From: Actinomyces radicidentis
GTDB taxonomy: Bacteria; Actinomycetota; Actinomycetes; Actinomycetales; Actinomycetaceae
DNA length: 64,000 nucleotides
Direction: 5' to 3'
Assembly (NCBI RefSeq): GCF_001553565.1
Contig: NZ_CP014228.1
Location: 992,001 to 1,056,000 of the forward strand
Shown here one piece after another: positions 1 to 64,000 of the stretch (the first letter of the stretch is position 1; the number at the start of each line of letters is the position of its first letter). The translations under genes were made by a program, and so were the position numbers. The notes below the pieces were generated by a model. It did no database searches. It saw only the letters and a list, made by a program, of their open reading frames with translations, and was not told the DNA's origin.

Positions 1-405
1 CTCGCTCGCCAGGGACGGGTCATGCCGCGCATTCGTCAACAAGGCAGCGTCGTTGAGCGGGGTCTGCGGGCGCGTCCTCACGTACGACTCGTCAATGACG
101 GCGCGCGTGGGCGTGACGGCAAGGACCTCGGAAGGCTTGCCTGCTGGCACTTCCCCAGGCTCACCGATGACCTCGAGGATCCGGCGGACCGACTCAACGC
201 GCGCCTCATCCTTGAGACCGTCCAGATGACGGGCCACGAGCGTACCGACATGCCGCGAGAGCCGTTCGGGCACCTCGGCGTCGTCGATCTGGGCCACCAG
301 CGGCGTGACGTCGTCGCCATACCGAGCGAGTTCGCGCTCCAGGGCGGTGGTGAGCACTCGCTGTGTCACGCCAATGGGAACGCCACTGGCCGAATTGCTC
401 GTCAT
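1..405 (-). CDS. N-terminal part of a DUF3427-type DEAD/DEAH helicase (runs off the left edge)
   Basis: An open frame of 135 codons reads leftward from the ATG at 405 to the window edge without a stop. Around residues 115-135 it contains the stretch LLTNARHDPSLASE, which resembles the conserved opening of large superfamily II helicases carrying a PLD-like nuclease module and a C-terminal DUF3427 domain. These are about 1,000-residue proteins found in defence or restriction-like settings. The first ~100 residues (VPIGVTQRVLTTALERELAR) look alpha-helical and have no motif I recognise. The helicase core itself would lie outside the window. It diverges from the frameshifted gene at 454, with only 48 bp between the two starts. 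The family assignment rests on one short motif plus general layout. Confidence 0.6.
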   Translation of the reverse strand, partial: MTSNSASGVPIGVTQRVLTTALERELARYGDDVTPLVAQIDDAEVPERLSRHVGTLVARHLDGLKDEARVESVRRILEVIGEPGEVPAGKPSEVLAVTPTRAVIDESYVRTRPQTPLNDAALLTNARHDPSLASE

Positions 406-453
406 GCCGGGCAAGCTACCAGCGAGCTACGACGCGATTGGGAGGCTCAAGCC

Positions 454-878
454 ATGACCTCCTTCCTCCAGAAGCCACTGCTCGACCCCACCCGGCGCGC
501 GATGCTCGACCGCGCTCGGGAACTCTCACGAATGCTCGAGGACGCGTGGAACCCCGCGCCGATCCAGGATGACGTGACCCTCCTGGCCGCGGATCTTCTC
601 GATGCACACGCGGACACGGGGATCGAACTCGATTCCTGGCCGCGCGCTCTGGAGGTCGTGAACAATGCGGTGCTCGCGGACACCCGCGCCGCTCGTCTGC
701 TTCCAACCAGCCTTCGCACGCAGGCCGGCTTCACCATCCTCGGCACCTGGGCGGACTCCCCACCCAGCCTCTCGCCGTCGTCGCCGGACGCCAGGCCGTC
801 GACACCGCCGTCGGCGTTTGGCAGCGGCAGGTCAGCGCCGCCAACGCAGCCGAAGCGGCGCGGATCGCCCTCACCTGA
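454..878 (+). pseudogene. Hypothetical protein gene with an apparent frameshift near 748
   Basis: From the ATG at 454 the reading frame has good actinobacterial codon usage for about 98 codons (MTSFLQKPLLDPTRRAM..., then GIELDSWPRALEVVNNAVL). After about 748 that frame turns into Pro/Ser/Arg-rich shadow sequence. The frame one base back then takes over with natural composition (LGGLPTQPLAVVAGRQAV, then VGVWQRQVSAANAAEAARI) and stops at TGA 876-878. The composite would be about 140 residues, mostly helical, and I recognise no family. One missing base near 745-755 explains the pattern, either a real mutation or a sequencing error. It is divergent from the DUF3427 helicase fragment, so it may belong to the same accessory locus. 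Confidence 0.5.
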
Positions 879-886
879 ACGCACAC

Positions 887-922
887 CGGCCGCCGTCGGA
901 GCTCCCGATCCGACGGCGGCCG
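887..922. terminator. Bidirectional hairpin terminator
   Basis: A perfect 14-bp inverted repeat (CGGCCGCCGTCGGA / TCCGACGGCGGCCG, 8-nt loop) sits between the convergent ends of the hypothetical gene (878) and the aldolase gene (982). There is no T-tract, as is usual in this genome. Its GCCGTCGGA core recurs in other hairpins of the window. Confidence 0.7.
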
Positions 923-981
923 TTCGTGCGGCGCTGCACCACTGACCCGGCGTACCACCCGGGGGTCTTACGGTCTGCCGG

Positions 982-1869
982 TCAGACGATGCTGGCCCGG
1001 TAGATCTCCTCGACGGAGGCGTCGAGCGTGGCGTGGAACTCCTCGTCGCTCTGCTGGTCGGTGAGCCCCTCGAGCAGGGCGCGCGAGAAGCTGGCGATGA
1101 GCCCGGGGTTGCGGGCGAGGCGCGCGTTGGCGTCGTCGCGCTCGTAGCCGCCGGACAGGGCGACGATCCGCACCACGTGCGGGTTCTCCATGAGCTCGGA
1201 GTAGAAGCCGTCGACGCTCGGGATCGTCAGCTTGAGCATGACGTTGAAACCCTCGGGCAGGGCGTGCAGGTGGCGGGTGATCTCCTCCAGGAGCAGCCGC
1301 TCAGCCTCCTCCTTGTGCGGCGCGTGGATGTCGACCTCGGGCTCGATGATCGGCACGAGCCCCGCGGCCACCACCTTCCACGCGAGCTCGAACTGCTGGT
1401 CGACGACGGCGCGCACGCCAGCGGGGTCGGCGTCGAGGATGACGGAACGCTCCTTCGTCCCGAAGATCCCCTTGCCGCGGGCCTCCTCCAGGGTGAGGGC
1501 GAGCCCCGGGATGGGCTTCATGAGGCGTGCGTGGTCGCGCTCCTCCTCGAGGCCCTTGTCGATCTTGAGGAAGGGGACGACGCCCTTCTCCTCCCACAGG
1601 TACTCGGCGGTGGGCCGGCCCTCGACGCGGCTGTTCATGGTCCGCTCGAAGAGGATGGCGCCGAGGATCCGGTCCTTGGTGAAGGCCGGGTCGGTGATGA
1701 CGCGGGTGCGCATGGCGTGCACGAGGTCGAACATCTCGGACTCGCTGGAGTACCGGTCCTCGCCGACGCCGTAGGCCGCGAGTGCCTTGGGGGTGGAGCC
1801 GCCCGACTGGTCGAGGGCCGCGATGAAACCCTTCCCGTTCCGCATCCGCTCGAGCTGCTGCTCGTTCAT
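982..1869 (-). CDS. fda: Class I fructose-bisphosphate aldolase
   Basis: Cleaves fructose-1,6-bisphosphate to dihydroxyacetone phosphate and glyceraldehyde-3-phosphate through a Schiff base, without metal. The 295-residue protein begins MNEQQLERMRNGKGFIAALD and carries the Schiff-base lysine region NVMLKLTIP, plus the class I landmarks ALDQSGGSTPKAL near the N-terminus and EPEVDIHAPHK. Length matches the bacterial class I (FdaB-like) family. I chose the ATG at 1869 because AGGAGCG lies 6-7 bp upstream; the frame opens further upstream but without a ribosome-binding site. It is a single-gene unit, ending at the hairpin 887-922. A class I enzyme together with phosphoketolase (57444-59864) fits a fermentative actinomycete. 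Confidence 0.95.
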   Translation of the reverse strand: MNEQQLERMRNGKGFIAALDQSGGSTPKALAAYGVGEDRYSSESEMFDLVHAMRTRVITDPAFTKDRILGAILFERTMNSRVEGRPTAEYLWEEKGVVPFLKIDKGLEEERDHARLMKPIPGLALTLEEARGKGIFGTKERSVILDADPAGVRAVVDQQFELAWKVVAAGLVPIIEPEVDIHAPHKEEAERLLLEEITRHLHALPEGFNVMLKLTIPSVDGFYSELMENPHVVRIVALSGGYERDDANARLARNPGLIASFSRALLEGLTDQQSDEEFHATLDASVEEIYRASIV

Positions 1870-2076
1870 GGTCGCTCCTTCACTGTGACGGCCGCGGGTC
1901 TCCCCCGCGGGGGCCGGACTGGCCGGCCCGTCACCCACGAGTATAGATGCGAACGGTTCTCATTTGGCAAGTTTGGGACGACTCCACCCGATCGAGGCCC
2001 GGCCCGACGGCGTCGTCCCCGTCAGCCGTCACCACCTTCGACATGCACCCAGGGAGCCGTGACTGAGACGTCAAAT

Positions 2077-2114
2077 CACTGCAGATGTTACATTCGGAAG
2101 CAACATCTGCAGTG
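2077..2114. promoter_or_regulatory. Operator/promoter of the abiE operon (13-bp inverted repeat)
   Basis: A perfect 13-bp inverted repeat, CACTGCAGATGTT (2077-2089) and AACATCTGCAGTG (2102-2114), with a 12-nt spacer, ends 27 bp upstream of the abiEi start. The spacer begins with TACATT, preceded by TG one base away, which reads as an extended -10 element (TGTTACATT). A dimeric repressor on the two arms would cover the promoter. AbiEi antitoxins are known to repress their own operon by binding inverted repeats, so this is the expected operator. I inferred binding; it is not shown by sequence alone. Confidence 0.65.
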
Positions 2115-2141
2115 TCACGAGACGCACCGAGAGGAGAGTTC

Positions 2142-3110
2142 ATGAAGACCGCAAACACCCTCCGCCTTCTCACCGAGTACACGCCGAGCCAGCGCGGCCT
2201 CATCTCGGCCGCCCAAGCGGACCGGCTCGGCATCGACCGCGTCACCCTCACGCGTCTCACAAAGGGCGGCACCCTCACCCGCGTCAGGCGGGGCGTCTAC
2301 GCGCTCCCCGAGTCCGACCTGGACTCCCACCAGGAGATCCGCGCAGCATGGATCGCCACTGATCCCAGCCGCTTCGCCGACGAGCGCGCGGAAATGAGTG
2401 ACTCGCCCGTGGCTGCGCTCAGCACCGCCGCACTCATCCACGGCACGGGGAACCTTGTCCCTCAGCAGCACATCTTCATCTCGTCGCAACGGAAGCAGAG
2501 CCGTCAGTCCGACATCCGCTACCTCCAGCGGGACCTCGACCCGGAGGACCGCAGCGTCGTCGACGGCATCACCACCACCGGCGTCACCCGCACCATCGCC
2601 GACCTCGCCGCCGCCCGACTGGACGGCGACCACCTCGCCGACGTCGTGCGCGATGCCGCGGCGAAGGACCTCGCGCCGTCTGAGGCACTGGCCGCCGCGC
2701 TCGAGGTCGACGCGCATGCTTACGGCTTCGCCGACGGCGGCGCGGCTCTCACCAAGTTTCTTGCGTCGTCCTACCCCGGACTGCCCGCAGCGATCGAGTC
2801 CCTGACACGAGCTGCTCGCATCTGGGAGGCCTACGAGCCGACCATCAAGGCGGCAGTGCGCACTCTCGAGTCCAGCCAGTTGCAGCAGGTTTCGAAGACA
2901 GCTGCAACCGCTGCCGCCAGATCAGTGGCCGGGCTGCCCAGGTACGACCTGCGCCCACTCACGGACGCGTTGTCACAGATTCGGGTGTCTCCCGTGGTCC
3001 TCCCTGAGCAGACCCGGAAGAGTCTCACAGAGCTCGCCCAGACCGTCGCCCGCATGCAGGCCCCGCCCCCGGGAGTGAGCACCGACCCGCCCATCCAATC
3101 TGAGGAGTAG
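2142..3110 (+). CDS. abiEi: AbiEi-type antitoxin / transcriptional repressor
   Basis: Antitoxin of a type IV toxin-antitoxin (abortive infection) pair. It counteracts the AbiEii nucleotidyltransferase without binding it and represses the operon. The 322-residue protein has an N-terminal winged-helix region (residues ~8-50, GLISAAQADRLGIDRVTL then LTRVRRGVYALPE), typical of AbiEi, followed by the AbiEi C-terminal region (AALSTAALIHGTGNL... IADLAAARLDG). The tail from ~230 is less conserved. I chose ATG 2142 because GAGGAG precedes it; an upstream in-frame ATG at 2085 would lie inside the operator. The downstream toxin starts 2 bp after its stop, whose surrounding TGAGGAGTAG also supplies the toxin's ribosome-binding site, so the two are translationally coupled. 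Confidence 0.88.
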   Translation: MKTANTLRLLTEYTPSQRGLISAAQADRLGIDRVTLTRLTKGGTLTRVRRGVYALPESDLDSHQEIRAAWIATDPSRFADERAEMSDSPVAALSTAALIHGTGNLVPQQHIFISSQRKQSRQSDIRYLQRDLDPEDRSVVDGITTTGVTRTIADLAAARLDGDHLADVVRDAAAKDLAPSEALAAALEVDAHAYGFADGGAALTKFLASSYPGLPAAIESLTRAARIWEAYEPTIKAAVRTLESSQLQQVSKTAATAAARSVAGLPRYDLRPLTDALSQIRVSPVVLPEQTRKSLTELAQTVARMQAPPPGVSTDPPIQSEE

Positions 3111-3112
3111 CC

Positions 3113-4045
3113 GTGACAAGTTCACCGCCGCGCAGCACAGTCGCGCTCCGTTCATCTCTCAACGCGCGCCTCAAGGCCGAGGCCCGCCGTCGCGGTCGCA
3201 CACCCCAGGCCACTCGTCTCCAGTACTGCTTCGAGGTGCTCTACAAGCGGCTCTTTCACGACGGTGACAACGGCTGGATGCTGCTGGGTGGCAACGCCCT
3301 CATCATCAGGACAGCGGGAGGACGATTCACCCAGGACATCGACCTCGCTCGCACAGCCTCCTGGGACAGCCTCGACTCGCTCCGTGACGAACTCAGCCAC
3401 CTGATCACCCAGCCGGTCGAGAACGACCAATTCACCTTCGAACTCCTGAGTCTGCAGCCCAGGAGCGAGCCGGACTCCTTCGGTTACGGCGCCCGGACTG
3501 CCAAGGCCAAGATCGCGATGCGCCTTGGTGCCGACGTCTTCGAGACCATCTCCCTCGACCTCACGACCGGCCGGCACGTCGACGGCCCAGTCGACCTCGT
3601 CCCACCGGTACCTGTCATCGACGACCCCACGCTCGCCGACCTCCCAAGGATCCCGGTCGTCCCGATCGAGAACCACCTCGCCGACAAGGTCTGCGCGATG
3701 TACGAGCTCCACGGAGAGACGGGCACCCCGTCCACCCGCTACCGCGACCTCGCCGACGTCGTCCGCATCATTGCTCGACTCGAGCTCGACGCCGGAAGAC
3801 TCGGCACCCTCCTCAACCACGAGGCCGCCCGCCGGCAGACGGAGCTCCCAACCACCCTGCGACTCCCCTCCCCCGAGTGGGCGCGCCGCTACGGGACGAA
3901 CGCCGACGACGTCGTCGGCATCGACGACGACCTGCGGGACCTGGAGTCCTCCCTCGTCTTCGCCGGCGGCTGCCTCAACGAGATCCTAGACGGCACGCGA
4001 AGCACTGGGCGGTGGAACCCGATCCAGCACGCGTGGCAGGACTGA
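3113..4045 (+). CDS. abiEii: AbiEii-type nucleotidyltransferase toxin
   Basis: Toxin of the AbiE system. AbiEii/AbiGii proteins have a DNA polymerase beta-like nucleotidyltransferase fold; relatives modify tRNA acceptor ends and so stop growth. The 310-residue protein shows motif I GGNAL (residues 59-63) followed by QDIDLA (74-79), the paired acidic residues expected of this fold, and the downstream ENHLADKVCAMYE element typical of the family. Translation starts at GTG 3113, coupled to abiEi. It ends just before a strong hairpin (4066-4103), so this is a two-gene operon. Nothing suggests truncation. Confidence 0.88.
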   Translation: MTSSPPRSTVALRSSLNARLKAEARRRGRTPQATRLQYCFEVLYKRLFHDGDNGWMLLGGNALIIRTAGGRFTQDIDLARTASWDSLDSLRDELSHLITQPVENDQFTFELLSLQPRSEPDSFGYGARTAKAKIAMRLGADVFETISLDLTTGRHVDGPVDLVPPVPVIDDPTLADLPRIPVVPIENHLADKVCAMYELHGETGTPSTRYRDLADVVRIIARLELDAGRLGTLLNHEAARRQTELPTTLRLPSPEWARRYGTNADDVVGIDDDLRDLESSLVFAGGCLNEILDGTRSTGRWNPIQHAWQD

Positions 4046-4065
4046 GTCGCACACCCCCGAACACG

Positions 4066-4103
4066 GCGGTGCCCGCCGTCGGACCTCCGACGGCGGGCAC
4101 CGC
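4066..4103. terminator. Strong hairpin terminator between abiEii and the SDR gene
   Basis: A perfect 18-bp inverted repeat (GCGGTGCCCGCCGTCGGA, loop CC) lies between the convergent ends of abiEii and the SDR gene. It shares its inner 12 bp with the hairpin at 5231-5266 and the GCCGTCGGA core with 887-922 and 8632-8695. Confidence 0.75.
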
Positions 4104-4162
4104 TCCCGCTCCGGGCACTGCTCGGAGCACCGCCCGAGCCCGCACCGCTCAGCGCACCGCGC

Positions 4163-5086
4163 TCACGGCGTCACCAGACCGCCGTTGACGTTGAGGGTCT
4201 CCCCCACGACGTAGCTCGACTCGCTCGACGCGAGGAACACGAAGGCCGTCGCCAGCTCGGTCGGCTGACCGGCGCGCCCCAGCGGCGTCTTGTGCCCGAA
4301 GGTGGGGTGCTTCTTGGGCGGCTGACCGCCCGAGACCTGCAGCGGCGTCCAGATCGGGCCGGGCGCGACCGCGTTGACGCGGATGCCCTCCGGAGCGAGC
4401 TGCGCGGCGAGCCCCTTGGTGAAGTTGTTGATCGCCGCCTTCGTCGAGGCGTAGTCGATGAGGCTCTCCGAGGGGTCGTAGGCCTGGATCGACGTGCAGT
4501 TGACGATCGCCGAGCCCGCCGGCAGGTGCTTGACGGCCGCCCGGGTCACACGGAACATCGCGAGGATGTTGACGTCGTAGACCTCCTCGAGCTGCTCGTC
4601 CGTGATCGCCTCGAGCCCGCCCTCCTGGGCCACCTGGCGGCCGGCGTTGTTGACGAGGACGTCGAGCCCGCCTAGCTCGGCCACGGCCCGCTCGACGAGC
4701 TCCTTGCAGAACGCCTTGTCCCGCAGGTCGCCCGGGATGAGGACGACCCTGCGGCCCGTGTCGGCGACGGCGTCGCGGACGGCCTCGGCGTCGGACTGCT
4801 CCTCGGGCAGGTAGTTGAGGACGACGTCGGCGCCCTCGCGGGCGAAGGCGATCGCGGTGGCGCCGCCGATGCCGGAGTCGCCGCCGGTGATGAGCGCCTT
4901 GCGGCCCTGGAGGCGGCCGGTGCCGCGGTAGGACTCGGCGCCGAGGTCGGCGCGGGGCTCGAGCTCGGAGTCGAGGCCCGGGACCGGCTGCTCCTGCGGC
5001 TCGGGGCTGATGGCGGGGTAGCGGGTGACGGGGTTCTGGAAGACCAGCTGGTCAGTGGTCTCGCGGTCGGTGTCCTGGGAGCTCAC
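4163..5086 (-). CDS. SDR-family oxidoreductase (general-stress YhdF/YghA type)
   Basis: NAD(P)-dependent short-chain dehydrogenase of unknown physiological substrate. The 307-residue protein has the cofactor motif TGGDSGIG (residues 67-74), NNAG (146-149) and the catalytic Ser199, Tyr212-x-x-x-Lys216 (YASTK). The ~60-residue extension before the Rossmann fold (VFQNPVTRYPAISPEPQEQP) marks the stress-induced SDR subgroup (B. subtilis YhdF/GsiB-regulon-like, E. coli YghA). ATG 5086 is preceded by GGAGAGG. It is transcribed alone, separated from the upstream DUF5926 gene by a hairpin. The substrate cannot be told from sequence. Confidence 0.88.
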   Translation of the reverse strand: MSSQDTDRETTDQLVFQNPVTRYPAISPEPQEQPVPGLDSELEPRADLGAESYRGTGRLQGRKALITGGDSGIGGATAIAFAREGADVVLNYLPEEQSDAEAVRDAVADTGRRVVLIPGDLRDKAFCKELVERAVAELGGLDVLVNNAGRQVAQEGGLEAITDEQLEEVYDVNILAMFRVTRAAVKHLPAGSAIVNCTSIQAYDPSESLIDYASTKAAINNFTKGLAAQLAPEGIRVNAVAPGPIWTPLQVSGGQPPKKHPTFGHKTPLGRAGQPTELATAFVFLASSESSYVVGETLNVNGGLVTP

Positions 5087-5230
5087 GGGCCTCTCCTTCG
5101 TTCGGGAACGGCGTCCGTCATCGGTCGACGACGGCGCGGTGTGCTCCCCACGCTAGGGCCGCCGGCCCCGGCCCGCCCGCTGAGCCGCCCGATGCCGCTG
5201 GCAGCGGAAACCGGCCCCGAACAGGCACGA

Positions 5231-5266
5231 CGGTGCCCGCCGTCGGGACTCCGACGACGGGCACCG
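5231..5266. terminator. Hairpin terminator downstream of the DUF5926 gene
   Basis: A 16-bp inverted repeat (CGGTGCCCGCCGTCGG / CCGACGACGGGCACCG, one G-T pair) lies 32 bp after the stop of the leftward DUF5926 gene and upstream of the SDR gene. Its arms are nearly identical to those of the hairpin at 4066-4103. Confidence 0.65.
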
Positions 5267-5297
5267 CCCATGCTCAGCGCGCCTCAGCGCGCAGCGC

Positions 5298-6182
5298 TCA
5301 GAGGTTCACCTGACGGGAGATGATGCCGGCCTTCGCGCGGCGGGCGGCCGCGTCCAGCGGGGCGTCGTCGGCGAGGGCGGCGTCGAGACGCTCGCCCAGC
5401 CTCTGCAGGGGCTTGGTGAGCTCCTCGGCCTCGGTGCCGCGGTTGAGCTCCCACACGGGGATGGCGAGGCCCAGCGCGCGGAAGGCGCCGATGAAGTCCG
5501 CGCCCTCCTCGAGCGCCGACTCGCGGGCGGCGTGGACCTTCGCGAAGGCGTTGAAGAAGGAGTCCTCGTCCTCGCCGCGCACCCAGCGGACGAACTCCTT
5601 GCCGTTCATGCGGCACCAGTAGGCGTGCTCGACGCCCGGGACGGGGACGGTCGGGGCGATCTCGTCCTTGGCGTCCTCGATGGCCCTGACGGCGTTCGCG
5701 TCGTCCTTCTGGTCCTCGGAGAGCCAGAAGTCGAAGGACTCCCGCACGCTGACCTGCGGCTCGAAGTCGGGGTCGAGGACGTCCTGGAGGCGCTCGCCGG
5801 GCTCGGGCAGGCCCTCCATCATGAGGCCCTTGCCCTCCTCGAGCTCGAGGGTGGAGAGGAGCGCGGCGGCGACGTCGCGGCTGGCGTCGCCGGAGTGCAT
5901 CGTCGTCTGCAGCGCGACGAGGACCTCGCCGTCGGCGCGCTTCATGCCCTGCGCGAGCTCGGGCAGGAGCGTGACGATCTGGACCTCCTGGCCGCCGTGC
6001 TCCTCGTTGAGGCGCACGCGGGCGGTGGCCGCCGGGATGATCTGGGCCATCGCGACGAGGTCCTCCTCCGCGGCCAGACCCGCGAAGGGACGGGGCACGA
6101 AGGGGATCGGCTTCTTCTCCGGGGCGCTGGAGGTCGCGGCCCCTGAGGCCGCCTTGCGCTGCTGGCGCTTCTTCTTCGACAT
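5298..6182 (-). CDS. DUF5926 family protein (function unknown)
   Basis: A 294-residue cytoplasmic protein of an actinobacterial family with no assigned function. It starts with a very basic tail (MSKKKRQQRKAA), then a linker, then a mixed alpha/beta domain containing FAGLAAEEDLVAMAQIIPAA and WCRMNGKEFVRWVRGE. The basic N-terminus may contact nucleic acid; that is only inference. I chose ATG 6182 because it starts the basic tail; no Shine-Dalgarno is visible and TACGCT lies 7 bp upstream (3'-ward in coding sense), so the transcript may be leaderless. A longer open frame exists upstream but runs into the palindromic repeat at 6230-6349 and is unlikely to be coding. Confidence 0.8.
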   Translation of the reverse strand: MSKKKRQQRKAASGAATSSAPEKKPIPFVPRPFAGLAAEEDLVAMAQIIPAATARVRLNEEHGGQEVQIVTLLPELAQGMKRADGEVLVALQTTMHSGDASRDVAAALLSTLELEEGKGLMMEGLPEPGERLQDVLDPDFEPQVSVRESFDFWLSEDQKDDANAVRAIEDAKDEIAPTVPVPGVEHAYWCRMNGKEFVRWVRGEDEDSFFNAFAKVHAARESALEEGADFIGAFRALGLAIPVWELNRGTEAEELTKPLQRLGERLDAALADDAPLDAAARRAKAGIISRQVNL

Positions 6183-6229
6183 GCGCGCCAGCGTACCGGC
6201 CCGCCCGACCCCGGCGAGGGCGGCCAGCT

Positions 6230-6349
6230 GTCCACGAGGGCGCCTCAGAGTCGCCAGCCCGTGACGGTGCGGCTGCAAGATCGGCGTGATCACGCCGATC
6301 CATGGTCGCCGGGCCGAGGCAGGACCAGCTGTGAGGCGCCCTCGTGGAC
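6230..6349. repeat. TIR element family 1, copy 1 (120 bp)
   Basis: The element begins GTCCACGAGGGCGCCTCAGA and ends with the inverted counterpart (TGAGGCGCCCTCGTGGAC). Its interior contains a 22-bp perfect palindrome at 6279-6300 centred on TGATCA. The same termini occur at 19873-20002, 49564-49681 and 50606-52135, but the interiors differ. It sits between the start of the DUF5926 gene and the end of ridA. There is no coding capacity. Confidence 0.8.
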
Positions 6350-6370
6350 ACGAGCCGGCGCCAGCCGACG

Positions 6371-6757
6371 TCAGGCGCGGACGGCGACGGCCTCGATCTC
6401 GACGCCGGCGCCCCTGGGCAGGGCCGCGACCTGGAAGGCGGCGCGCGCCGGGAGGACCTCGCCGGTGAAGAAGCGGGCGTAGACCTCGTTGACGGCGACG
6501 AAGTCGTTGATGTCGGCGAGCAGGACGGTCGTCTTGACGACGTCGCCGTAGCCCAGGCCCGCGGCCTCAAGGATCGCACCGACGTTCTTCAGCGACTGCT
6601 CGGCCTGCGCCTCGATGCCGCCCTCCACGATCTGCCCGGTGGCGGGGACCAGCGGGATCTGGCCGGAGACGTAGACGGTCCCGCCGGCCTCGACGGCCTG
6701 CGAGTAGGGGCCGACGGCGGCGGGGGCGCTCTCGGTGGCGATGCGGGTGGCGGTCAT
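6371..6757 (-). CDS. ridA: RidA family reactive-intermediate (imine/enamine) deaminase
   Basis: Hydrolyses reactive 2-aminoacrylate and related enamines released by PLP enzymes, protecting PLP-dependent targets. The 128-residue length is standard for this trimeric YjgF/YER057c/UK114 fold. Visible signatures are [20 protein letters not shown] (residues ~14-33) and [14 protein letters not shown] at the C-terminus, which carries the terminal Glu of the active site. I chose ATG 6757 with GGAAGGA upstream. It is a single-gene unit divergent from pgm. The family assignment is firm; the physiological substrate is inferred from characterised homologues. Confidence 0.92.
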
Positions 6758-6921
6758 GGCGGGTCCTTCCGGTGCGGGGTCGCCGGGGCGGCGACCGCCC
6801 CGTGCTGTGCTCGGGGCCACCTTAGGGCGTGCCGCCCGCACCGCTGTCCGCGCAGCGCATCCATCCCGTCCGTTTACTGGAGTCCCACCCGGCCGTCAGT
6901 GCCGCGTGCCACACTAGGGCC

Positions 6922-8601
<1,680 letters not shown>

Positions 8602-8631
8602 CGCGCCGGCCGCGGAGCCGGCACTGACTCG

Positions 8632-8695
8632 GCGCAGCGGAACGACGGGCGCCGTCGGACCATGAGGTCCGACGGCGCCCGTCGTTCCGCTGCGC
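8632..8695. terminator. 30-bp perfect hairpin terminator after pgm
   Basis: Arms 8632-8661 and 8666-8695 are perfectly complementary around an ATGA loop. The inner part carries the GCCGTCGGA core shared with several other hairpins, and the outer part (GCGGAACG) is shared with the hairpin after the RRE gene at 36877-36930. Confidence 0.8.
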
Positions 8696-8745
8696 CTCGA
8701 GCACGCCTCGGGTGGCACGGTCGGCCCTAAGCTCAGGCACGTGAG

Positions 8746-8775
8746 TTGACTCTCTCCCCCCCCCCCCGTTATTTT
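8746..8775 (+). promoter_or_regulatory. Promoter with a 12-C tract as its spacer (possible phase-variable promoter)
   Basis: A -35-like TTGACT (8746-8751) and a -10-like TATTTT (8770-8775) are separated by 18 bp, and 12 of those are an unbroken run of C (8756-8767). Slippage of the run would change the spacing between 17 and 19 bp or more, the classic layout of a promoter switched by a homopolymer. It lies 38 bp upstream of the lipoprotein gene. The promoter assignment is by consensus match only. Confidence 0.55.
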
Positions 8776-8812
8776 TCACACACCCAATCCTTATCCAGAA
8801 GTGGAGACTCCC

Positions 8813-9448
8813 ATGCGCCGTCCTCTCGCCATCCCCGTCATCGCGCTCGCACTCGCCGCCTCCCTGGCGGCATGCGGCTCCGACTCCCCCTCGGACACCA
8901 GCTCGTCATCCGCAAGCACCGCCGTCTCGACGTCCGTCGCCACGAGCGCGGCGACGCAGGCCGGCTCGGCCTCGGAGCAGAGCAGCCCGGTCGACGTCAG
9001 CTCCGTCCTCACCTTCACGGCGCCGGAGGGACTCACTAAGTCCGAGACGACGACCACCGAGGACACCTCCGCCAGCGTCTACACGAGCGCGGACGCGATG
9101 CGCACCGTCACGATCGCGGCGAACACGAGCCAGGAGGACGCCGACGCCGCCGTCGCCGCCCTGGCAGCATCAGGCGGGGTGACGAGCACGAGCCAGAACG
9201 GCGACACGACGATCTCGGTCACCCAGGCCGAGCCCGTCACGGTCGACGGCGAGAAGGGTACCTCCTACTCAGGCACGACGACGTCCTCGGCCGGGGGCGT
9301 CAACCTCTCGAGCGCCACGCGCGGCGCCTACGTCAGCCACAACGGCACCCTGGTCCAGATCACCCTCACCGTGACCTCCCTGACTGACCCTGCCGAGGTC
9401 AGCGAGGCGGACCTCGCCGAGATCCTGTCGGGCATCTCCTGGAAGTGA
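8813..9448 (+). CDS. Secreted Ser/Thr-rich lipoprotein of unknown function
   Basis: A 211-residue exported protein. It has a type II signal peptide, MRRPLAIPVIALALAASLAA followed by Cys21 as the lipobox cysteine (SLAAC), so it is predicted to be lipid-anchored on the outside of the cell. Residues ~25-60 are a Ser/Thr/Ala linker, and the remainder is a compact beta-rich domain (VLTFTAPEGLTKSE, VTVDGEKGTSY, ILSGISWK). I recognise no domain name. I chose ATG 8813 because GTGGAG lies just upstream; an in-frame GTG at 8801 lacks a ribosome-binding site. The poly-C promoter makes on/off or graded expression possible. Confidence 0.75.
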   Translation: MRRPLAIPVIALALAASLAACGSDSPSDTSSSSASTAVSTSVATSAATQAGSASEQSSPVDVSSVLTFTAPEGLTKSETTTTEDTSASVYTSADAMRTVTIAANTSQEDADAAVAALAASGGVTSTSQNGDTTISVTQAEPVTVDGEKGTSYSGTTTSSAGGVNLSSATRGAYVSHNGTLVQITLTVTSLTDPAEVSEADLAEILSGISWK

Positions 9449-9517
9449 GCCACGCCTGGGGCCTCGCCCGGCCACAGGCAGGACGCTAAGACTGCGCAGC
9501 AACGACGCAGCACAAGA

Positions 9518-9554
9518 CGGTGCTGCCGCCAGCCCCGGGCTGGCGGCAGCACCG
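9518..9554. terminator. Perfect hairpin terminator after the lipoprotein gene
   Basis: Two 18-bp arms (CGGTGCTGCCGCCAGCCC and its complement) around a single unpaired C, 70 bp after the lipoprotein stop codon. The arms do not contain the GCCGTCGGA core, so it is independent of that hairpin family. Confidence 0.7.
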
Positions 9555-9607
9555 CGGGGCCCGTCAACCCGGATGATGTCCTTGGTCGAACTCACTAGGG
9601 TGAAAGC

Positions 9608-10714
9608 GTGACCCAGCAGCGTCCCTCCCAGCCCTCGGACCGCCACGCCGAGTACGTCAGCGGCGACGCCACGCCGTCGTCTGCCTCCCACAGCACCCGC
9701 GCCATCCCGCACCAGCAGTCCCAGCCGGGCCCCGAGGACGACGTCATGCTCGCGACCGGGCGCCCGCGCGACGCCGGGACCGCCGTCGACGCCATCACCA
9801 CCACCGCGAAGGGCGCCGTCAAGGAGCGCGTCGCCAAGGAGAGGGCCAAGCAGGAGCGGATCCGCCGCCAGCCCGGCCGCAAGGCCTGGGTCCCGAACCA
9901 GCACGGCGCCTGGGCGATGCTCGTCATGCCCGCGATCGTCGGCTGGGTGGTCGGCGGCTTCTCCTGGAAGAACCTCCTGCTCGTGCCCGCGTGGCTCGGC
10001 GCCTACCTCACGTACTGGGCCTGGTCGCAGTGGCTGCGCACCCGCTCGCCGCGGCGCCGCAAGCTCCTCATCCCACCGCTCGTCGTCTACACGGGCTTCA
10101 CGGCGGTGCTCGGACTCATCACGATCCTCGTCGCCCCCTACCTGCTGCAGTGGGCCGTCGTCTTCCTGCCGCTCTTCCTCATCGCCGGCTGGGAGGTGTG
10201 GCGCGGACGCGAGCGCTCACTGCTCTCCGGCCTGTCGACGACGGCGGCCGCGAGCCTCATGGCGGCCGTGACCTACCAGCTCGCCGTCGGCGGCAAGGGC
10301 GGCTTCCTCGGGACCGGGGCCGGCGCGGAAGCGTTGCGCGGCACGAGCCCGAACGGGGCGCTCACCGGCTGGCCGTGGATGTGGCTCGTGACGGCGTCCG
10401 TGGTGGCGTACTTCTGCCTGTCGGTGCCGTACATCAAGCTCATGATCCGCGAGCGCTTCAACACGAGGCTGCTCGCGGGGACAGTGGGCGTGCACGCGGT
10501 GTGCGCCGCCGTGGCGGTGTGGCTGGCGACCGGCGGCTACCTCGGCTGGGGCCACGCGATCCTCTGGGTGGTGCTCGCCGTGCGGTCCTGGTGGATGCCG
10601 CGCAAGCAGTGGCAGCTCGTGCGCGAGACGCACAAGCCGCTGCGCCCGGGCACGATGGGCATCGTCGAGATGGTCCTCGAGGTCGTGTTCCTCCTGACGA
10701 TCGCGACCTGGTAG
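9608..10714 (+). CDS. YwiC-like integral membrane protein
   Basis: A 368-residue membrane protein of the YwiC-like family, whose function is not established. Residues 1-90 are a soluble, charged and Gln-rich tail. The membrane domain begins with the family hallmark VPNQHGAWAMLVMPAIVGWV (~98-117) and continues through about eight hydrophobic segments (YLTYWAWSQWL, GFTAVLGLITILVAPYLL, ILWVVLAVRSWWMPRKQW, MVLEVVFLLTIATW). Translation starts at GTG 9608 with AGGGTGA just upstream. It stands alone between a hairpin and a palindromic repeat. The long hydrophilic N-terminal extension appears unusual for the family, but I cannot verify that without an alignment. Confidence 0.8.
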   Translation: MTQQRPSQPSDRHAEYVSGDATPSSASHSTRAIPHQQSQPGPEDDVMLATGRPRDAGTAVDAITTTAKGAVKERVAKERAKQERIRRQPGRKAWVPNQHGAWAMLVMPAIVGWVVGGFSWKNLLLVPAWLGAYLTYWAWSQWLRTRSPRRRKLLIPPLVVYTGFTAVLGLITILVAPYLLQWAVVFLPLFLIAGWEVWRGRERSLLSGLSTTAAASLMAAVTYQLAVGGKGGFLGTGAGAEALRGTSPNGALTGWPWMWLVTASVVAYFCLSVPYIKLMIRERFNTRLLAGTVGVHAVCAAVAVWLATGGYLGWGHAILWVVLAVRSWWMPRKQWQLVRETHKPLRPGTMGIVEMVLEVVFLLTIATW

Positions 10715-10736
10715 GCCCGCCGCCACTCCCCGTGCG

Positions 10737-10806
10737 CGACCGGCAATGCACTGCTCGACCGTCTGCTTTCTAGAAATCAGACGGTCGAGCATTGCATTGC
10801 CGGTCG
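10737..10806. repeat. Palindromic repeat family 2, copy A (70 bp)
   Basis: A long imperfect palindrome whose arms contain CGACCGGCAATGCA and TGCTCGACCGTCTG around an AGAAAT centre. The right half (AGAAATCAGACGGTCGA...TGCATTGCCGGTCG) is nearly identical to the right halves at 15205-15280 and 19133-19208. It lies between the convergent YwiC-like and aminotransferase genes. Confidence 0.75.
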
Positions 10807-10885
10807 ACCATGACAGGGGTCGCTCGTAGGAGACGCCGGCGCGCCAGGCGAGGCCAGCGGGCGCGAGCGGAGGCGCCGCAGCGCG

Positions 10886-12010
10886 TCAGGCGCGGGAGCC
10901 GGTCCAGGTCTCGAGCGCGGCGAGGAGGCGGTCGTCGTCCTCGGGCGTGCCCACGGAGACGCGCACGCCGTCGCCGACGAAGGGCCGCGCCAGGACGCCG
11001 GCGGCCGTGAGGTGCACGTTGAGGGCGGCGGTCTCCTCCCCCACGGCGAGCCAGTAGAAGTTGCCCTGCGCGTCCGGCACGCTCCAGCCGCGCTCGCGCA
11101 GCACCCCGACGACCCGGTCGCGCTCGGCGGCGACGACGCCGGCGCGGCGCGCGGTCTCCGCGAGGACCTCGGGCTCCAGGGCGGCGACGGCGGCCGCCTG
11201 GGCGGGCAGGGCGACGCCGAAGGGCGTGGCGACCGCGCGGATCGCGGTGATGATGCCGGGCTCGGCGATGAGGTAGCCGACGCGCATGCCGGCCAGGGCG
11301 TGGGCCTTGGAGAAGGTGCGCGAGACGACGAGGTTCGGGTGCTCGGCGAGGAGGTCGAGGGCGTCGCCGACGGCGGGGTCGGTGACGAAGTCGAGGTAGG
11401 CCTCGTCGACGAGCAGGAGCACGTCCTCGGGGACGCCGTCGGCGAGCTGACGCAGCTCGGCGGCCGTGAGGGCCGGGCCCGTGGGGTTGTTGGGCGAGCA
11501 GGCCATGACGACGCGGGTACGCGAGGTGATCGCGGCGAGCATCGCGGGGACGTCGTGGCGGCCGTCGGCGGTGACGGGGACCTTGACGGCGGTGGCACCG
11601 GCGACGGCGACGCAGATCGGGTAGGCCTCGAAGGAGCGCCAGGGCAGGACGACCTCGTCGCCCTCGTCGCAGACCGTGTCGAGGACGTGCTGGATGAGGG
11701 CGACCGAGCCGGTGCCGACGACGACCTGCTCGGGGCTGACGCCCTTGTCGGCATAGCGGGCGGCGAGGGCCTCGACGAGCGAGTCGCCGTCCATCTGCGG
11801 GTAGCGGTTGATCTCCGCGGCGGCACGGGCGACGGCCTCGACGACGGCGTCCTGCGCGGGGAAGGGCAGCTCGTTGCTGGAGAGCTTGGCGACGTCGTCG
11901 CTGCCGGGGCGGGCGCCGGGGACGTAGGCGGGCAGGGCGCGGATCGCGTCGCGGACTCGGATGGTCGAGGCGGTGGTGCCGGTGCTGCTCTGCGTGGCGG
12001 GCGTGCTCAT
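10886..12010 (-). CDS. hisC: HisC-like aminotransferase (histidinol-phosphate or aromatic amino acid)
   Basis: PLP-dependent fold type I aminotransferase that transfers amino groups to imidazole-acetol phosphate or aromatic oxo-acids. The 374-residue protein shows SSNELPFP (44-51), the RYPQMDG motif, NNPTG (174-178), the pyridine-N-binding Asp202 in VDEAYLDF and the PLP lysine Lys235 in SRTFSKAHALAGMRVGY. No other his genes are nearby, so it could instead be the aromatic aminotransferase (Pat) of actinobacteria; sequence motifs do not separate the two. It is divergent from the holin-like gene and ends near the palindromic repeat at 10737. Confidence 0.85.
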   Translation of the reverse strand: MSTPATQSSTGTTASTIRVRDAIRALPAYVPGARPGSDDVAKLSSNELPFPAQDAVVEAVARAAAEINRYPQMDGDSLVEALAARYADKGVSPEQVVVGTGSVALIQHVLDTVCDEGDEVVLPWRSFEAYPICVAVAGATAVKVPVTADGRHDVPAMLAAITSRTRVVMACSPNNPTGPALTAAELRQLADGVPEDVLLLVDEAYLDFVTDPAVGDALDLLAEHPNLVVSRTFSKAHALAGMRVGYLIAEPGIITAIRAVATPFGVALPAQAAAVAALEPEVLAETARRAGVVAAERDRVVGVLRERGWSVPDAQGNFYWLAVGEETAALNVHLTAAGVLARPFVGDGVRVSVGTPEDDDRLLAALETWTGSRA

Positions 12011-12120
12011 GCGGGCAGTGTGGCACCCGGGCGCCGAGGGCGTCGGGCGCGGTCGCGTGCGGAGACGGCGCCGCCCCGCTCCCCCAGCCCCGTCCCAGGG
12101 ACCGCTGCGAGAATGCGGGC

Positions 12121-12528
12121 ATGGAGCTCCTCGCGCGCACGGTCGGGAACGCGGCCGGACTGTGGCTGGCGGTCGCCGTCGTCACCGGCCTGTCGATCCC
12201 CGGCAACCCGTCCCTCGGCCTCACGATCGTCAACCTGCTCGTCGTCGGCCTCGTGCTGGCGCTGGTCAACTCGATCGTGAAGCCGATCGCCAAGATCCTC
12301 GCCTTCCCGCTCTACCTCCTCACCTTCGGGCTCTTCGCGCTCGTCGTCAACGGCCTCATGCTGCTGCTGACGAGCAGGCTGACGGACGCGCTCGTCGGGG
12401 TCGGCAGCTCGGCCGGCGTGGCGCTCGGGCTGCACGCGGACACCTTCGGCGCGGCCGTCGTCGGCTCCGTCATCGTCTCGGTCATCTCCGCGATCGTCGT
12501 CGGCGTCATCGGGCCGCGCGAGGACTGA
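12121..12528 (+). CDS. Small four-helix membrane protein, phage_holin_4_2 superfamily
   Basis: A 135-residue protein with four predicted transmembrane helices (~12-30, ~35-55, ~60-80, ~108-130) separated by short loops, including NSIVKPIAKILAFPLYLLTF, the recognisable signature of the bacterial 4-TM holin-like family. Members are widespread chromosomal proteins unrelated to prophage lysis; function is unknown. ATG 12121 directly follows TGCGAGAATGCGGGC, a clear extended -10 with no room for a Shine-Dalgarno, so it is leaderless. It converges on the hydrolase gene with a 52-bp gap and no obvious hairpin. Confidence 0.82.
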   Translation: MELLARTVGNAAGLWLAVAVVTGLSIPGNPSLGLTIVNLLVVGLVLALVNSIVKPIAKILAFPLYLLTFGLFALVVNGLMLLLTSRLTDALVGVGSSAGVALGLHADTFGAAVVGSVIVSVISAIVVGVIGPRED

Positions 12529-12580
12529 CCACGCTCGGGCCGCCGGCGCACAGGTCCGGTGTCTCCCACCGCCCCGCGCC

Positions 12581-14863
12581 TCAGTCCCGCCACCGCTGCC
12601 CGCTGCCGTCCCAGCCGCGGTCGGCGTGCTCGCCGAGCCACGCGAGACCGTCCTTCGTCGCCCTCGCCGCGGTCCCTCCCAGGGCCGCGTACCCGGCGTC
12701 GCCCGCGATGACCGTCTCCCCGAGCCGCTCGTAGCCGTCCCAGCCGGCCTGGACGGTCTTGTCCACGACGTCGTCGGTCTTCTCCCAGGTGGTCTCGGGC
12801 GTGTCCCGCTCGACGTCGAAGACGAGCTCGGAGACCTCGGCCCCGTCCTCACCGGCGCCGGTGACGGCGTCGAGCCTCTCGTTCCAGGCGTCGACGGCGG
12901 GATCCCCGCCCAGTCCCTCGACGGCGGCGGCGTACTCGAGCGCCCCGTGCGGGTAGGCGCTGCGCCCGGCCTGCGTCGTGTCGAGGGTGACGGTCATGCG
13001 GGTCGGCGAGGAGGGGTTGTCGGCACCGTCGGTGCCGGGGACGGCGTCGCCCGCGTTCTCGAGGTGGAGGGCGTGGACACTCGCGGGGACGGCCGCCCCG
13101 GCGACGGGCCCGCCCGCGGTGAGCAGCGTGGTGACGTTGTACCGGTCGAGGACGGCGGGGTCGGCGGCGAGGTTCGCTGCGGTGATGGCGCCCTGGGAGT
13201 GGCCGTACAGGGCGACCTCCTCATCGGGTGCGATCCCGGCCTGCCGCATGGCGGTGACGACGGCGGTCTCCATGTCCGTCGGCATGCCGGCGACGGCCTC
13301 GAGGTTGGTGAGCATGTCCTGCGGGTTGGAGTCGCCGCCGTCCCAGTCGGTCGTGCCGGGCACGAGGACGGTCCAGGAGCGGTGGCCGTCGGCGTGGTCC
13401 GTGCGCAGGATCCCGACGACGCCGGTCGAGGGGTCGGTGTCGTCGTGCTTGAGGGAGTTGGAGGCGCGGATGGCGCCGGCCGCCCCGACGGGGACGGCGG
13501 CGTTGAGGACGGGCTCGGCGTCGGCGGCGACGGCGGTCCGCAGGCCGCGCGGGTCGGCGGCGTCGCGCGGGATGGTGGCAGTGGCACCGCTCCTGGACCT
13601 GACGGTGACGCCGGTGCGGGCGCCGTAGCGCAGGGACCCGCTCGTCGCCATGGTGGTGGCGAGGTAGGCGGCGACGCGCTGCACGGGCGTGAGCTCGTCG
13701 GTGTCGACAGTGCCGGAGCGGTGCGGGAGGGTGTCGGGGAGCCGGTCGCGGATCTCGGGGTCGAGGCGGGCGGCGGTCTGCGCGAGGTAGGTCTGGACGG
13801 CCTCGCCCTCCTCGCCGGTGCGCGCCCGCTGCGCCCAGAGACCGAGGACGGCGACGGCGAGGAGGTCCTGGCGGGCCCAGTCGGAGAGCCTCTCGTCGGC
13901 GAGGACACCGGACAGGCCGTGGAGGAGGTCGGCGGCCTCGTCGGGCAGGAGCATGCCGTCGAGGGTGAGGACCTCCGCGGCGGCGACGGTGGAGACGAGG
14001 TTCTCGGCGAGCTGGGTGCTCGCGGAGACGACGGCGGAGGTGCCGACCAGGAGCCCGAGGACGGCGTGCGTGGTCCAGCCCTGGGAGGCGGCGGTCTCGG
14101 CGCCGGCGTAGACCTCGGAGGTGGTGCCGAGGTCGGTCGCGAGGTCGCGCAGGCGGGAGGCGGCGTCGGCGAGCGATCCGGGGCCGACGGTGAGCGCGTC
14201 GAGGGCGTCGAGCGCGTCGGAGCGCAGGAGCTCGAAGGCGAAGGCTGCCGAGACGGCCGGTGCGGCGCCGGGGCCGTGCGGGGCGAGGACGGTCCACGAG
14301 GCACCCGACGGGGAGGCCGCGACAGCACCGCCGACGGCGGGCCCGAAGGCGGCGAGGGTGGCGTCGCCGTCGTACCAGGCGGAGAAGGGGGTGCGGCTGA
14401 GGTCGGCGTGGCCGCCGTCGGCAGAGCCGGTGGGCTCGGGCGGTGCGACGGCGGCGGAGACCTGGGCGGTAGCGGCCCGGACCTGGGTGAGGGCGTCGTC
14501 GAACCGGCCGGCGGCGGTCGTGAGGGCGGTGGCGAGGTCGTCGAGCTCCGCGGTGTCGACGGCGGTGTCGCCTCCGCGGACGCTCGCGGTGACGCCGGCG
14601 GCGATGCCGGGCCAGGTGAGAGGACGCGTGCCGGCGCCGGTGGGGGCGAGCGGCAGGCCGGTGGCGTCCGGGCCGGCGACGGCGGCGCTGGGGTCGGTCG
14701 GGTAGGGGGCGGTCCCGGCGACGGCGGTCGCGGCGGCGGGTGGGGCGGCGGGCTGCACCGCGGCCGACGTCGGGACGGGCTGCGAGGTGGGGACCGGGGC
14801 CCAGGTCGGGACGGGCCCCGCGGCGCCACCCGGGTCGGTGAGGGGCGAGGCCAGGGCGGTCAC
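12581..14863 (-). CDS. Large alpha/beta hydrolase encoded with a WXG-type partner
   Basis: A 760-residue protein. Residues ~1-75 are Pro/Ala/Thr-rich, residues ~75-400 are helical with a long-coil character, and the C-terminal half contains an alpha/beta-hydrolase fold with the nucleophile elbow GHSQG (Ser556) after VLVPGTTDW and before a plausible His region (HLENAGDAVPGTDGAD). The order helical WXG-like region then serine hydrolase recalls large type VII-associated or DUF1023-like hydrolases. It starts at GTG 14863, overlapping the stop of the small WXG-type gene by 4 bp, so the pair is cotranslated. The substrate (lipid, ester or peptide) is unknown. No signal peptide is visible. Confidence 0.75.
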   Translation of the reverse strand: MTALASPLTDPGGAAGPVPTWAPVPTSQPVPTSAAVQPAAPPAAATAVAGTAPYPTDPSAAVAGPDATGLPLAPTGAGTRPLTWPGIAAGVTASVRGGDTAVDTAELDDLATALTTAAGRFDDALTQVRAATAQVSAAVAPPEPTGSADGGHADLSRTPFSAWYDGDATLAAFGPAVGGAVAASPSGASWTVLAPHGPGAAPAVSAAFAFELLRSDALDALDALTVGPGSLADAASRLRDLATDLGTTSEVYAGAETAASQGWTTHAVLGLLVGTSAVVSASTQLAENLVSTVAAAEVLTLDGMLLPDEAADLLHGLSGVLADERLSDWARQDLLAVAVLGLWAQRARTGEEGEAVQTYLAQTAARLDPEIRDRLPDTLPHRSGTVDTDELTPVQRVAAYLATTMATSGSLRYGARTGVTVRSRSGATATIPRDAADPRGLRTAVAADAEPVLNAAVPVGAAGAIRASNSLKHDDTDPSTGVVGILRTDHADGHRSWTVLVPGTTDWDGGDSNPQDMLTNLEAVAGMPTDMETAVVTAMRQAGIAPDEEVALYGHSQGAITAANLAADPAVLDRYNVTTLLTAGGPVAGAAVPASVHALHLENAGDAVPGTDGADNPSSPTRMTVTLDTTQAGRSAYPHGALEYAAAVEGLGGDPAVDAWNERLDAVTGAGEDGAEVSELVFDVERDTPETTWEKTDDVVDKTVQAGWDGYERLGETVIAGDAGYAALGGTAARATKDGLAWLGEHADRGWDGSGQRWRD

Positions 14864-15099
14864 GGGGCCACCGCCGTGCACTGGGTGGTGGCGGTGTCCG
14901 CGGCGTCGAGGGCGGCGACGGCCGACTGCGCGGTGTCGAGGAGGCCGGAGAGCCCGGCGAGGACGGTGCGGACGTCGTCGAGGGCGGTCTGGCAGGCGGT
15001 GGCGGCGCTGCCGGTCCAGGAGGCGGGGACGGCGTCGGGGACGAGCGCGACGCCGTAGTCGACGTCGTCGCGGGCGAGGGCGACGTGGAGGGTGCTCAT
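14860..15099 (-). CDS. Small WXG100-like helical protein, partner of the hydrolase
   Basis: A 79-residue protein predicted to be a helical hairpin. Its centre holds a W-x-G turn (PASWTGSAATACQTALDDV, Trp28-Thr-Gly30) with helices on both sides, the hallmark of ESAT-6/WXG100 proteins, though it is shorter than the usual ~100 residues. It overlaps the downstream hydrolase start by 4 bp (GTGA), as WXG partners often do with their large effector. No type VII secretion machinery (EccC, EccD) lies in the window, so export by that route is only inference. Confidence 0.65.
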   Translation of the reverse strand: MSTLHVALARDDVDYGVALVPDAVPASWTGSAATACQTALDDVRTVLAGLSGLLDTAQSAVAALDAADTATTQCTAVAP

Positions 15100-15204
15100 G
15101 CCTCGACGCTAGGAGCGGCGTGGCGGGCGACGGCGGGCCGGACGGTGCCCCTGGGGACGCACCCCTCACGGCGCGCGCTGTGCGGTCTGGCGCATCCCTC
15201 GCGC

Positions 15205-15280
15205 GGTCGACCGTCAACGCACTGCTCGACCGCCGAATTTCCAGAAATCAGACGGTCGACGGATGCATTGCCGGTCGACC
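15205..15280. repeat. Palindromic repeat family 2, copy B (76 bp)
   Basis: Begins GGTCGACCGTCAACGCA and ends TGCATTGCCGGTCGACC, with AGAAATCAGACGGTCGA in the middle. It matches copy C (19133-19208) closely over the whole length and copy A over the right half. It lies in the gap between the WXG-type gene (start at 15099) and the ABC permease gene (end at 15307). Confidence 0.8.
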
Positions 15281-15306
15281 AGCGTGAACGGGGCGGGACC
15301 AGGTGC

Positions 15307-17145
15307 TCAGCGCAGGTCGCGGCGCCCCACGAGCCACGCCCCCGCGCCGGCCAGCACCACGGCGAGCACGAGCATGACCGCCGCGCCCGTCCAGGAGACG
15401 CCGTCGGCACCGAGACCGAGAGCAAGGACCCGCGGCGAGTGCGTGAGCGGGGACAGGTCCCGCACCCACTGGGGCAGGTCGAGGGCGCCGGCGAGCGCCG
15501 CCACGCAGGCCGCCGCCGCGTACAGCGACCACCCCACCGCGCCGGCCGACCGGCCGACCCCGATGAGCAGCGCCGCCGCCCCGATGAGCACGAGGCAGGC
15601 GGGCCAGGCGCCGACGGCGGCGAGCAGGGCGTCACGGGCGAGGGCCCAGTCGCCGGCGGTCGCCGCGCCGGTCACCCCGAGGCAGGCGCCCCCGGCCACC
15701 AGCACGGCGAGGCTGCCGCCGGCCGCGACCACGACGCCGTCGACCAGCCGGGTCGCGCGGGACCGCGGTGCCGCCACGACGACGTCGGCCCGCCCGCCCC
15801 GCTCCTCGCGCCAGACGGAGAGCACGAGCCCGACGCCGGCCGCCGCGGCCAGGAGCACCACGTACAGGAGCACGGTGTCGAGGAAGGAGCGCGGGGTGAG
15901 GCGCCCGCCGAGGAAGGCCTGGAGGTACGGGGACTGCTCGAGCATCCGGCCGAGCGTGTCCTGCACCGAGCCCGTAAGGCTGCCGTACAGGAGCCCGACG
16001 ACGACGCCCGCGACCACCCACCAGGCCAGCGCCGCGCCGCGGGTCCGCAGGGCGAGGGCGAGGTGGCCGCGCGGGCCGGGGCGGTCGGCGCCTGGGGCCT
16101 CGGGCAGCGGGAAGGACGGGACGCCGATCTCGCGGCGGACGGACAGGCGCAGCGCGACGAGCCCGACGACGTCGGCGACCACGACGGGCACGAGCAGCCA
16201 CCACCAGCGGTCCACGGTCCACGGGCCGGTCGCCTGCGCCCAGCCGATCGGGGAGAGCAGGGAGATCCAGCCGCCGGGGCGGTCGGAGACGCGCAGGACG
16301 TCGCCGAGGGCACGCGTCTCGAAGGCGGCGAGCAGGGCGAGGAGCGCCAGGCCCCGGGCGGCGCGCGCGGACGGGGCGAGCTGGGCGAGGAGGAGAGTGG
16401 TCGTGCCCATGACGGCGCCGACGCCGACCGCCGCGCCCGCGAAGAGGAAGGAGCCGCCGACGCTCATCCCGCCGAGGATCAGCCCGACGAGGACGGCGAT
16501 GCCGACGGCGGTGAGCTCCATGTCGAGGACGAGGAGGACGACGGCGCCCTCCCCGCCGCGTCGCAGGGCGCCCGCGCGGACGAGCTCGGCCTGGCCGGTC
16601 TCCTCGGTGGCACGGGTGTGCCGGATGACGGTGAGGATCGCGAGGACCGCGGCGCCGAGTGCCACGTAGAGGAGGACCTCGTTGGCGACGATCGCGGAGA
16701 CCACAGGGGCGGTGGCCGGGTCCCCCGAGGCGGCGGCCTCCATCCCGAGGCCGGGGCCGGTGAAGGCGGCGACGCCGGGGGTGCGCTCGAGGGCGGCCGC
16801 GGCGGCGCGCAGGGTGGCGGTGGAGTAGGTGTCGCGCAGGGCGACGCAGGAGTACCAGGCGAGCAGGCCGAGGCCGGCCGCCCAGACGGCGAGCCCGCGG
16901 GCCTCACGGCGCAGGATCGCGCGGGCGAGCGAGGCGGCGGCGAGGAGCTCGGCGAAGCGGTCGGTGAGCTCGGGGGCGGGGCGAGCGGGGGCCGGCGCTG
17001 CGGCGGGACGGACAGGCGCCGTCGTCGAACCGGCTGCGGCGTCGGCGCACCGACCGGCCGCCCCGACGCCGTCGGCAGCCGTGCCGGCGTGACCGCGCCC
17101 GGCTTCGTCGGCCCCGGTCACCCCCCGCTGTCCCGCGACGCTCAT
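15307..17145 (-). CDS. ABC-2 type exporter permease (polyketide/antibiotic exporter type)
   Basis: A 612-residue membrane protein. After a ~70-residue disordered Ala/Pro-rich start, about twelve hydrophobic segments form two homologous halves, the architecture of the actinobacterial two-gene drug exporters (TetR-regulated permease + ATPase). Landmark segments are LARAILRREARGLAVWAAGL, VIRHTRATEETGQAELVRAG (a conserved cytosolic loop) and the C-terminal LVGRRDL. The start codon ATG 17145 overlaps the ATPase stop by 4 bp (ATGA), so the two are translationally coupled. The substrate is unknown; no biosynthetic genes adjoin it. Confidence 0.85.
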   Translation of the reverse strand: MSVAGQRGVTGADEAGRGHAGTAADGVGAAGRCADAAAGSTTAPVRPAAAPAPARPAPELTDRFAELLAAASLARAILRREARGLAVWAAGLGLLAWYSCVALRDTYSTATLRAAAAALERTPGVAAFTGPGLGMEAAASGDPATAPVVSAIVANEVLLYVALGAAVLAILTVIRHTRATEETGQAELVRAGALRRGGEGAVVLLVLDMELTAVGIAVLVGLILGGMSVGGSFLFAGAAVGVGAVMGTTTLLLAQLAPSARAARGLALLALLAAFETRALGDVLRVSDRPGGWISLLSPIGWAQATGPWTVDRWWWLLVPVVVADVVGLVALRLSVRREIGVPSFPLPEAPGADRPGPRGHLALALRTRGAALAWWVVAGVVVGLLYGSLTGSVQDTLGRMLEQSPYLQAFLGGRLTPRSFLDTVLLYVVLLAAAAGVGLVLSVWREERGGRADVVVAAPRSRATRLVDGVVVAAGGSLAVLVAGGACLGVTGAATAGDWALARDALLAAVGAWPACLVLIGAAALLIGVGRSAGAVGWSLYAAAACVAALAGALDLPQWVRDLSPLTHSPRVLALGLGADGVSWTGAAVMLVLAVVLAGAGAWLVGRRDLR

Positions 17146-17876
17146 GCGAGGCCCTCGCGCGCGTGGGCGAGGAAGACGGACTCGAGGTCCGTCCCCGACC
17201 TCAGGGCGACGTCGTCGACCGCCCGGCCGTGCAGGACGATCGTCGCGCGGGAGGCGAGCGCCTCCACCTCGCTCAGGACGTGGCTGGACAGGAGCACGGC
17301 GCTCCCGCGGCCGGCGGCCTCGCGGACGAGCTGGCGGAAGACCTCCTCCATGAGGGGGTCGAGTCCGGAGGTCGGCTCGTCGAGGACGAGGAGGTCGACG
17401 TCGACGCTGAAGGCGGCCGCGAGCGCGACCTTCTGCAGGTTGCCGGTGGAGTAGCTGCGGACCTTGCGGGAGGGGTCGAGGTCGAGGCGCTCGATGACCT
17501 CGTCGCGGCGGGCGGGGTGCTGGTAGAGACCGCGGAGTCCCTCGAGGGCGTCGAGGGCCTGGGCGCCGGTGAGGTTCGGCCACAGGGCCGCCCGAGCGGG
17601 GACGTGGGCGACGCGGCGGTGGAGGGCGACGGCGTCGTCCCAGGGGTCGAGGCCCAGGACGCGGGCGGTGCCGCCGTCGGCGCGCAGGAGGCCGAGGAGG
17701 GCGCGGATCGTCGTCGTCTTGCCGGCGCCGTTGGGGCCGAGGAAGCCGACGACCTCTCCGGGGGCGACGGTGAGGTCGAGGCCGGCGAGGGCCTGGACGG
17801 CGCGGCGGCCGCGGCCGAAGGTCTTGGTGAGGCCGCGGACCTCGACGGCGGGGGCGGCTGCGGCGGGGACGCTCAT
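17142..17876 (-). CDS. ABC exporter ATP-binding protein
   Basis: A 244-residue nucleotide-binding subunit for the permease at 15307-17145. Walker A is GPNGAGKT, Walker B is LLVLDEP, and the H-loop is SSHVLSE. The signature motif is unusual: STGNLQKV replaces the common LSGGQ, as is seen in this exporter family. It starts at ATG 17876 with CAGACT about 7 bp upstream and no Shine-Dalgarno, so it is probably leaderless. The two-gene operon ends near the palindromic repeat at 15205. Confidence 0.9.
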   Translation of the reverse strand: MSVPAAAAPAVEVRGLTKTFGRGRRAVQALAGLDLTVAPGEVVGFLGPNGAGKTTTIRALLGLLRADGGTARVLGLDPWDDAVALHRRVAHVPARAALWPNLTGAQALDALEGLRGLYQHPARRDEVIERLDLDPSRKVRSYSTGNLQKVALAAAFSVDVDLLVLDEPTSGLDPLMEEVFRQLVREAAGRGSAVLLSSHVLSEVEALASRATIVLHGRAVDDVALRSGTDLESVFLAHAREGLA

Positions 17877-17963
17877 GGCGTCAGTCTGCCGCGACCGGCG
17901 TCGCCCCGTGCGCACGAGTCGCTACGGTGGCGCCTACCGCCCGTCCCCATCACAGGAGGCCCC

Positions 17964-19103
17964 GTGCGAGTCCTCAGCGCCCTCACGATCACTGCCTCAG
18001 CCCTGCTCGGACTCCTCACGCTCGGGCAGCTCATCCCGCTCCCGCTCGCGGACTTCGTCGGCGGCGTCGCCGTCGTCTACTGGGCCTGGGTCGCGCTGGC
18101 CGCGGCGGCGCTCCTGGTGACGGCAGTGCTCCTCTGGCGCCGACGCCGCACCGTCCCGCGGGCCGTCGCGGCGCTCCTCGCCTGCCTCGCCCTCGCCGTC
18201 TACGGCACCGCGGGCGCGCGGCAGGTCGCCTGGGCCCAGCAGCAGGGGGCGGAGGTGACCGCCGGCTCCGTACTCGGCGTCGCGCAGGTCGCCGACGTCC
18301 CGGACGCGACGATCAGCTGCGCCGACTCACGGGGGCGCACCCTCCCGGCCACCGTCTATACTCCTGCGAACCCCGGCGGCGCGCCGGTCCTCGTGTGGAT
18401 TCACGGCGGCGCCTGGAACAGCGGCAGTCACACGGCCACGGTCCACAACCGGTGGCTCGCCGACCGCGGCTACCTCGTCTACTCCCTCGAGTACACGCTC
18501 GCGAGCAGCGAGGAGCACACCTGGGACCAGCTCGTCCCCCAGCTCCAGTGCGGCATCCAGACGATCGCCGACGACGCCGCTACCCGAGGCGCGAACACCT
18601 CCGCCGTCGGTCTGCTCGGGGAGTCCGCCGGCGGGCACCTCGCGCTGCTGCTCGGCACGACGATGCCGATCACGGGCGCCTGCGGCGGGGAGATGCCGGA
18701 GGTCGCCGCCGTCGCCGTCGAGTACCCGGCCGCGAACCCAGGGCTGACGGCCGGGCTCGACCCGCTCATGGCGGCCGTGACCCGGCAGCGCCAGACGCTC
18801 CTCGCCGGCTGCACGGCGACCGAGTGCCCGGAGCGCTTCACGGCGATCACGCCCGGGGAGCACGTGCGCGCCGACTCGGCGCCGTCGCTGCTCGTCGTGC
18901 CGGAGAAGGATCACGTCGTCCCGCCGCAGGGGGCCTTCGACCTCGTGGCGAGGCTCCAGGAGACCGGGGTCGACACCGAGGCGCTCGTCGTGCCCGCGGC
19001 CGACCACGGCTTCGACGGGAACACGGCGGACCTGCCGGCGCAGGTCTTCCGGTTGCGCGCAGTGGAGTGGCTCGAGCAGCACGGGCTGGAGCCCGTCGGC
19101 TGA
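17964..19103 (+). CDS. Membrane-anchored alpha/beta hydrolase (BD-FAE/HSL-type esterase)
   Basis: A 379-residue protein. Three hydrophobic helices (residues ~1-90) precede an extracytoplasmic or membrane-proximal esterase domain with the oxyanion motif WIHGGAWNSGS, the nucleophile GESAGGHLALL, the acid in VPEKDHVVPPQ and the catalytic His in AADHGFDG. This is the hormone-sensitive-lipase/feruloyl-esterase-like class. GTG 17964 is chosen because AGGAGG lies 5 bp upstream. It is divergent from the ABC exporter with 87 bp between starts. The four Cys of the catalytic domain (e.g. ACGGEM, AGCTATEC) would suit disulfides outside the cell. Confidence 0.82.
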   Translation: MRVLSALTITASALLGLLTLGQLIPLPLADFVGGVAVVYWAWVALAAAALLVTAVLLWRRRRTVPRAVAALLACLALAVYGTAGARQVAWAQQQGAEVTAGSVLGVAQVADVPDATISCADSRGRTLPATVYTPANPGGAPVLVWIHGGAWNSGSHTATVHNRWLADRGYLVYSLEYTLASSEEHTWDQLVPQLQCGIQTIADDAATRGANTSAVGLLGESAGGHLALLLGTTMPITGACGGEMPEVAAVAVEYPAANPGLTAGLDPLMAAVTRQRQTLLAGCTATECPERFTAITPGEHVRADSAPSLLVVPEKDHVVPPQGAFDLVARLQETGVDTEALVVPAADHGFDGNTADLPAQVFRLRAVEWLEQHGLEPVG

Positions 19104-19132
19104 GGCGGCCGGAGCCCCCGCACTCACCCCGT

Positions 19133-19208
19133 GGTCGACCGTCAACGCACCGCTCGACCGTCGGAATACTGGAAATCAGGCGGTCGACGGGTGCATTGCC
19201 GGTCGACC
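19133..19208. repeat. Palindromic repeat family 2, copy C (76 bp)
   Basis: Begins GGTCGACCGTCAACGCA and ends TGCATTGCCGGTCGACC, like copy B. It lies between the convergent ends of the esterase and methyltransferase genes, so it may also act as a bidirectional terminator. Confidence 0.8.
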
Positions 19209-19224
19209 ACGCAGAACGGAGGGG

Positions 19225-19851
19225 TCAGACCGGCCGGCGGAGGCAGAGGACAGCGTCGGAGCGGCGCCCACTCTCCCCCTCACGGGAGAGGACGTCGCGC
19301 CACCGCTCCTCGCAGACCACCGTCCCCCAGCCGACGACGGCCTCCCCGATCTCCTCGCGCAGCGCGCCCGGCTCGTAGGTGAGGGCGCAGTGGCGGTGCC
19401 ACGGCGGGTTGACGCAGTGAACGGCGACGAGCAGCCGACCGCCCGGCGCGACGCGCGACGCCGCCTCGGCCAGGAGCGCGGGCAGCTGGATCGACTCGGG
19501 GCTCGGCCCGCCGTGCACGTAGAAGCTGGTGACGAGGTCGAAGGGGCCCGCCGGCAGGGGATCGGCCACGAGGTCGAGGACGACGCCGTGCACGCGCCCC
19601 TCCACTCCGGCGGCGCGGGCGCCGTCGAGCATGCGCCCGATCGCCGTGGCGGAGAGGTCCACCCCGGTGACGTCCCAGCCGCGGGCCACGAGCCAGAGGG
19701 CGTCGTCGCCCTCCCCGCACCCGAGGTCGAGGGCGCGGCCGGGAGCCCAGTCGGCGGCGAGCTGCGGCAGCCAGTCGTTGGGGCGGCCGGACCAGAGGCG
19801 GTCGACGGAGGCGTAGCGCTGCTCCCACTCAGTCTGCCGCGCGCTGCTCAT
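19225..19851 (-). CDS. Class I SAM-dependent methyltransferase (TehB/UbiE-like)
   Basis: A 208-residue soluble protein. The SAM-binding motif I is ALDLGCGEGDDALWLVARGW (residues ~40-59), followed by the acidic post-I strand VTGVDLSATAI and motif IV FDLVTSFYVHGG. The opening WEQRYASVDRLWSGRPNDWL is typical of the tellurite-resistance/thiopurine-like methyltransferase group in actinobacteria. ATG 19851 starts the conserved region. It is divergent from pepC, with a family-1 TIR element filling the space between the two promoters. The substrate cannot be told. Confidence 0.85.
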   Translation of the reverse strand: MSSARQTEWEQRYASVDRLWSGRPNDWLPQLAADWAPGRALDLGCGEGDDALWLVARGWDVTGVDLSATAIGRMLDGARAAGVEGRVHGVVLDLVADPLPAGPFDLVTSFYVHGGPSPESIQLPALLAEAASRVAPGGRLLVAVHCVNPPWHRHCALTYEPGALREEIGEAVVGWGTVVCEERWRDVLSREGESGRRSDAVLCLRRPV

Positions 19852-19872
19852 GGTCCCGAGGGTAGTGGGGCT

Positions 19873-20002
19873 GTCCACGAGGGCGCCTCAGAACTGAGGA
19901 GGATCCCGACCGCCCCGGCGGCGCACCGCCCTGACCTGCGGCGATACCTCCGGCGGCTCCGCGAGACCTCCAGCACCAGCACTCTGAGGCGCCCTCGTGG
20001 AC
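19873..20002. repeat. TIR element family 1, copy 2 (130 bp)
   Basis: Perfect 20-bp terminal inverted repeats, GTCCACGAGGGCGCCTCAGA at 19873-19892 and its complement at 19983-20002. The interior differs from copy 1 but shares CTGACCTGCGG with copy 3. It lies between the divergent methyltransferase and pepC genes. Confidence 0.85.
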
Positions 20003-20058
20003 AGCCGACCCCGGAACACCGCCCCGAACCTCGCCCACCCCGACGCTACGCTCGCCCC

Positions 20059-21381
20059 ATGACCACCCCGATCAGCACCACCTGGGCCGCGGAGCGCAAC
20101 GCGGCCGTCCTGTCCGACACCGCCGCGCGCGTCGCCGGCAACGCCGTCGCCACCACCGACGTCGAGAAGCTGAGCCTGGACCGCCGGGTCGTCACCTCCA
20201 TCGACACCTCGGTCTCCGACCTCATCCCCGACGCCTCGATCACCGACCAGAAGCACTCGGGCCGCTGCTGGGCCTTCGCCGGCCTCAACATGCTGCGCGC
20301 CCGCATCATCAAGGAGCTCGGCGTCGACTCCATCGAGCTCTCCCAGAACTTCGTCTACTTCTACGACAAGCTGGAGAAGGCCAACGGCTTCCTCGAGCGC
20401 GCCGAGCGCGACGCCCGCGAGGGCCTCGGCATCTACGAGCGCAACGTCTCCGACGACTTCGCCGAGCCGATCGGCGACGGCGGCTACTGGCCCGAGGTCG
20501 CCTTCCTCGTCGGCAAGTACGGCATCGTCCCCAAGTACGCCATGCCGGACACCGACTCCGCGACGAGCTCGGGCGCCATGAATGACCACCTCGCCACCGT
20601 CCTGCGCCGCGCCGGCCTCAAGGTCCGCGCCGCCGTCGAGGCCGGGGACGACGACGCCGTCGCCGCCGCCCGCGAGGCCGCCCTCACCGACGTGCACCGT
20701 CTCCTCGCCATCCACCTGGGCGTGCCGCCGACCTCCTTCACCTTCCAGTACCGGGACAAGGACAAGGAGTTCCACCGCGTCGGGGAGATGACGCCGGCCG
20801 AGTTCCGCGACCGCTACGTGCACGGGCTGGAGGACTTCGTCGTCGTCGCCCACGACCCGCGCAGCACCATCGAGCTCAACACCAAGTACGGGGTCGACCG
20901 CACCGACTTCATGGTGGAGCAGCCAACCCAGGAGCACGTCACCGCGACCATCGAGGTCCTCAAGGCCGCCGCCGTGGCCGCCATCCAGGACGGCGAGCCC
21001 GTCTGGTTCGCCTGCGACGTCGCCAAGCAGCGCGACCGCGAGGCCGGGATCTGGGACGCCGCGCTCCACGACTACGAAGGCCTTTACGGCGTCGACCTGT
21101 CCATGACGAAGGCGGAGCGGATGGAGTCCCGCGAGTCGATGCTCACGCACGCCATGTGCCTGACCGGCGTGGACCTCGTCGACGGCCAGCCGCGGCGCTG
21201 GCGCGTGGAGAACTCCTGGGGCGACAAGTTCGGGGAGAAGGGCTTCAACACGATGAACGACTCGTGGTTCGAGGAGTACGTCTACGAGGTCGTCGTGCGC
21301 AAGGACCGCCTGCCCGAGGAAGTCCGCGCGGCGCTGGAGACCGAGACGGTCATCCTCCCGCACTGGGACCCGATGCTCTGA
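20059..21381 (+). CDS. pepC: Aminopeptidase C / bleomycin hydrolase family cysteine peptidase
   Basis: Cytosolic C1-family cysteine aminopeptidase that trims amino acids from peptide N-termini; it forms a hexameric barrel. The 440-residue protein has the catalytic triad in order: Cys70 in SGRCWAFA, His364 in LTHAMCLTG and Asn385 in VENSWGDKFG, and the length matches PepC of lactic acid bacteria. ATG 20059 follows TACGCT by 8 bp without a Shine-Dalgarno, so it is probably leaderless. A hairpin at 21452-21483 ends the unit. Peptide use fits a nutritionally dependent, host-associated lifestyle. Confidence 0.95.
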   Translation: MTTPISTTWAAERNAAVLSDTAARVAGNAVATTDVEKLSLDRRVVTSIDTSVSDLIPDASITDQKHSGRCWAFAGLNMLRARIIKELGVDSIELSQNFVYFYDKLEKANGFLERAERDAREGLGIYERNVSDDFAEPIGDGGYWPEVAFLVGKYGIVPKYAMPDTDSATSSGAMNDHLATVLRRAGLKVRAAVEAGDDDAVAAAREAALTDVHRLLAIHLGVPPTSFTFQYRDKDKEFHRVGEMTPAEFRDRYVHGLEDFVVVAHDPRSTIELNTKYGVDRTDFMVEQPTQEHVTATIEVLKAAAVAAIQDGEPVWFACDVAKQRDREAGIWDAALHDYEGLYGVDLSMTKAERMESRESMLTHAMCLTGVDLVDGQPRRWRVENSWGDKFGEKGFNTMNDSWFEEYVYEVVVRKDRLPEEVRAALETETVILPHWDPML

Positions 21382-21451
21382 GGCCGGGGCCGCTCAGCCC
21401 GACGCTCCGGCCGGGCAGGCCGGGGCCGCCCCGCGCGTCCAGCCGAGCCCG

Positions 21452-21483
21452 ACGGCGCCGTCTCCTTCTGGAGACGGCGCCGT
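21452..21483. terminator. Hairpin terminator after pepC
   Basis: Perfect 14-bp arms (ACGGCGCCGTCTCC and complement) with a TTCT loop, 70 bp after the pepC stop. Confidence 0.7.
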
Positions 21484-21509
21484 TCGTCGTCCTGGGCGCC
21501 GGGGCGTGC

Positions 21510-21633
21510 GGAGAACTGTCCAGAACTCGCCACCTCAACGCCCCGGCACCGAGCGACGGGCGACGGATCGTTGGAACGGCGCGGGCACCCGCCGGATCGC
21601 CTGCCGAAAGCTGCGAGTTCTGGACAGTTCTCC
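21510..21633. repeat. Single TIR element (124 bp) upstream of purB
   Basis: Perfect 21-bp terminal inverted repeats (arms 21510-21530 and 21613-21633, beginning GGAGAACTGTCCAGAA) enclose 82 bp that contain two GGATCG motifs. Size and layout match family 1, but the termini are different and I see no second copy in the window. Together with the pepC hairpin it fills the 314-bp gap between pepC and purB; its right end lies 62 bp before the purB start. Confidence 0.75.
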
Positions 21634-21695
21634 ACTCGGCGACCAGCGGCGGACGCCCCGCGCCGCACTCATCCCCACCTGGCACAATCGGCGCC

Positions 21696-23141
21696 ATGGT
21701 CGACCTCTCCACCGTCACCCCCGCCATCGCGCTGGGCCCCCTGGACGGGCGCTACCGCTCCGTCACCGCCCCCCTCGTCAACGACCTGTCCGAGGCCGCC
21801 CTCAACCGGGCCCGCCTCAAGGTCGAGGTCGAGTGGCTCATCCACCTCACCGACCAGGGCGTCCTGCCCGGCGCCCCCACCTTCTCCGACGCCGAGCGCT
21901 CCTACCTGCGCGGCGTCGTCGAGTCCTTCGGTGCCGAGGAGATCGCCGAGCTCGCCGAGATCGAGGCCGTCACCAAGCACGACGTCAAGGCCGTCGAGTA
22001 CCTCCTCAAGCGCCGCCTCGACGCCGCCGCGGACGCGGACGTCACCGGCGCCGACGGCGGGGCCACCGTCCTGCCCACGGTCCACGAGATCGTCCACATC
22101 TTCTGCACCTCCGAGGACGTCAACAACCTGTCCTACGCGCTCACCGTGCGCGACGCCGTCCAGGCCGTCTGGCTGCCGGCCGCCCGCGGCCTCGTCGAGG
22201 ACCTCAGCGCCATCGCGAAGGAGAACGCGGACGCCGCGATGCTCTCGCGCACCCACGGCCAGGCCGCGACGCCCACCACGCTCGGCAAGGAGATCGCGGT
22301 CCTCGCCTGGCGCCTGGGTCGCCAGGTCAAGCGGGTCGAGGGTGCCGAGTACCTCGGCAAGATCAACGGCGCGACCGGCACCTACGGCGCGCACGTCGTC
22401 TCCGTGCCCGGCGCGGACTGGCAGGAGGTCTCCCGGGGCTTCGTCGAGGACGTGCTCGGCCTGACCTGGAACCCGCTGACCACGCAGATCGAGTCCCACG
22501 ACTGGCAGGCCGAGCTGTACTCCGACGTCGCGCGCTTCAACCGGATCGCGCACAACCTCGCGACCGACGTGTGGACCTACATCTCGCTGGGCTACTTCCA
22601 CCAGCGCCTGTCCGCCCAGGGTTCGACCGGCTCCTCGACGATGCCGCACAAGGTCAACCCGATCCGCTTCGAGAACGGCGAGGCGAACCTCGAGATCTCC
22701 TGCTCCCTGCTGGACACGCTCGCGGCCACGCTCGTCACCTCCCGCATGCAGCGCGACCTCACGGACTCCACGACGCAGCGCAACATCGGCGTCGCCTTCG
22801 GGCACTCGCTGCTCGCCATCGACAACATCCGCCGGGGCCTCGCGGGTCTCGACGTCGACCGGGCCCGCCTCGCCGAGGACCTCGACGCCACGTGGGAGGT
22901 CCTGGGCGAGCCCGTCCAGCAGGCGATGCGCGCGGCCTCCGTGGCCGGGGCGACCGGCATGGCGGATCCCTACGAGCGCCTCAAGGAGCTGACGCGCGGC
23001 AAGAAGGTCACCCCGGAGGCCATGCGCGACTTCATCAAGGGCCTGGGCATGCCGGCCGAGGTCGAGGAGCGACTCCTCGCGCTGACCCCGGGCACGTACA
23101 CGGGCATCGCGGAGCAGCTCGTCGCGCACCTGGAGGACTGA
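21696..23141 (+). CDS. purB: Adenylosuccinate lyase
   Basis: Catalyses two steps of purine synthesis: SAICAR to AICAR and adenylosuccinate to AMP, releasing fumarate. The 481-residue length and the PLDGRYRS opening mark the longer E. coli-type PurB. The superfamily signature GSTGSSTMPHKVNP (~309-322) carries the mobile catalytic Ser, and SRTHGQAATPTTLGKE holds the catalytic His. ATG 21696 follows CACAATCGGCGCC (a -10 with no Shine-Dalgarno), so it is leaderless. A hairpin at 23195-23233 ends the unit. Confidence 0.96.
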   Translation: MVDLSTVTPAIALGPLDGRYRSVTAPLVNDLSEAALNRARLKVEVEWLIHLTDQGVLPGAPTFSDAERSYLRGVVESFGAEEIAELAEIEAVTKHDVKAVEYLLKRRLDAAADADVTGADGGATVLPTVHEIVHIFCTSEDVNNLSYALTVRDAVQAVWLPAARGLVEDLSAIAKENADAAMLSRTHGQAATPTTLGKEIAVLAWRLGRQVKRVEGAEYLGKINGATGTYGAHVVSVPGADWQEVSRGFVEDVLGLTWNPLTTQIESHDWQAELYSDVARFNRIAHNLATDVWTYISLGYFHQRLSAQGSTGSSTMPHKVNPIRFENGEANLEISCSLLDTLAATLVTSRMQRDLTDSTTQRNIGVAFGHSLLAIDNIRRGLAGLDVDRARLAEDLDATWEVLGEPVQQAMRAASVAGATGMADPYERLKELTRGKKVTPEAMRDFIKGLGMPAEVEERLLALTPGTYTGIAEQLVAHLED

Positions 23142-23194
23142 CTTCGCGGGCGGTCGACACCGGCCCCCTGGTCGTCACCGCCCCAGCACGACGT

Positions 23195-23233
23195 CGTCGG
23201 GCCCCGTCACCACCACGGTGACGGGGCCCGACG
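23195..23233. terminator. Bidirectional hairpin between purB and the downstream convergent gene
   Basis: Perfect 17-bp arms (CGTCGGGCCCCGTCACC and complement) with a 5-nt loop, placed between two convergent genes. Confidence 0.75.
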
Positions 23234-23252
23234 GCGTCGGCGCTCCTCCGCC

Positions 23253-24062
23253 TCAGTGACTGAACATGGTGATGAGGACGATGAGGAAGATGATCCAGCC
23301 GACGACGTCGCCGAGCCGGGAGGAACCGCTCGAGCTCTTCGCGGTCGTCCCCTGGGCGGTCGGCGCACCGGTGCCGCCGGGCCGGTTGCGCCGCGCGTCC
23401 TGAGCCCACTGCGGGAGGGCGTCGCCAGACCGGGGCGCCGACGCCGCGCGGGCCGCCTGCGCTGAGCTCGTCCGCGCCGCGTAGGGGTCGCGCCCAGGAC
23501 GCTGGGCGGACGGGCGGGCCTGCGCCTGGCGGGCGAGCCTCTCGGCGCGCTGCTCCTCGACGGCCCGGCGGCGAGCGCTGTAGGAGGCGCTCTGCGGGCG
23601 GGTCCGGGTCGCACCGTAGGTCGCGCCCGACGACGGCGGCCGGCCGTACGACTGAGCGGGAGCGCCGGTCTCCGGGCGGGCCAGTGCGCCGGGCCCGGGC
23701 CGGCCCTGCTGCTGGGCGGCGCGCTGTCGGAGGGCCGCCTGCTGACGCTCCATGTCGGCGCGCAGGCGGGAGGCGGCGTCGTCGGCCGCGGCGCGGGCGG
23801 TGCCGGAGCCGCCCGGGGCCTCGCTGAAGCCGCCGCCGGACGGGCTCACGCCGTAGGAGGCGATGCGTCGCGCGCGCTCCTCGGCGACGGCGGCCTCGTC
23901 GAAGAGGGGCGATCCCATGAGGGGGTCGCCGAGGACGGAGCCGAAGGGGGCGTCGTCGACCCAGCCGGAGTCCGAGGGCGTCCAGCCGAGCGGGGCCCAG
24001 TCGGAGTCGTCGGCACCGACGGCGGGGGCGGACTCGGGCCGCGACTGCGTGCGCTCGCTCAT
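23253..24062 (-). CDS. Tail-anchored, disordered hypothetical protein
   Basis: A 269-residue protein of no family I recognise. Residues ~1-90 are acidic and Trp/Gly/Pro-rich (DSDWAPLGWTPSDSGWVDD), residues ~90-240 are Ala/Gln/Arg-rich and low-complexity with helix-forming stretches (RLRADMERQQAALRQRAAQQ), and the extreme C-terminus is one hydrophobic helix (LGDVVGWIIFLIVLITMFSH). This layout predicts a C-terminally anchored protein facing the cytoplasm. Natural codon bias and the hydrophobic tail support it as a real gene. ATG 24062 is the only good start. It converges with purB and is divergent from the copper operon. Confidence 0.7.
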   Translation of the reverse strand: MSERTQSRPESAPAVGADDSDWAPLGWTPSDSGWVDDAPFGSVLGDPLMGSPLFDEAAVAEERARRIASYGVSPSGGGFSEAPGGSGTARAAADDAASRLRADMERQQAALRQRAAQQQGRPGPGALARPETGAPAQSYGRPPSSGATYGATRTRPQSASYSARRRAVEEQRAERLARQAQARPSAQRPGRDPYAARTSSAQAARAASAPRSGDALPQWAQDARRNRPGGTGAPTAQGTTAKSSSGSSRLGDVVGWIIFLIVLITMFSH

Positions 24063-24119
24063 GGCCCCAGCATCGCACGGGCGAGCGATGGCGTCGTCGA
24101 CGCGTCCCGACGCGATTCA

Positions 24120-24263
24120 TGGCCAGTTCTCGCCGCTTCTGCGAGGCGGGCGAACCCGGCGCGACGGACGGCGCCCACGGGATCCGCACGATCCCGCCGA
24201 TTCCGGCTGACCGCACCGACTCCTGCCGCCTCAGGTGCAGCCGGAGAGCGCGAGAACCGACCA
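24120..24263. repeat. Possible single TIR element in the gap before csoR (144 bp)
   Basis: Imperfect 14-bp terminal inverted repeats, TGGCCAGTTCTCGC (24120-24133) and GCGAGAACCGACCA (24250-24263), 12 of 14 paired. The interior has GATCC/GATCCC motifs like other TIR elements here. The rest of the 310-bp gap between the tail-anchored protein and csoR holds the csoR operator/promoter. The pairing is weaker than in the other elements, so the call is tentative. Confidence 0.4.
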
Positions 24264-24288
24264 CGTCCTCGGCCCCGCCCCCATCCGA

Positions 24289-24334
24289 GTACTCCCTAGG
24301 GGTACTTGACACCCCTACCCCCCATGGGTACCTT
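24289..24334 (+). promoter_or_regulatory. Copper-responsive promoter with CsoR operator sites
   Basis: A strong promoter is visible: -35 TTGACA (24306-24311), 17-bp spacer, -10 TACCTT (24329-24334). Two G/C-tract inverted repeats overlap it: GTACTCCCTAGGGGTAC (24289-24305, immediately upstream of the -35) and TACCCCCCATGGGTA (24316-24330, in the spacer and reaching the -10). Such GTAC/C-run dyads are the type of site bound by CsoR repressors, and a repressor on the second would block RNA polymerase until Cu(I) releases it. Binding is inferred. Confidence 0.75.
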
Positions 24335-24372
24335 GGTAGTCGTCAGGACGGCACGAGACGCAGGAGGCACCC

Positions 24373-24654
24373 ATGGCCGGCTACACCGGGACCAAGGAGG
24401 ACTACCTCAAGCGGCTGCGCCGCATCGAGGGCCAGATCCGCGGCATCGAGCGCATGGTCGAGGAGGACACCTACTGCATCGACATCCTCACGCAGGTGTC
24501 CGCCGCCACCAAGGCGCTGCAGGCCGTCAGCCTCGGCCTCCTCGAGGACCACATGAGCCACTGCGTCATCCACGCAGCCCAGTCCTCCGATGAGGAGGGC
24601 CAGGCCAAGATCCGCGAGGCCTCGGACGCGATCGCCCGCCTCGTGAGGTCCTGA
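24373..24654 (+). CDS. csoR: CsoR family copper-sensing repressor
   Basis: A 93-residue all-helical DNA-binding protein that releases its operator on binding Cu(I). The copper ligands of the CsoR class are all present in the expected spacing: Cys35 (DTYCIDILTQ), His60 and Cys64 (EDHMSHCV). The opening DYLKRLRRIEGQIRGIERM is the family signature. ATG 24373 is preceded by AGGAGG. It leads the csoR-copZ-copA operon and should repress the promoter at 24289-24334. Confidence 0.93.
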   Translation: MAGYTGTKEDYLKRLRRIEGQIRGIERMVEEDTYCIDILTQVSAATKALQAVSLGLLEDHMSHCVIHAAQSSDEEGQAKIREASDAIARLVRS

Positions 24655-24756
24655 CGGGCCCGGGCAGCGCCCGCCCCACCGACCACCCGGCCCCGCCCCG
24701 ACGGCGGCGCGCCGGCGCACCCAGCACCACCCACCACAGGAACCAAGGAGCACACC

Positions 24757-25020
24757 ATGGCCGACTTCACCGCCGACGGCACCGACCGCACCACCACCCT
24801 CAAGATCTCCGGCATGACCTGCGGCCACTGCGTCGCCCACGTCACCGAGGAGCTCGAGGCCCTCGAGGGCGTCAAGAACGTCTCCGTCGTCCTCAACAAG
24901 GCCGGCCAGTCCGTCGCCACCGTCGTCTCCGACGTCGTCCTCGACGACGCGAAGCTCACCGAGGCCGTCGACGAGGCCGGCAGCTACACGGTCGACGCCA
25001 TCGAGCGCGACGCCGCCTGA
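24757..25020 (+). CDS. copZ: Copper chaperone (heavy-metal-associated domain)
   Basis: An 87-residue ferredoxin-like HMA domain with the Cu(I)-binding motif MTCGHC (Cys22, Cys25). It shuttles Cu(I) to the CopA ATPase encoded next. The start at ATG 24757 has AAGGAG 7 bp upstream. The 102-bp spacer after csoR and 183-bp spacer before copA contain no strong terminator that I can see, so the three genes are probably one operon under CsoR control. Confidence 0.9.
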   Translation: MADFTADGTDRTTTLKISGMTCGHCVAHVTEELEALEGVKNVSVVLNKAGQSVATVVSDVVLDDAKLTEAVDEAGSYTVDAIERDAA

Positions 25021-25203
25021 GAGCACCCCGCCCGAGCACCCCTCGGGCACGACTGACGACCACGTCACCGACGACGTCGGGCCGGACCGCACGCGCACCG
25101 CGCGCGACCGGCCCGTCGTCGTCCCCGGGGACCGCCGCACCGGCACGGCCGACGGCGCCCCGCCCCTGAACGCAGCACCTGATCCCAGGAGTCCGATCCA
25201 CCC

Positions 25204-28200
25204 ATGAGCCAGCCCACCGGCTCCCCCCTCTCCGGCACGCTCGACGCCACCGCCGACGCCCCGGTCGCGACCGTCGACCTCGCCGTCGGCGGCATGACCT
25301 GCGCGTCCTGCGTCGCGCGCGTCGAGAAGAAGCTCAACAAGCTCGACGGCGTCAACGCCTCCGTCAACCTCGCCACCGAGTCCGCGCACGTGACCCTCAC
25401 GCGGGACGTCACCGACGACGAGCTCGTCGGCGCCGTCGCCCGGGCCGGCTACACCGCGCAGGTCACCGACCGCGAAGAGCTGGGGCGCGCCGCAGCCGAG
25501 GAGGCTCCTGCCCCGTCCGTCCCGGACATCGCCTCCTTCGGCGTGGCCGACGCGACGGGCGAGCGGGTCGTCGACCTGTCGGTCCAGGGCATGACCTGCG
25601 CGTCCTGCGTGGCGCGGGTGGAGAAGAAGCTCAACAAGCTCGACGGCGTCGACGCCTCCGTCAACCTCGCCACCGAGTCGGCCCGAGTCACTGCCCCCGC
25701 CTCCGTCTCCGACGACGACCTCCTCGGAGCCGTCGCCCGCGCCGGCTACTCCGCGACGGTGACCGGAACCTCCCAGCCTGAGGGCGCGGACGTGCTGGTG
25801 GACCCGACCGCCTCTGACACCTCCGCGGGCTCTGCGGCCGGCAGCGGTTCCAGCGAAGGCCCTGGGGGCCGCACCGAAGGCGTGGCGGGTACGGCCGGGG
25901 CGGGCACGGCGCAGTCCGCTGCAGGAGCCGAGCGAGGAACGAGCGAGGCGGGTGGTAGCCGAGGCGCGGCCCCCAGGGCCGAAGCGGCCCCGACCCCGGC
26001 CCGCAAGCCCGCCCCCCGCATCGGCGAGTCGCAGATCGCCCGCGCCGCCGACCTCAAGCACCGCCTCATCGTGAGCCTCATCCTGTCGGTCCCCGTCATG
26101 GTCATCTCCATGGCGCCGGCTCTGCAGTTCTACGGCTGGCAGTGGGCGGTCGCGGCGATGGCCCTGCCGGTGGCGACCTGGGGCGCCTGGCCCTTCCACA
26201 AGGCGGCGTGGGGCGCGATCAAGCACGGCGCCTTCACCATGGACACGCTCGTGTCGATGGGTGTCATCGCGGCGACGGGCTGGAGCCTGTGGGCCCTCAT
26301 CTGGGGCGGCGCGGGCGAGCTCGGGATGCGCATGAGCATGGAGCTCATGCCGCGCTCCTCGGGCCACATGGCCCACATGTACTTCGAGTCGGCGGCCTGG
26401 GTGACGACCTTCCTCCTGGCGGGCCGCTTCGCGGAGGCGCGCGCCAAGTACCGCTCCGGCGACGCGCTGCGCGCCCTGCTCGAGCTGGGCGCCAAGGAGG
26501 TCACGGTCGTGACGCTCACCTCGCCGTCGGGCTCGACGGACGCCGTCGACGTCCTGGACGACGAGGGCGCCCCGCGCGCCGACGCGGTCCGCTCCGAGCG
26601 CCGCGCACCGGTGGACGAGCTGCGCGCCGGGGACCTGTTCTCCGTGCGCCCCGGCGAGAAGATCGCCACCGACGGCGTCGTCATCGAGGGCAGCTCCGCG
26701 GTGGACGCCTCGATGCTGACGGGCGAGTCGGTGCCGGTGGACGTCGCCGTGGGGGACGAGGTCACGGGTGCGACGGTCAACACCTCCGGCTCCCTGCTGG
26801 TGCGCGCGACGCGCGTCGGCGAGGGCACGACGCTGGCCCGCATCGGCAAGATGGTGACGGCCGCGCAGGCCGGCAAGGCCCCCGTCCAGCGCCTCGCGGA
26901 CCGGATCTCCGGCGTCTTCGTCCCGACGGTCATCGGCCTGGCCGTCCTCACCTTCCTCGGATGGCTGGCGCTCGGCCACCCGCTGCAGCACGCCTTCATG
27001 GCGGGGGTCGCGGTGCTCGTCATCGCCTGCCCCTGCGCGCTGGGTCTGGCGACGCCGACGGCGCTGCTGGTCGGCTCGGGCCGTGCGGCGCAGCTCGGCG
27101 TCGTCATCAAGGGCCCCGAGGTCCTGGAGTCGACGCGCGCCCTGGACACGATCGTCCTGGACAAGACGGGCACGATCACCGAGGGCCGCATGAGCCTCGA
27201 CGTCGAGCACGACGTCGCGGTCGTGGAGGCGGCCGGGGTCGGGAGCCCCGCCTCGGCTACCATCCGCGATCCTCGTTCCTCGGATCGCTCCCGCCAGGCC
27301 CACCACGCCTTCGACGAGGCTCCCAACCCCGTCCTCAGTGGACCGACGGCGACCGCACTCGCTCTCGCCGGAGCCGTGGAGCACGCCAGTGAGCACCCGG
27401 TGGCGCAGGCCATCGCGGTGTCGGCGCGCGACAACGTGGGTGAGCTCCCGCAGGTCGCGGACTTCTCGAACCACGAGGGCCGGGGGGTGTCCGGCCGGGT
27501 CGAGCTGGACGGCACCGTGCACGAGGTCGCCGTCGGCCGCCCGACCTGGCTCGCCGAGCAGGGCGTGAGCGTCCCCGACGCGATCACCACCGCCGTCGAC
27601 GACGCCCAGGTGACCGGCGCGACCGCCGTCGTCCTGGCCGTCGACGGCGCCGCCACCGCCGTGCTCGCCGTGCGGGACACGGTCCGCGAGTCCTCCAAGG
27701 CCGCGATCGGGCAGCTGCGGGAGATGGGCATCCGCCCGGTCCTGCTCACCGGCGACAACGCCCGCGCCGCCCAGCACGTCGCGGACGAGGTCGGCATCCC
27801 CGCGCAGGACGTGCGCGCGGAGGTCCTCCCGGGGGACAAGCGCGACGTCGTCACCGAGCTGCAGTCGCAGGGGCACGACGTCGGCATGGTCGGCGACGGC
27901 GTCAACGACGCCGCGGCCCTGGCGCAGGCCGGCACGCAGGGCCTCGGCTTCGCGATGGGCTCGGGCACGGACGTGGCGATCGAGGCCGCGGACATCACCC
28001 TGGTGCGAGCGGACCTGGACGCGGCGGTGACCGCGATCCGGATCAGCCGCCAGACGCTGCGGATCATCAAGCAGAACCTGTTCTGGGCCTTCATCTACAA
28101 CGTGCTCGGCATCCCGCTGGCGGCGCTGGGCCTGCTCAACCCGATGATCGCGGGCGGCGCGATGGCCTGCTCGAGCGTCATCGTGGTGACGAACTCCCTG

Positions 28201-28221
28201 CGCCTGCGCCGCGCCGGCTGA
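25204..28221 (+). CDS. copA: Cu(I)-translocating P-type ATPase with two palindromic-element insertions
   Basis: Exports Cu(I) across the cytoplasmic membrane using ATP. The 1,005-residue protein has two N-terminal HMA domains (Cys33/Cys36 and Cys132/Cys135, both MTCASC), eight membrane helices, the ion-path motif ACPCALG (Cys609, Cys611), the phosphorylated Asp653 (DKTGT), the N-domain EHPVAQAI (His731) and [10 protein letters not shown] (~898). It is longer than typical CopA (~750-830) partly because of a Gly/Ser/Ala-rich insert at residues 219-259 and an insert at 678-709. Both inserts coincide exactly with inverted-repeat elements (25858-25980, 27235-27330) that begin and end on codon boundaries. 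Both lie in tolerant places (linker after HMA2; start of the N-domain), so function is likely kept. Confidence 0.93.
25858..25980. repeat. TIR element inserted in frame in copA (element 1, 123 bp)
   Basis: Terminal inverted repeats GGCCCTGGGGGCCGC (25858-25872) and its exact complement (25966-25980) enclose 93 bp. The length is 41 codons and starts on a codon boundary. Its right part, read on the minus strand (GCGCCTCGGCTACCACC ... CTCGTTCCTCG), matches element 2 at 27235-27330, so the two are related and in opposite orientation. Confidence 0.75.
27235..27330. repeat. TIR element inserted in frame in copA (element 2, 96 bp)
   Basis: Terminal inverted repeats GGGGTCGGGAGCC (27235-27247) and GGCTCCCAACCCC (27318-27330), one mismatch. 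The inner part, CGCCTCGGCTACCATCC then GCGATCCTCGTTCCTCGGAT, matches element 1 in reverse orientation. It is 32 codons long, in frame, between DKTGT and EHP of CopA. Confidence 0.7.
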
Positions 28222-28243
28222 GCCCTCGCCGGCTCGAGCCCCT

Positions 28244-28316
28244 CACAGAGGCAGACATCCTCGGCACAGGACGACGCCGTCGGCGTCGTCCTGTGCCGAG
28301 GATGTCTGCCTCTGTG
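28244..28316. terminator. 73-bp perfect palindrome after copA
   Basis: Two perfectly complementary 36-nt arms (28244-28279 and 28281-28316) around a single T, 22 bp after the copA stop. As RNA it would be an extremely stable hairpin and probably terminates the copper operon; as DNA it could extrude a cruciform. It has no T-tract. This is the longest perfect stem in the window. Confidence 0.75.
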
Positions 28317-28430
28317 CGCTGGAGCCGCCCGAGCCGCACCTCACCCCGCCTCACCTCACCCCTCCTCACCGCGCCCCGCCGGGCAGCGGAACGGCCGCCG
28401 CCACCCGGCCCCGCCCTTACACTCGCGACC

Positions 28431-31286
28431 ATGACCGACGAGGCCGCTCCCACCAGCCCGGACGCCCCCGACGTCCCGGCACCCGCGCCCGCGACGTCGC
28501 CCGTCGGCATCCCCCGCATCGGCGTCGCACCCGTCGCCCCGCCCCGGCCGCGCTCGGCGCCGGTGGTCCGCTCGCGCACGCTCCTCGTCGACGCCCCGCT
28601 GCAGCGCCTGCGCCGCACCGAGGACCTCCTCGACCTCGTCCTGTGCGTGCTCGGCGTCGGCTCCATGCTCATCCTCGCCGCCTACGCGCACGAGACCACC
28701 ACCGGCGTCACCCAGGACGTCCAGAACGCCCTCGCCGTGGTGCTCCGCCAGATCCTCGTCTTCCCCCTGCAGGCCATCGAGGGCCTGGCCACCCTCATCC
28801 TCCCGATCGCCGTCCTCCTTGACCAGGTCCTCCACCGCGCCTGGCGCGGCGCCGCCCTGTCCGGCCTCGCCGCCGTCGGCGGCTGGCTCATCGGCGTCCT
28901 CGCGCACGCGGCCGTCGCTGCCTGGGCTCCGACAGCGCTCGTCTCCGGTCTCACGGTCACGGCCTCCGGCAGCGCCCAGATCGGCATCTCGGCGACCTTC
29001 GCCTCGCTGGCCGCCCTGCTGACCGCGGCGGGCGAGCGACGCTCCTCCTCGATGGTCCGCTACGGCTGGGCCGCGGTGTGGACCGTCGTCGGCCTCGCCG
29101 TCCTGCGCTCGGCCCTCAGCCTGCCGGGCGCCGTCCTGTCCGTCCTGCTGGGACGGCTCGTCGGCGTCGCCGTCCGCTACGCCTTCGGGGTGGAGGACCG
29201 CCGCGTCCACGGCATCAACCTGGTCCGGGCCCTGCGCCGCGCCGGGGTCGACGCCGTCAGGGTCGTCCGGATGGACCCGGCCCCGGAGTCCCGGGCCTGG
29301 ACCGTCACGACCGACTCGCCCCTGGGCTACACCGAGCGCGTCCGCGAGAACCCGCTCACCGCGCCCGTCCCGGACGAGCAGCTCCCCGGCGTCGGGGACG
29401 ACCTGCCCGACGAGGTCGCCGTCCCCGAGGACGCCCCCTCCCCCGACGCCGCGGGCGCTGCCCCCGACCGCGGCGGCGACGCCGTCCAGGGCTCCCTCTT
29501 CGGCTCCTCCCAGCACGACGACGGCGCGGTCGGCCTCGACGGGCAGCCCGAGGACGTCAACCGGATCGTCCCCGCCGACGACGTCGACCTGGCAGCCGTC
29601 CTCGCGGAGGCCCACTCCGGGGCGCTCGTCGAGGGCCGGCCCTCCGCCCACCGCCTCTACGCCGTCTGGGACTCCGAGGGCCGCCGCCGCGACGTCACCC
29701 TCCTCGACTCCGACCGCCAGGTCGCCGGCTTCCTCTCCACCGTCTGGGACCGCCTGCGCGTCAAGGGCCTCTCCCCCGACCGCGACCTGTCCGTGCGCCC
29801 CGCGGCCGAGCACGCCGCCCTCATGACCCTCGAGGCCCGCCGCGCCGGCGTGCGCACCCCGGGCCTGTTCGGCATGGCCGAGGCCGACGAGTCCGTCCTC
29901 CTCGTCACCGACCACATCGTCGGCGCCCGCTCGCTCGGGGACCTCGGCGACGAGGCCAGCGACGACGTCCTCGCCCAGCTGTGGGACCAGGTGCGCCGCG
30001 CCCACGCCGCCGGCCTCGCCCATCGCGCCATCGACGGCTCGAGCGTCATCGTCGACGCCACCGGCCGCGTCTGGCTCCTCGACTGGGACTCCGGCGAGAC
30101 GATCTCCACCGAGCTGTCCCGCCGCGTCGACCTCGCCCAGACCCTCGCCCTCGTCGCCTCCGTCGCCGGGTTGGACCGGGCCATCGCGACCGCCTCCCGC
30201 TCCCTCACCACCGAGCAGCTCGCCTCGATCGCGCCGATGCTGCAGCGCGTCGTCCTCCCCGTGGCGACCCGTGAGGCGATGGGCCGCCGCGGCAAGGTGC
30301 TCCAGGAGCTGCGCGACGCCCTCGTCTCCCTCACGCCGACGGCGCACGCGGAGCCCGCCAAGCTCAACCGCTTCTCGGCGCGCACCGTCATCATGGCGGT
30401 CATCGCGCTCGTCGCCCTGTACACGCTGCTGGGCCGGATGAACTTCGAGGAGATCAGCTCCGCCGTCGCCGACGCGAACGTGTGGTGGATCCTCGGGGCC
30501 CTCGTCTTCTCCCTGGCCACCTACGTGGGCGCCGGCATCTCGCTCGTGGCCTTCTCCCCGGTGCGCCTGAGCCTGTGGAGGTCGACCGAGGTGCACCTGG
30601 CGAGCTCGGTGGTCTCCCTCGTCGCGCCGGCGGGAGTGGGCGGTGCGGCCATCAACCTGCGCTTCCTCAACCGCAAGGGCGTCCCGACGGCGATCGGCGT
30701 CGCCACCGTGGCCCTCGTCCAGGTCATCCAGTTCGGCGTCACCGTCGTGCTGCTGCTCATCCTCGCGGCGACGACCGGCCAGTCGACGGGGCTCACGCTG
30801 CCGTCCGGCTGGGTCATCGCCCTGGCGCTCGTGCTCGTCGCAGCCGTCGCGATCGCGCTCGTCATCCCCAAGGTCCGCACCTGGATCTGGGCGAAGATCG
30901 AGCCGACCTACCGCCAGGTGTGGCCGCGGCTCGTGTGGGTCGTGTCCAACCCGGTGCGTCTGGCCGCGGGCGTGGGCGGCACGATCATCCTGTCGCTCTC
31001 CTACATCCTGGCCTTCGGGGCGAGCCTGTGGGCCTTCGGCTACACCCTGTCCTTCTCGGTCCTCGCGATCACGTACCTCGCGTCCAACACGGTCGGCTCG
31101 ATCGTGCCCTCCCCCGGTGGCATCGGCCCGGTGGAGCTGGCGCTGACGGCCGGTCTGGCGACGGCGGGCGTACCGAGCGGTGTGGCCCTGTCGACGGCGC
31201 TCGTGTACCGCCTCGTCACCTTCTGGATCCCGATCCCGGTGGGCTGGCTGAGCCTGCAGCGCCTCCAGAAGAAGGGCGACCTCTAG
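28431..31286 (+). CDS. Kinase-like/LPG-synthase-TM (UPF0104) membrane protein
   Basis: A 951-residue protein in three parts. Residues ~60-260 hold about six membrane segments. Residues ~380-620 form a soluble domain resembling an aminoglycoside-phosphotransferase/kinase fold (HAAGLAHRAIDGSSVIVDA followed by VWLLDWDSGE, positions of the catalytic loop and metal-binding Asp). Residues ~640-951 carry about eight helices of the lysylphosphatidylglycerol-synthase TM (AglD/UPF0104) family, with the NTVGSIVPSPGGIGPVELAL signature. Such fusions occur in actinobacteria and are thought to act on lipid-linked substrates, but function is unproven. ATG 28431 follows TTACACTCGCGACC (leaderless). The stop codon TAG lies in the target duplication of the IS481 element. 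Confidence 0.82.
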   Translation: MTDEAAPTSPDAPDVPAPAPATSPVGIPRIGVAPVAPPRPRSAPVVRSRTLLVDAPLQRLRRTEDLLDLVLCVLGVGSMLILAAYAHETTTGVTQDVQNALAVVLRQILVFPLQAIEGLATLILPIAVLLDQVLHRAWRGAALSGLAAVGGWLIGVLAHAAVAAWAPTALVSGLTVTASGSAQIGISATFASLAALLTAAGERRSSSMVRYGWAAVWTVVGLAVLRSALSLPGAVLSVLLGRLVGVAVRYAFGVEDRRVHGINLVRALRRAGVDAVRVVRMDPAPESRAWTVTTDSPLGYTERVRENPLTAPVPDEQLPGVGDDLPDEVAVPEDAPSPDAAGAAPDRGGDAVQGSLFGSSQHDDGAVGLDGQPEDVNRIVPADDVDLAAVLAEAHSGALVEGRPSAHRLYAVWDSEGRRRDVTLLDSDRQVAGFLSTVWDRLRVKGLSPDRDLSVRPAAEHAALMTLEARRAGVRTPGLFGMAEADESVLLVTDHIVGARSLGDLGDEASDDVLAQLWDQVRRAHAAGLAHRAIDGSSVIVDATGRVWLLDWDSGETISTELSRRVDLAQTLALVASVAGLDRAIATASRSLTTEQLASIAPMLQRVVLPVATREAMGRRGKVLQELRDALVSLTPTAHAEPAKLNRFSARTVIMAVIALVALYTLLGRMNFEEISSAVADANVWWILGALVFSLATYVGAGISLVAFSPVRLSLWRSTEVHLASSVVSLVAPAGVGGAAINLRFLNRKGVPTAIGVATVALVQVIQFGVTVVLLLILAATTGQSTGLTLPSGWVIALALVLVAAVAIALVIPKVRTWIWAKIEPTYRQVWPRLVWVVSNPVRLAAGVGGTIILSLSYILAFGASLWAFGYTLSFSVLAITYLASNTVGSIVPSPGGIGPVELALTAGLATAGVPSGVALSTALVYRLVTFWIPIPVGWLSLQRLQKKGDL

Positions 31287-31287
31287 G

Positions 31288-32379
31288 TGTACTTCACCGG
31301 GAGGTTGTGAACGGTCGAGGTAGCGAGGACCTCCGGGCAGGATGTGGGTTACCGCACTCGCATCCTGACCACGGAGGTCCTCATGACTCACGCTAACGCG
31401 CCTTTGACGCCGGAGGGGCGTCGTCGCCTCGCTGTTCTCGTCGTCGATCAGGGCTGGTCCCTGCGGCGCGCCGCCGAACGGTTCCAGTGCTCGCCGGCGA
31501 CGGCGAAGCGGTGGGTGGACAGGTACCGGTCCGGGCTGGAGCTGACCGACCGAAGCTCGAGGCCGAGTTCCTCCCCAGGGCGACTGCCTCGCAGGACGGA
31601 GCACCGGATCATCGCGCTGCGGTTCACACGTCGGTGGGGTCCCCACCGGATCGCCTATCACCTGCGGCTGCACCGCTCCACGGTCGGACGGGTACTGGCC
31701 CGCTATCACATGCCGAAGCTGGCCAACATCGACCAGTCCACCGGGCTGCCAGTGCGCAAGCCGGCACCGCGGCGGTACGAGGTCGCTGCGCCCGGCCTGC
31801 TGGTGCACGTTGACGTCAAGAAGCAAGGCCGCATCCCCGACGGCGGCGGCTGGCGGGTCCACGGTCGCGGATCCGTCCAGGACCGCACCGCGGGCGCTGT
31901 GCGCGATCGAGCCGCCAGGGCAGGGGCGCCGGGCTCGCGCGGCTACCGGTACCTGCACCACGCCGTCGACGACTACTCCAGGGTCGCGTACTCCGAGATC
32001 CTCGACGACGAGCGCAAGGAGACCGCGGCCGCCTTCTGGCAACGAGCGAACGCGTTCTTCTCCGGCCTCGGCGTCACCGTCACCGCCGTGATGACGGACA
32101 ATGGCGCCTGCTACCGCTCGCGCGCCTTCGCTGATGCCCTCGGCCAGGCCGTCAAGCACAAGTGGACCAAGCCCTACCGGCCGCAGACCAACGGCAAGGT
32201 CGAGCGCTTCAACCGCACTCTCGCCGCCGAGTGGGCGTATGCCGCCGTCTACACCGACGAGGCAGAGCGAACCGCCGCCTACACGACCTGGCTGCACTAC
32301 TACAATCACCACCGACCCCACACCGGAATCGGCGGCCAGACCCCCTCAGACCGCGTTCACAACCTCACGGGGAAGTACA
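31288..32379 (+). mobile_element. IS481-family insertion sequence with 6-bp target duplication
   Basis: A 1,092-bp element. Its ends are inverted repeats starting TGTACTTC (left TGTACTTCACCGGGAGGTTG; right, on the minus strand, TGTACTTCCCCGTGAGGTTG), 24 of the first 26 bases matching. It is flanked by the direct repeat TCTAGG at 31282-31287 and 32380-32385. The target contained the TAG stop of the upstream gene, so that stop is preserved and a second TAG now terminates the transposase. Intact ends and an intact frame suggest a recent, possibly active copy. It marks the left border of the RiPP cluster. Confidence 0.9.
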
Positions 32380-32384
32380 TCTAG
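31383..32384 (+). CDS. IS481-family transposase
   Basis: A 333-residue DDE transposase. The N-terminus has a helix-turn-helix (LVVDQGWSLRRAAERFQCSP) and the core the acidic triad in GLLVHVDVKKQGRIPDGGGW, AVMTDNGACYRS and NGKVERFNRTLAAEWAY, all typical of IS481. ATG 31383 is preceded by GGAGGTCCTC. The stop codon TAG (32382-32384) is supplied by the right copy of the target duplication, outside the element proper. The frame is complete. Confidence 0.93.
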   Translation: MTHANAPLTPEGRRRLAVLVVDQGWSLRRAAERFQCSPATAKRWVDRYRSGLELTDRSSRPSSSPGRLPRRTEHRIIALRFTRRWGPHRIAYHLRLHRSTVGRVLARYHMPKLANIDQSTGLPVRKPAPRRYEVAAPGLLVHVDVKKQGRIPDGGGWRVHGRGSVQDRTAGAVRDRAARAGAPGSRGYRYLHHAVDDYSRVAYSEILDDERKETAAAFWQRANAFFSGLGVTVTAVMTDNGACYRSRAFADALGQAVKHKWTKPYRPQTNGKVERFNRTLAAEWAYAAVYTDEAERTAAYTTWLHYYNHHRPHTGIGGQTPSDRVHNLTGKYI

Positions 32385-32442
32385 GCAGCGCGCGGCGGAC
32401 GCCCTCACCAGGGCTCGGCCGCGAGCACCACGACGACCTCAT

Positions 32443-32479
32443 CGCCCCGGGCGGTCGGCTCCTCCGACCGGCCGGGGCG
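32443..32479. terminator. Hairpin, probably the original terminator of the LPG-synthase-like gene
   Basis: A 16-bp stem with one mismatch (CGCCCCGGGCGGTCGG / CCGACCGGCCGGGGCG, loop CTCCT) lies right of the IS481 element, 58 bp after its target duplication. Without the IS it would be about 60 bp behind the stop of the upstream gene. Confidence 0.55.
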
Positions 32480-32527
32480 ACGTCGTCGACGGCGGCTCCG
32501 GCGCCACCGCCTCACTGTCCGAACCAT

Positions 32528-32580
32528 CCGATCGACCCCGTCGACCGGCCGATACCGTGCGTGACGCGGACGACTGGAAT
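32528..32580 (+). promoter_or_regulatory. Candidate promoter and regulator boxes upstream of the precursor genes
   Basis: Two CCGAT motifs start at 32528 (CCGATCGA) and 32549 (CCGATACC), 21 bp apart, i.e. two helical turns. A -10-like TGGAAT lies at 32575-32580. The boxes sit where an activator would bind. Similar CCGATCG boxes with about 21-bp spacing are found upstream of the exporter genes (36942-36972) and the second methyltransferase (42976-43012). The 67 bp from here to the precursor start hold nothing else recognisable except GAAAGGA as ribosome-binding site. Confidence 0.4.
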
Positions 32581-32646
32581 GGGCCTCGTCAACAACGACA
32601 CCACGCTCACGACGGCGCGAGCACCCTCCACCCTGAAAGGAATCCC

Positions 32647-32784
32647 ATGAACACCACGATCACCGAGCTCGAGACCCTGGAGGCGCCGGGCTGGCTGGAG
32701 TGGACGGTCGGCATCGGAGTCGGCGGCGTCGCCTCCGGCGGCCTCATCTACGGCGGCATCGCCATCGGCGTCGCCCTCACCTGA
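32647..32784 (+). CDS. Daptide-type RiPP precursor peptide 1
   Basis: A 45-residue peptide. The acidic leader (MNTTITELETLEAPG) ends near LEAPGW, and the core is a Gly/Val/Ile-rich hydrophobic helix ending GGIAIGVALT. The last 13 residues are nearly identical to those of precursor 2, including the C-terminal Thr, the residue that daptide enzymes convert to a dimethylated diamine. A good ribosome-binding site (AAAGGA) precedes ATG 32647. It is expressed first in the cluster. The class call depends on the neighbouring enzymes as much as on the peptide itself. The cleavage site is not visible; around APGW is my inference. Confidence 0.82.
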   Translation: MNTTITELETLEAPGWLEWTVGIGVGGVASGGLIYGGIAIGVALT

Positions 32785-32832
32785 GCCCCCGCCCCAGACC
32801 CTCATCCAAGCCACGCACGTCAGGAGACAACC

Positions 32833-33009
32833 ATGACCTCAACGCTCGACACCGACCTCGCCTTCGCCTCGATCATCGCGGACATCGAACCCCTCGAGTC
32901 CCTCGACGCCCCGTGGAACTGGGGCGAATTCTACGGCGGCGTCGCCATCGGGGTGGGCGCCGGCGGCGTCGTCGTCGGCGGCATCGCCGTCGGCGTCGCC
33001 CTCACCTGA
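32833..33009 (+). CDS. Daptide-type RiPP precursor peptide 2
   Basis: A 58-residue peptide with a longer acidic leader (MTSTLDTDLAFASIIADIEP, then LESLDAPW) and a core rich in Gly/Val (WGEFYGGVAIGVGAGGVVVG) ending GGIAVGVALT. The LExLxAPxxW junction and the C-terminal 13 residues match precursor 1, indicating duplication and shared processing. The core has no Cys and almost no Ser, and only the terminal Thr. AGGAGA precedes ATG 32833. A hydrophobic helical core with charged ends would suit membrane activity, as reported for daptides. Confidence 0.85.
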   Translation: MTSTLDTDLAFASIIADIEPLESLDAPWNWGEFYGGVAIGVGAGGVVVGGIAVGVALT

Positions 33010-33113
33010 GCGGCCACGGCATCGGGGTCGGCAGCCGCCGCACCGGCGGCTGCCGACCCCGCGGCCCACGAGCCGCGCCCCCACCCATCCCCCCCACGAT
33101 CTGGAGCACCACC

Positions 33114-33311
33114 ATGAACTCGACCACCACCAACCTGCTGCCCACCGTCCTGCTCAGCCTCACGGCCGTCCTGGGCGCCCTCACCGCGGTGCTCATCGCC
33201 GTCGGCACCGTCGGCCCGGCCGCCTACACCTGCCTCGGCCTCGCCGCCCTGTGCGCCCTCGGCGGCGGCATCGCCATCGGCCTCAACCGCTCCAAGCGGA
33301 CGCCTCGGTGA
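33114..33311 (+). CDS. Small two-helix membrane protein of the RiPP cluster (possible immunity)
   Basis: A 65-residue protein with two predicted membrane helices (NLLPTVLLSLTAVLGALTAV and AYTCLGLAALCALGGGIAIG) and a basic tail (NRSKRTPR). It is not a third precursor: there is no acidic leader and no C-terminal Thr. Its place between precursors and tailoring enzymes and its small membrane character suggest self-protection, which is inference. ATG 33114 has GGAG upstream. Its stop overlaps the GTG of the next gene by 4 bp, so the two are translationally coupled. Confidence 0.7.
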   Translation: MNSTTTNLLPTVLLSLTAVLGALTAVLIAVGTVGPAAYTCLGLAALCALGGGIAIGLNRSKRTPR

Positions 33312-34297
33312 CCACGTCGACCAGGACGTCGGGGGAGGGCGGCGGTCCGGGCGGCCTGGACCCGGACCGCGCCCTCGTCTCGGTGATCTGCCCCGCCTAC
33401 GACCGCGGGCCCGCCCTCACCCGCACGCTCGACTCCGTGCTCGGCCAGAGCCACGGCCGCCTCGAGCTCCTGGTCGGCGACGACGGATCCACCGACGACA
33501 CCCGCGAGGTCGTCCGCGCAGCCGCCTCCGAGGACCCTCGCGTCCGCCTCCTCGAGCTCGCCCACCACGGCGACCCCGGACCGGTGCGCGCACGACTCCT
33601 GGCCGAGGCGCGCGGGAGCGTCATCGCCTACGTCGACCACGACGACACCTGGTCCCCCGACCACCTGGCCCGCTCACTGGAGTCGCTGGCCGAGCTCCCG
33701 CCCAACACCGTCCACGTCGCGGGCGCCTCCTACACCGAACCGACCGGTGGGCACGCCCTGAGCCGGCACGGCGGCACGTGGGACCGGACCAGCACCGTCC
33801 TCGACCCCCTCTTCGAACCCACCCGCGTCGTCCACCGGGCCGGCCTCCTGCGAGGCCGAGACGGCTGGCGGCCCTCGTACGGGGGCATGGAGGACTGGGA
33901 CCTGTGGTGGCGGCTGTCAGGGCGGGGCACCCGCTTCCACCTCGACGACGCGGTCACCGTCACCATCCCCCTGGCCCCCACCACCCGGCGCAACCGCCTG
34001 CGATTCCTCCCCACCCTCACCCTCGCCACCGTGCCGGACCGAACCGAGGCGACCGAGGCCGTCGAGCGCTGGGCCCGAGCCCACGCGCAGCCCGGCACCG
34101 AGCTGCCCGCCTGGCTCAGCCTCCTCGCCCTGCCCACCCGCGAGGGCTGGACCCTCGGCTTCGGCGCACCCGTCGTCACACGCCGCCACGCCCAGGAGAT
34201 CCGCCGGCTCCTGCCCACCCGCCTCCCCCACCTCGTCGCCGAGGCGACCGAGACGCTCACCACCGTACCCGCACCGACCACACGCCCTGGAGCCTGA
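33308..34297 (+). CDS. Family 2 glycosyltransferase in the RiPP cluster
   Basis: A 329-residue GT-A fold enzyme. Near residue 20 it starts the GT2 pattern VSVICPAYDRGPALTRTLDS, with the nucleotide-binding VGDDGSTDDT, the metal-binding YVDHDDTWSPDHL (D-x-D region) and the acceptor-side GGMEDWDLWWRLS (the ED of the GT2 catalytic motif). It should transfer a sugar from a nucleotide-sugar donor. In this cluster the acceptor could be the peptide or a cell-envelope component; neither is shown. Starts at GTG 33308, overlapping the small membrane protein gene. Glycosyltransferases are not part of the known minimal daptide pathway. Confidence 0.85.
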   Translation: MTTSTRTSGEGGGPGGLDPDRALVSVICPAYDRGPALTRTLDSVLGQSHGRLELLVGDDGSTDDTREVVRAAASEDPRVRLLELAHHGDPGPVRARLLAEARGSVIAYVDHDDTWSPDHLARSLESLAELPPNTVHVAGASYTEPTGGHALSRHGGTWDRTSTVLDPLFEPTRVVHRAGLLRGRDGWRPSYGGMEDWDLWWRLSGRGTRFHLDDAVTVTIPLAPTTRRNRLRFLPTLTLATVPDRTEATEAVERWARAHAQPGTELPAWLSLLALPTREGWTLGFGAPVVTRRHAQEIRRLLPTRLPHLVAEATETLTTVPAPTTRPGA

Positions 34298-34302
34298 TCG
34301 CC

Positions 34303-35919
34303 ATGTCCGACACCACCGTCCTGCCCCCGCCCCTGCGCCTGCGCCCGGGCGTCGAGGTCATCCCTCCCCAGGCGGAGCGGACGCGCTGGATCGTGCGCGA
34401 CGCACGCGGCCGCCTCCTCCAGGTCGGCCCCGACCTGGGACCGCTCCTGCTCCTGCTCGCGGGCTCCCCGGGCGGACTCACCGCGCAGGAGCTCGCCGAC
34501 CGAGCCCGGGCCCCCTGGACCCCGCAGCTCGTGCGCGACGTCGCCGGAGCGCCTGCGCTCCACCAGCTGCTCACGGAGGACGGCACCGCCGACGCCGAGC
34601 AGCGCCCCCGGGCGCTCAGCGTGGACCACGACGGCGCCCTCGTCCTCAAGCTCTGCCTCAACCGGGTCGAACCCTTCTTCGCGGCCTGCCGCCCCGTGCT
34701 CGAGCGGCTCCGCCGCAGCCACGCGGGCTGGCTCGCCGTCCTCACGTCCCTGCTCGGCGTCCTCCCCCTCCTGCAGGCGATCGCCGACCCCCTCGGTCCC
34801 CTCTACCGGGTCATGCCCACGGGCTCCTACCTCGTGGTCGTCGTCGCCCTCCTCGCGACCACCGTCGTGCACGAGCTCGCCCACGGACTGACGCTCTCCG
34901 CCCTCGGGGGCCTCCCCCACCGCGTCGGCCTCATGGTGTTCTACCTCGCGCCCGCCGCCTTCTGCGACGTCACGGACGCCTGGCTGCTCCCGCGCCGCCA
35001 CCGCGTCGCCGTGGCCTCCGCCGGCGTCGTCGCCCAGACCTGCCTGGGCGCGGAAGCCCTCCTGGGCTCAGAGCTCACCGACGGCGCGGTCTCCGGCGTC
35101 CTCGCCTGGTACGGGGCGGCGACCTACCTCACCGCCCTCATCAACCTCCTGCCCCTCCTCAAGCTCGACGGCTACGTCGCCCTCGCCGGCTGGCTGGACC
35201 GCCCCAACCTGCGTCGCGACGCCATCGCCGCGACGCGCTCGCGCCTGGCCGGCGCGCCCGGCGCGGAGGGCGCCCCGCGATGGGTCCTCGCCCTCGGCCT
35301 GGGCTGCGTCCTCGCCCCCGTCGTCGCCGTGTGGGCGGGCCTCCTCGTCCTCCTGCCCCAGCTCCTCCGGCTCGGCCTGCCCGGCCTCGTGGTGGCGGTC
35401 GGCCTCGTCCTGGCCGCCGCGGCCTGCCTGCTGACCGGCGGGGCACGGGTGCTGCGCGAGCTCCCCGCGTCCAACCGTCGCCGGCTGGCGCTGGTCAGCA
35501 CCGCCCTCGTCGCCCTCACCCTCCTCGTACCCGTGTCCGCCTCCACCTCGATGGGCTTCGAGGTCCAGGACGACGGCACCGTGCTCGCCTACGGCAGCAC
35601 GGAGGTCATCGCCGCCTCCGGCGCGAGCGACGACGGCGCCGAGGTCGCGCTCCACCGGGCCGGCCTCCTCACCGGCCCGACCCTCACCGACGGGACCGTC
35701 ACGGGGACGCGCACCTGCTCCCTGCCCCGCCAGGCGGTCTCCCCCGTCCGCACAACCGGCACGCTGTCCCCGTCCCAGTGCCTGCTCATCGTCCCCGGCG
35801 CCGGCGCCGACCGGGCCCTCGCCTCCGGCACGACCGGCCGCGTCACCATCACCGGCCCCGCACGCCCGCTGGCCGTCCTGCTCCGCCAGCAAGCCGCTCT
35901 CGCCCTGTCCGCGCTCTGA
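34303..35919 (+). CDS. Intramembrane M50-family metalloprotease (daptide leader protease)
   Basis: A 538-residue polytopic protein. The N-terminal ~130 residues are soluble and resemble the winged-helix region seen in related peptide-maturation membrane proteins (LTAQELADRARAPWTPQLVR). The membrane part has the zinc motif HELAHG (His190-Glu191-xx-His194) and the third ligand in KLDGY (Asp289). A beta-rich domain outside the membrane (~400-520, GFEVQDDGTVLAYGSTEVI) follows. M50 proteases are standard in daptide clusters and would cleave the leader in the membrane. It starts 5 bp after the glycosyltransferase stop. Confidence 0.85.
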   Translation: MSDTTVLPPPLRLRPGVEVIPPQAERTRWIVRDARGRLLQVGPDLGPLLLLLAGSPGGLTAQELADRARAPWTPQLVRDVAGAPALHQLLTEDGTADAEQRPRALSVDHDGALVLKLCLNRVEPFFAACRPVLERLRRSHAGWLAVLTSLLGVLPLLQAIADPLGPLYRVMPTGSYLVVVVALLATTVVHELAHGLTLSALGGLPHRVGLMVFYLAPAAFCDVTDAWLLPRRHRVAVASAGVVAQTCLGAEALLGSELTDGAVSGVLAWYGAATYLTALINLLPLLKLDGYVALAGWLDRPNLRRDAIAATRSRLAGAPGAEGAPRWVLALGLGCVLAPVVAVWAGLLVLLPQLLRLGLPGLVVAVGLVLAAAACLLTGGARVLRELPASNRRRLALVSTALVALTLLVPVSASTSMGFEVQDDGTVLAYGSTEVIAASGASDDGAEVALHRAGLLTGPTLTDGTVTGTRTCSLPRQAVSPVRTTGTLSPSQCLLIVPGAGADRALASGTTGRVTITGPARPLAVLLRQQAALALSAL

Positions 35920-35975
35920 CAGCGCTCCGACAGCCCTCCGTCCGCACACCGACCCCACCACCACGAAGGACCACC

Positions 35976-36866
35976 ATGACCACCCCCTCCCCCGCGCTCT
36001 CCGACCTCCACGCCTTCCTCACCGGCGCCCCCACGAGCCGCCCCGTCGTCTGGGTCGCCGCCGGGCTGCGTCCCGCCCCCGACGACCTGCCCGAGGACGC
36101 CCTCGTCATCGCCGCCGAGGAGCTGGAGACCGCTCCCGGCCAGGAGCTCCTCCTGCGCGAGGGCGAGCTCGACGCCGACTGCGAGCAGATCGTCGTCGAC
36201 GACGCCCTCGAGATCAGCGTCATGGACTACGTCCTCGCCTCCTACCTGCCGTGCACCGGACCGACCCTCCTGCGCCTGGCCGGCGACGCCGACTGGGACG
36301 CCTTCCTCGAGGACGCCGACGACGCTGTCGCCACCGGCTACGTCCCGGACCACCTCCTCAGCCCCCTCGTCCTCCTCGAGGACGCCTGGCCCCTCGCCTC
36401 CGGCGACCTGCCCGCGGGCCGGTGCACCCTCACCGCCGACGGCGCCTCCCCCTGCCTGCCCGGCGCCCCGAGCCCCCTCGGGCGCGACACGGGCGGCCGG
36501 CCCTGGCTGCCCCGCTACCTCACCCTGGTCGCCGCCCTGCGCAGCGTGCGGACCCGGGACGCCCGCGACGTCGTCGTCTCCGGCCTGGGCGCCCGCCTCG
36601 GCGAGCACGCCCCCGCCGAGCTCACCGAGGACGCCCGCACGGCCGTCATCCTGCGCACCCAGGACGGCTACCGCTGCCTCCTGCCAGACACGGGGCGCTT
36701 CCTCAGCCTCCCCGAGCAGCTCGCCCTCCTCCTCGAGCTCGTCCTCACCCTCGGCCCGGACACCGAGACCCTCGCCGAGCGCACCGGCCTCTCACCCGAG
36801 CAGGTGCGCGCGGCGATGAGCGCCCTGGAGGAGGCGGGGATCCTCGGCCAGGCGGCGCTCGTCTGA
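35976..36866 (+). CDS. Daptide accessory protein with C-terminal RiPP-recognition (PqqD-like) domain
   Basis: A 296-residue soluble protein. The first ~200 residues belong to no enzyme family I recognise (VVWVAAGLRPAPDDLPEDAL, EISVMDYVLASYLPCTGP). Residues ~218-296 form a winged-helix RRE/PqqD-like domain (ILRTQDGYRCLLPDTGRFLS and LAERTGLSPEQVRAAMSALE). In the characterised daptide pathway an unannotated accessory protein with a C-terminal RRE delivers the precursor to the oxidative decarboxylase, and this architecture matches that role. GAAGGA precedes ATG 35976. A 25-bp hairpin ends this transcription unit. Confidence 0.82.
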   Translation: MTTPSPALSDLHAFLTGAPTSRPVVWVAAGLRPAPDDLPEDALVIAAEELETAPGQELLLREGELDADCEQIVVDDALEISVMDYVLASYLPCTGPTLLRLAGDADWDAFLEDADDAVATGYVPDHLLSPLVLLEDAWPLASGDLPAGRCTLTADGASPCLPGAPSPLGRDTGGRPWLPRYLTLVAALRSVRTRDARDVVVSGLGARLGEHAPAELTEDARTAVILRTQDGYRCLLPDTGRFLSLPEQLALLLELVLTLGPDTETLAERTGLSPEQVRAAMSALEEAGILGQAALV

Positions 36867-36876
36867 GAGCCCACGA

Positions 36877-36930
36877 GCGGAACGCGGGGCGGGGTGCACG
36901 GCTGACCGTGCACCCCGCCCCGCGTTCCGC
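36877..36930. terminator. 25-bp perfect hairpin between the precursor unit and the exporter unit
   Basis: Arms 36877-36901 and 36906-36930 pair perfectly around CTGA, 10 bp after the RRE gene. The outer part (GCGGAACG) is shared with the hairpin after pgm. It separates the precursor/protease genes from the exporter/tailoring genes. Confidence 0.8.
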
Positions 36931-36941
36931 CGCGGGAGCCT

Positions 36942-36972
36942 CCGACGTCCGGCGGGGCCTCGGCCGATCGGC
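36942..36972 (+). promoter_or_regulatory. Candidate regulator boxes upstream of the exporter-tailoring operon
   Basis: CCGAC at 36942 and the palindrome GCCGATCGGC at 36963-36972 are about 21-22 bp apart, matching the box layout upstream of precursor 1 and of the second methyltransferase. TTGAGT and TAGAGG occur near 37042-37051, but I cannot fix the promoter. Confidence 0.35.
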
Positions 36973-37092
36973 GGACCCGGGCGCCGTCGCCGGGCCCCGC
37001 ACGACTGACCCGGTCAGCGGATCCCACCCGGCCCGCCAGGACGTTGAGTAGAGGCACCCCCTCGAGAACCCCTCCACAGAAAGGACGGACCG

Positions 37093-37815
37093 GTGCCCAC
37101 TCTCATCGACATCGACCACGTCACCAAGCGGTTCCGCTCGACGACGGCCGTCGACGACGTCACCTTCTCCCTCCTGCCCGGCCAGGCCCTCGGGCTCCTC
37201 GGCCCCAACGGGGCCGGCAAGACCACCACGATGCGTCTCCTCCAGGGTGCGCTGCGCCCCAGCTCCGGCGAGATCACGATCGCCGGGCACCGCCCGCTCG
37301 AGGTCCCCCGGGTCGACCACGTCGTCGGCTTCGCCTTCGACGGCACCGGGCTCCCCGCGGGCCAGACCGTCGGGGACCACCTCGCCGCCCACCGTCTGAG
37401 CACCGGGGTCGGAGAGCGCCGCATGCGCTCCCTCATCGAGGAGTTCGACCTGGGCCGCCTCCTGCGCCGCCGCGTCAAGCAGCTGTCCACCGGCGAGCGC
37501 AAGCGCGTCAGCCTCGCCACGGCGATGACCGCCGAGCCCCAGGTCCTCGTCCTGGACGAGCCCACCAACGGCCTCGACATCGAGGGCGCCCACTGGATCC
37601 GCGAGGTCCTCCTCGGGCACGTCGCCTCGGGCGGCTCCCTGCTCGTCTCCAGCCACATCCTCTCCGAGATCGAGCGGGTCGTCGACAGCGTCGTCGTCAT
37701 CAAGCAGCACCAGGTCTTCAGCGGAACCCTCGACGAGCTCCGCCTCCACGGCTCCTCCCTCGAGGACGCCTACCTGTCCCTCGTCAGCCCGACCACCAGG
37801 AGCCTCGCAGCATGA
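37093..37815 (+). CDS. ABC exporter ATPase of the RiPP cluster
   Basis: A 240-residue nucleotide-binding subunit. Walker A is GPNGAGKT (37-44), the signature is LSTGERKRVS (~132), Walker B LVLDEP (~152) and the H-loop SSHILSE. It resembles drug/bacteriocin-type ABC-2 exporters (DrrA/CcmA-like). It probably exports the mature peptide and/or confers self-resistance. It starts at GTG 37093 with AAAGGACGG upstream. Its stop overlaps the permease start by 4 bp (ATGA). Confidence 0.9.
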   Translation: MPTLIDIDHVTKRFRSTTAVDDVTFSLLPGQALGLLGPNGAGKTTTMRLLQGALRPSSGEITIAGHRPLEVPRVDHVVGFAFDGTGLPAGQTVGDHLAAHRLSTGVGERRMRSLIEEFDLGRLLRRRVKQLSTGERKRVSLATAMTAEPQVLVLDEPTNGLDIEGAHWIREVLLGHVASGGSLLVSSHILSEIERVVDSVVVIKQHQVFSGTLDELRLHGSSLEDAYLSLVSPTTRSLAA

Positions 37816-38663
37816 GCACCACCGCAGCCACCCGTCCCGTCCCCGCCGCCCGGCGAAGCGCACGCCACCGCGCCGAGCCCGCCGCGCGCACGCGCCGAGC
37901 CCGCTCGACGGCCGGCACCCCGCACCCGCTCCTCAGCGTGCTCCGATCCGGCCTCACGGACCGCAGCTGGCTCGTGTTCCTCCTCGTCGGGGCGGTCCTC
38001 ACCACCATCTCCGCCCTCGGCAACGGCACGACCCTCCTCAAGGACGTCGCCGGCGCCGACCAGGCCGCCGTCGATGACGTCGCCCTCCGGATGACCCGCC
38101 TCGGCTTCGCCCTCCTCCTGTTCGTCTCCATGTGGAGCGCCACCCGGGTCACGAGCGACTTCCACGACGGGACCGTCACCGGCCAGGTCGCTCGCTACGG
38201 CGGCGTCGCCCGGCTCATGGCCCGCCAGGCGCTGGCCGCCCTGCCCGGGGGACTCGCCTTCGGTGTCGTCGGCGTCCTGACCGGCGCCGGGACGGCCGCG
38301 GTCATGCTCCACAGCAGGGGCCTCACGATGAGCCTGGACGAGAGCTTCTGGCGGACCGTCCTCGGCGTGGTCCTCGTGTCCGTCCTCGCGGCCCCGTGGG
38401 GCACCTGCTTCGGCTGGCTCCTGCGACGCACCGTGTCCACCGTGCTCGTCCTCGTCGCCTGGACCACCTTCATCGAGCCGGTGCTCATCACCTGGGTCCC
38501 CGTCCGCGTGGGCACCTGGATGCCCGGGAACCTCCAGACGCGCCTGTGCCTGGACCCGACCGTCGTCGGAGACGCCGGGGCCGTCGCCTCCGGAGCGGCC
38601 CTCGTCGGCTGGGTCCTCCTCCTGGGAGCCGTCACCGTGCTCGTGACCCGGAGGCGCGACCTC
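37812..38663 (+). CDS. ABC-2 exporter permease of the RiPP cluster; frame has no stop of its own
   Basis: Membrane partner of the preceding ATPase. After a basic tail (~45 residues) it has about six hydrophobic segments (WLVFLLVGAVLTTISALGNG, LGFALLLFVSMWSATRV, ALAALPGGLAFGVVGVLTGA, VVLVSVLAAPWGTCFGW, GAALVGWVLLLGAVTVLV) and then TRRRDL, the usual C-terminal end of such permeases, at 38663. No stop codon follows. The same frame stays open through the overlapping methyltransferase gene and joins the aminotransferase frame to its stop at 40748. I give the end where homology-like sequence ends. A lost stop, a small frameshift or a true read-through fusion are all possible. Automatic gene finders may miss this gene. 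Confidence 0.75.
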
Positions 38664-38664
38664 C

Positions 38665-39414
38665 ATGGCTGGCACCGCCCTCGCGAGCCTGTACACCGGC
38701 GCCGGAGCCCAGCACTACCACGACCTCTGCCTCCACGACACGACCGAGGTCCAGGACGTCCTCGAGGCCCTCGCCGAGATCGACGACCCGGCCCTGGACG
38801 ACCTCAGGGTGCTGGAGATGGCCAGCGGCTCGGGCCGGGTCACCCTCCCGATGGCGGCCGCCGGGCACCGCGTCCTGGCCACCGACCTGAGCGAGGACAT
38901 GCTGGACATCCTCCGGTCGCGCCTGACCGAGCGGGCCGCGCTCCACGCCGGCATCGCCCAGCGCGTCGAGGTGCGCTGCGCGGACATGACGACCTTCACG
39001 GCGCAGGAGCGGTTCAGGGCCGTGTGCCTGCCGACCGTCTCCATCACGCTCCTGCGCGCCGAGCAGCAGCGCCGTGCGCTCGAGCGCGCGGCCCACCACC
39101 TCGCCCCCGGCGGCCGCCTCGTCCTGTCCACGACGACCGTCTCCCCGCAGGCGCCCACGAGCATCACGACCGCCCTCGGCGACGGCGTCAGCCTCACCGA
39201 GGAGGTCGACCGCGCACGCGGCACCCGTCGGACGGTCCTCACCTGGGGCGGGGAGACCTTCGTCAGCGAGCTCCACCTCGCCCCCGCCCCCCGCATCACC
39301 GTCCAGCTCACCGCGCTGGGCCTGGAGATCCTGTCCCAGCGCCCCACCCGCGGGACGCCCCTGTCCGGCCACGGCAGCGTCCTCATCGTCGCCGAGCGCC
39401 CCCGCGGGCTCTGA
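38665..39414 (+). CDS. Daptide-type SAM-dependent N-methyltransferase 1
   Basis: A 249-residue class I methyltransferase. SAM motif I is VLEMASGSGRVTLPMAAAGH, the post-I acidic strand is LATDLSEDML, and motif II/III follow in RCADMTTF and LAPGGRLVLSTTTVS. In the daptide pathway a methyltransferase dimethylates the amine installed at the modified C-terminus, and this gene's position directly before the aminotransferase fits. The C-terminal halves of this protein and of 43079-43798 are clearly paralogous (EEVDRARGTRRTVLT versus EVVDPARGLRRAVLT). GGAGG precedes ATG 38665. It overlaps the open frame running on from the permease. Confidence 0.88.
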   Translation: MAGTALASLYTGAGAQHYHDLCLHDTTEVQDVLEALAEIDDPALDDLRVLEMASGSGRVTLPMAAAGHRVLATDLSEDMLDILRSRLTERAALHAGIAQRVEVRCADMTTFTAQERFRAVCLPTVSITLLRAEQQRRALERAAHHLAPGGRLVLSTTTVSPQAPTSITTALGDGVSLTEEVDRARGTRRTVLTWGGETFVSELHLAPAPRITVQLTALGLEILSQRPTRGTPLSGHGSVLIVAERPRGL

Positions 39415-39458
39415 CCCGCGCCCCCACCTCATCCCCCCCCTCTCGAGAAAGCCCCGTC

Positions 39459-40748
39459 ATGGCCACCGCAGACAGGACCGCCCCCACCGCCCGGGCACCG
39501 CGGGCCGCCCGCCCCACCACCCAGTTCTTCGTCCCGCCCTCCGCCTTCTCCACGACGCCGTACCCCGTCGCGGCCCACGGCACCCGGATCCGCTACGCGG
39601 ACGGCAGCGAGGCCCTCGACGGCATCTCCGGCCTGTGGAACGTCCCCCTCGGCTACGGTCACACGGGCGTCGCCGACGCCGTCCACACGGCCCTCCTCGA
39701 GGCCTCCTACCTCACGAGCTTCCGCGGCAGCCACGCCTGGGCGGACCGCGCCAGCCGCGCCGTCCTCGAGGTCGCCGGCACCGACCGCTACGACCGGGTC
39801 CTCCACACCACCTCCGGCTCGGCCGCCCTGGACAGCGTCATCAAGCTGTGCCGCCAGTACCAGCTCCTGCGGGGCGAGCCCTCGCGCCAGGTCCTCGTCA
39901 CCCTCAAGGGCTCCTACCACGGAACCACCATGGGGGCGATGGCCCTCACCGGCGACGACCTGTGCCAGAGCGCCTACGGCGTCGACCTGCGCACCGTCCG
40001 CCACGTCGACCACCGCCGCCCCCGCGACCTGGCACGGCTCCTCGAGCGGGAGAGCGAGCGCGTCGCCGCCGTCGTCATCGAGCCCGTGCAGGGCTCCGGG
40101 ACGCACGTCGTCGGCCGGGACTTCCTCGAGCAGGTCCTCGCCGGCCGGCGCGAGCACGGCTACCTCGTCGTCGCCGACGAGGTGGCCACCGGCTTCGGTC
40201 GCACCGGCCCCATGTTCGCCTCGGAGCGGTGGCCGGAGGCCCCCGACGTCCTCGCGTCCTCCAAGGGGCTGACCAACGGCACCCAGGCCGCCTCCGTCGT
40301 CCTCCTCTCCCCGAAGGTCACCCGCGTCCTCGACGAGGCCGACTCCCCCGTCATGCACGGGGAGACGCAGGCGGGGTCCCCCGCCTCCTGCGCCGCGATC
40401 CTCGCCACCATCGAGGCCTTCCGCTCCGAGGACGTCCTGCGTCGCGGCGAGCGCGTCGCCGCCCAGCTCGACGCCCGCCTCCGCGAGCTGGCCGACGCCG
40501 TCCCCGGGGCGCGCACCACGGGGGCCGGCTGCTTCCGCTCGCTCACGGTGCCGGGCCTCGACGCCGCCGGCGTCACCGAGCTCATCACCCGCTGCCGGGC
40601 CGCCGGCGCCGTGGTCCAGCCGGGTCCCAGCTCCTTCCAGGTCGTGCCGGCCCTGGTCTACGAGGAGGCGGACCTCGACCTCCTCATGGACCGCGTCCAC
40701 CAGGCCGTCACCGAGGTCCTCGGCCTCAGGGCGGTGAGCGCGGCATGA
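39459..40748 (+). CDS. Daptide-type class III PLP aminotransferase
   Basis: A 429-residue fold-type I class III aminotransferase. Recognisable elements are GISGLWNVPLGYGHTGVADA, YHGTTMGAMALTGDD, the cofactor Asp in VADEVATGFGRTG and the PLP lysine in SSKGLTNGTQAA. In daptides this enzyme aminates the ketone left after oxidative decarboxylation of the C-terminal Thr. ATG 39459 is 44 bp after the methyltransferase stop with AGAAAG as a weak ribosome-binding site. It shares its reading frame with the permease and ends in an ATGA overlap with the dehydrogenase gene. Confidence 0.9.
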   Translation: MATADRTAPTARAPRAARPTTQFFVPPSAFSTTPYPVAAHGTRIRYADGSEALDGISGLWNVPLGYGHTGVADAVHTALLEASYLTSFRGSHAWADRASRAVLEVAGTDRYDRVLHTTSGSAALDSVIKLCRQYQLLRGEPSRQVLVTLKGSYHGTTMGAMALTGDDLCQSAYGVDLRTVRHVDHRRPRDLARLLERESERVAAVVIEPVQGSGTHVVGRDFLEQVLAGRREHGYLVVADEVATGFGRTGPMFASERWPEAPDVLASSKGLTNGTQAASVVLLSPKVTRVLDEADSPVMHGETQAGSPASCAAILATIEAFRSEDVLRRGERVAAQLDARLRELADAVPGARTTGAGCFRSLTVPGLDAAGVTELITRCRAAGAVVQPGPSSFQVVPALVYEEADLDLLMDRVHQAVTEVLGLRAVSAA

Positions 40749-41884
40749 GCGCGCCCGCGGCTCCGCCGGTCCTCCTGCCTCCCGCCTCCGGCCTCTGCGT
40801 CGGCCCCTGGGCCTCCTGCCTGACCCGGCGACCCGAGCTCGTCCTCGTCGACGACGCCGTCCGCGAGGACGTCGCCTCCGCGCTCCCCGCCGGCGCGAGG
40901 GTCGTCGCCGTCCACGGCACCGCCGACCTCCCGACGGTCCGCTCCACCGCCGAGGCGATCGAGAAGCAGGACCCCTCCGGCGTCCTGGCGGTGGGCGGCG
41001 GCGCCACGATGGACCTGGCGAAGCTCGCCCTCCTCCTCGCCGAGCACCCCGGGACCGCCCCACGGATCGAGCGCACCTCCCAGCGCTGCGGCCTCGTCAG
41101 CCTGGGGCGCCTGCCCCGACGCCGGCACCTCACCCTCGTCCCCACGACGACCGGGACCGGGTCCGAGTCGAGCGCGGGCGCCTGCTTCGACCACCCCTGG
41201 GGCGCCGACGGCGAACGGGCCCGCAGCCTCGTCGCCTCTCCGGCCCTCGCCGCCGACCACGCCGTCATCGACCCGGCCCTCCTCACCACCCTGCCCGACC
41301 GGCTCGTCATCGAGGGGCTCGTCGAGGCCCTCAGCCGGGTCCTGGCCCCCGCGGTCACGACCCCCAGCGCCCTGGAGCCCTGCGAGTGGGAGGCCGAGGC
41401 CCTGGCCGCGCACCTCCTCGCGCTGCTCGACCGGCTGCGCTCGGGCCGCTGCCCCACCGAGGAGCTGTTACGGGCGGCCGCGCTCGCCTCCTCCCTCACC
41501 CACCGCGGCTCCTCGCTCGCCGGGCGGGGAAGCGCCCCCTCCCCCGTGTGGTTCGTCGCCACCGAGCTGTCCATGGTGCTGGGGACGAGGAAGAACGTCG
41601 CCCTCGCCGCCCTGCTCGAGCAATGGGTGGCGCTGGTCCGCGCCGGGCACGAGGAGTGGGGGGATGCGGAGCGCCTCAACCGGCTCCTCCCCTCGGCCTC
41701 CCTCGACCTGGGCGGGCTCGGCCTGCCGACGGCGCTCGACGCTCCCCCGCACGCCCTGGAGCGGACCACCGACCGCCTGCGCGCCCGCTGGGGCGGGAGG
41801 CTGCCCATGATGGGGCGCTTCGCCCCCGAGCAGCTGGATCGCCTCCTCGCCCCGGTCCTCGGGGAGGCGGGGAGCCGTGACTGA
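40745..41884 (+). CDS. Iron-ADH-family oxidoreductase (daptide oxidative decarboxylase) lacking the usual metal ligands
   Basis: A 379-residue protein of the group III alcohol dehydrogenase/GldA fold. Nucleotide-binding GVLAVGGGATMDLAKLA and PTTTGTGSESSAGACF are intact. In daptides the matching enzyme oxidises the C-terminal Thr, which then loses CO2. By eye-alignment with FucO, the four metal-ligand positions (Asp and His of GMDALTHAIE, His of HGMAHPL, His of PHGVANA) read Glu, Arg, Trp and Lys here (LVEALSRV, VWFVATEL, TRKNVALA). It may therefore work without Fe or Zn, or bind metal differently. The start overlaps the aminotransferase stop by 4 bp. Confidence 0.85.
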   Translation: MSAPAAPPVLLPPASGLCVGPWASCLTRRPELVLVDDAVREDVASALPAGARVVAVHGTADLPTVRSTAEAIEKQDPSGVLAVGGGATMDLAKLALLLAEHPGTAPRIERTSQRCGLVSLGRLPRRRHLTLVPTTTGTGSESSAGACFDHPWGADGERARSLVASPALAADHAVIDPALLTTLPDRLVIEGLVEALSRVLAPAVTTPSALEPCEWEAEALAAHLLALLDRLRSGRCPTEELLRAAALASSLTHRGSSLAGRGSAPSPVWFVATELSMVLGTRKNVALAALLEQWVALVRAGHEEWGDAERLNRLLPSASLDLGGLGLPTALDAPPHALERTTDRLRARWGGRLPMMGRFAPEQLDRLLAPVLGEAGSRD

Positions 41885-42965
41885 CTCGACGGCACCGGTC
41901 CGCGCGGGGGCCGGCGGTCCCGGGCTCCGAGAGGAGGCCGACCCGGCCGCGGTCCTCGACCCGCGCAACGGGATGGTCTCCGCCCCGCTGCTCCTGCCGC
42001 CCGCCGCCGGACAGAGGCTCCTGTGGTCGCTCGGGGCGCTCCCCCTCGACCGCGCGGACACCGGGGACTGCGTCCTTAGCCCGAGCACCCCGGGCGGTGT
42101 CCCTTTCCGGTCGGACGGGGCCGGGGCCTGCGGCCCCACGCGCCGCGACGTCGTCGTGCGCGCCGCGGGCGAGATCGTCGAGCGCTGGGCGGTCGCGGCC
42201 CAGGAGCGCGCCGGCGCGCCGCTCCTCTTCCCCGACGCCGGCCCCTCCGGCGCCGCCGCGGGCCCCACCGCGGACTTCTGCCGCGCCCGCGGGCTGCGCG
42301 AGCTCCTCGAGCGCGACGCCGCCATGCGCGGGTGGTACGCACCCGGGTCGGTGAGGCTGCTCGACCCCGCCGAGAGCCTGCTCCGGCTGGGGTCGATGAC
42401 ACGTGTCCTCGAGCGCCTCGCGGACGCCGACGTGGAGCTGGTGCCGGTCCTCCTGCCGTCACGGTGCACGAGCACCGTGGTCACCATGTACGCGCTCCTC
42501 GACGTCCCGCGCGAGATCGTCGCCTGCGGCCTGGGGTGCGACGCGGACCTGGAGGCCGCGCTGCGCACCGCCTCGCGCGAGGCCTGCCAGGTCCACGACT
42601 TCTACACCGGCATGCGGCGGAGCGTCGGCCGGCCTTCGGCGCCGGGCGCGGTGCGCAGCGAGACCGACCGGGCACGGTGGTGGGGCGCGGACGGCAACGT
42701 GGAGGCCTTCCGCCGGTGGCTGGCGGCCGTCGCGGACGCCGATGGCGCCGAGGACCTCCCCGCGGTCCCCTGGCGCGACCTCGAGGCGGGCACCCGCTTC
42801 ACCGACCTCACCGGCTCCCTGCCCGACGCCGTCGCAGCGGCCGGGTGGCACGCCGGGCGGGTCGAGCACCCCGGTCTCGTGCCCCTCATCACGGACGAGA
42901 CCGGCGACACCGGCCGGCGGCTGTCGCGCGGCGGCGCGCACGGGCTGCCACATCCCGTCATCTGA
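41877..42965 (+). CDS. YcaO-domain protein in the daptide-type cluster
   Basis: A 362-residue YcaO-fold protein, the ATP-using enzyme class that activates peptide backbone amides to make azolines, thioamides or amidines. Signatures: opening LDPRNGMVSAPLLLPP, the GxGxxxxxAxxxAxxEAIER-type stretch GAGACGPTRRDVVVRAAGEI then VERWA (the ExxER ATP/Mg site), GLRELLERDAAMRGWY (second acidic motif) and GLGCDADLEAALRTASREAC. The C-terminus GLPHPVI recalls the Pro-rich YcaO ends. No E1-like/ocin-ThiF or TfuA partner is present. It starts at GTG 41877, overlapping the dehydrogenase by 8 bp, so it belongs to the same operon. I know of no required YcaO step in daptide maturation. Confidence 0.85.
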   Translation: MTDSTAPVRAGAGGPGLREEADPAAVLDPRNGMVSAPLLLPPAAGQRLLWSLGALPLDRADTGDCVLSPSTPGGVPFRSDGAGACGPTRRDVVVRAAGEIVERWAVAAQERAGAPLLFPDAGPSGAAAGPTADFCRARGLRELLERDAAMRGWYAPGSVRLLDPAESLLRLGSMTRVLERLADADVELVPVLLPSRCTSTVVTMYALLDVPREIVACGLGCDADLEAALRTASREACQVHDFYTGMRRSVGRPSAPGAVRSETDRARWWGADGNVEAFRRWLAAVADADGAEDLPAVPWRDLEAGTRFTDLTGSLPDAVAAAGWHAGRVEHPGLVPLITDETGDTGRRLSRGGAHGLPHPVI

Positions 42966-42975
42966 GTGCGGACGG

Positions 42976-43012
42976 CCGAGCATCGGCCGATCGAGTGACC
43001 CGATGGGCCGAT
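42976..43012 (+). promoter_or_regulatory. Candidate regulator boxes upstream of the second methyltransferase
   Basis: In the 113-bp gap after the YcaO gene, CCGATCGA begins at 42987 and CCGATCCG at 43008 (21 bp apart), with further CCGAG (42976) and CCGAT (43000). CGGCCGATCG is shared with the box at 36962-36971. The AGGAGAGGAGG further on is the ribosome-binding site of the next gene. Confidence 0.4.
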
Positions 43013-43078
43013 CCGCACCGGCCCGAACCGTCCGAAGGTGGAGCAAGGAGAGTCCCACCAGCCAGGAGAGGAGGCACC

Positions 43079-43798
43079 GTGCGCGACGAGTCGAGCCGGC
43101 CGCTCTTCGTCCACGGGCGCGCGCCGTCCGAGGCCCCGCCCGCTGAGATCCGCTCCGTCCTGGAGGTCGTGGCGGTCCTGCGGGCCGACCCGGCGCTCCG
43201 GGTCCTGGAGATCGGGAGCGGTCGCGGGGGCGTGACCCTGGCCCTGGCCCGCGCGGGCGCGCGGGTGCTCGCCGTCGAGCCGGACCCGCTCGGCGCGGCG
43301 GCCCTCCGGGGCGTGCTGGAGGCCGCCGGGCCGGGGGCCTCGCAGGGGGTCGAGGTCCTCGTGGACGGGCCGTGCGGCCTCGCCCTGACCGAGCGCTTCC
43401 GCGCGGTCGTCCTCCCCGCGGCCGGGCTGACCCGTCTGGCCCGTCCCGAGCAGCTCGACCTCCTGGAGGAGGCCTCCGCCCTCCTCGCACCGGGCGGGTC
43501 GCTCATCGTCTCCACCGAGCACGTCACCCTCACCCGGGCGCGGACCACCACCGTGGACCTCGACGACGGCGGGCGCTACACGGAGGTCGTCGACCCGGCG
43601 CGCGGGCTGCGCCGCGCGGTCCTGACCGGATCGGGACCGCGCACCGTCCAGGAGGTCCACTCGGCCCCTCCCGCCTGGATCAGCGCCCGTCTGCGGGCGC
43701 TGGGCCTGGAGGTCGACTACCAGCACTCGGTCCCCGACCCCGTTCTCCGCGGTCACGCCGCCGTCGTCATCGCCGCGACCGCCCCTGCTCGCCGCTGA
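43079..43798 (+). CDS. Second SAM-dependent methyltransferase, paralogue of methyltransferase 1
   Basis: A 239-residue class I methyltransferase. Motif I is VLEIGSGRGGVTLALARAGA, post-I LAVEPDPLGAA, and motif III LLAPGGSLIVSTEHVT. The C-terminal half aligns with methyltransferase 1 (EVVDPARGLRRAVLT, EVHSAPPAWISARLRALGLE, GHAAVVIAA). It lacks the first ~25 residues of methyltransferase 1. It starts at GTG 43079 with GGAGG 5 bp upstream. Possible roles are the second N-methylation, methylation of a YcaO-made group, or modification of the other end of the peptide; sequence does not decide. Confidence 0.85.
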   Translation: MRDESSRPLFVHGRAPSEAPPAEIRSVLEVVAVLRADPALRVLEIGSGRGGVTLALARAGARVLAVEPDPLGAAALRGVLEAAGPGASQGVEVLVDGPCGLALTERFRAVVLPAAGLTRLARPEQLDLLEEASALLAPGGSLIVSTEHVTLTRARTTTVDLDDGGRYTEVVDPARGLRRAVLTGSGPRTVQEVHSAPPAWISARLRALGLEVDYQHSVPDPVLRGHAAVVIAATAPARR

Positions 43799-43951
43799 CC
43801 GGCTCCGGCCGGGCCCTTCGGCCCACCGTCCCCGGGTCGACGAGCGGCATGCTGCGTGCGCGCGGTCCCCGAGGCCCTTCTGCGCCCTTCCGCGCGTACC
43901 GCGTCGGCTAGGGTCGACGTCGTCAGGCACGGCCACGGGTGAGGGGCAACC

Positions 43952-45217
43952 ATGAGGCGGTTCGCGCTGCGCGCGGGACGGCACGGCGCACGGACCGCCG
44001 ACCGCCCGGCCGTCGGCACCCGCATCCCCGTGTCCATCGCGGAGGCCTTCGCTCGGCGACGCACCCTCGTCGCCATCGCCGTGGTCTTCGCGACGGCGAA
44101 CATCCTCATCAACGGGGTCCTCCCGCCCGCTGTACCACTCGCCGACTGGTCCTTCGTCCTCGTCGCCGGCGTCCTCCTCGTCCTCCTCCCCTTCCGGCCC
44201 CTGGCCACGAGCGTCGCCTACGCGCTGACCTGGGTGCTCCTGCTCATCCACCCCACGGCCTACGCGAGCGACCTCCTCGTCACGACCTTCCTCTTCTGCT
44301 TCCTCACCGTCTTCCTCCTGCTCAGGCCGCTCGGGGTGCTCATCGGCACCTCCCCCTTCTGGACGAGCGCCGTAACGGTCCTCGCCGGCGGCAGCCCCAC
44401 CAACAGCGACGTCAACACGCTGTTCATCACGGGCATCACCTGCGGCGTCATGGTGCCCCTGGGCCTCATCGTGTGCGAGCTCGACGTACAGCGGCGCGCC
44501 GCCTCCGACACGCTCGAGTCGCTGCGGCTCGAGATCGCGCGCGAGATGCACGACCTCGTCGCGTACTCCATGTCGCAGACGGCGCTGCGCGCCCAGCGGG
44601 CCTCCCTCGACGAGCGGTACTCCCCGGAGGCGCGCCAGGAGTTCGCGGCCCTGGAGGCGACGGCCTCGGACGCCCTCCATGAGCTCCGGCTCCTGCTGCG
44701 CACCCTGCGGCACTCCACGCCCGACCTGTACCAGGACGTCTCCACGACGACCGGCCTGGGAGGGGGCACCACCGCCCTGCCCGTCGCCGTCCAGGCGATC
44801 GCCGACGACGTCGCCGCCGCCGGCTTCGACGTGACCTACCGGTGCGTCGGCCAGGCCGAGCCCTCGATGCTCCAGGCGAGCACCCTGTCACGGGTGGCGC
44901 GCGAGATGGGAGCGAACATCATGCGGCACGGCGACGCCGGCGGCCCGGTCACGATGACCCTCTCCCTCGGTCCGACGTCGCTCTGGCTGGTCAGCACCAA
45001 CAGCATCGCCCGGAGCACCTCCCCGCTCCCGCGATCGGGCACCGGCACGCTCGGGATGCGGGAGCGCCTCAACGCCATCCAGGGGACCCTGACGACCCTG
45101 GCGGACGAGGACTCCTGGATCTGCACGGCGACCGTCCCCCTGTCCACCCACCAGCTCGGGGCGGCTGCCGTCGCGGCAGACGCTCCTCCTCCCGACCCTG
45201 CAACGGAGAAGCCATGA
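43952..45217 (+). CDS. Sensor histidine kinase (NarL/LuxR-type system)
   Basis: A 421-residue membrane sensor. About five hydrophobic segments (residues ~35-175, e.g. TLVAIAVVFATANILINGVL) are followed by a HisKA_3 dimerisation domain with phospho-acceptor His200 (ARE-MHDLVAYSMS) and a HATPase_c domain whose N-box reads REMGANIMRH and G-box GTGTLGMRERLN. It pairs with the LuxR-type regulator encoded next (4-bp overlap) and probably controls the RiPP cluster. The signal is unknown; a multi-TM sensor without an extracellular loop domain suits a membrane or hydrophobic peptide signal. TAGGGT upstream (near 43910) may be a -10. Confidence 0.9.
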   Translation: MRRFALRAGRHGARTADRPAVGTRIPVSIAEAFARRRTLVAIAVVFATANILINGVLPPAVPLADWSFVLVAGVLLVLLPFRPLATSVAYALTWVLLLIHPTAYASDLLVTTFLFCFLTVFLLLRPLGVLIGTSPFWTSAVTVLAGGSPTNSDVNTLFITGITCGVMVPLGLIVCELDVQRRAASDTLESLRLEIAREMHDLVAYSMSQTALRAQRASLDERYSPEARQEFAALEATASDALHELRLLLRTLRHSTPDLYQDVSTTTGLGGGTTALPVAVQAIADDVAAAGFDVTYRCVGQAEPSMLQASTLSRVAREMGANIMRHGDAGGPVTMTLSLGPTSLWLVSTNSIARSTSPLPRSGTGTLGMRERLNAIQGTLTTLADEDSWICTATVPLSTHQLGAAAVAADAPPPDPATEKP

Positions 45218-45897
45218 TCCACGTCGGCATCGCGGACGACGACGCGCTCGTCCGCCACACCCTCACCGACCTCCTCGCCACGACCGACGACATCCGTGTG
45301 GCGTGGACCGCGTCCGACGGCCTCGAGGCCCTGGAGCACCTGCGCGACCCCGAGCGCGAGGAGGTCACGGTCCTCCTCGTCGACGTCCAGATGCCCCGGC
45401 TCGACGGGATCGCCCTGGCGGAGGCCCTCCACGAGGAGATGCCGGACATCGCGATCCTCATCCTCACGACCTTCGTCGCGGACTCGGTCCTCGACCGGGC
45501 TCTGGCCGCCGGCGTGCGCGGCTTCATCGCGAAGGAGGACCCCATCGGCACGCTCGCCGACACGATCCGGCACGTCGCCTCCGGGAACATGGTCCTGTCC
45601 CCCGCGTCCTCCGCCATCATCGGGCACCGTGTCCCGCCCGCCCTCGCCCCGTCGCCCGCGGCTCCAGTGCGGTCCGCTCCCGCTGCGGGCGCCCTCCCGC
45701 CCGCCGTGGCGCTCTCACCGAGGGAGCTCGAGGTCCTCAGCCTCATGGTCGAGGCGCTGTCCAACAAGCAGATCGCCAAGCGGCTCAACCTCTCCGAAGC
45801 GACCGTCAAGACCCACGTGTCCACGCTCATCGCCAAGCTCGGGGTCCAGGACCGTGTCGGCGCGGTCGTCCACGCGCTGCGCACCGGGCTGGTCTAA
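45214..45897 (+). CDS. LuxR/NarL-type response regulator
   Basis: A 227-residue regulator. The receiver domain has the acid pair Asp8/Asp9, phospho-acceptor Asp57 (LLVDVQMPRLDG) and the conserved Lys in GFIAKED. A ~30-residue Ala/Pro linker joins it to a LuxR-type HTH (LSPRELEVLSLMVEALSNKQ, IAKRLNLSEATVKTHVSTLI). LuxR-type regulators bind dyad sites, and the CCGATCG boxes in front of the cluster's units are the obvious candidates. Starts within the kinase stop (ATGA overlap). Confidence 0.93.
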   Translation: MIHVGIADDDALVRHTLTDLLATTDDIRVAWTASDGLEALEHLRDPEREEVTVLLVDVQMPRLDGIALAEALHEEMPDIAILILTTFVADSVLDRALAAGVRGFIAKEDPIGTLADTIRHVASGNMVLSPASSAIIGHRVPPALAPSPAAPVRSAPAAGALPPAVALSPRELEVLSLMVEALSNKQIAKRLNLSEATVKTHVSTLIAKLGVQDRVGAVVHALRTGLV

Positions 45898-45926
45898 CCC
45901 ACCACCCATCGGAGGAGCGGAGATCA

Positions 45927-45946
45927 CCGATCGGAGGATCCGATCG
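45927..45946 (+). promoter_or_regulatory. CCGATCGG boxes after the response regulator gene
   Basis: CCGATCGG begins at 45927 and CCGATCGA at 45940, with CATCGG at 45907, in the 297-bp gap between the response regulator and the inositol monophosphatase gene. The motif matches the boxes elsewhere in the cluster and would lie upstream of the small Trp-rich frame at 46032. No clear -10 or -35 is visible. Confidence 0.35.
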
Positions 45947-46031
45947 AAGGATGTGGCGGGGGTCTCCCTCACGGCAGGGTGATCCCTGTCAGACGGGCAC
46001 CGCCCACCACGCCTCAGAAAGCGTCGCCACC

Positions 46032-46112
46032 ATGCTCCTCCCCATCATCTGCAGCCCCATGTCGACCAACTCCCGCTTCCCCCCGTGGATGCCGTGGCAC
46101 TGGTTCGGGTGA
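46032..46112 (+). CDS. Possible 26-residue Pro/Trp-rich peptide at the end of the cluster
   Basis: A short frame reads MLLPIICSPMSTNSRFPPWM and ends PWHWFG. Every codon of the 26 ends in G or C and the composition (Pro, Trp, Phe, Ile, His) is unlike the Arg/Ser/Pro shadow frames of this genome, which argues for real coding. Against it, the ribosome-binding site is weak (AGAAAG, 13 bp upstream) and I know no homologue. Codon bias falls off upstream of 46032, which supports that start; an inner ATG at 46059 is also possible. It lies behind CCGATCGG boxes and beside the two-component genes, so a signal peptide or small product of the cluster is conceivable. Confidence 0.35.
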   Translation: MLLPIICSPMSTNSRFPPWMPWHWFG

Positions 46113-46194
46113 CACGCGGCGCCGGGCCGCGCACGAGCCCTCGCCCGCACGCGCCGACTCCGCGCCGGACGTCCTCCCACCCCTCTGAGCCGCG

Positions 46195-47190
46195 TCAGCC
46201 CTCGACGAGACGCCGCTGCAGCTCAGCCCGGGCGCTCGGCGTCCCGGCCAGCAGCGAGCCGGGCTCGCGCACGTCGACGCGCGTCCCGTCCAGGCGGGTG
46301 ACGACGGCGCCCGCCTCCGCGCACAGCAGCACCCCGGCGGCCACGTCCCAGGGCTGCAGCCGCGTGTGGACGAGGCCCGCGGCCCGCCCCGCGGCGACCT
46401 CGGCGAGCTCGAGGGCGGCCGCGCCGTAGCAGCGCATCCCGCGGGTCGACTCGCAGATCGCGGGCAGGTGGCGCAGGGCCGCGAACCCGTGGGCGTGAGC
46501 GATGACGACGCCATCGGCGAGGGGGACGTCCTCGACGCGGAGCAGGTGCGCGCCCGGCACGAGGCGGGCGACCTCCGCGGGGACGACGTCGGCGGGTGCG
46601 CCGTCTGCGGCGTCGGGCGCCGCGACCGACGGATCCGCGGAAGAGCCGTCGGCCACTGGTCGCCCGGCATCCGGGGCGCCGGCCACGGCGGCCGACGAGC
46701 CCGCCGCAGTGCCGTCGTCACCGTCGTCGAGCCGCGGCACGAGCCGCCCCTCCCAGGCACCCCTGCCCGCGAGCGCGACGTGGAGGCGGTCGTCGACCGG
46801 GTCCGCGACGATCCCGAGCACAGGCTCGCCGTCCTCGACGAGCGCGAGCGAGATCGCCCAGTGCCGGTGCACGGCGACGTAGTTGAGGGTCCCGTCGATC
46901 GGGTCGAGGACCCACACGCGCCCGGCCCAGGACTCGGCCGCGTGACCCTCCTCCCCCACGAGCGCGCAGCCGGTGGCCGCCAGCCGTCCCGCGATGAGGG
47001 CCTCGACGCCGCGGTCGACCTGGGTGACGACGTCGTTCCGGTTGCGCTTCGTCCCGATCTCGAGGGCCTCGCCGGGGTCGAGGGCGAGGCGGGCCCCGGC
47101 GCGCACGGCGTCGAGCGCCGTCGGGAGCAGGGTCAGCGGGTCGGGCAGGCCGGCCCCGGCGGCGGGGGCCTGCGGCTGCGTCGTCGTCAT
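46195..47190 (-). CDS. Inositol monophosphatase family protein
   Basis: Mg-dependent phosphatase of the IMPase/SuhB/CysQ superfamily, cleaving myo-inositol-1-phosphate or a related sugar or nucleotide phosphate. The 331-residue protein has the metal site VGEEGHAAES (residues ~90-99), DPIDGTLNYVAVHRHWAISL and the C-terminal QPWDVAAGVLLCAEAGA. A ~55-residue Ala/Asp/Gly-rich insertion (~175-230) makes it longer than typical (~270). It starts at ATG 47190 with AGGAGG upstream. It converges on the RiPP cluster and is divergent from tdh. Confidence 0.88.
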   Translation of the reverse strand: MTTTQPQAPAAGAGLPDPLTLLPTALDAVRAGARLALDPGEALEIGTKRNRNDVVTQVDRGVEALIAGRLAATGCALVGEEGHAAESWAGRVWVLDPIDGTLNYVAVHRHWAISLALVEDGEPVLGIVADPVDDRLHVALAGRGAWEGRLVPRLDDGDDGTAAGSSAAVAGAPDAGRPVADGSSADPSVAAPDAADGAPADVVPAEVARLVPGAHLLRVEDVPLADGVVIAHAHGFAALRHLPAICESTRGMRCYGAAALELAEVAAGRAAGLVHTRLQPWDVAAGVLLCAEAGAVVTRLDGTRVDVREPGSLLAGTPSARAELQRRLVEG

Positions 47191-47307
47191 GCGTCCTCCT
47201 CGGGCGGTTCCGGTCGGTAGCCTATGACCCGGGCCATGCCTCACGAGGGCTGCCCACGGCCAGCTGCGCGACGGCGCGCGGCGCCGACCACCGCACGAGG
47301 AGACCCC

Positions 47308-48378
47308 ATGCGTGCACTGCGCAAACCCGCCCCCGGCCCCGGCCTCGAGCTGCAGGACGTCCCCGAGCCGAACCCCGGCTTCCGCGAGGTCAAGATCCAC
47401 GTCCTGCGCACCGGCCTGTGCGGCACCGACCTCCACCTCGCCGGCTGGGACGACTTCGCCACCGCCCAGCTCCACCCGCCGATGACGCTCGGCCACGAGT
47501 TCTACGGCGAGATCGTCGAGATCGGGCGCGGCACCGCCACCGACGCCACCACCGCCGACGACGACACCGACTACCTCTCCGTCGGCCAGCGCGTCAGCGT
47601 CGAGGGGCACATCACCTGCGGCCGCTGCCGCAACTGCCGCGCCGGACGCCGCCACCTGTGCATCCGCACCAACTCCATCGGCGTCAACCGCGACGGCGCC
47701 TTCGCCGACTACGTCGTCGTCCCCGCCCGCAACGTCTGGCCGCAGGACGACGCCATCGACCCCGACCTCGGCGCCCTCTTCGACCCCTTCGGCAACGCCG
47801 TCCACACCGCCCTCCAGTTCCCGCTCGCCGGCGAGGACGTCCTCGTCACCGGCGCCGGCCCCATCGGCGTCATGTGCGCCGCGATCGCCCGGCACTGCGG
47901 GGCCCGCAACGTCGTCATCACCGACCTGTCCGACTACCGGCTGGGGCTCGCCGACGCCGTCGGAGCCGTCACCGTCAACACCGCCCGGCAGGACCTGCGC
48001 GAGGTCATGGCGCGCCTCGGGATGACCGAGGGCTTCGACGTCGGCCTCGAGCTCTCCGGGGCGCCCGCCGCCACCCGTCAGATGATCGACGTCTGCAACC
48101 ACGGGGCCCGGATCGCCATGCTCGGACTGCCCAAGGGCGGCTACGAGATCGACTGGAACCAGGTCATCACGCGGATGCTCACCATCCAGGGCGTCTACGG
48201 CCGCGAGATGTACGACACCTGGTACAAGGGCTCCTTCATGCTGGGCTCCGGCCCCGAGCTGCGCGACCAGGTGCGCGGCATCATCACCCACCGCTTCGCG
48301 CCCGAGCAGTGGGAGGACGCCTTCGACGCCGCGCGCTCGGGCGAGTGCGGCAAGGTCATCATCAACTGGGAGGACTGA
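47308..48378 (+). CDS. tdh: L-threonine 3-dehydrogenase
   Basis: NAD-dependent oxidation of L-threonine to 2-amino-3-oxobutyrate. The 356-residue zinc-dependent medium-chain dehydrogenase has catalytic ligands Cys38 (TGLCGTDLH), His63-Glu64 (LGHEFYGE), the structural-zinc cysteines [15 protein letters not shown], the Rossmann motif TGAGPIGVM and the Tdh-type ending [17 protein letters not shown]. It has a small insertion ([15 protein letters not shown]) after the GHE motif. It forms an operon with kbl, whose start follows 1 bp after its stop. Confidence 0.95.
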
Positions 48379-48379
48379 C

Positions 48380-49558
<1,179 letters not shown>

Positions 49559-49563
49559 CGGTT

Positions 49564-49681
49564 GTCCACCAGGGCGCCTCAGAGGGCTGGAAGCCGGGCT
49601 CCTTCTCGGTTCCCAACCGTCTGACCTGCGGTGATGCACCGGCGAGCATCACCCCTGGCGTTCTGAGGCGCCCTGGTGGAC
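49564..49681. repeat. TIR element family 1, copy 3 (118 bp)
   Basis: Perfect 20-bp termini (GTCCACCAGGGCGCCTCAGA and complement at 49662-49681). The interior shares CTGACCTGCGGTGAT with copy 2. It starts 5 bp after kbl and its left part encodes the C-terminus and stop codon of the DUF559-like gene that converges on kbl. Confidence 0.85.
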
Positions 49682-50541
49682 AGCCGTCCCAACCCGAGGA
49701 GGGCCTGCTCGACCACGGGCACCGCCCGGCTGCTCATGACATCGTCGTACGTGAGACGAACAGTCGGCGTACCGCGGCCGAGCATGGCCTGGTCGCGGTG
49801 GCGGTCCTTGGTCCAGGGGCCCGGCGCAGAGTGGTAGGCGTAGCCATCGGTCTCCACGCAGAGGCGGTCATCCACGATCAGATCGACCTCACCCACACCT
49901 TCAACCACGACACCGGGGCGGACCGAGTGACCGGCGTCCTCGAGCTCCAGCCGTGCCACGGTCTCGATCATTGATCGGGCCTTCTCGCTGGCGCGAGCGA
50001 GGCGTCGGCGCGCCTGCGGGGCACCATGCCTGTTGCCCCGCAGGCGCGCTGCGATCTCCTCACGGGAGGCGAGCCCGCGGTTGAGGATCGCGTCCACGAC
50101 GACGATGGACTGGACCTCGCTCGCGCACCTCAGCACCCGCGCGGCCAGGATCGGGGGCTCCACGACCGGCGGATCGAGCGGGCCCGGCAGCGTCAGTCCC
50201 TTCTCCCGGTGCACCTCACCGCGCTGCGTCCGCACGGGGCGTCCTCGCCTGTTGTCCATCGCCACGTGCGCCGGTCCGCCCGGCCCGTACCAGGGGAGCC
50301 CGTAGACCCGCGCGCCGGCCTCGCAGGTCAGGAGGACACCGTCCTCGTGGCAGCGGATGAGCTCCGGATCAGCGCCGGGCAGGTGGATGACGGCACTCCG
50401 CCGGATGACGGCGCCCTGCTCGACGAGATCTGTCAGGGCGCGGCGAGTCGTGCGGTCCAGATGAAGGTCAGGCGCCCTCAGTGCTCCGTTGGCGACGAGG
50501 AGCAAGTCGATGATCCTGCTGGCGGCCTCTGCACGTCTCAT
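49579..50541 (-). CDS. AbiEi-like N-terminus plus DUF559-like (PD-(D/E)XK) protein
   Basis: A 320-residue protein. The N-terminal ~90 residues resemble the AbiEi-type helix-turn-helix region (LLLVANGALRAPDLHLDRTT, LTDLVEQGAVIRRSAVIHLP). The C-terminal part has a nuclease-like core, GVGEVDLIVDDRLCVETDGY then AYHSAPGPWTKDRHRD and VRLTYDDVM, with Asp...Glu-x-Asp-Gly spacing of DUF559/Vsr-like folds. This pairing is common in actinobacteria, where its role is not known. ATG 50541 starts the conserved part. The last ~32 residues (TRAPQNARGDARRCITAGQT...) and the stop lie in TIR element copy 3, so the natural C-terminus was replaced or extended by that element. Confidence 0.75.
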   Translation of the reverse strand: MRRAEAASRIIDLLLVANGALRAPDLHLDRTTRRALTDLVEQGAVIRRSAVIHLPGADPELIRCHEDGVLLTCEAGARVYGLPWYGPGGPAHVAMDNRRGRPVRTQRGEVHREKGLTLPGPLDPPVVEPPILAARVLRCASEVQSIVVVDAILNRGLASREEIAARLRGNRHGAPQARRRLARASEKARSMIETVARLELEDAGHSVRPGVVVEGVGEVDLIVDDRLCVETDGYAYHSAPGPWTKDRHRDQAMLGRGTPTVRLTYDDVMSSRAVPVVEQALLGLGRLSTRAPQNARGDARRCITAGQTVGNREGARLPAL

Positions 50542-50627
50542 ACAGGCAGCCTGCCGGTCGGTGGCACCGCAACGCCCGGGCGAGGCGGAGACCTGTGGAG
50601 AAGGTGTCCACGAGGGCGCCTCAGGAG

Positions 50628-52031
50628 GGTCAAGTCCCTTGTTGTGGTGTTCTTTCAGGCCGTCAGGGTGATGGGCTGGGTGGTGTCGGCGAGGGTGTGG
50701 GTGAGTCGTTGCATGGAGGTCTGGGACAGGTAGCGGCGTTCCCCGTACTGCCATTCCTCGTGCTGGTCGAGCAGGACGGCGCCGATAAGGCGGGTGACGC
50801 AGTCTGGGTTGGGGAAGACCTGGACGACGTCGGCGCGGCGCTTGATCTCGCGGTTGAGGCGCTCGATGGGGTTGTTGGACCACACCTTGACCCAGTGCTC
50901 CCTGGGCAGGACCGAGAAGGCGGTCAGGTCGGCCTCGGCGTCGGTGAGCATGTCGGCGACGTCGGGGAAGGAGGCGCGCAGGGAGTCGATGACCTGGTGG
51001 TAGGTGGCGCGCACGGCCTCGGGGGTGGTCTGGGCGAACACGGTGGAGATCAGGGCATTGACGGGCTTGGAGCGCACCGACCCCAGGTGGGAGGTGATGT
51101 TGCGGGCGAAGTGGACGCGGCAGCGCTGCCAGGCCGCTCCGGGCAGGATCGCCTTGACGGCGGCGCGGATGCCGGCGTGGGCGTCGCTGGTGACCATGAC
51201 CACCCCGGTGGGGTCGGAGGGCGAGGGGGCCTTCAGGCCGCGCTCGCGCAAGGACCGCAGGAAGCTGGTCCAGAAGTCGGTGGACTCGCTGTCACCCACC
51301 GCCATGCCCAGGATCTCGCGGCGCCCCGCGGCTGAGACGCCGGTGGCGACCACGACGGCCTGGGAGACGACCCGATGCCCGACTCTCACGTCCAGGTAGG
51401 TGGCGTCCACGAACAGGTACGGGAACCACGTGTGGTCCAGGGGTCGGTTCAGGAACGCGCCGACAGCCTCGTCGATGTCGGTGCAGATCCGCGACACCGA
51501 CGACTTGGAGATCCCCGACTCGCATCCCAGGGCCTTGACCAGGTCGTCGACCTTGCGGGTGGAGACCCCCTCGACCCAGGCGGTGGCGACCACGGCGTAC
51601 AGGGCCTTGTCGATCCTCTTGCGGGGGTTGAGCAGACTGGGGAAGAAGGAGCCCTGGCGGAGCTTGGGGATGGCCAGGTCCACCTGTCCGGCGGTGGTCG
51701 CAACCGTCTTGGAGCGCTTCCCGTTGCGGCGGGTGACTCGCTCGGGGGTGCGCTCGTAGCGCGAGGCGCCGATGACCGCCTCAGCCTCGGCGTCAATGAG
51801 GTCCTGCAGTCCCGCGCCCAGCAGACGGCGGAAGACGTCATCGTGAGCCAGGTCGGGATCGGCCAGCACTTCCTGGATCAGCGTGGACACGGCAGACTTG
51901 GTGGCGGGCATCGTGGGAGCACTCCTAGTGAATCCTGGTCGAGAATCTGGGTCCCACGATGCCCACCCGACGACAAGACCGTCGACGCCGTGGACCCCGC
52001 GGGAATTGCCACCACGCTAAGGGACGCACCC
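50628..52031 (-). mobile_element. IS256-family insertion sequence with 8-bp target duplication
   Basis: A 1,404-bp element flanked by the direct repeat CTCAGGAG (50620-50627 and 52032-52039). Its imperfect terminal inverted repeats share GTCCCTT..GTGGTG (left GGTCAAGTCCCTTGTTGTGG; right, minus strand, GGTGCGTCCCTTAGCGTGG). An 8-bp duplication is the rule for IS256. It inserted into TIR element copy 4. Confidence 0.9.
50655..51911 (-). CDS. IS256-family transposase
   Basis: A 418-residue mutator-type DDE transposase. The core has WFPYLFVDATYLDVRVGHRV (first Asp), VMVTSDAHAGIRAAVKAIL (second Asp), the family C/H motif AAWQRCRVHFARNI and WSNNPIERLNREIKRR (the Glu region). The frame is complete from ATG 51911 to the stop at 50655, so the element may be active. 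GGAGT lies just upstream of the start. Confidence 0.95.
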   Translation of the reverse strand: MPATKSAVSTLIQEVLADPDLAHDDVFRRLLGAGLQDLIDAEAEAVIGASRYERTPERVTRRNGKRSKTVATTAGQVDLAIPKLRQGSFFPSLLNPRKRIDKALYAVVATAWVEGVSTRKVDDLVKALGCESGISKSSVSRICTDIDEAVGAFLNRPLDHTWFPYLFVDATYLDVRVGHRVVSQAVVVATGVSAAGRREILGMAVGDSESTDFWTSFLRSLRERGLKAPSPSDPTGVVMVTSDAHAGIRAAVKAILPGAAWQRCRVHFARNITSHLGSVRSKPVNALISTVFAQTTPEAVRATYHQVIDSLRASFPDVADMLTDAEADLTAFSVLPREHWVKVWSNNPIERLNREIKRRADVVQVFPNPDCVTRLIGAVLLDQHEEWQYGERRYLSQTSMQRLTHTLADTTQPITLTA

Positions 52032-52143
52032 CTCAGGAGCCCGGCCTCGGCCAACCGGACCGAGGCTCAGACCCCTGACCAGGGAAGACGCACGGGACCG
52101 ACGAGTGCCGACAGTTCTGAGGCGCCCTGGTGGACAGCGCGCC

Positions 52144-53520
52144 TCACGCCGCGGCCCGCGCCGCCCGCCTCTGGTGCAGCCACCACGAGACCCCGAGCGC
52201 CAGCACCCACAGGGGGCTCCACGCCACGGCCGCACGGGTGTCGTCCGCGAGCGTCAGCGTCCAGGTGACGAAGACGAAGAACGCCAGGCACGCCCACGCG
52301 GCCGCCCGCCCGCCCGGCATCCGGAAGGCGCTGCGCGCCGCCAGCTGCGGCCGCAGCCGCCGGTAGCGCAGGTAGCACACGAGGATGACGCACCACACGA
52401 GGATGAAGAGCACGCTCGCCACCGTCGTGACGGCGGTGAAGGCCGCCATGATCGAGTCGGACACGTAGAGCAGCGGGATCGAGGTGAGCAGCGCCGCGCA
52501 GGTGAGCAGGAGCGCCGGCGCCGGGACGGAGCGCTTGGACAGCCGCGCGAAGACCGCCGGCGCCTGCCCGGCCTCGGCCAGTCCGAAGAGCATCCGGGAG
52601 GTCGAGTACATGCCGGAGTTGGCGCTCGAGGCCGCGGCCGTGGTGACGACGAAGTTGACGACGCTCGCGGCCACGCCCAGCCCGGCGAGCGTGAACATGG
52701 CGACGAAGGGCGAGGAGTCCGCGGAGACCTCGCGCCACGGGGTGACGCACATGATGGCGGCGAGGGCCCCCAGGTAGAAGAGCAGGATGCGCACGGGGAT
52801 CGCGTTGATGGCGCGCGGGAGCGTCACCTCGGGGTCCTCGGCCTCGGCGGCGGTCGTCCCGATGAGCTCGGTGCCGACGAAGGCGAAGACGGCGATCTGG
52901 AAGGCGCCGGCGAAGCCGTTGAACCCGTGGGGGAAGAGCCCGCCGTCGTTCCAGAGGTTGGCGAGGGAGGCGTGGGCGCCGTTGGGCGCGGTGAAGCCGG
53001 TGGCGACCATCCAGACGCCGACGACGACGAGCGCCAGGATCGCGACGATCTTGATGATGGAGAACCAGAACTCGATCTCCCCGAAGGCCCTCACGGTGGT
53101 GAGGTTGAGGGACAGCAGCAGCGCCACGGTGACGACGGGCGGGATCCACAGCGGGAGGGTCGGCCACCAGTAGCGCAGGTAGCCGGTGATGACGACGACC
53201 TCGGCGACGGCGGTGACGAGCCAGCAGAAGTAGTAGGTCCAGCCGGTCATGTAGCCGGCCCAGGGGCCGATGAGGTCGTGGGCGACGTCGGCGAAGGACT
53301 TGTAGCGCAGGTCGGACAGGAGGACCTCGCCGAGCGCCCGCATGACGAGGAAGAGCGCCCCGCCGATGATGGCGTAGACGACGAGGACGCCCGGACCGGC
53401 GAGCGAGATCGTCTTGCCGGAGCCCATGAAGAGGCCGGTGCCGATCGCGCCCCCGATCGCGATGAGCTGGATGTGCCGGTTGGTGAGGTTGCGCTGGAGG
53501 TGCTCGTCGCCGGTGGCCAC
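52144..53520 (-). CDS. APC-family amino acid permease (CycA/AAT type)
   Basis: A 458-residue proton-coupled amino acid importer with 12 predicted membrane helices. The opening LTNRHIQLIAIGGAIGTGLF is the amino-acid-transporter signature of the AAT family, and FVGTELIGTTAAEAEDPEVT in helix 6-loop is the usual substrate-site region. It is closest in style to D-serine/D-alanine/glycine or aromatic amino acid permeases; the substrate is not certain. It starts at GTG 53520 with GGAAGGA upstream. Divergent from the DUF2079 gene. Confidence 0.9.
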   Translation of the reverse strand: MATGDEHLQRNLTNRHIQLIAIGGAIGTGLFMGSGKTISLAGPGVLVVYAIIGGALFLVMRALGEVLLSDLRYKSFADVAHDLIGPWAGYMTGWTYYFCWLVTAVAEVVVITGYLRYWWPTLPLWIPPVVTVALLLSLNLTTVRAFGEIEFWFSIIKIVAILALVVVGVWMVATGFTAPNGAHASLANLWNDGGLFPHGFNGFAGAFQIAVFAFVGTELIGTTAAEAEDPEVTLPRAINAIPVRILLFYLGALAAIMCVTPWREVSADSSPFVAMFTLAGLGVAASVVNFVVTTAAASSANSGMYSTSRMLFGLAEAGQAPAVFARLSKRSVPAPALLLTCAALLTSIPLLYVSDSIMAAFTAVTTVASVLFILVWCVILVCYLRYRRLRPQLAARSAFRMPGGRAAAWACLAFFVFVTWTLTLADDTRAAVAWSPLWVLALGVSWWLHQRRAARAAA

Positions 53521-53655
53521 GGCCGTCCTTCCGTCGGGGGGTGGGACCGGGGCAGCCTACGTCCGCGCCGCGCCGCACCCGCGGGACGAGCGGGGCGTCG
53601 ACGGCGTCTGCCCGGTCACGGTGACGCACGACGGCGCTGGGTAGGCTCGCGGTCG

Positions 53656-55266
53656 ATGAGCACCAGCACCGCGCCGTCCGAGAGCGGCGACCCCCGGGCC
53701 ACGACGACGGCCGACACCTCCGGACCCGACGCGGCCGCGCGCGCCTCCCGCGACGCCCGCCGGGACCGCCTCACCGACCTCGTCCCGGCGACCACCGCCG
53801 TCGTCGTGAGCGCGCTCCTGCTCATCGCCTACTCGCTGGGCCAGTGGCGCTCGATGTACGTGCCGAGCTGGGACCTGGCGATCTTCTCCGAGCTCGCGAA
53901 GGACTACGCGCACCTCCAGGCCCCGGTCGTCCCGATCAAGGGCGTCGGCTTCAACCTGCTGGGCGACCACTTCCACCCGATCCTCGTGCTGCTGGGCCCG
54001 GTCTGGGCGCTCTTCCCGAGCCCGCTGTCCCTGCTCATCACGCAGGACCTGCTCCTCGCCGTCTCCGCCTGGCCGCTCACCCGGGTCGCCACCCGCGTCG
54101 TGGGCCGGGTCCCGGCGCTGGCCCTGGGCCTGTGCTACGCGCTGTCCTGGGGCTTCCAGGGGGCGGTGGCGGCCCAGTTCCACGAGATCGCCTTCGCGGT
54201 GCCGATGCTGGCCTGGTCCTGCGCGGCCTTCGTGGAGCGCCGCTGGTGGGCGAGCGCGCTGTGGGCGGCGCCGCTCGTCCTCGTCAAGGAGGACCTGGGG
54301 CTCACGGCCCTCATGATCGGGCTGGCGATCGCCTGGCGCGGCCGCCACGAGGAGGCCCCGGTCCACGAGCCGACCGGCCGCCGGCTGCGCGACCGCGCCG
54401 CCCGCCTCACGCCGCTGCAGCTGGGGCTGGGTCTGGCGGCCTTCGGCCTCCTCATGTTCCTCCTCACGGTGCTCGTCATCCTGCCGCTGCTGTCCTCGAC
54501 GGGGACCTGGCAGTACGGCCTGGGCGGCAACGCGGGCGACGGGACGGCGACGACGGCGTCCTCGGACGGTCCGCTCTCGCGCCTGTTCTCCCCGGAGGTC
54601 AAGACGGCGACCCTCGCGATGATCGTGTGCACGGCGGGGCTCATCGGCCTGGGGTCCCCGCTCATCGCGGCGGTCCTCCCGACGATCGCGTGGCGCTTCC
54701 TGTCCTCGAAGGAGTTCTACTGGGACTGGAAGGCGTGGCACTACAACGCGGTCCTCATCCCGATCGCGCTGGGCGCCCTGCTCGACGTCCTGGCGCGGCT
54801 CCGCGCCCGCCGCGCGGCACCGGACGACGTCGACGCGCCGGCGGGCTGGCTGGGGGCGCCGGTGTGGGCGCGGTGGCTGAGCGTCGTCGGCGTCGCGGTG
54901 CCGCTGGTGATGACGGTGTTGACGGCGAAGGACCTGCCGCTGGCCTCGATGAAGGACGAGGGCTGGGGCGCGACCTCCTCGCGCGCCGCGGCGGCGCAGC
55001 AGGTCATGGACACGATCGCGGAGGGCGCGACGGTGGAGACGGACCTCGGTCTGCTCGCCTACCTCGTGCCGCGCGCCGAGGTGTACTGGGTGGGGACCGC
55101 CGGGGTGAGCCCGGAGTACGTCGTCATCGACGAGCAGTCCTCGGCCTGGGGCGGGAACCCGCCGATGGATGCGGCGCAGTGGATCTCTGGCCAGGTGACC
55201 GACGGCTCCACCTACACGAACGTCCTCACGGTCGACGGCTACCAGGTGGCGAAGCGCAATGGCTGA
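53656..55266 (+). CDS. DUF2079 multi-pass membrane protein
   Basis: A 536-residue protein with a ~45-residue polar N-terminus, ten or so membrane helices and a C-terminal extracytoplasmic domain. The early region YVPSWDLAIFSELAKDYAHL then GFNLLGDHFHPILVLLGPVW is the DUF2079 signature, with an acidic loop (Asp, Glu) and HFHP reminiscent of GT-C lipid-linked glycosyltransferases. The likely role is transfer of a sugar from a polyprenyl donor, by fold analogy only. ATG 53656 follows TAGGCT without a Shine-Dalgarno (leaderless). Its 3' end overlaps crcB by 8 bp. Confidence 0.82.
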   Translation: MSTSTAPSESGDPRATTTADTSGPDAAARASRDARRDRLTDLVPATTAVVVSALLLIAYSLGQWRSMYVPSWDLAIFSELAKDYAHLQAPVVPIKGVGFNLLGDHFHPILVLLGPVWALFPSPLSLLITQDLLLAVSAWPLTRVATRVVGRVPALALGLCYALSWGFQGAVAAQFHEIAFAVPMLAWSCAAFVERRWWASALWAAPLVLVKEDLGLTALMIGLAIAWRGRHEEAPVHEPTGRRLRDRAARLTPLQLGLGLAAFGLLMFLLTVLVILPLLSSTGTWQYGLGGNAGDGTATTASSDGPLSRLFSPEVKTATLAMIVCTAGLIGLGSPLIAAVLPTIAWRFLSSKEFYWDWKAWHYNAVLIPIALGALLDVLARLRARRAAPDDVDAPAGWLGAPVWARWLSVVGVAVPLVMTVLTAKDLPLASMKDEGWGATSSRAAAAQQVMDTIAEGATVETDLGLLAYLVPRAEVYWVGTAGVSPEYVVIDEQSSAWGGNPPMDAAQWISGQVTDGSTYTNVLTVDGYQVAKRNG

Positions 55267-55729
55267 GGCCGCCGAACCCGCTGCGCCCGGCGCCCCGACG
55301 GCGACGCCGACGCCCCGGCCGATGCCCCGCTGGGCGGAGCTCGTGACGGTCGGGGTCGGCGGCGCGCTCGGCACGCTGACCCGCGCGGCCGCCTCGCACG
55401 CCTGGCCGGCCCCTGCCGGCGGCCTCCCGGTGACGACGCTCGCCGTCAACCTCATCGGCGCCCTCCTCCTCGGGCTGCTCCTCGGGCACCTGGCCCTCGC
55501 CGGGCCCGACGCGGGCGCCCGCAAGGTCGCCCGCCTCGGCATCGGCACCGGCTTCATGGGCGGGCTCACCACCTACTCGACCTTCATGGTGGAGTCCGAG
55601 CGGCTCCTCACCGGCGGGCACGCGGCCCTGGGCCTCGCCTACCTGCTCGGCTCGATCCTGGCGGGCCTGCTCGCGGCGTCCGCCGGGCTGACGATCGCCG
55701 CCCGCGCCCACGGGGGTGGTCGCGCGTGA
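55259..55729 (+). CDS. crcB: Fluoride channel subunit CrcB/Fluc 1
   Basis: A 156-residue four-helix protein that exports fluoride as a dual-topology or paired dimer. Family features are GGALGTLTRAAASH, VNLIGALLLGLLLGHL and GIGTGFMGGLTTYSTFMVES (the TTYSTF pore element). The ~25-residue Pro/Ala N-terminus is extra. It starts inside the DUF2079 gene (8-bp overlap) and its stop overlaps the second crcB, so all three are cotranslated. No fluoride riboswitch precedes it. Confidence 0.92.
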   Translation: MAEAAEPAAPGAPTATPTPRPMPRWAELVTVGVGGALGTLTRAAASHAWPAPAGGLPVTTLAVNLIGALLLGLLLGHLALAGPDAGARKVARLGIGTGFMGGLTTYSTFMVESERLLTGGHAALGLAYLLGSILAGLLAASAGLTIAARAHGGGRA

Positions 55730-56166
55730 GCCCGCTGACCTGGGTCCTGCTGGCCGTGGCGGGCGGCCTCGGCGCCGTCACCCGCTTCACCGTCGACGCC
55801 CGCGTGAGCGCGGCGGTCACGCGGCTTCGGGCCGCCCGCTCGCCGCGTCCGGGCGGCCCGAGCGGGGTGGAGGCGCGCTGGGCGGGGATCCCGTTGGGGA
55901 CGATCGTCGTCAACGTGACGGCCTGCCTCCTCCTGGGGATCGTGACCGGCTGGACGACGGCGGCCGCGGCGCCGACGGCGGTGGCCTCGGTCCTGGGGAC
56001 CGGATTCCTCGGCGGCTACTCGACCTTCTCGACGGCCTCGGTGGAGTCCGCACGCCTGCTGCTCGCGCCCCGCGGGCCGGCGACGGCGCTGCACGCGCTG
56101 GGCATGGCGGCGGCGAGCCTCGTGGCGGCGGTCCTCGGCCTGGCGATCGGCGGCGCGCTCGGCTGA
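55726..56166 (+). CDS. crcB: Fluoride channel subunit CrcB/Fluc 2
   Basis: A 146-residue four-helix homologue of the preceding gene, with GGLGAVTRFTVDARV, IVVNVTACLLLGIV and LGTGFLGGYSTFSTASVES. Two adjacent crcB genes normally encode opposite-topology subunits of a heterodimer. It starts at GTG 55726 with a 4-bp overlap. A ~15-residue Arg/Pro loop (RLRAARSPRPGGPSG) after helix 1 is unusual. Confidence 0.92.
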   Translation: MSPLTWVLLAVAGGLGAVTRFTVDARVSAAVTRLRAARSPRPGGPSGVEARWAGIPLGTIVVNVTACLLLGIVTGWTTAAAAPTAVASVLGTGFLGGYSTFSTASVESARLLLAPRGPATALHALGMAAASLVAAVLGLAIGGALG

Positions 56167-56356
56167 GCGCGCGACGGGCCCCCTTGTCACCCCGCCCCCG
56201 CCGACCACTAGAATGACCGCGCGGTTGTTTTCCGCCGGTCCACTCCCGTCCCCCGGGCCGGGAGCCGCACCCGCTGGCGCGCCCGACCGGGCACACTAGG
56301 ACCATCACCATCGCCGTCGGCAGGGAAGCCGACCGGACCGAGGAGCGAAGAGGACC

Positions 56357-57307
56357 ATGGCACTGAGCATCGGCGTCGACGTCGGGGGCACGAAGATCGC
56401 GGCGGGCGTCGTCGACGACGAGGGCGAGGTCCTCGAGACGATCCGCAGGGACTCCCCCGCCAAGGAGCGCCAGGCGATCATCGACACGATCGTCTCCGTC
56501 ACCGAGGAGCTCAAGGGCGCCTTCCCCGAGGCCGCGACCGTCGGGATCGGCGCCGCCGGCTTCATCGACGCCGACCGCAACACCATCGCCCACGGCACGA
56601 ACCTCGACTGGACGGGTCTCAGGCTCGCCGACGTCGTCTCCGAGAAGGTCGGCCTTCCCGTCGTCGTCGAGAACGACGCCAACGCCTTCGGCTGGGCCGA
56701 GGCCCGCTTCGGCGCCGCCCGCGGCAAGCAGAACGCCCTCATCGTCGCCATCGGCACGGGCCTGGGCGGCGCGATCGTCGTCAACGGTCAGCTGCTTCGC
56801 GGCGCCGCCGGCTTCGGCGGGGAGATCGGGCACATCAACGTCGTCCCGGACGGCCGCCCGTGCGGCTGCGGCCAGTACGGCTGCCTCGAGCGCTACTCCG
56901 CCGGCACCGCCCTCGGCGTCAACGGCTGGGAGCTCGCCCAGTACCGGCCCGCCTACGCCGCCCGGATCATCGAGCTCTCCGGTGGGGACCCGGACCGCAT
57001 CTCCGGCAAGGCCGTCACCGCCGCTGCCCGCGAGGGGGACCCGGCGGCCCTCCAGTGCTACGCGAGCCTCACGCACTGGCTAGGCGTGGGCCTCGCGGAC
57101 ATGTGCGCCATTCTCGACCCCGAGATCATCGTCATCGCCGGCGGCCTCGCCGAGGCGGGCGGCATCCTCCTCGAGCCGACCAAGAAGGCCTTCGCCGAGG
57201 CCCTCACCGCCGGCCCGCACCGCCCGGCGATCCCGATCGTCCTCGCCGAGGGCGGCCAGGAGGCTGGCCTCGTCGGCGCCGCCGACCTCGCCCGCCGGAG
57301 CGCCTGA
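56357..57307 (+). CDS. glk: ROK-family glucokinase
   Basis: Phosphorylates glucose to glucose-6-phosphate with ATP (some actinobacterial relatives use polyphosphate). The 316-residue protein has the N-terminal phosphate motif GVDVGGTKIAAGVVD, VENDANAFGWAEARFG, GTGLGGAIVVNGQL, GEIGHINV with the catalytic/zinc-ligand His, and the zinc-binding CGCGQYGCLERYSAG. GAGGAG precedes ATG 56357. The 190-bp gap upstream holds a small GCGG/CCGC hairpin and CACACTAGGA near 56290 as a possible -10. It converges with xfp. Confidence 0.93.
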   Translation: MALSIGVDVGGTKIAAGVVDDEGEVLETIRRDSPAKERQAIIDTIVSVTEELKGAFPEAATVGIGAAGFIDADRNTIAHGTNLDWTGLRLADVVSEKVGLPVVVENDANAFGWAEARFGAARGKQNALIVAIGTGLGGAIVVNGQLLRGAAGFGGEIGHINVVPDGRPCGCGQYGCLERYSAGTALGVNGWELAQYRPAYAARIIELSGGDPDRISGKAVTAAAREGDPAALQCYASLTHWLGVGLADMCAILDPEIIVIAGGLAEAGGILLEPTKKAFAEALTAGPHRPAIPIVLAEGGQEAGLVGAADLARRSA

Positions 57308-57350
57308 GCCCCGGCGTGCACCGCTCCCGACGACGACGCCCCCGCCCGCG

Positions 57351-57412
57351 CGGGTTTGGACCACTTCCCATCGTCTGGATCGGCCGCGGATTCTTGGGGT
57401 GGTCCAAACCCG
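57351..57412. repeat. Inverted-repeat element between the convergent glk and xfp genes (62 bp)
   Basis: Perfect 14-bp ends (CGGGTTTGGACCAC at 57351-57364 and complement at 57399-57412) enclose a short interior containing GGATCGGCCGCGGATTC. It probably doubles as a bidirectional terminator. The layout resembles the other TIR elements, with different ends. Confidence 0.65.
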
Positions 57413-57443
57413 GTGAGTGCGGAGGGTTCGCGCCCGACCGCGC

Positions 57444-59864
57444 TCAGACCTCGAAGTGCCAGTCGCGGATCTCGGGCATGTCCTCGAGGTGGGCGACCTT
57501 GTAGTCCTCATGGCGAGCGAGCTGCTTCTCGCACCAGCGCTTGAGGTCGGCCGCGCCGCGCACCGTCTTCTTCGCGTTGTTGAGCGCGTCGATGACCAGG
57601 TGGTAGCGGTCCACGCGGTTGCGCACGACCATGTCGAAGGGCGTCGTGGTCGTGCCCTCCTCGATGAAGCCGCGCACGTGGAAGCGGTCGGCGTCCGGGC
57701 GGCCGTGGACGAGCTGGTGGATCGAGCCCGGGTAGCCGTGGAAGCAGAACAGCACGTCCTTGTCGTTCGTGAAGGTCTCCGCGAAGTCCTCGTCGCTCAT
57801 GCCTGAGGGGTGGTCCTTCGGGCGGGCGAGGGTCTGGAGGCGCACCACGTTGACGACGCGGACCTTGAGCAGCGGGAGCTGCTGGCGCAGGATCTGCGCG
57901 GCGGCGATGGCCTCGGTGGTGACGACGTCGCCGGCGCAGGCGATGACGATGTCCGGCTCCTCGCCGGAGGCGAGGTCCTCGTTGCCGGCCCAGTCCCAGA
58001 CGCCGTAGCCGCGCTTGCAGTGCTCGTAGGCCTCGTCCTTGGTGAGCCACTGGAACTGCGGCTGCTTGTCCTGGACGATGAGGTTGACCTTGTCGGTCGT
58101 GTCGAAGCCGTAGGAGGCGATCTCCAGGAGGCAGTTGGCGTCCGGCGGCAGGTAGGCGCGCACGATCTCGGCCCTCATGTTGAGGATCGAGGAGAGCACG
58201 CCGGGCCCCTGGTGGGAGAAGCCGTTGTGGTCGTTGCGCCAGCAGGTCGAGCTCAGCAGGATGTTGAGCGAGGGCACGGGGACGCGCCAGTCGAGGTGGA
58301 CGCCCTCCTCGAGCCACTTGGCGTGCTGGATGGTCTGCGAGACGGAGACCATGCCGAAGGCCTCGTAGGAGGCCCACAGGCCGTGGCGGCCGGTGAGGTT
58401 GTAGGCCTCGAGCCAGCCGTGGGTGTTGTGCTCGGAGAGCACCTCCATGACGCGTCCGGCGGGCGAGATGTTGACGTCGAGGTCCGTGAGCCGCTCCATG
58501 AAGGCGCGGTCCGTCTGCTCGAAGACGGCGGAGAGGCGGTTCGAGTCGGCCTCGTCGGGGCAGAAGAGGCGGAAGGTCGTGGGGTTGCGGCGGTAGAGCT
58601 CGGCCATGAGGGCGCCGAGGTAGCGGGTCGACTCCTTCTTGACGCGTCCGCGGTCCTCGGGGGCGAGGTCGAGGGCGAGGTCGCGCCAGTCGGGCATGTC
58701 GAGCGGGGTGTAGGAGCCGCCGCCGTTGGCCACCGGGTTGGCGCTCATGCGCAGGTCCCCGCTGGGGTTGGCGCGGCGGGCCAGCTCTGTGAGGGACCCG
58801 TTCTCGTCGAAGAGCTCCTCGGGTCGGTAGCTGCGCAGCCAGCGCTCGAGGATGGCGAGGTGCTCGGGGTTCTCCTTGACGCCGGACAGGGGCACCTGGT
58901 GGGCGCGCCACGTGCCCTCGACGACGGTGCCGTCGACCTCGTGGGGGCCGGTCCAGCCCTTGGGGGTGCGCAGGATGATCATGGGCCAGTGCGGGCGCTC
59001 GGCGGTGACGACGCCCTCGCCGCGGGCCTCGATCTGGATCTTCTTGATACGGCCCCAGGCGTAGGCGAGGGCGGCGTCGAGCTGCGGGCCGACGACGGCC
59101 GGGTCGTCGCCGCCGACCTCGATGACCTCGTACCCGTGCCCCTCGTAGAGCTTGCGCAGCTCCTCGGGGTCCTTGCGGGCCTGGACGGTGGGGCTGGCGA
59201 TCTTCGCGCCGTTGAGGTGGAGGATCGGTAGGACGGCGCCGTCGCGGGCGGGGTTGATGAAGGAGATGCTCTTCCAGGAGCCCTCGAGCGGGCCGGTCTC
59301 GGCCTCGCCGTCACCGACGACCGCGAGCGCGATGAGGTCGGGGTTGTCCATGACGGAGCCGAAGGCGTGGACGAGGGCGTAGCCGAGCTCGCCGCCCTCG
59401 TTGATGGAGCCGGGGGTCGTCACGGAGACGTGGGAGGGGATGCCGCCGGGGGCGGAGAACTGGCGGAAGAGGCGCAGCACTCCGTCGGCGTCCTCGGTGA
59501 TCCGCGGGTAGACCTCGGTGTAGGAGTCCTCGAGGTAGGAGGCCGCGACGAGGGCGGGGCCGCCGTGGCCGGGGCCGGTGATGTAGATCATCGACTGCTC
59601 GGTGAGGCGGATGAGGCGCGAGGCGTGCGTGTAGATGAAGGACAGGCCCGGGCTGGTGCCCCAGTGGCCGAGGAGGCGGGGCTTGATGTCGTCGGCGAGG
59701 AGCTCGCGGCGCAGGAGCGCGTTGTCCTTGAGGTAGATCTGGCCGACGGTGAGGTAGTTGTTGGCGCGCCACCAGGCGTCCATCGCCGCGGTGTCGTCCT
59801 CGGTGGGGTGGGCCAGCGCGTCGACGAGCTCGTCGACCCGGGCCGCGGTGAGGGTCTCGGTCAT
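57444..59864 (-). CDS. xfp: Xylulose-5-phosphate/fructose-6-phosphate phosphoketolase
   Basis: Thiamine-diphosphate enzyme that cleaves xylulose-5-phosphate (and fructose-6-phosphate) with phosphate into acetyl-phosphate and an aldose phosphate. The 806-residue length is standard. Visible landmarks are TEDDTAAMDAWWRANNYLTV, LGHWGTSPGLSFIYTHASRL, the family signature EGGELGYALVHAFG, VVGDGEAETGPLEGSWKSIS (ThDP-binding GDGE) and the C-terminal CFHGYPGSIHQLVHGR. AGGAGGACGG precedes ATG 59864. It gives the cell the bifid-type shunt for acetate and ATP. The upstream 530 bp hold the structured element described at 60085-60306. Confidence 0.96.
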   Translation of the reverse strand: MTETLTAARVDELVDALAHPTEDDTAAMDAWWRANNYLTVGQIYLKDNALLRRELLADDIKPRLLGHWGTSPGLSFIYTHASRLIRLTEQSMIYITGPGHGGPALVAASYLEDSYTEVYPRITEDADGVLRLFRQFSAPGGIPSHVSVTTPGSINEGGELGYALVHAFGSVMDNPDLIALAVVGDGEAETGPLEGSWKSISFINPARDGAVLPILHLNGAKIASPTVQARKDPEELRKLYEGHGYEVIEVGGDDPAVVGPQLDAALAYAWGRIKKIQIEARGEGVVTAERPHWPMIILRTPKGWTGPHEVDGTVVEGTWRAHQVPLSGVKENPEHLAILERWLRSYRPEELFDENGSLTELARRANPSGDLRMSANPVANGGGSYTPLDMPDWRDLALDLAPEDRGRVKKESTRYLGALMAELYRRNPTTFRLFCPDEADSNRLSAVFEQTDRAFMERLTDLDVNISPAGRVMEVLSEHNTHGWLEAYNLTGRHGLWASYEAFGMVSVSQTIQHAKWLEEGVHLDWRVPVPSLNILLSSTCWRNDHNGFSHQGPGVLSSILNMRAEIVRAYLPPDANCLLEIASYGFDTTDKVNLIVQDKQPQFQWLTKDEAYEHCKRGYGVWDWAGNEDLASGEEPDIVIACAGDVVTTEAIAAAQILRQQLPLLKVRVVNVVRLQTLARPKDHPSGMSDEDFAETFTNDKDVLFCFHGYPGSIHQLVHGRPDADRFHVRGFIEEGTTTTPFDMVVRNRVDRYHLVIDALNNAKKTVRGAADLKRWCEKQLARHEDYKVAHLEDMPEIRDWHFEV

Positions 59865-60084
59865 CCGTCCTCCTGCGCGGGCGCCGTCGGTCGGGACGGC
59901 CCGCGCCCGCGGTGCGGGGCCGTCCGCCTCGAACCTACCTGGGCTGCCGCCCTCCGCGACAGGGGTGCTGGCAACCGACCGACGGCGGGGCGCTCGGGCG
60001 GCGCCGACGGCGCACCGCCCGCTGCCGGCACCGGAGGGATCCCGCTGCCGGCCCGGCAGGTCCCCGCCCGACCCCGAGCACGAC

Positions 60085-60306
60085 GAGGCCCCCGGCTCGG
60101 ATCTTCGATCCGGCCGAGGGCCTTCGTCATCGTGGCGCCGCTCCCGGGTTCCCATTCCCGGGGGGCCTCCTCCTTCGCCGGAGCGCTCCGTTCAGGCTCC
60201 CTAGGACCTTCGCGGCTCTCGGTGCGAGTCGGTCATCGGGTTCCCCAACCCTCGCGACCCGTTCCGTCCGGCGGCAGGAACTAGACAACCCTCCCGACCT
60301 GGAGGG
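60085..60306 (-). other. Hairpin-rich non-coding block upstream of xfp (candidate structured RNA/leader)
   Basis: The 530-bp gap 59865-60394 has no convincing gene. Within it, 60085-60306 is dense in stems: a 9-bp outer stem GAGGCCCCC/GGGGGCCTC (60085-60093, 60161-60169) enclosing GGCTCGGATC-TTC-GATCCGGCC and CCCGGG/CCCGGG, then GGGTT/AACCC (60238-60251), GTTCC/GGAAC (60261-60281) and CCCTCC/GGAGGG (60289-60306). On the minus strand it lies 220 bp before xfp, so it could be its leader, an independent small RNA, or the AI-2E terminator. I tested it by eye against common riboswitches and tRNA and found no match. The 220 bp next to xfp show only GC-rich sequence. Confidence 0.35.
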
Positions 60307-60394
60307 ACACCCCTGAGCAACCTGGGAAGACCATGGGAAGTGCGCCCAGTGACGTCGCCGCCGTCACCGAGCGTCCGACGCGAGGACCGCGGGC

Positions 60395-61660
60395 TCAGTC
60401 CTCGCGGCGGTCGGCGACCGCCGCACCGGGCTCCACCGGGTCGACGTCGTCGTCTGGGTCGTCCTCCCCGACGCCGTCACCGTCGATGTCCGCCTCGTCG
60501 AGGGTCTCCTCGTCGAGCTCGTCGGGCCTGCGCACGGGCGAGTCCCCGGCGGACAGGAAGATCCCCACCCAGCGCGAGCGCGGGTCGGAGTCGATGAGGA
60601 GCGCCTTGACGAAGAGGGTGAGCGGGACGGCGAGGATGGTGCCGAGCCCGCCGACCACCTGCGACCAGAAGAGCAGGGAGAGGAAGGTCGTCGTCGTGTT
60701 GAGCCCGACGGCGTCACCGGTGAACTTCGGCTGGATGAGGCTCTGGATGACGAAGTTGAGGACGCAGTAGGCCACGACGACCCACAGGGCGGTGAGCGGG
60801 CCGGAGTCCACGAGCGCCAGGAGCGTCGGCGGGACGAGGCCCACGAAGAAGCCGATGTTGGGGATGTAGTTCGTGATGAAGGACAGCACGCCCCAGGTCA
60901 CGGCCATGGGGACGCCGAGCAGCCCGAGGGCGATGACGTCGAGGACGGCGACGATGAGGCCGAAGACCGTCGAGACGAGCCAGTAGGAGCGCACGGAGGT
61001 CGCGAAGCCGGACATCGCCGTGGCGATCCCGGGCTTGAGGCGGGTGAGGGCCTCGGCGCGCACCTCGATCTTCGACATGTCGAACATGAGGAAGATGACG
61101 GTCAGGGCGAGGATCGAGAGGATCGAGCCGAGGCTCGTCACCTGGCTGAAGAGGGTCTGGGCGACCGACACGATCTTGTCGGTGCTCACCGCGTTCTCGA
61201 GCTGGGTCTGCAGCGAGCTCGCGTCGACGCCGAAGCGGCCGAGCAGGCTGATGCCCTGGTCCCACAGGGACTCGAACTTCGACGCGTACTGCGGCAGGGT
61301 CTCAACGAGCTGGGCGACGGCGATGCCGAGGGCGACGAACATGCCGACGACGAAGGCGTAGATGAGCAGGATCGCGATGACGGCACCGACGACCCTGTGG
61401 ACGTGGTGCCGGGCCAGCCACGTGACGAGCGGCCTGACGGTGATGACGAGGGTGAGGGCGAAGAAGGCGGGCGCGAAGAGGCTCTTGACGAAGTAGAGGC
61501 CGACGCAGCCGACGACGAGGGCGGCGACGACGAGGGCCGTCGTCTCGCCCTGCGTGCGGTCGACCTCGACGGGGACGCGTTCCCCCTCGCGGACGGGGTC
61601 GTTCTGGGGGTCGGTGGTCCGGGCTGGGGTCGCCGGTTCGACGTGGGGAGTGTGGGCCAT
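60395..61660 (-). CDS. AI-2E family transporter (PerM/UPF0118)
   Basis: A 421-residue polytopic membrane protein with seven to eight helices and the long central amphipathic region of the family (residues ~150-230, containing ALTRLKPGIATAMSGFATSV). The segment GVPMAVTWGVLSFITNYIPN then IGFFVGLVPPTLLALVDSG is the hallmark. Family members are linked to autoinducer-2 export or Na/H exchange, so the exact role is uncertain. The C-terminal ~50 residues are a strongly acidic tail (DELDEETLDEADIDGDGVGE). ATG 61660 starts a short cytosolic N-terminus. Confidence 0.88.
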   Translation of the reverse strand: MAHTPHVEPATPARTTDPQNDPVREGERVPVEVDRTQGETTALVVAALVVGCVGLYFVKSLFAPAFFALTLVITVRPLVTWLARHHVHRVVGAVIAILLIYAFVVGMFVALGIAVAQLVETLPQYASKFESLWDQGISLLGRFGVDASSLQTQLENAVSTDKIVSVAQTLFSQVTSLGSILSILALTVIFLMFDMSKIEVRAEALTRLKPGIATAMSGFATSVRSYWLVSTVFGLIVAVLDVIALGLLGVPMAVTWGVLSFITNYIPNIGFFVGLVPPTLLALVDSGPLTALWVVVAYCVLNFVIQSLIQPKFTGDAVGLNTTTTFLSLLFWSQVVGGLGTILAVPLTLFVKALLIDSDPRSRWVGIFLSAGDSPVRRPDELDEETLDEADIDGDGVGEDDPDDDVDPVEPGAAVADRRED

Positions 61661-61685
61661 GCCCGGATCCTCGCACGACGGGCAC

Positions 61686-62597
61686 TCAGCTGTCCGTCGA
61701 GGACACGGTCCGCTCCGTGTGGGACGCGTCGCCAGCGCTCGTCCCGGTCACGGCCACGGCTCTCGTCGCGGTCGTTGTCGCGTCAGTCGTCGCGTCCTCG
61801 CTCGCGCCGACGGCGGTGGCGCCGCCCGCACGGGCTGGGGAGGGCGCGGCGCGCGGCGGCTCGACCCGCGGCGCGGGGATCGTCGTCGACGCCGAGGCGG
61901 CCCTCACGACGACGAGGGCCGTGATCGTCTGGGTGAGCATGATCCCGAGGAGGACGACCAGCTGGAACTTCGCGGCCTCCACCGGGCTCGCCCCGCCGAA
62001 CAGGGCGCCGACGAAGGCGCCTGGCAGGGTGACGAGACCGGTCGCGCCGGTCTGGTCGATGCCGGGCAGGAGGGTCTCGCGCACGGCCTCGCGGGAGACC
62101 TCGGCGTGGGCGGCGACCGGCGTCGCTCCGAGCGCCATCCAGCCCTCGACCTCGGCGGCCCGGTCGCGCACGGTCCGCAGGAACATGCGGCCGGCCAGCG
62201 TCGCGCCACTCATGGAGTTGCCGATGATGATGCCGCCGACGGAGACGAGGTAGCGGGCGTCGAAGGGGATGAGGCGCAGCGAGAAGATGAGCGCGACGGT
62301 CACGGCGGAGCCGACGACGATGCCGGTGGCGGCGGCGCGCCGCCCGTCGTGGAGCTCGCGGACGCGCCCGCCGGAGGTCGCCGACGCCGTCGTCAGCATG
62401 AGGAGGACGAACAGGGCGACGGTCCAGGGCACGGCGAGGACGCCGTGCAGGAGCACGGCGATGACGGAGAGCTGGACGACGGCGCGCAGGGCGGCGACGA
62501 GCGGTGCCCAGCCGAGCCGCAGGCCCGCCCACCGCTGGATGCTGAGGGTGACGGCGAGGAGGAGCGCGAGGCCGAGTCCGAACTCGAGGAGGGGCAT
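61686..62597 (-). CDS. UPF0014/FetB-type ABC permease
   Basis: A 303-residue membrane protein with about seven helices. The conserved core LISLRLIPFDARYLVSVGGI (as FSLRLIPFDARYLVSVGGII), GNSMSGATLAG and LPGAFVGALFGGASPVEAAK belongs to the FetB/YbbM family, which works with an ATPase in iron homeostasis or other export. No fetA-like ATPase gene lies in the window, so the partner is missing or elsewhere. The C-terminal ~60 residues are Ala/Thr/Pro-rich and low-complexity. ATG 62597 begins directly with the first membrane helix. Confidence 0.85.
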   Translation of the reverse strand: MPLLEFGLGLALLLAVTLSIQRWAGLRLGWAPLVAALRAVVQLSVIAVLLHGVLAVPWTVALFVLLMLTTASATSGGRVRELHDGRRAAATGIVVGSAVTVALIFSLRLIPFDARYLVSVGGIIIGNSMSGATLAGRMFLRTVRDRAAEVEGWMALGATPVAAHAEVSREAVRETLLPGIDQTGATGLVTLPGAFVGALFGGASPVEAAKFQLVVLLGIMLTQTITALVVVRAASASTTIPAPRVEPPRAAPSPARAGGATAVGASEDATTDATTTATRAVAVTGTSAGDASHTERTVSSTDS

Positions 62598-62692
62598 GCC
62601 CCGATCGTGCCACCCCGAGGACGCCCGCGACGACGGCGGCGCCGTGCTCCCCGGGGACGACCACCGCGAGCCGGGGCGTCCCCGGCCGGGGC

Positions 62693-64000
62693 TCAGCCCT
62701 CGAGGATCCCCGAGGCGGTGCCCACGCGGACGGCGGCGTCGCGGTCGTGGACGCCGAGGCGCTTGTAGAGGGCCTTCGACGTCGAGCGCACGGTCTCCAC
62801 CCCGAGGAAGAGCTCGTCAGCGATCTCGGGCAGGGTCCTGCCGGCGGCGAGCAGGGTCGTGCGCGGCGAGGCGTCCGGGACGGCCATCGCCCGGCGCACG
62901 AGGTCGAGGCAGCCGGCGTGGTCGTCCTTGAGGTAGGCGGCGGCCGCCTCGACGAGGAGGGCCGACTCCGCCGGGATCGCCTGTCCGACGATCGCGGTGC
63001 GCGCGCCGTCGACGTCGCCCTCGCGCAGCTGGATGAGCGCGAGGAGCTCGTGGAGGGGCCACCAGAAGAACTTCGACAGGCCCGTCCAGCGGGCGCGCCC
63101 GAGGAAGGTGCGGAGCCACTCGATGGCCGGGTCGGCGCCGCGCTGGACGAGAATGAGGAGGGCCTCCGCCTCGATCTCGTAGGCGGCCGAGTGGGAGCGC
63201 TCGTCGACGTCGGCCGTGGGGCGCACCGGGGCGGGGGCGGGGGCGGCCAGGTAGCGGCGGGTCGCCTCGACGATCTCCTCGGGCTCCCACTCGCGCGTGC
63301 CGGCCGTCTGGACCGTCTGCTCGTAGGCCGCCAGCGCGGTTCGGGCGTGCTCGACGAGCCCGGAGCGGGCGGCGACGAGGGCGAGGCGGGCGCGCGGCCC
63401 GAGCATGGGGACGGGGCTCTGGTCCGCGTAGATGGTGAAGGCCTCGGAGAGGCGCTCCGCCTGCTTGAGGGCGACGAGGGCGAGGTCCGGGCGCCCGAAG
63501 GCCAGGGTGGCGTCCGCCATCCCGAGCATGAGCATGAGGGCGACCTTGGCCTCCATCGCCGTCTGGGCCGGGAGGAAGAAGCTCTTGATGGCCTCGCGGT
63601 GGAGCTGGGCGATCTCCTCGAAGACCCAGGTCACGAACTCCTCGAAGAGCGGCTGGGCGTTCTCGACGTCGGGCATCTGGAACTGCGACTGCGCCGCCAT
63701 GAGGCGGTCCCGCACGGCCCGCGTGAAGGGCGTGAGGTACGGCTCCCCGATGAGGGTCGTCGTCCACACGAGGTGGCCCCACGGGATCGGGAGCTCGCCC
63801 ACGGCAGCTCGTCGTAGGAGACGTACTCCTGGACGGCGCGCGGCCAGCGCCACGTGGCGGGCACCTCGACGGGCAGGGTGGCGCGCAGCTCGCGGCGCTC
63901 GCGGGTGGTGAGGAAGGTGAGGACCTCGGCGTGGCGGCAGACCTGCTCGTCCAGGGCCGCCCAGGCCTTGAGCTTGAGGAGGGCGCGCATGGCGATCTCC
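62693..64000 (-). pseudogene. C-terminal part of a MalT/LuxR-type large regulator with an apparent frameshift
   Basis: Reading leftward from the window edge, one frame gives natural sequence (MRALLKLKAWAALDEQVCRH, RELRATLPVEVPATWRWPRA, VQEYVSYDELP) until about 63800, where it turns into shadow sequence. The neighbouring frame then continues with natural sequence (VGELPIPWGHLVWTTTLIGE...) to the stop at 62693. One missing base near 63795-63805 would join them. The downstream part is helical-repeat (TPR-like), and the C-terminus is a LuxR HTH (TLPEIADELFLGVETVRSTS, KALYKRLGVHDRDAAVRVGT). The N-terminal ATPase domain would lie outside. It is either a broken gene or a sequencing error. Confidence 0.65.

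Follow-up and report, generated by a model that had tools for sequence, protein, structure and literature searches.

A cluster on the forward strand of the window, the 64,000-nucleotide stretch of the Actinomyces radicidentis genome analysed here (contig NZ_CP014228.1, positions 992,001 to 1,056,000), appears to specify two daptides that would be matured by the C-terminal chemistry already known for the class plus one predicted new step, the glycosylation of a tyrosine residue (probability, approximately 0.6). Daptides are small bacterial peptides in which a basic group is found in place of the acidic tail end. The finding is only partly new, in that the C-terminal chemistry has been described for the class and the new element is the co-occurrence of a GT2 glycosyltransferase and a core tyrosine across daptide clusters.

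As judged from profile matches, the cluster is of the daptide class. Five curated NCBIfam daptide models were matched above their cut-offs and a sixth below its cut-off, all in one same-strand run of 9 kb (Table 1), and these matches are far above chance. Window inspection recovered, at the same coordinates, every gene named in a preliminary description of this DNA, including a YcaO protein, a GT2 glycosyltransferase, a second methyltransferase, a small membrane protein and a two-component system, together with an ABC exporter absent from its list. Its two Thr-terminated precursors and its RRE accessory protein (DapB, with a C-terminal RRE) are both present, and its class assignment is borne out by the protease, RRE protein, methyltransferase and aminotransferase, all of which exceed curated NCBIfam cut-offs. 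Two entries require qualification: the M50 protease is recognized by the daptide_HExxH model, and Pfam M50 itself gave 15.8 bits, below its cut-off; in the methyltransferase-aminotransferase-dehydrogenase trio, the first two are over the daptide cut-offs, whereas the dehydrogenase is recognized below its own. NF041822 is nevertheless the best family for this DapC, which matches at 29 of the 34 columns that are conserved in 90% or more of 96 DapC sequences. A search of the 3.05-Mb genome recovered one daptide locus, and the possibility of a second one was rejected on this basis.

Table 1. Coordinates of the daptide cluster and adjoining features in the window
Feature	Position	Strand	Support
IS481-like transposase	31344-32384		just upstream of cluster
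DapA1 precursor, 45 aa	32647..32784	+	NF041808, 22.4 bits, just under cut-off 25
DapA2 precursor, 58 aa	32833..33009	+	NF041808, 26.1 bits, over cut-off 25
Small hydrophobic protein, 65 aa	33114..33311	+	sequence
GT2 glycosyltransferase, daptide-linked GT2 family	33308..34297	+	Pfam GT2, 89 bits
DapP, intramembrane metalloprotease, predicted leader removal	34303..35919	+	NF041824 daptide_HExxH, 359.7, cut-off 300
DapB, RRE accessory protein of oxidative decarboxylase	35976..36866	+	NF041823, 240.1, cut-off 150
Perfect 25-bp hairpin, dapB/exporter gene gap	36877..36930	+	no T-run
DapT1, ABC exporter ATPase	37093..37815	+	Pfam ABC_tran, 100.9 bits
DapT2, ABC exporter permease	37812 to ~38676	+	alignment with seven homologues
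DapM, predicted N-methyltransferase of C-terminal amine	38665..39414	+	NF041820, 195.0, cut-off 175
DapD, aminotransferase	39459..40748	+	NF041821, 494.8, cut-off 450
DapC, dehydrogenase (predicted oxidative decarboxylase), divergent	40745..41884	+	NF041822, 208.7, under cut-off 300
DapY, YcaO, predicted imidazoline closure	41877..42965	+	PF02624, 56.9 bits, cut-off 25.7
M2, diverged in-cluster DapM copy	43079..43798	+	43% identity to DapM
Sensor histidine kinase, HisKA_3 type	43952..45217	+	Pfam HisKA_3, 41.8 bits
LuxR-type response regulator	45214..45897	+	Pfam Response_reg, 69.1 bits; GerE, 68.1 bits

Both precursors combine an ELExMEAP-like leader with an aliphatic core and a C-terminal Thr. 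When the core boundary is set by the ELExxxxx rule given in the available part of PMC12338566, the predicted cores are G15-T45 (31 aa) in A1, the leader motif of which is ELETLEAP, and W28-T58 in A2, and both end in Leu-Thr. Tyr35 of A1 (codon 32749-32751) is the 11th residue counted from the C-terminus, and the A2 core contains Ser, Thr or Cys only at its final Thr. The 65-aa protein encoded downstream probably has two membrane helices, as judged by eye, and is a possible immunity protein; it gave no match in Pfam or NCBIfam, nor in a phmmer search against ORFs of at least 50 aa from 90 other loci.

The expected C-terminus of the product is a dimethylimidazoline (Diz), which is a predicted amine-bearing end. 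According to the available text of PMC12338566, a daptide YcaO together with a methyltransferase has been shown experimentally to convert a C-terminal Leu-Thr to dimethylimidazoline. DapY lies inside the daptide cluster and keeps 41 of the 52 columns conserved among 38 daptide YcaOs, including the conserved Glu, Arg and Asp, and departs at 11; its Pro-rich C-terminus retains PHP, though not the full PxPxP of PMC12338566 in that form. The protein scored 353 bits against a profile built from daptide-linked YcaOs, with the window DapY itself among the seeds, and a YcaO was found in 40 of the 97 distinct daptide clusters. It is improbable that the peptides are plain Dmp daptides in which YcaO, GT2 and M2 are remnants or play a minor part: the departures of DapY from its family and the production of Diz as well as Dmp by a single Streptomyces azureus cluster (PMC12338566, in the part available) would fit that explanation, but the intact frame and retained residues of DapY, as well as the intact GT2 motifs, argue against it. 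The mass shifts proposed earlier need to be changed, since a Diz end formed via a mono-methyl amine corresponds to approximately -49 Da and not simply to Dmp (approximately -17) plus -18. With calculated shifts of -48.97 for Diz and -16.94 for Dmp, the predicted monoisotopic masses are 2942.590 for the A1 core, 2893.622 for its Diz form and 3055.674 for Diz with a hexose, and 2931.528 for the A2 core and 2882.559 for its Diz form. A link between a penultimate residue that is mostly Leu, Ile or Val and the presence of YcaO (35/40 YcaO clusters versus 25/57 others, P = 1.4e-5) was dropped as a lineage effect because nothing of it was seen in independent pairs (0.3 the same way and 0.3 against, of 9).

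The target of the GT2 enzyme was approached by a census of daptide loci. The first set comprised 119 loci including that of the window, of which 14 were left out because they were too truncated or not of the daptide class (including the contig-cut L036, in which Tyr is present), and a second set comprised 21, of which L202 was dropped as no DapD was found. Among the 125 loci left, L086 and L103 gave no precursor, and grouping of the remaining 123 by 95% DapD identity left 97 clusters. Precursors were called by a heuristic of our own with an odd-ORF filter, by which small ORFs may be missed or added. The subset with the M-before-D gene order (n = 66) omits the window and L205, which have GT2 and Tyr, and L076, which has neither, as the rule misread DapD frames starting far upstream.

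The GT2 family profile was matched in 33 of the 97 clusters, distributed among Streptomyces, Frankia, Cryobacterium, Arthrobacter and the genome of the window. A Tyr residue within 17 residues before the final Thr is present in all 33 of these, compared with 16 of the 64 clusters without GT2 (P = 5e-14); within the M-before-D subset, the counts are 31/31 and 2/35 (P = 1.6e-16). Among clusters fetched after the idea of Tyr arose, which include close kin of earlier ones (the precursors of L147 are those of L030), they are 10/10 and 1/15 (P = 3.4e-6). Varying the span between 12 and 25 residues did not upset the result, with Tyr in 2 to 4 of the 35 GT2-free clusters, nor did removal of seven short-flanked GT2-free clusters (31/31 versus 1/28). 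Merging at 75% identity gave 13/13 versus 0/13, where the two Tyr exceptions vanish only because they are absorbed into GT2 clusters. Leader Tyr showed no association with GT2 (2/31 versus 2/35), and no residue other than Tyr was enriched at P below 0.05. Ser (28/31 versus 32/35) and Thr (23/31 versus 33/35) were rejected as GT2 targets on these counts. Ser has another likely fate in L030, L031 and L194, because a luciferase-like monooxygenase was found among their scanned neighbours, with a RamC/LanKC protein also in L031. In L096 and L097, the precursors of which are the nearest found to those of the window, the two cores contain one Tyr in all and no Ser, Thr or Cys except the final Thr. 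The DHDD and ED motifs of GT2 are intact in the window, and the catalytic motifs are invariant across 14 aligned sequences. Taken across clusters, this co-occurrence suggests that GT2 O-glycosylates Tyr35 of A1, a type of modification with a precedent in cacaoidin (PMC8068269, in the part available). No sugar-nucleotide gene was seen among the genes of the window cluster.

It is less likely that GT2 acts elsewhere (on Trp, Asn or the N-terminus, or on the cell envelope in self-protection) and that Tyr was merely co-inherited in one lineage. Such hitch-hiking may account for the association, since only four well-supported independent pairs in the DapD tree differ in GT2; Tyr follows GT2 in 3.5 of these and opposes it in 0 (sign test, p = 0.125). 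The sister clusters L031 and L194, and also L017, keep Tyr with no GT2 in the locus, and none was detected in their genomes at E 1e-10, whereas four GT2-cluster genomes were matched in the same search. Most of the solved structures nearest to the GT2 domain, and most of its family names, belong to polysaccharide enzymes, e.g. TuaG and chondroitin synthase, and tryptophan N-glycosylation has a precedent in NAI-112 (PMC8068269, in the part available). Against this explanation, none of the 33 GT2 clusters from several genera lacks Tyr, no other residue is enriched, and when each GT2-positive cluster is set against its nearest GT2-negative one, Tyr differs in 9 of 10 cases (greedy pairs, some on unsupported branches). 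Tyr evidently has other roles too, because 14 of the 29 GT2-free clusters outside the M-before-D subset (L017 and mostly those of the Microbacterium type) carry it.

M2 retains the glycines of the SAM motif, agrees with DapM at 13 of its 26 conserved columns and scores 69.8 on NF041820, under the cut-off of 175. It was rejected as a second ordinary DapM, since it lacks the N-terminal Tyr/Gly/Tyr motif that is invariant in 95 DapM proteins. Of the 126 loci in which a DapM-family ORF occurs, that of the window is the only one with two, and a search of 148 further genomes belonging to the order gave no M2 at E 1e-12. The preliminary description had suggested that the product may carry modifications not described for the class. 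For YcaO, this does not hold, as a daptide YcaO has already been characterized (PMC12338566, available part), and the available part of PMC10036551 (2023) lists glycosyltransferases for daptide clusters, with neither product nor site, and mentions one cluster with a second methyltransferase. What stands is the target residue of GT2, there being no description of Tyr glycosylation in daptides in the literature searched, and the role of the diverged M2, likewise undescribed there.

In the pathway that we propose, DapB would present A1 and A2 to DapC, which would convert the C-terminal Thr to an aminoacetone by oxidative decarboxylation; DapD would transaminate this end, and DapM would then add one methyl group. 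DapY could next close a 3,4-dimethylimidazoline by cyclodehydration between the mono-methyl amine and the carbonyl of Leu, or a Dmp end would result if DapM acts twice. GT2 would place a sugar on the phenol of A1 Tyr35, DapP would cleave after ELETLEAP and PLESLDAP, the ABC exporter would release the peptides, and the two-component system may regulate the cluster. The BCDM and Y steps are assigned through family membership from reconstitutions published for other species, and the Tyr step from the co-occurrence described above. A far more speculative extension, which we rate as quite unlikely, joins two ideas: that the GT2 family O-glycosylates the Tyr of one pair member, giving daptides a third axis of modification, and that M2, perhaps inactive, associates with DapM and limits it to a single methylation, so that the mono-methyl intermediate would pass to DapY. 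The glycosylated Tyr would then lie within one partner's hydrophobic stretch, combined here with the imidazoline end, and the pair would be asymmetric because only one partner is glycosylated.

An impaired locus or a local error in the assembly is conceivable, because the DapT2 frame has no stop codon at the end point of its seven aligned homologues and DapC is below its cut-off. With an IS481-type transposase adjoining and a daptide locus in none of the five other listed genomes of the same genus, these features would fit a decaying, horizontally acquired cluster with no export or no product. We consider this a slim prospect: the frames of P, B, M, D, C, Y and GT2 are all open and retain from 20/26 to 99/110 family-conserved columns, an assembly error can leave a frame without its stop codon, and a low DapC score need not signal decay because the DapC of L097 is also below the cut-off (168.6). 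DapT1 homologues are present in 74 of 90 loci. The hairpin in the gap that follows dapB folds at -79.7 kcal/mol over a 91-nt stretch (z = -10.3; 0/200 shuffles) and may act as a terminator, as an attenuator or in mRNA stability, parting the precursor-side from the enzyme-side genes. No sigma-70-type promoters were found in the cluster, which says little for Actinomyces radicidentis.

With the tyrosine reading, a GT2 enzyme previously unplaced in one-third of the distinct daptide clusters examined (33/97) yields a precise prediction of one residue and one mass shift in many species. If right, daptides would gain glycosylation as a class modification, and the enzyme toolbox would gain a bacterial family of peptide-tyrosine glycosyltransferases; an asymmetric pair, if true, would bear on the joint action of membrane-active daptides. 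The window, with two peptides and few hydroxyls, is a compact test case.

Among known systems, the saDap (azuritide, S. azureus) and tfDap (T. fusca) clusters, as far as they are presented in the available part of PMC12338566, share DapA-B-C-D-M-P-T1-T2 and the YcaO DapY with the window, and their characterized substrate ends in Leu-Thr, as do both window cores, so that dimethylimidazoline is expected. They are described there with neither a glycosyltransferase nor a DapM paralogue, whereas the window has both; conversely, tfDap has LanKC and a luciferase-like enzyme, neither of which was seen among the window cluster genes. The mpa cluster of Microbacterium paraoxydans (PMC10036551, available part) has the BCDM core and hydrophobic Thr-ending cores in common with the window but three precursors and no YcaO or GT2, because its authors had picked it as encoding just the primary modifying enzymes; in the window there are two precursors and both enzymes. 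The Arthrobacter/Pseudarthrobacter loci L097 and L096 contain two precursors of the window's types and GT2, P, B, M, D, C and Y in one run, but differ in having no M2, GT2 after P, and core Ser/Thr at the final position only. The cacaoidin (lanthidin) cluster, according to the available part of PMC8068269, belongs to another RiPP class and has three glycosyltransferases and a disaccharide; like the window, it encodes GT2 enzymes (two genes), and its product is O-glycosylated on Tyr.

The preliminary description had placed the cluster among the daptides, and this placement is borne out by the curated NCBIfam daptide models, which matched DapP (359.7 bits; cut-off, 300), DapB (240.1; 150), DapM (195.0; 175), and DapD (494.8; 450) over their cut-offs and recognised DapC under its cut-off (208.7; 300), as was also the case for the DapC of the Arthrobacter locus L097 (168.6). 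The precursor A2 (58 aa) scored over the model cut-off of 25 (26.1), and A1 (45 aa) just under it (22.4). Of 347 genomes of the order, 12 had a DapB-RRE match (over the cut-off in 11); the Actinomyces radicidentis genome had it at a single place, and the five other congeneric genomes listed had none. The cluster is thus a genuine daptide cluster, representing a YcaO/GT2 variant of the known class.

The genome is a single contig of 3.05 Mb, in which the window occupies C1:992001-1056000 (~73% GC). Between the transposase gene and position 45897, all on the plus strand, lie genes for two precursors, a small hydrophobic protein, GT2, DapP, DapB, an ABC exporter, DapM, DapD, DapC, YcaO, a second methyltransferase (M2), a histidine kinase, and a response regulator. 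The hairpin divides the precursor-side genes from those for the exporter and modifying enzymes. The DapT2 frame runs on without a stop across the methyltransferase gene and into the frame of the aminotransferase, owing either to an assembly error or to a genuine defect. Lysylphosphatidylglycerol-synthase-type proteins can give protection against cationic peptides, and a self-protection role of the 997-aa protein is conceivable. The repressor and ATPase probably confer metal resistance unrelated to the cluster, and the dehydrogenase and aminotransferase-fold enzyme are probably involved in threonine degradation.

Features in and around the daptide cluster (window coordinates)
Feature	Position	Location	Remarks
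Metal-sensing repressor and heavy-metal P-type ATPase	24373-28221	just upstream	
997-aa protein	28293-31286	adjoins transposase and cluster	lysylphosphatidylglycerol-synthase-type membrane region
IS481-like transposase	31344-32384	bounds cluster on one side	
Perfect hairpin, 25 bp, GC-rich	36877-36930	between dapB and dapT1	z -10.3; without T-run
Permease DapT2 frame	37812-40748		no stop codon at the end point of seven homologues (alignment)
Zinc alcohol dehydrogenase, then class I/II aminotransferase-fold enzyme	47224-49558		

Loci for comparison came from a DapD alignment search, which gave 80 named loci (the best 80 of 159, so that nearer kin are favoured), and from whole-genome searches, which gave 11 loci of the order (six of them duplicating named loci), 27 from the genus of L031, and 21 from its family; a phylum-wide draw of 396 genomes added no further cluster to the set. 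After non-daptide or cut loci and near-copies were dropped, 97 clusters with precursors were left. YcaO is present in 40, GT2 in 33, and both in 11, so the window's combination is not unique; L096 (Pseudarthrobacter) and L097 share its two precursor types, GT2, and YcaO. The Streptomyces locus L140 (same cluster as L054) carries, besides YcaO, a pair of GT2 genes from the daptide-linked family (2069-3388 and 18437-19642).

The GT2 domain has its relatives among GT2 enzymes of polysaccharides and glycans, and its catalytic DHDD and ED motifs were invariant in 14 aligned members. Side-by-side reading of precursors, from which the idea of a link to tyrosine originated, seemed to place a Tyr ~9-14 residues from the C-terminus in GT2 clusters. 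Within the 17 residues before the final Thr, Tyr was present in 33/33 GT2 clusters versus 16/64 others (P = 5e-14) and, among clusters with dapM ahead of dapD, in 31/31 with GT2 versus 2/35 without (P = 1.6e-16). Varying this stretch from 12 to 25 residues always gave 31/31 with GT2 and 2 to 4 of 35 without. In the same clusters, neither leader Tyr (2/31 versus 2/35) nor Tyr in the N-terminal half of the core (6/31 versus 2/35; P = 0.13) was linked to GT2; among the other 19 residues, the only differences at P < 0.05 were depletion of Phe (6/31 versus 22/35) and of Trp and a slight depletion of Thr. Clusters fetched after the idea arose had Tyr in 10/10 cases with GT2 versus 1/15 without (P = 3.4e-6). 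Tyr-bearing precursors number one in 14 and two in 17 of the 31 GT2 clusters. In L096 and L097, the two cores have a single Tyr and no Ser, Thr, or Cys besides the final Thr, which is consumed by the daptide enzymes.

Tyr was also found without GT2, namely in the sister loci L031 and L194 and in L017, the last counted outside the dapM-before-dapD set. No GT2 of the daptide-linked family was found in these three genomes at E 1e-10; because the same search was positive in four GT2-cluster genomes (E 4e-46 or better), the three are real exceptions, attributable either to GT2 loss or to another use of Tyr. Both L031 and L194 have a luciferase-like monooxygenase gene upstream of dapB, and a RamC/LanKC protein is additionally encoded in L031. 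Outside the dapM-before-dapD set, 14 of 29 GT2-free clusters, mostly of the Microbacterium type, have Tyr at that place. Hydrolysis would free a sugar from Tyr too. For this reason, the recovery of Tyr as the (S) amino acid in the published M. paraoxydans work says little here. The DapD tree requires at least 10 changes of GT2 and 12 of Tyr; only four independent pairs lie on well-supported branches, with Tyr accompanying GT2 in 3.5 and opposed in 0 (p = 0.125), and Tyr follows GT2 in 9/10 looser nearest pairs, which rest partly on unsupported branches and may overlap. A functional GT2-Tyr link is likely, but not proven.

M2, the second METHYLTRANSFERASE, shares 43% identity with the cluster's own DapM. 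Among 126 loci with a DapM-family ORF, the window alone has two, and no M2 match was detected at 1e-12 in 148 other genomes of the order. Of the 26 conserved DapM columns, M2 matches 13 and the window's DapM 20. M2 retains glycines of the SAM motif; it lacks the Tyr-Gly-Tyr positions of the N-terminal part, together with one Arg and one Asp, all of which are invariant in 95 other DapM proteins and present in the window's DapM. Judged by its sequence, M2 looks like a local duplicate whose activity has been lost or changed; it may be a partner holding DapM to one methyl, or it may methylate a different site.

In other systems, the DapB, DapC, DapD, DapM, and DapY (YcaO) steps, cleavage by DapP after ELExxxxx, and ABC export of peptides have been demonstrated, and the same would apply to the window cluster; glycosylation of Tyr35 of A1 is the step proposed here. 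It had been suggested that the extra enzymes may introduce modifications undescribed for the class, a view that no longer holds for YcaO. Daptide YcaOs have been reconstituted: DapY cyclises Leu-Thr to a 3,4-dimethylimidazoline (Diz) once Dap has formed and received a single methyl group, Diz arises only via the mono-methyl amine, and one Streptomyces azureus cluster yields both Diz and the dimethylated-amine C-terminus Dmp (PMC12338566). Glycosyltransferases are likewise already listed among secondary daptide genes, with YcaO, LanKC/LanJC, and nucleotidyltransferases, in a source that mentions a second methyltransferase in the hominicin-like cluster and, in the passages covered, gives no glycosylated product (PMC10036551). 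A literature search, with most subscription papers outside its reach, found no publication on glycosylated daptides. The cluster is of interest mainly because it yields a prediction for the GT2 family that is specific and can be tested. A RiPP precedent is cacaoidin, whose Tyr is O-glycosylated and whose cluster has two GT2 genes (PMC8068269).
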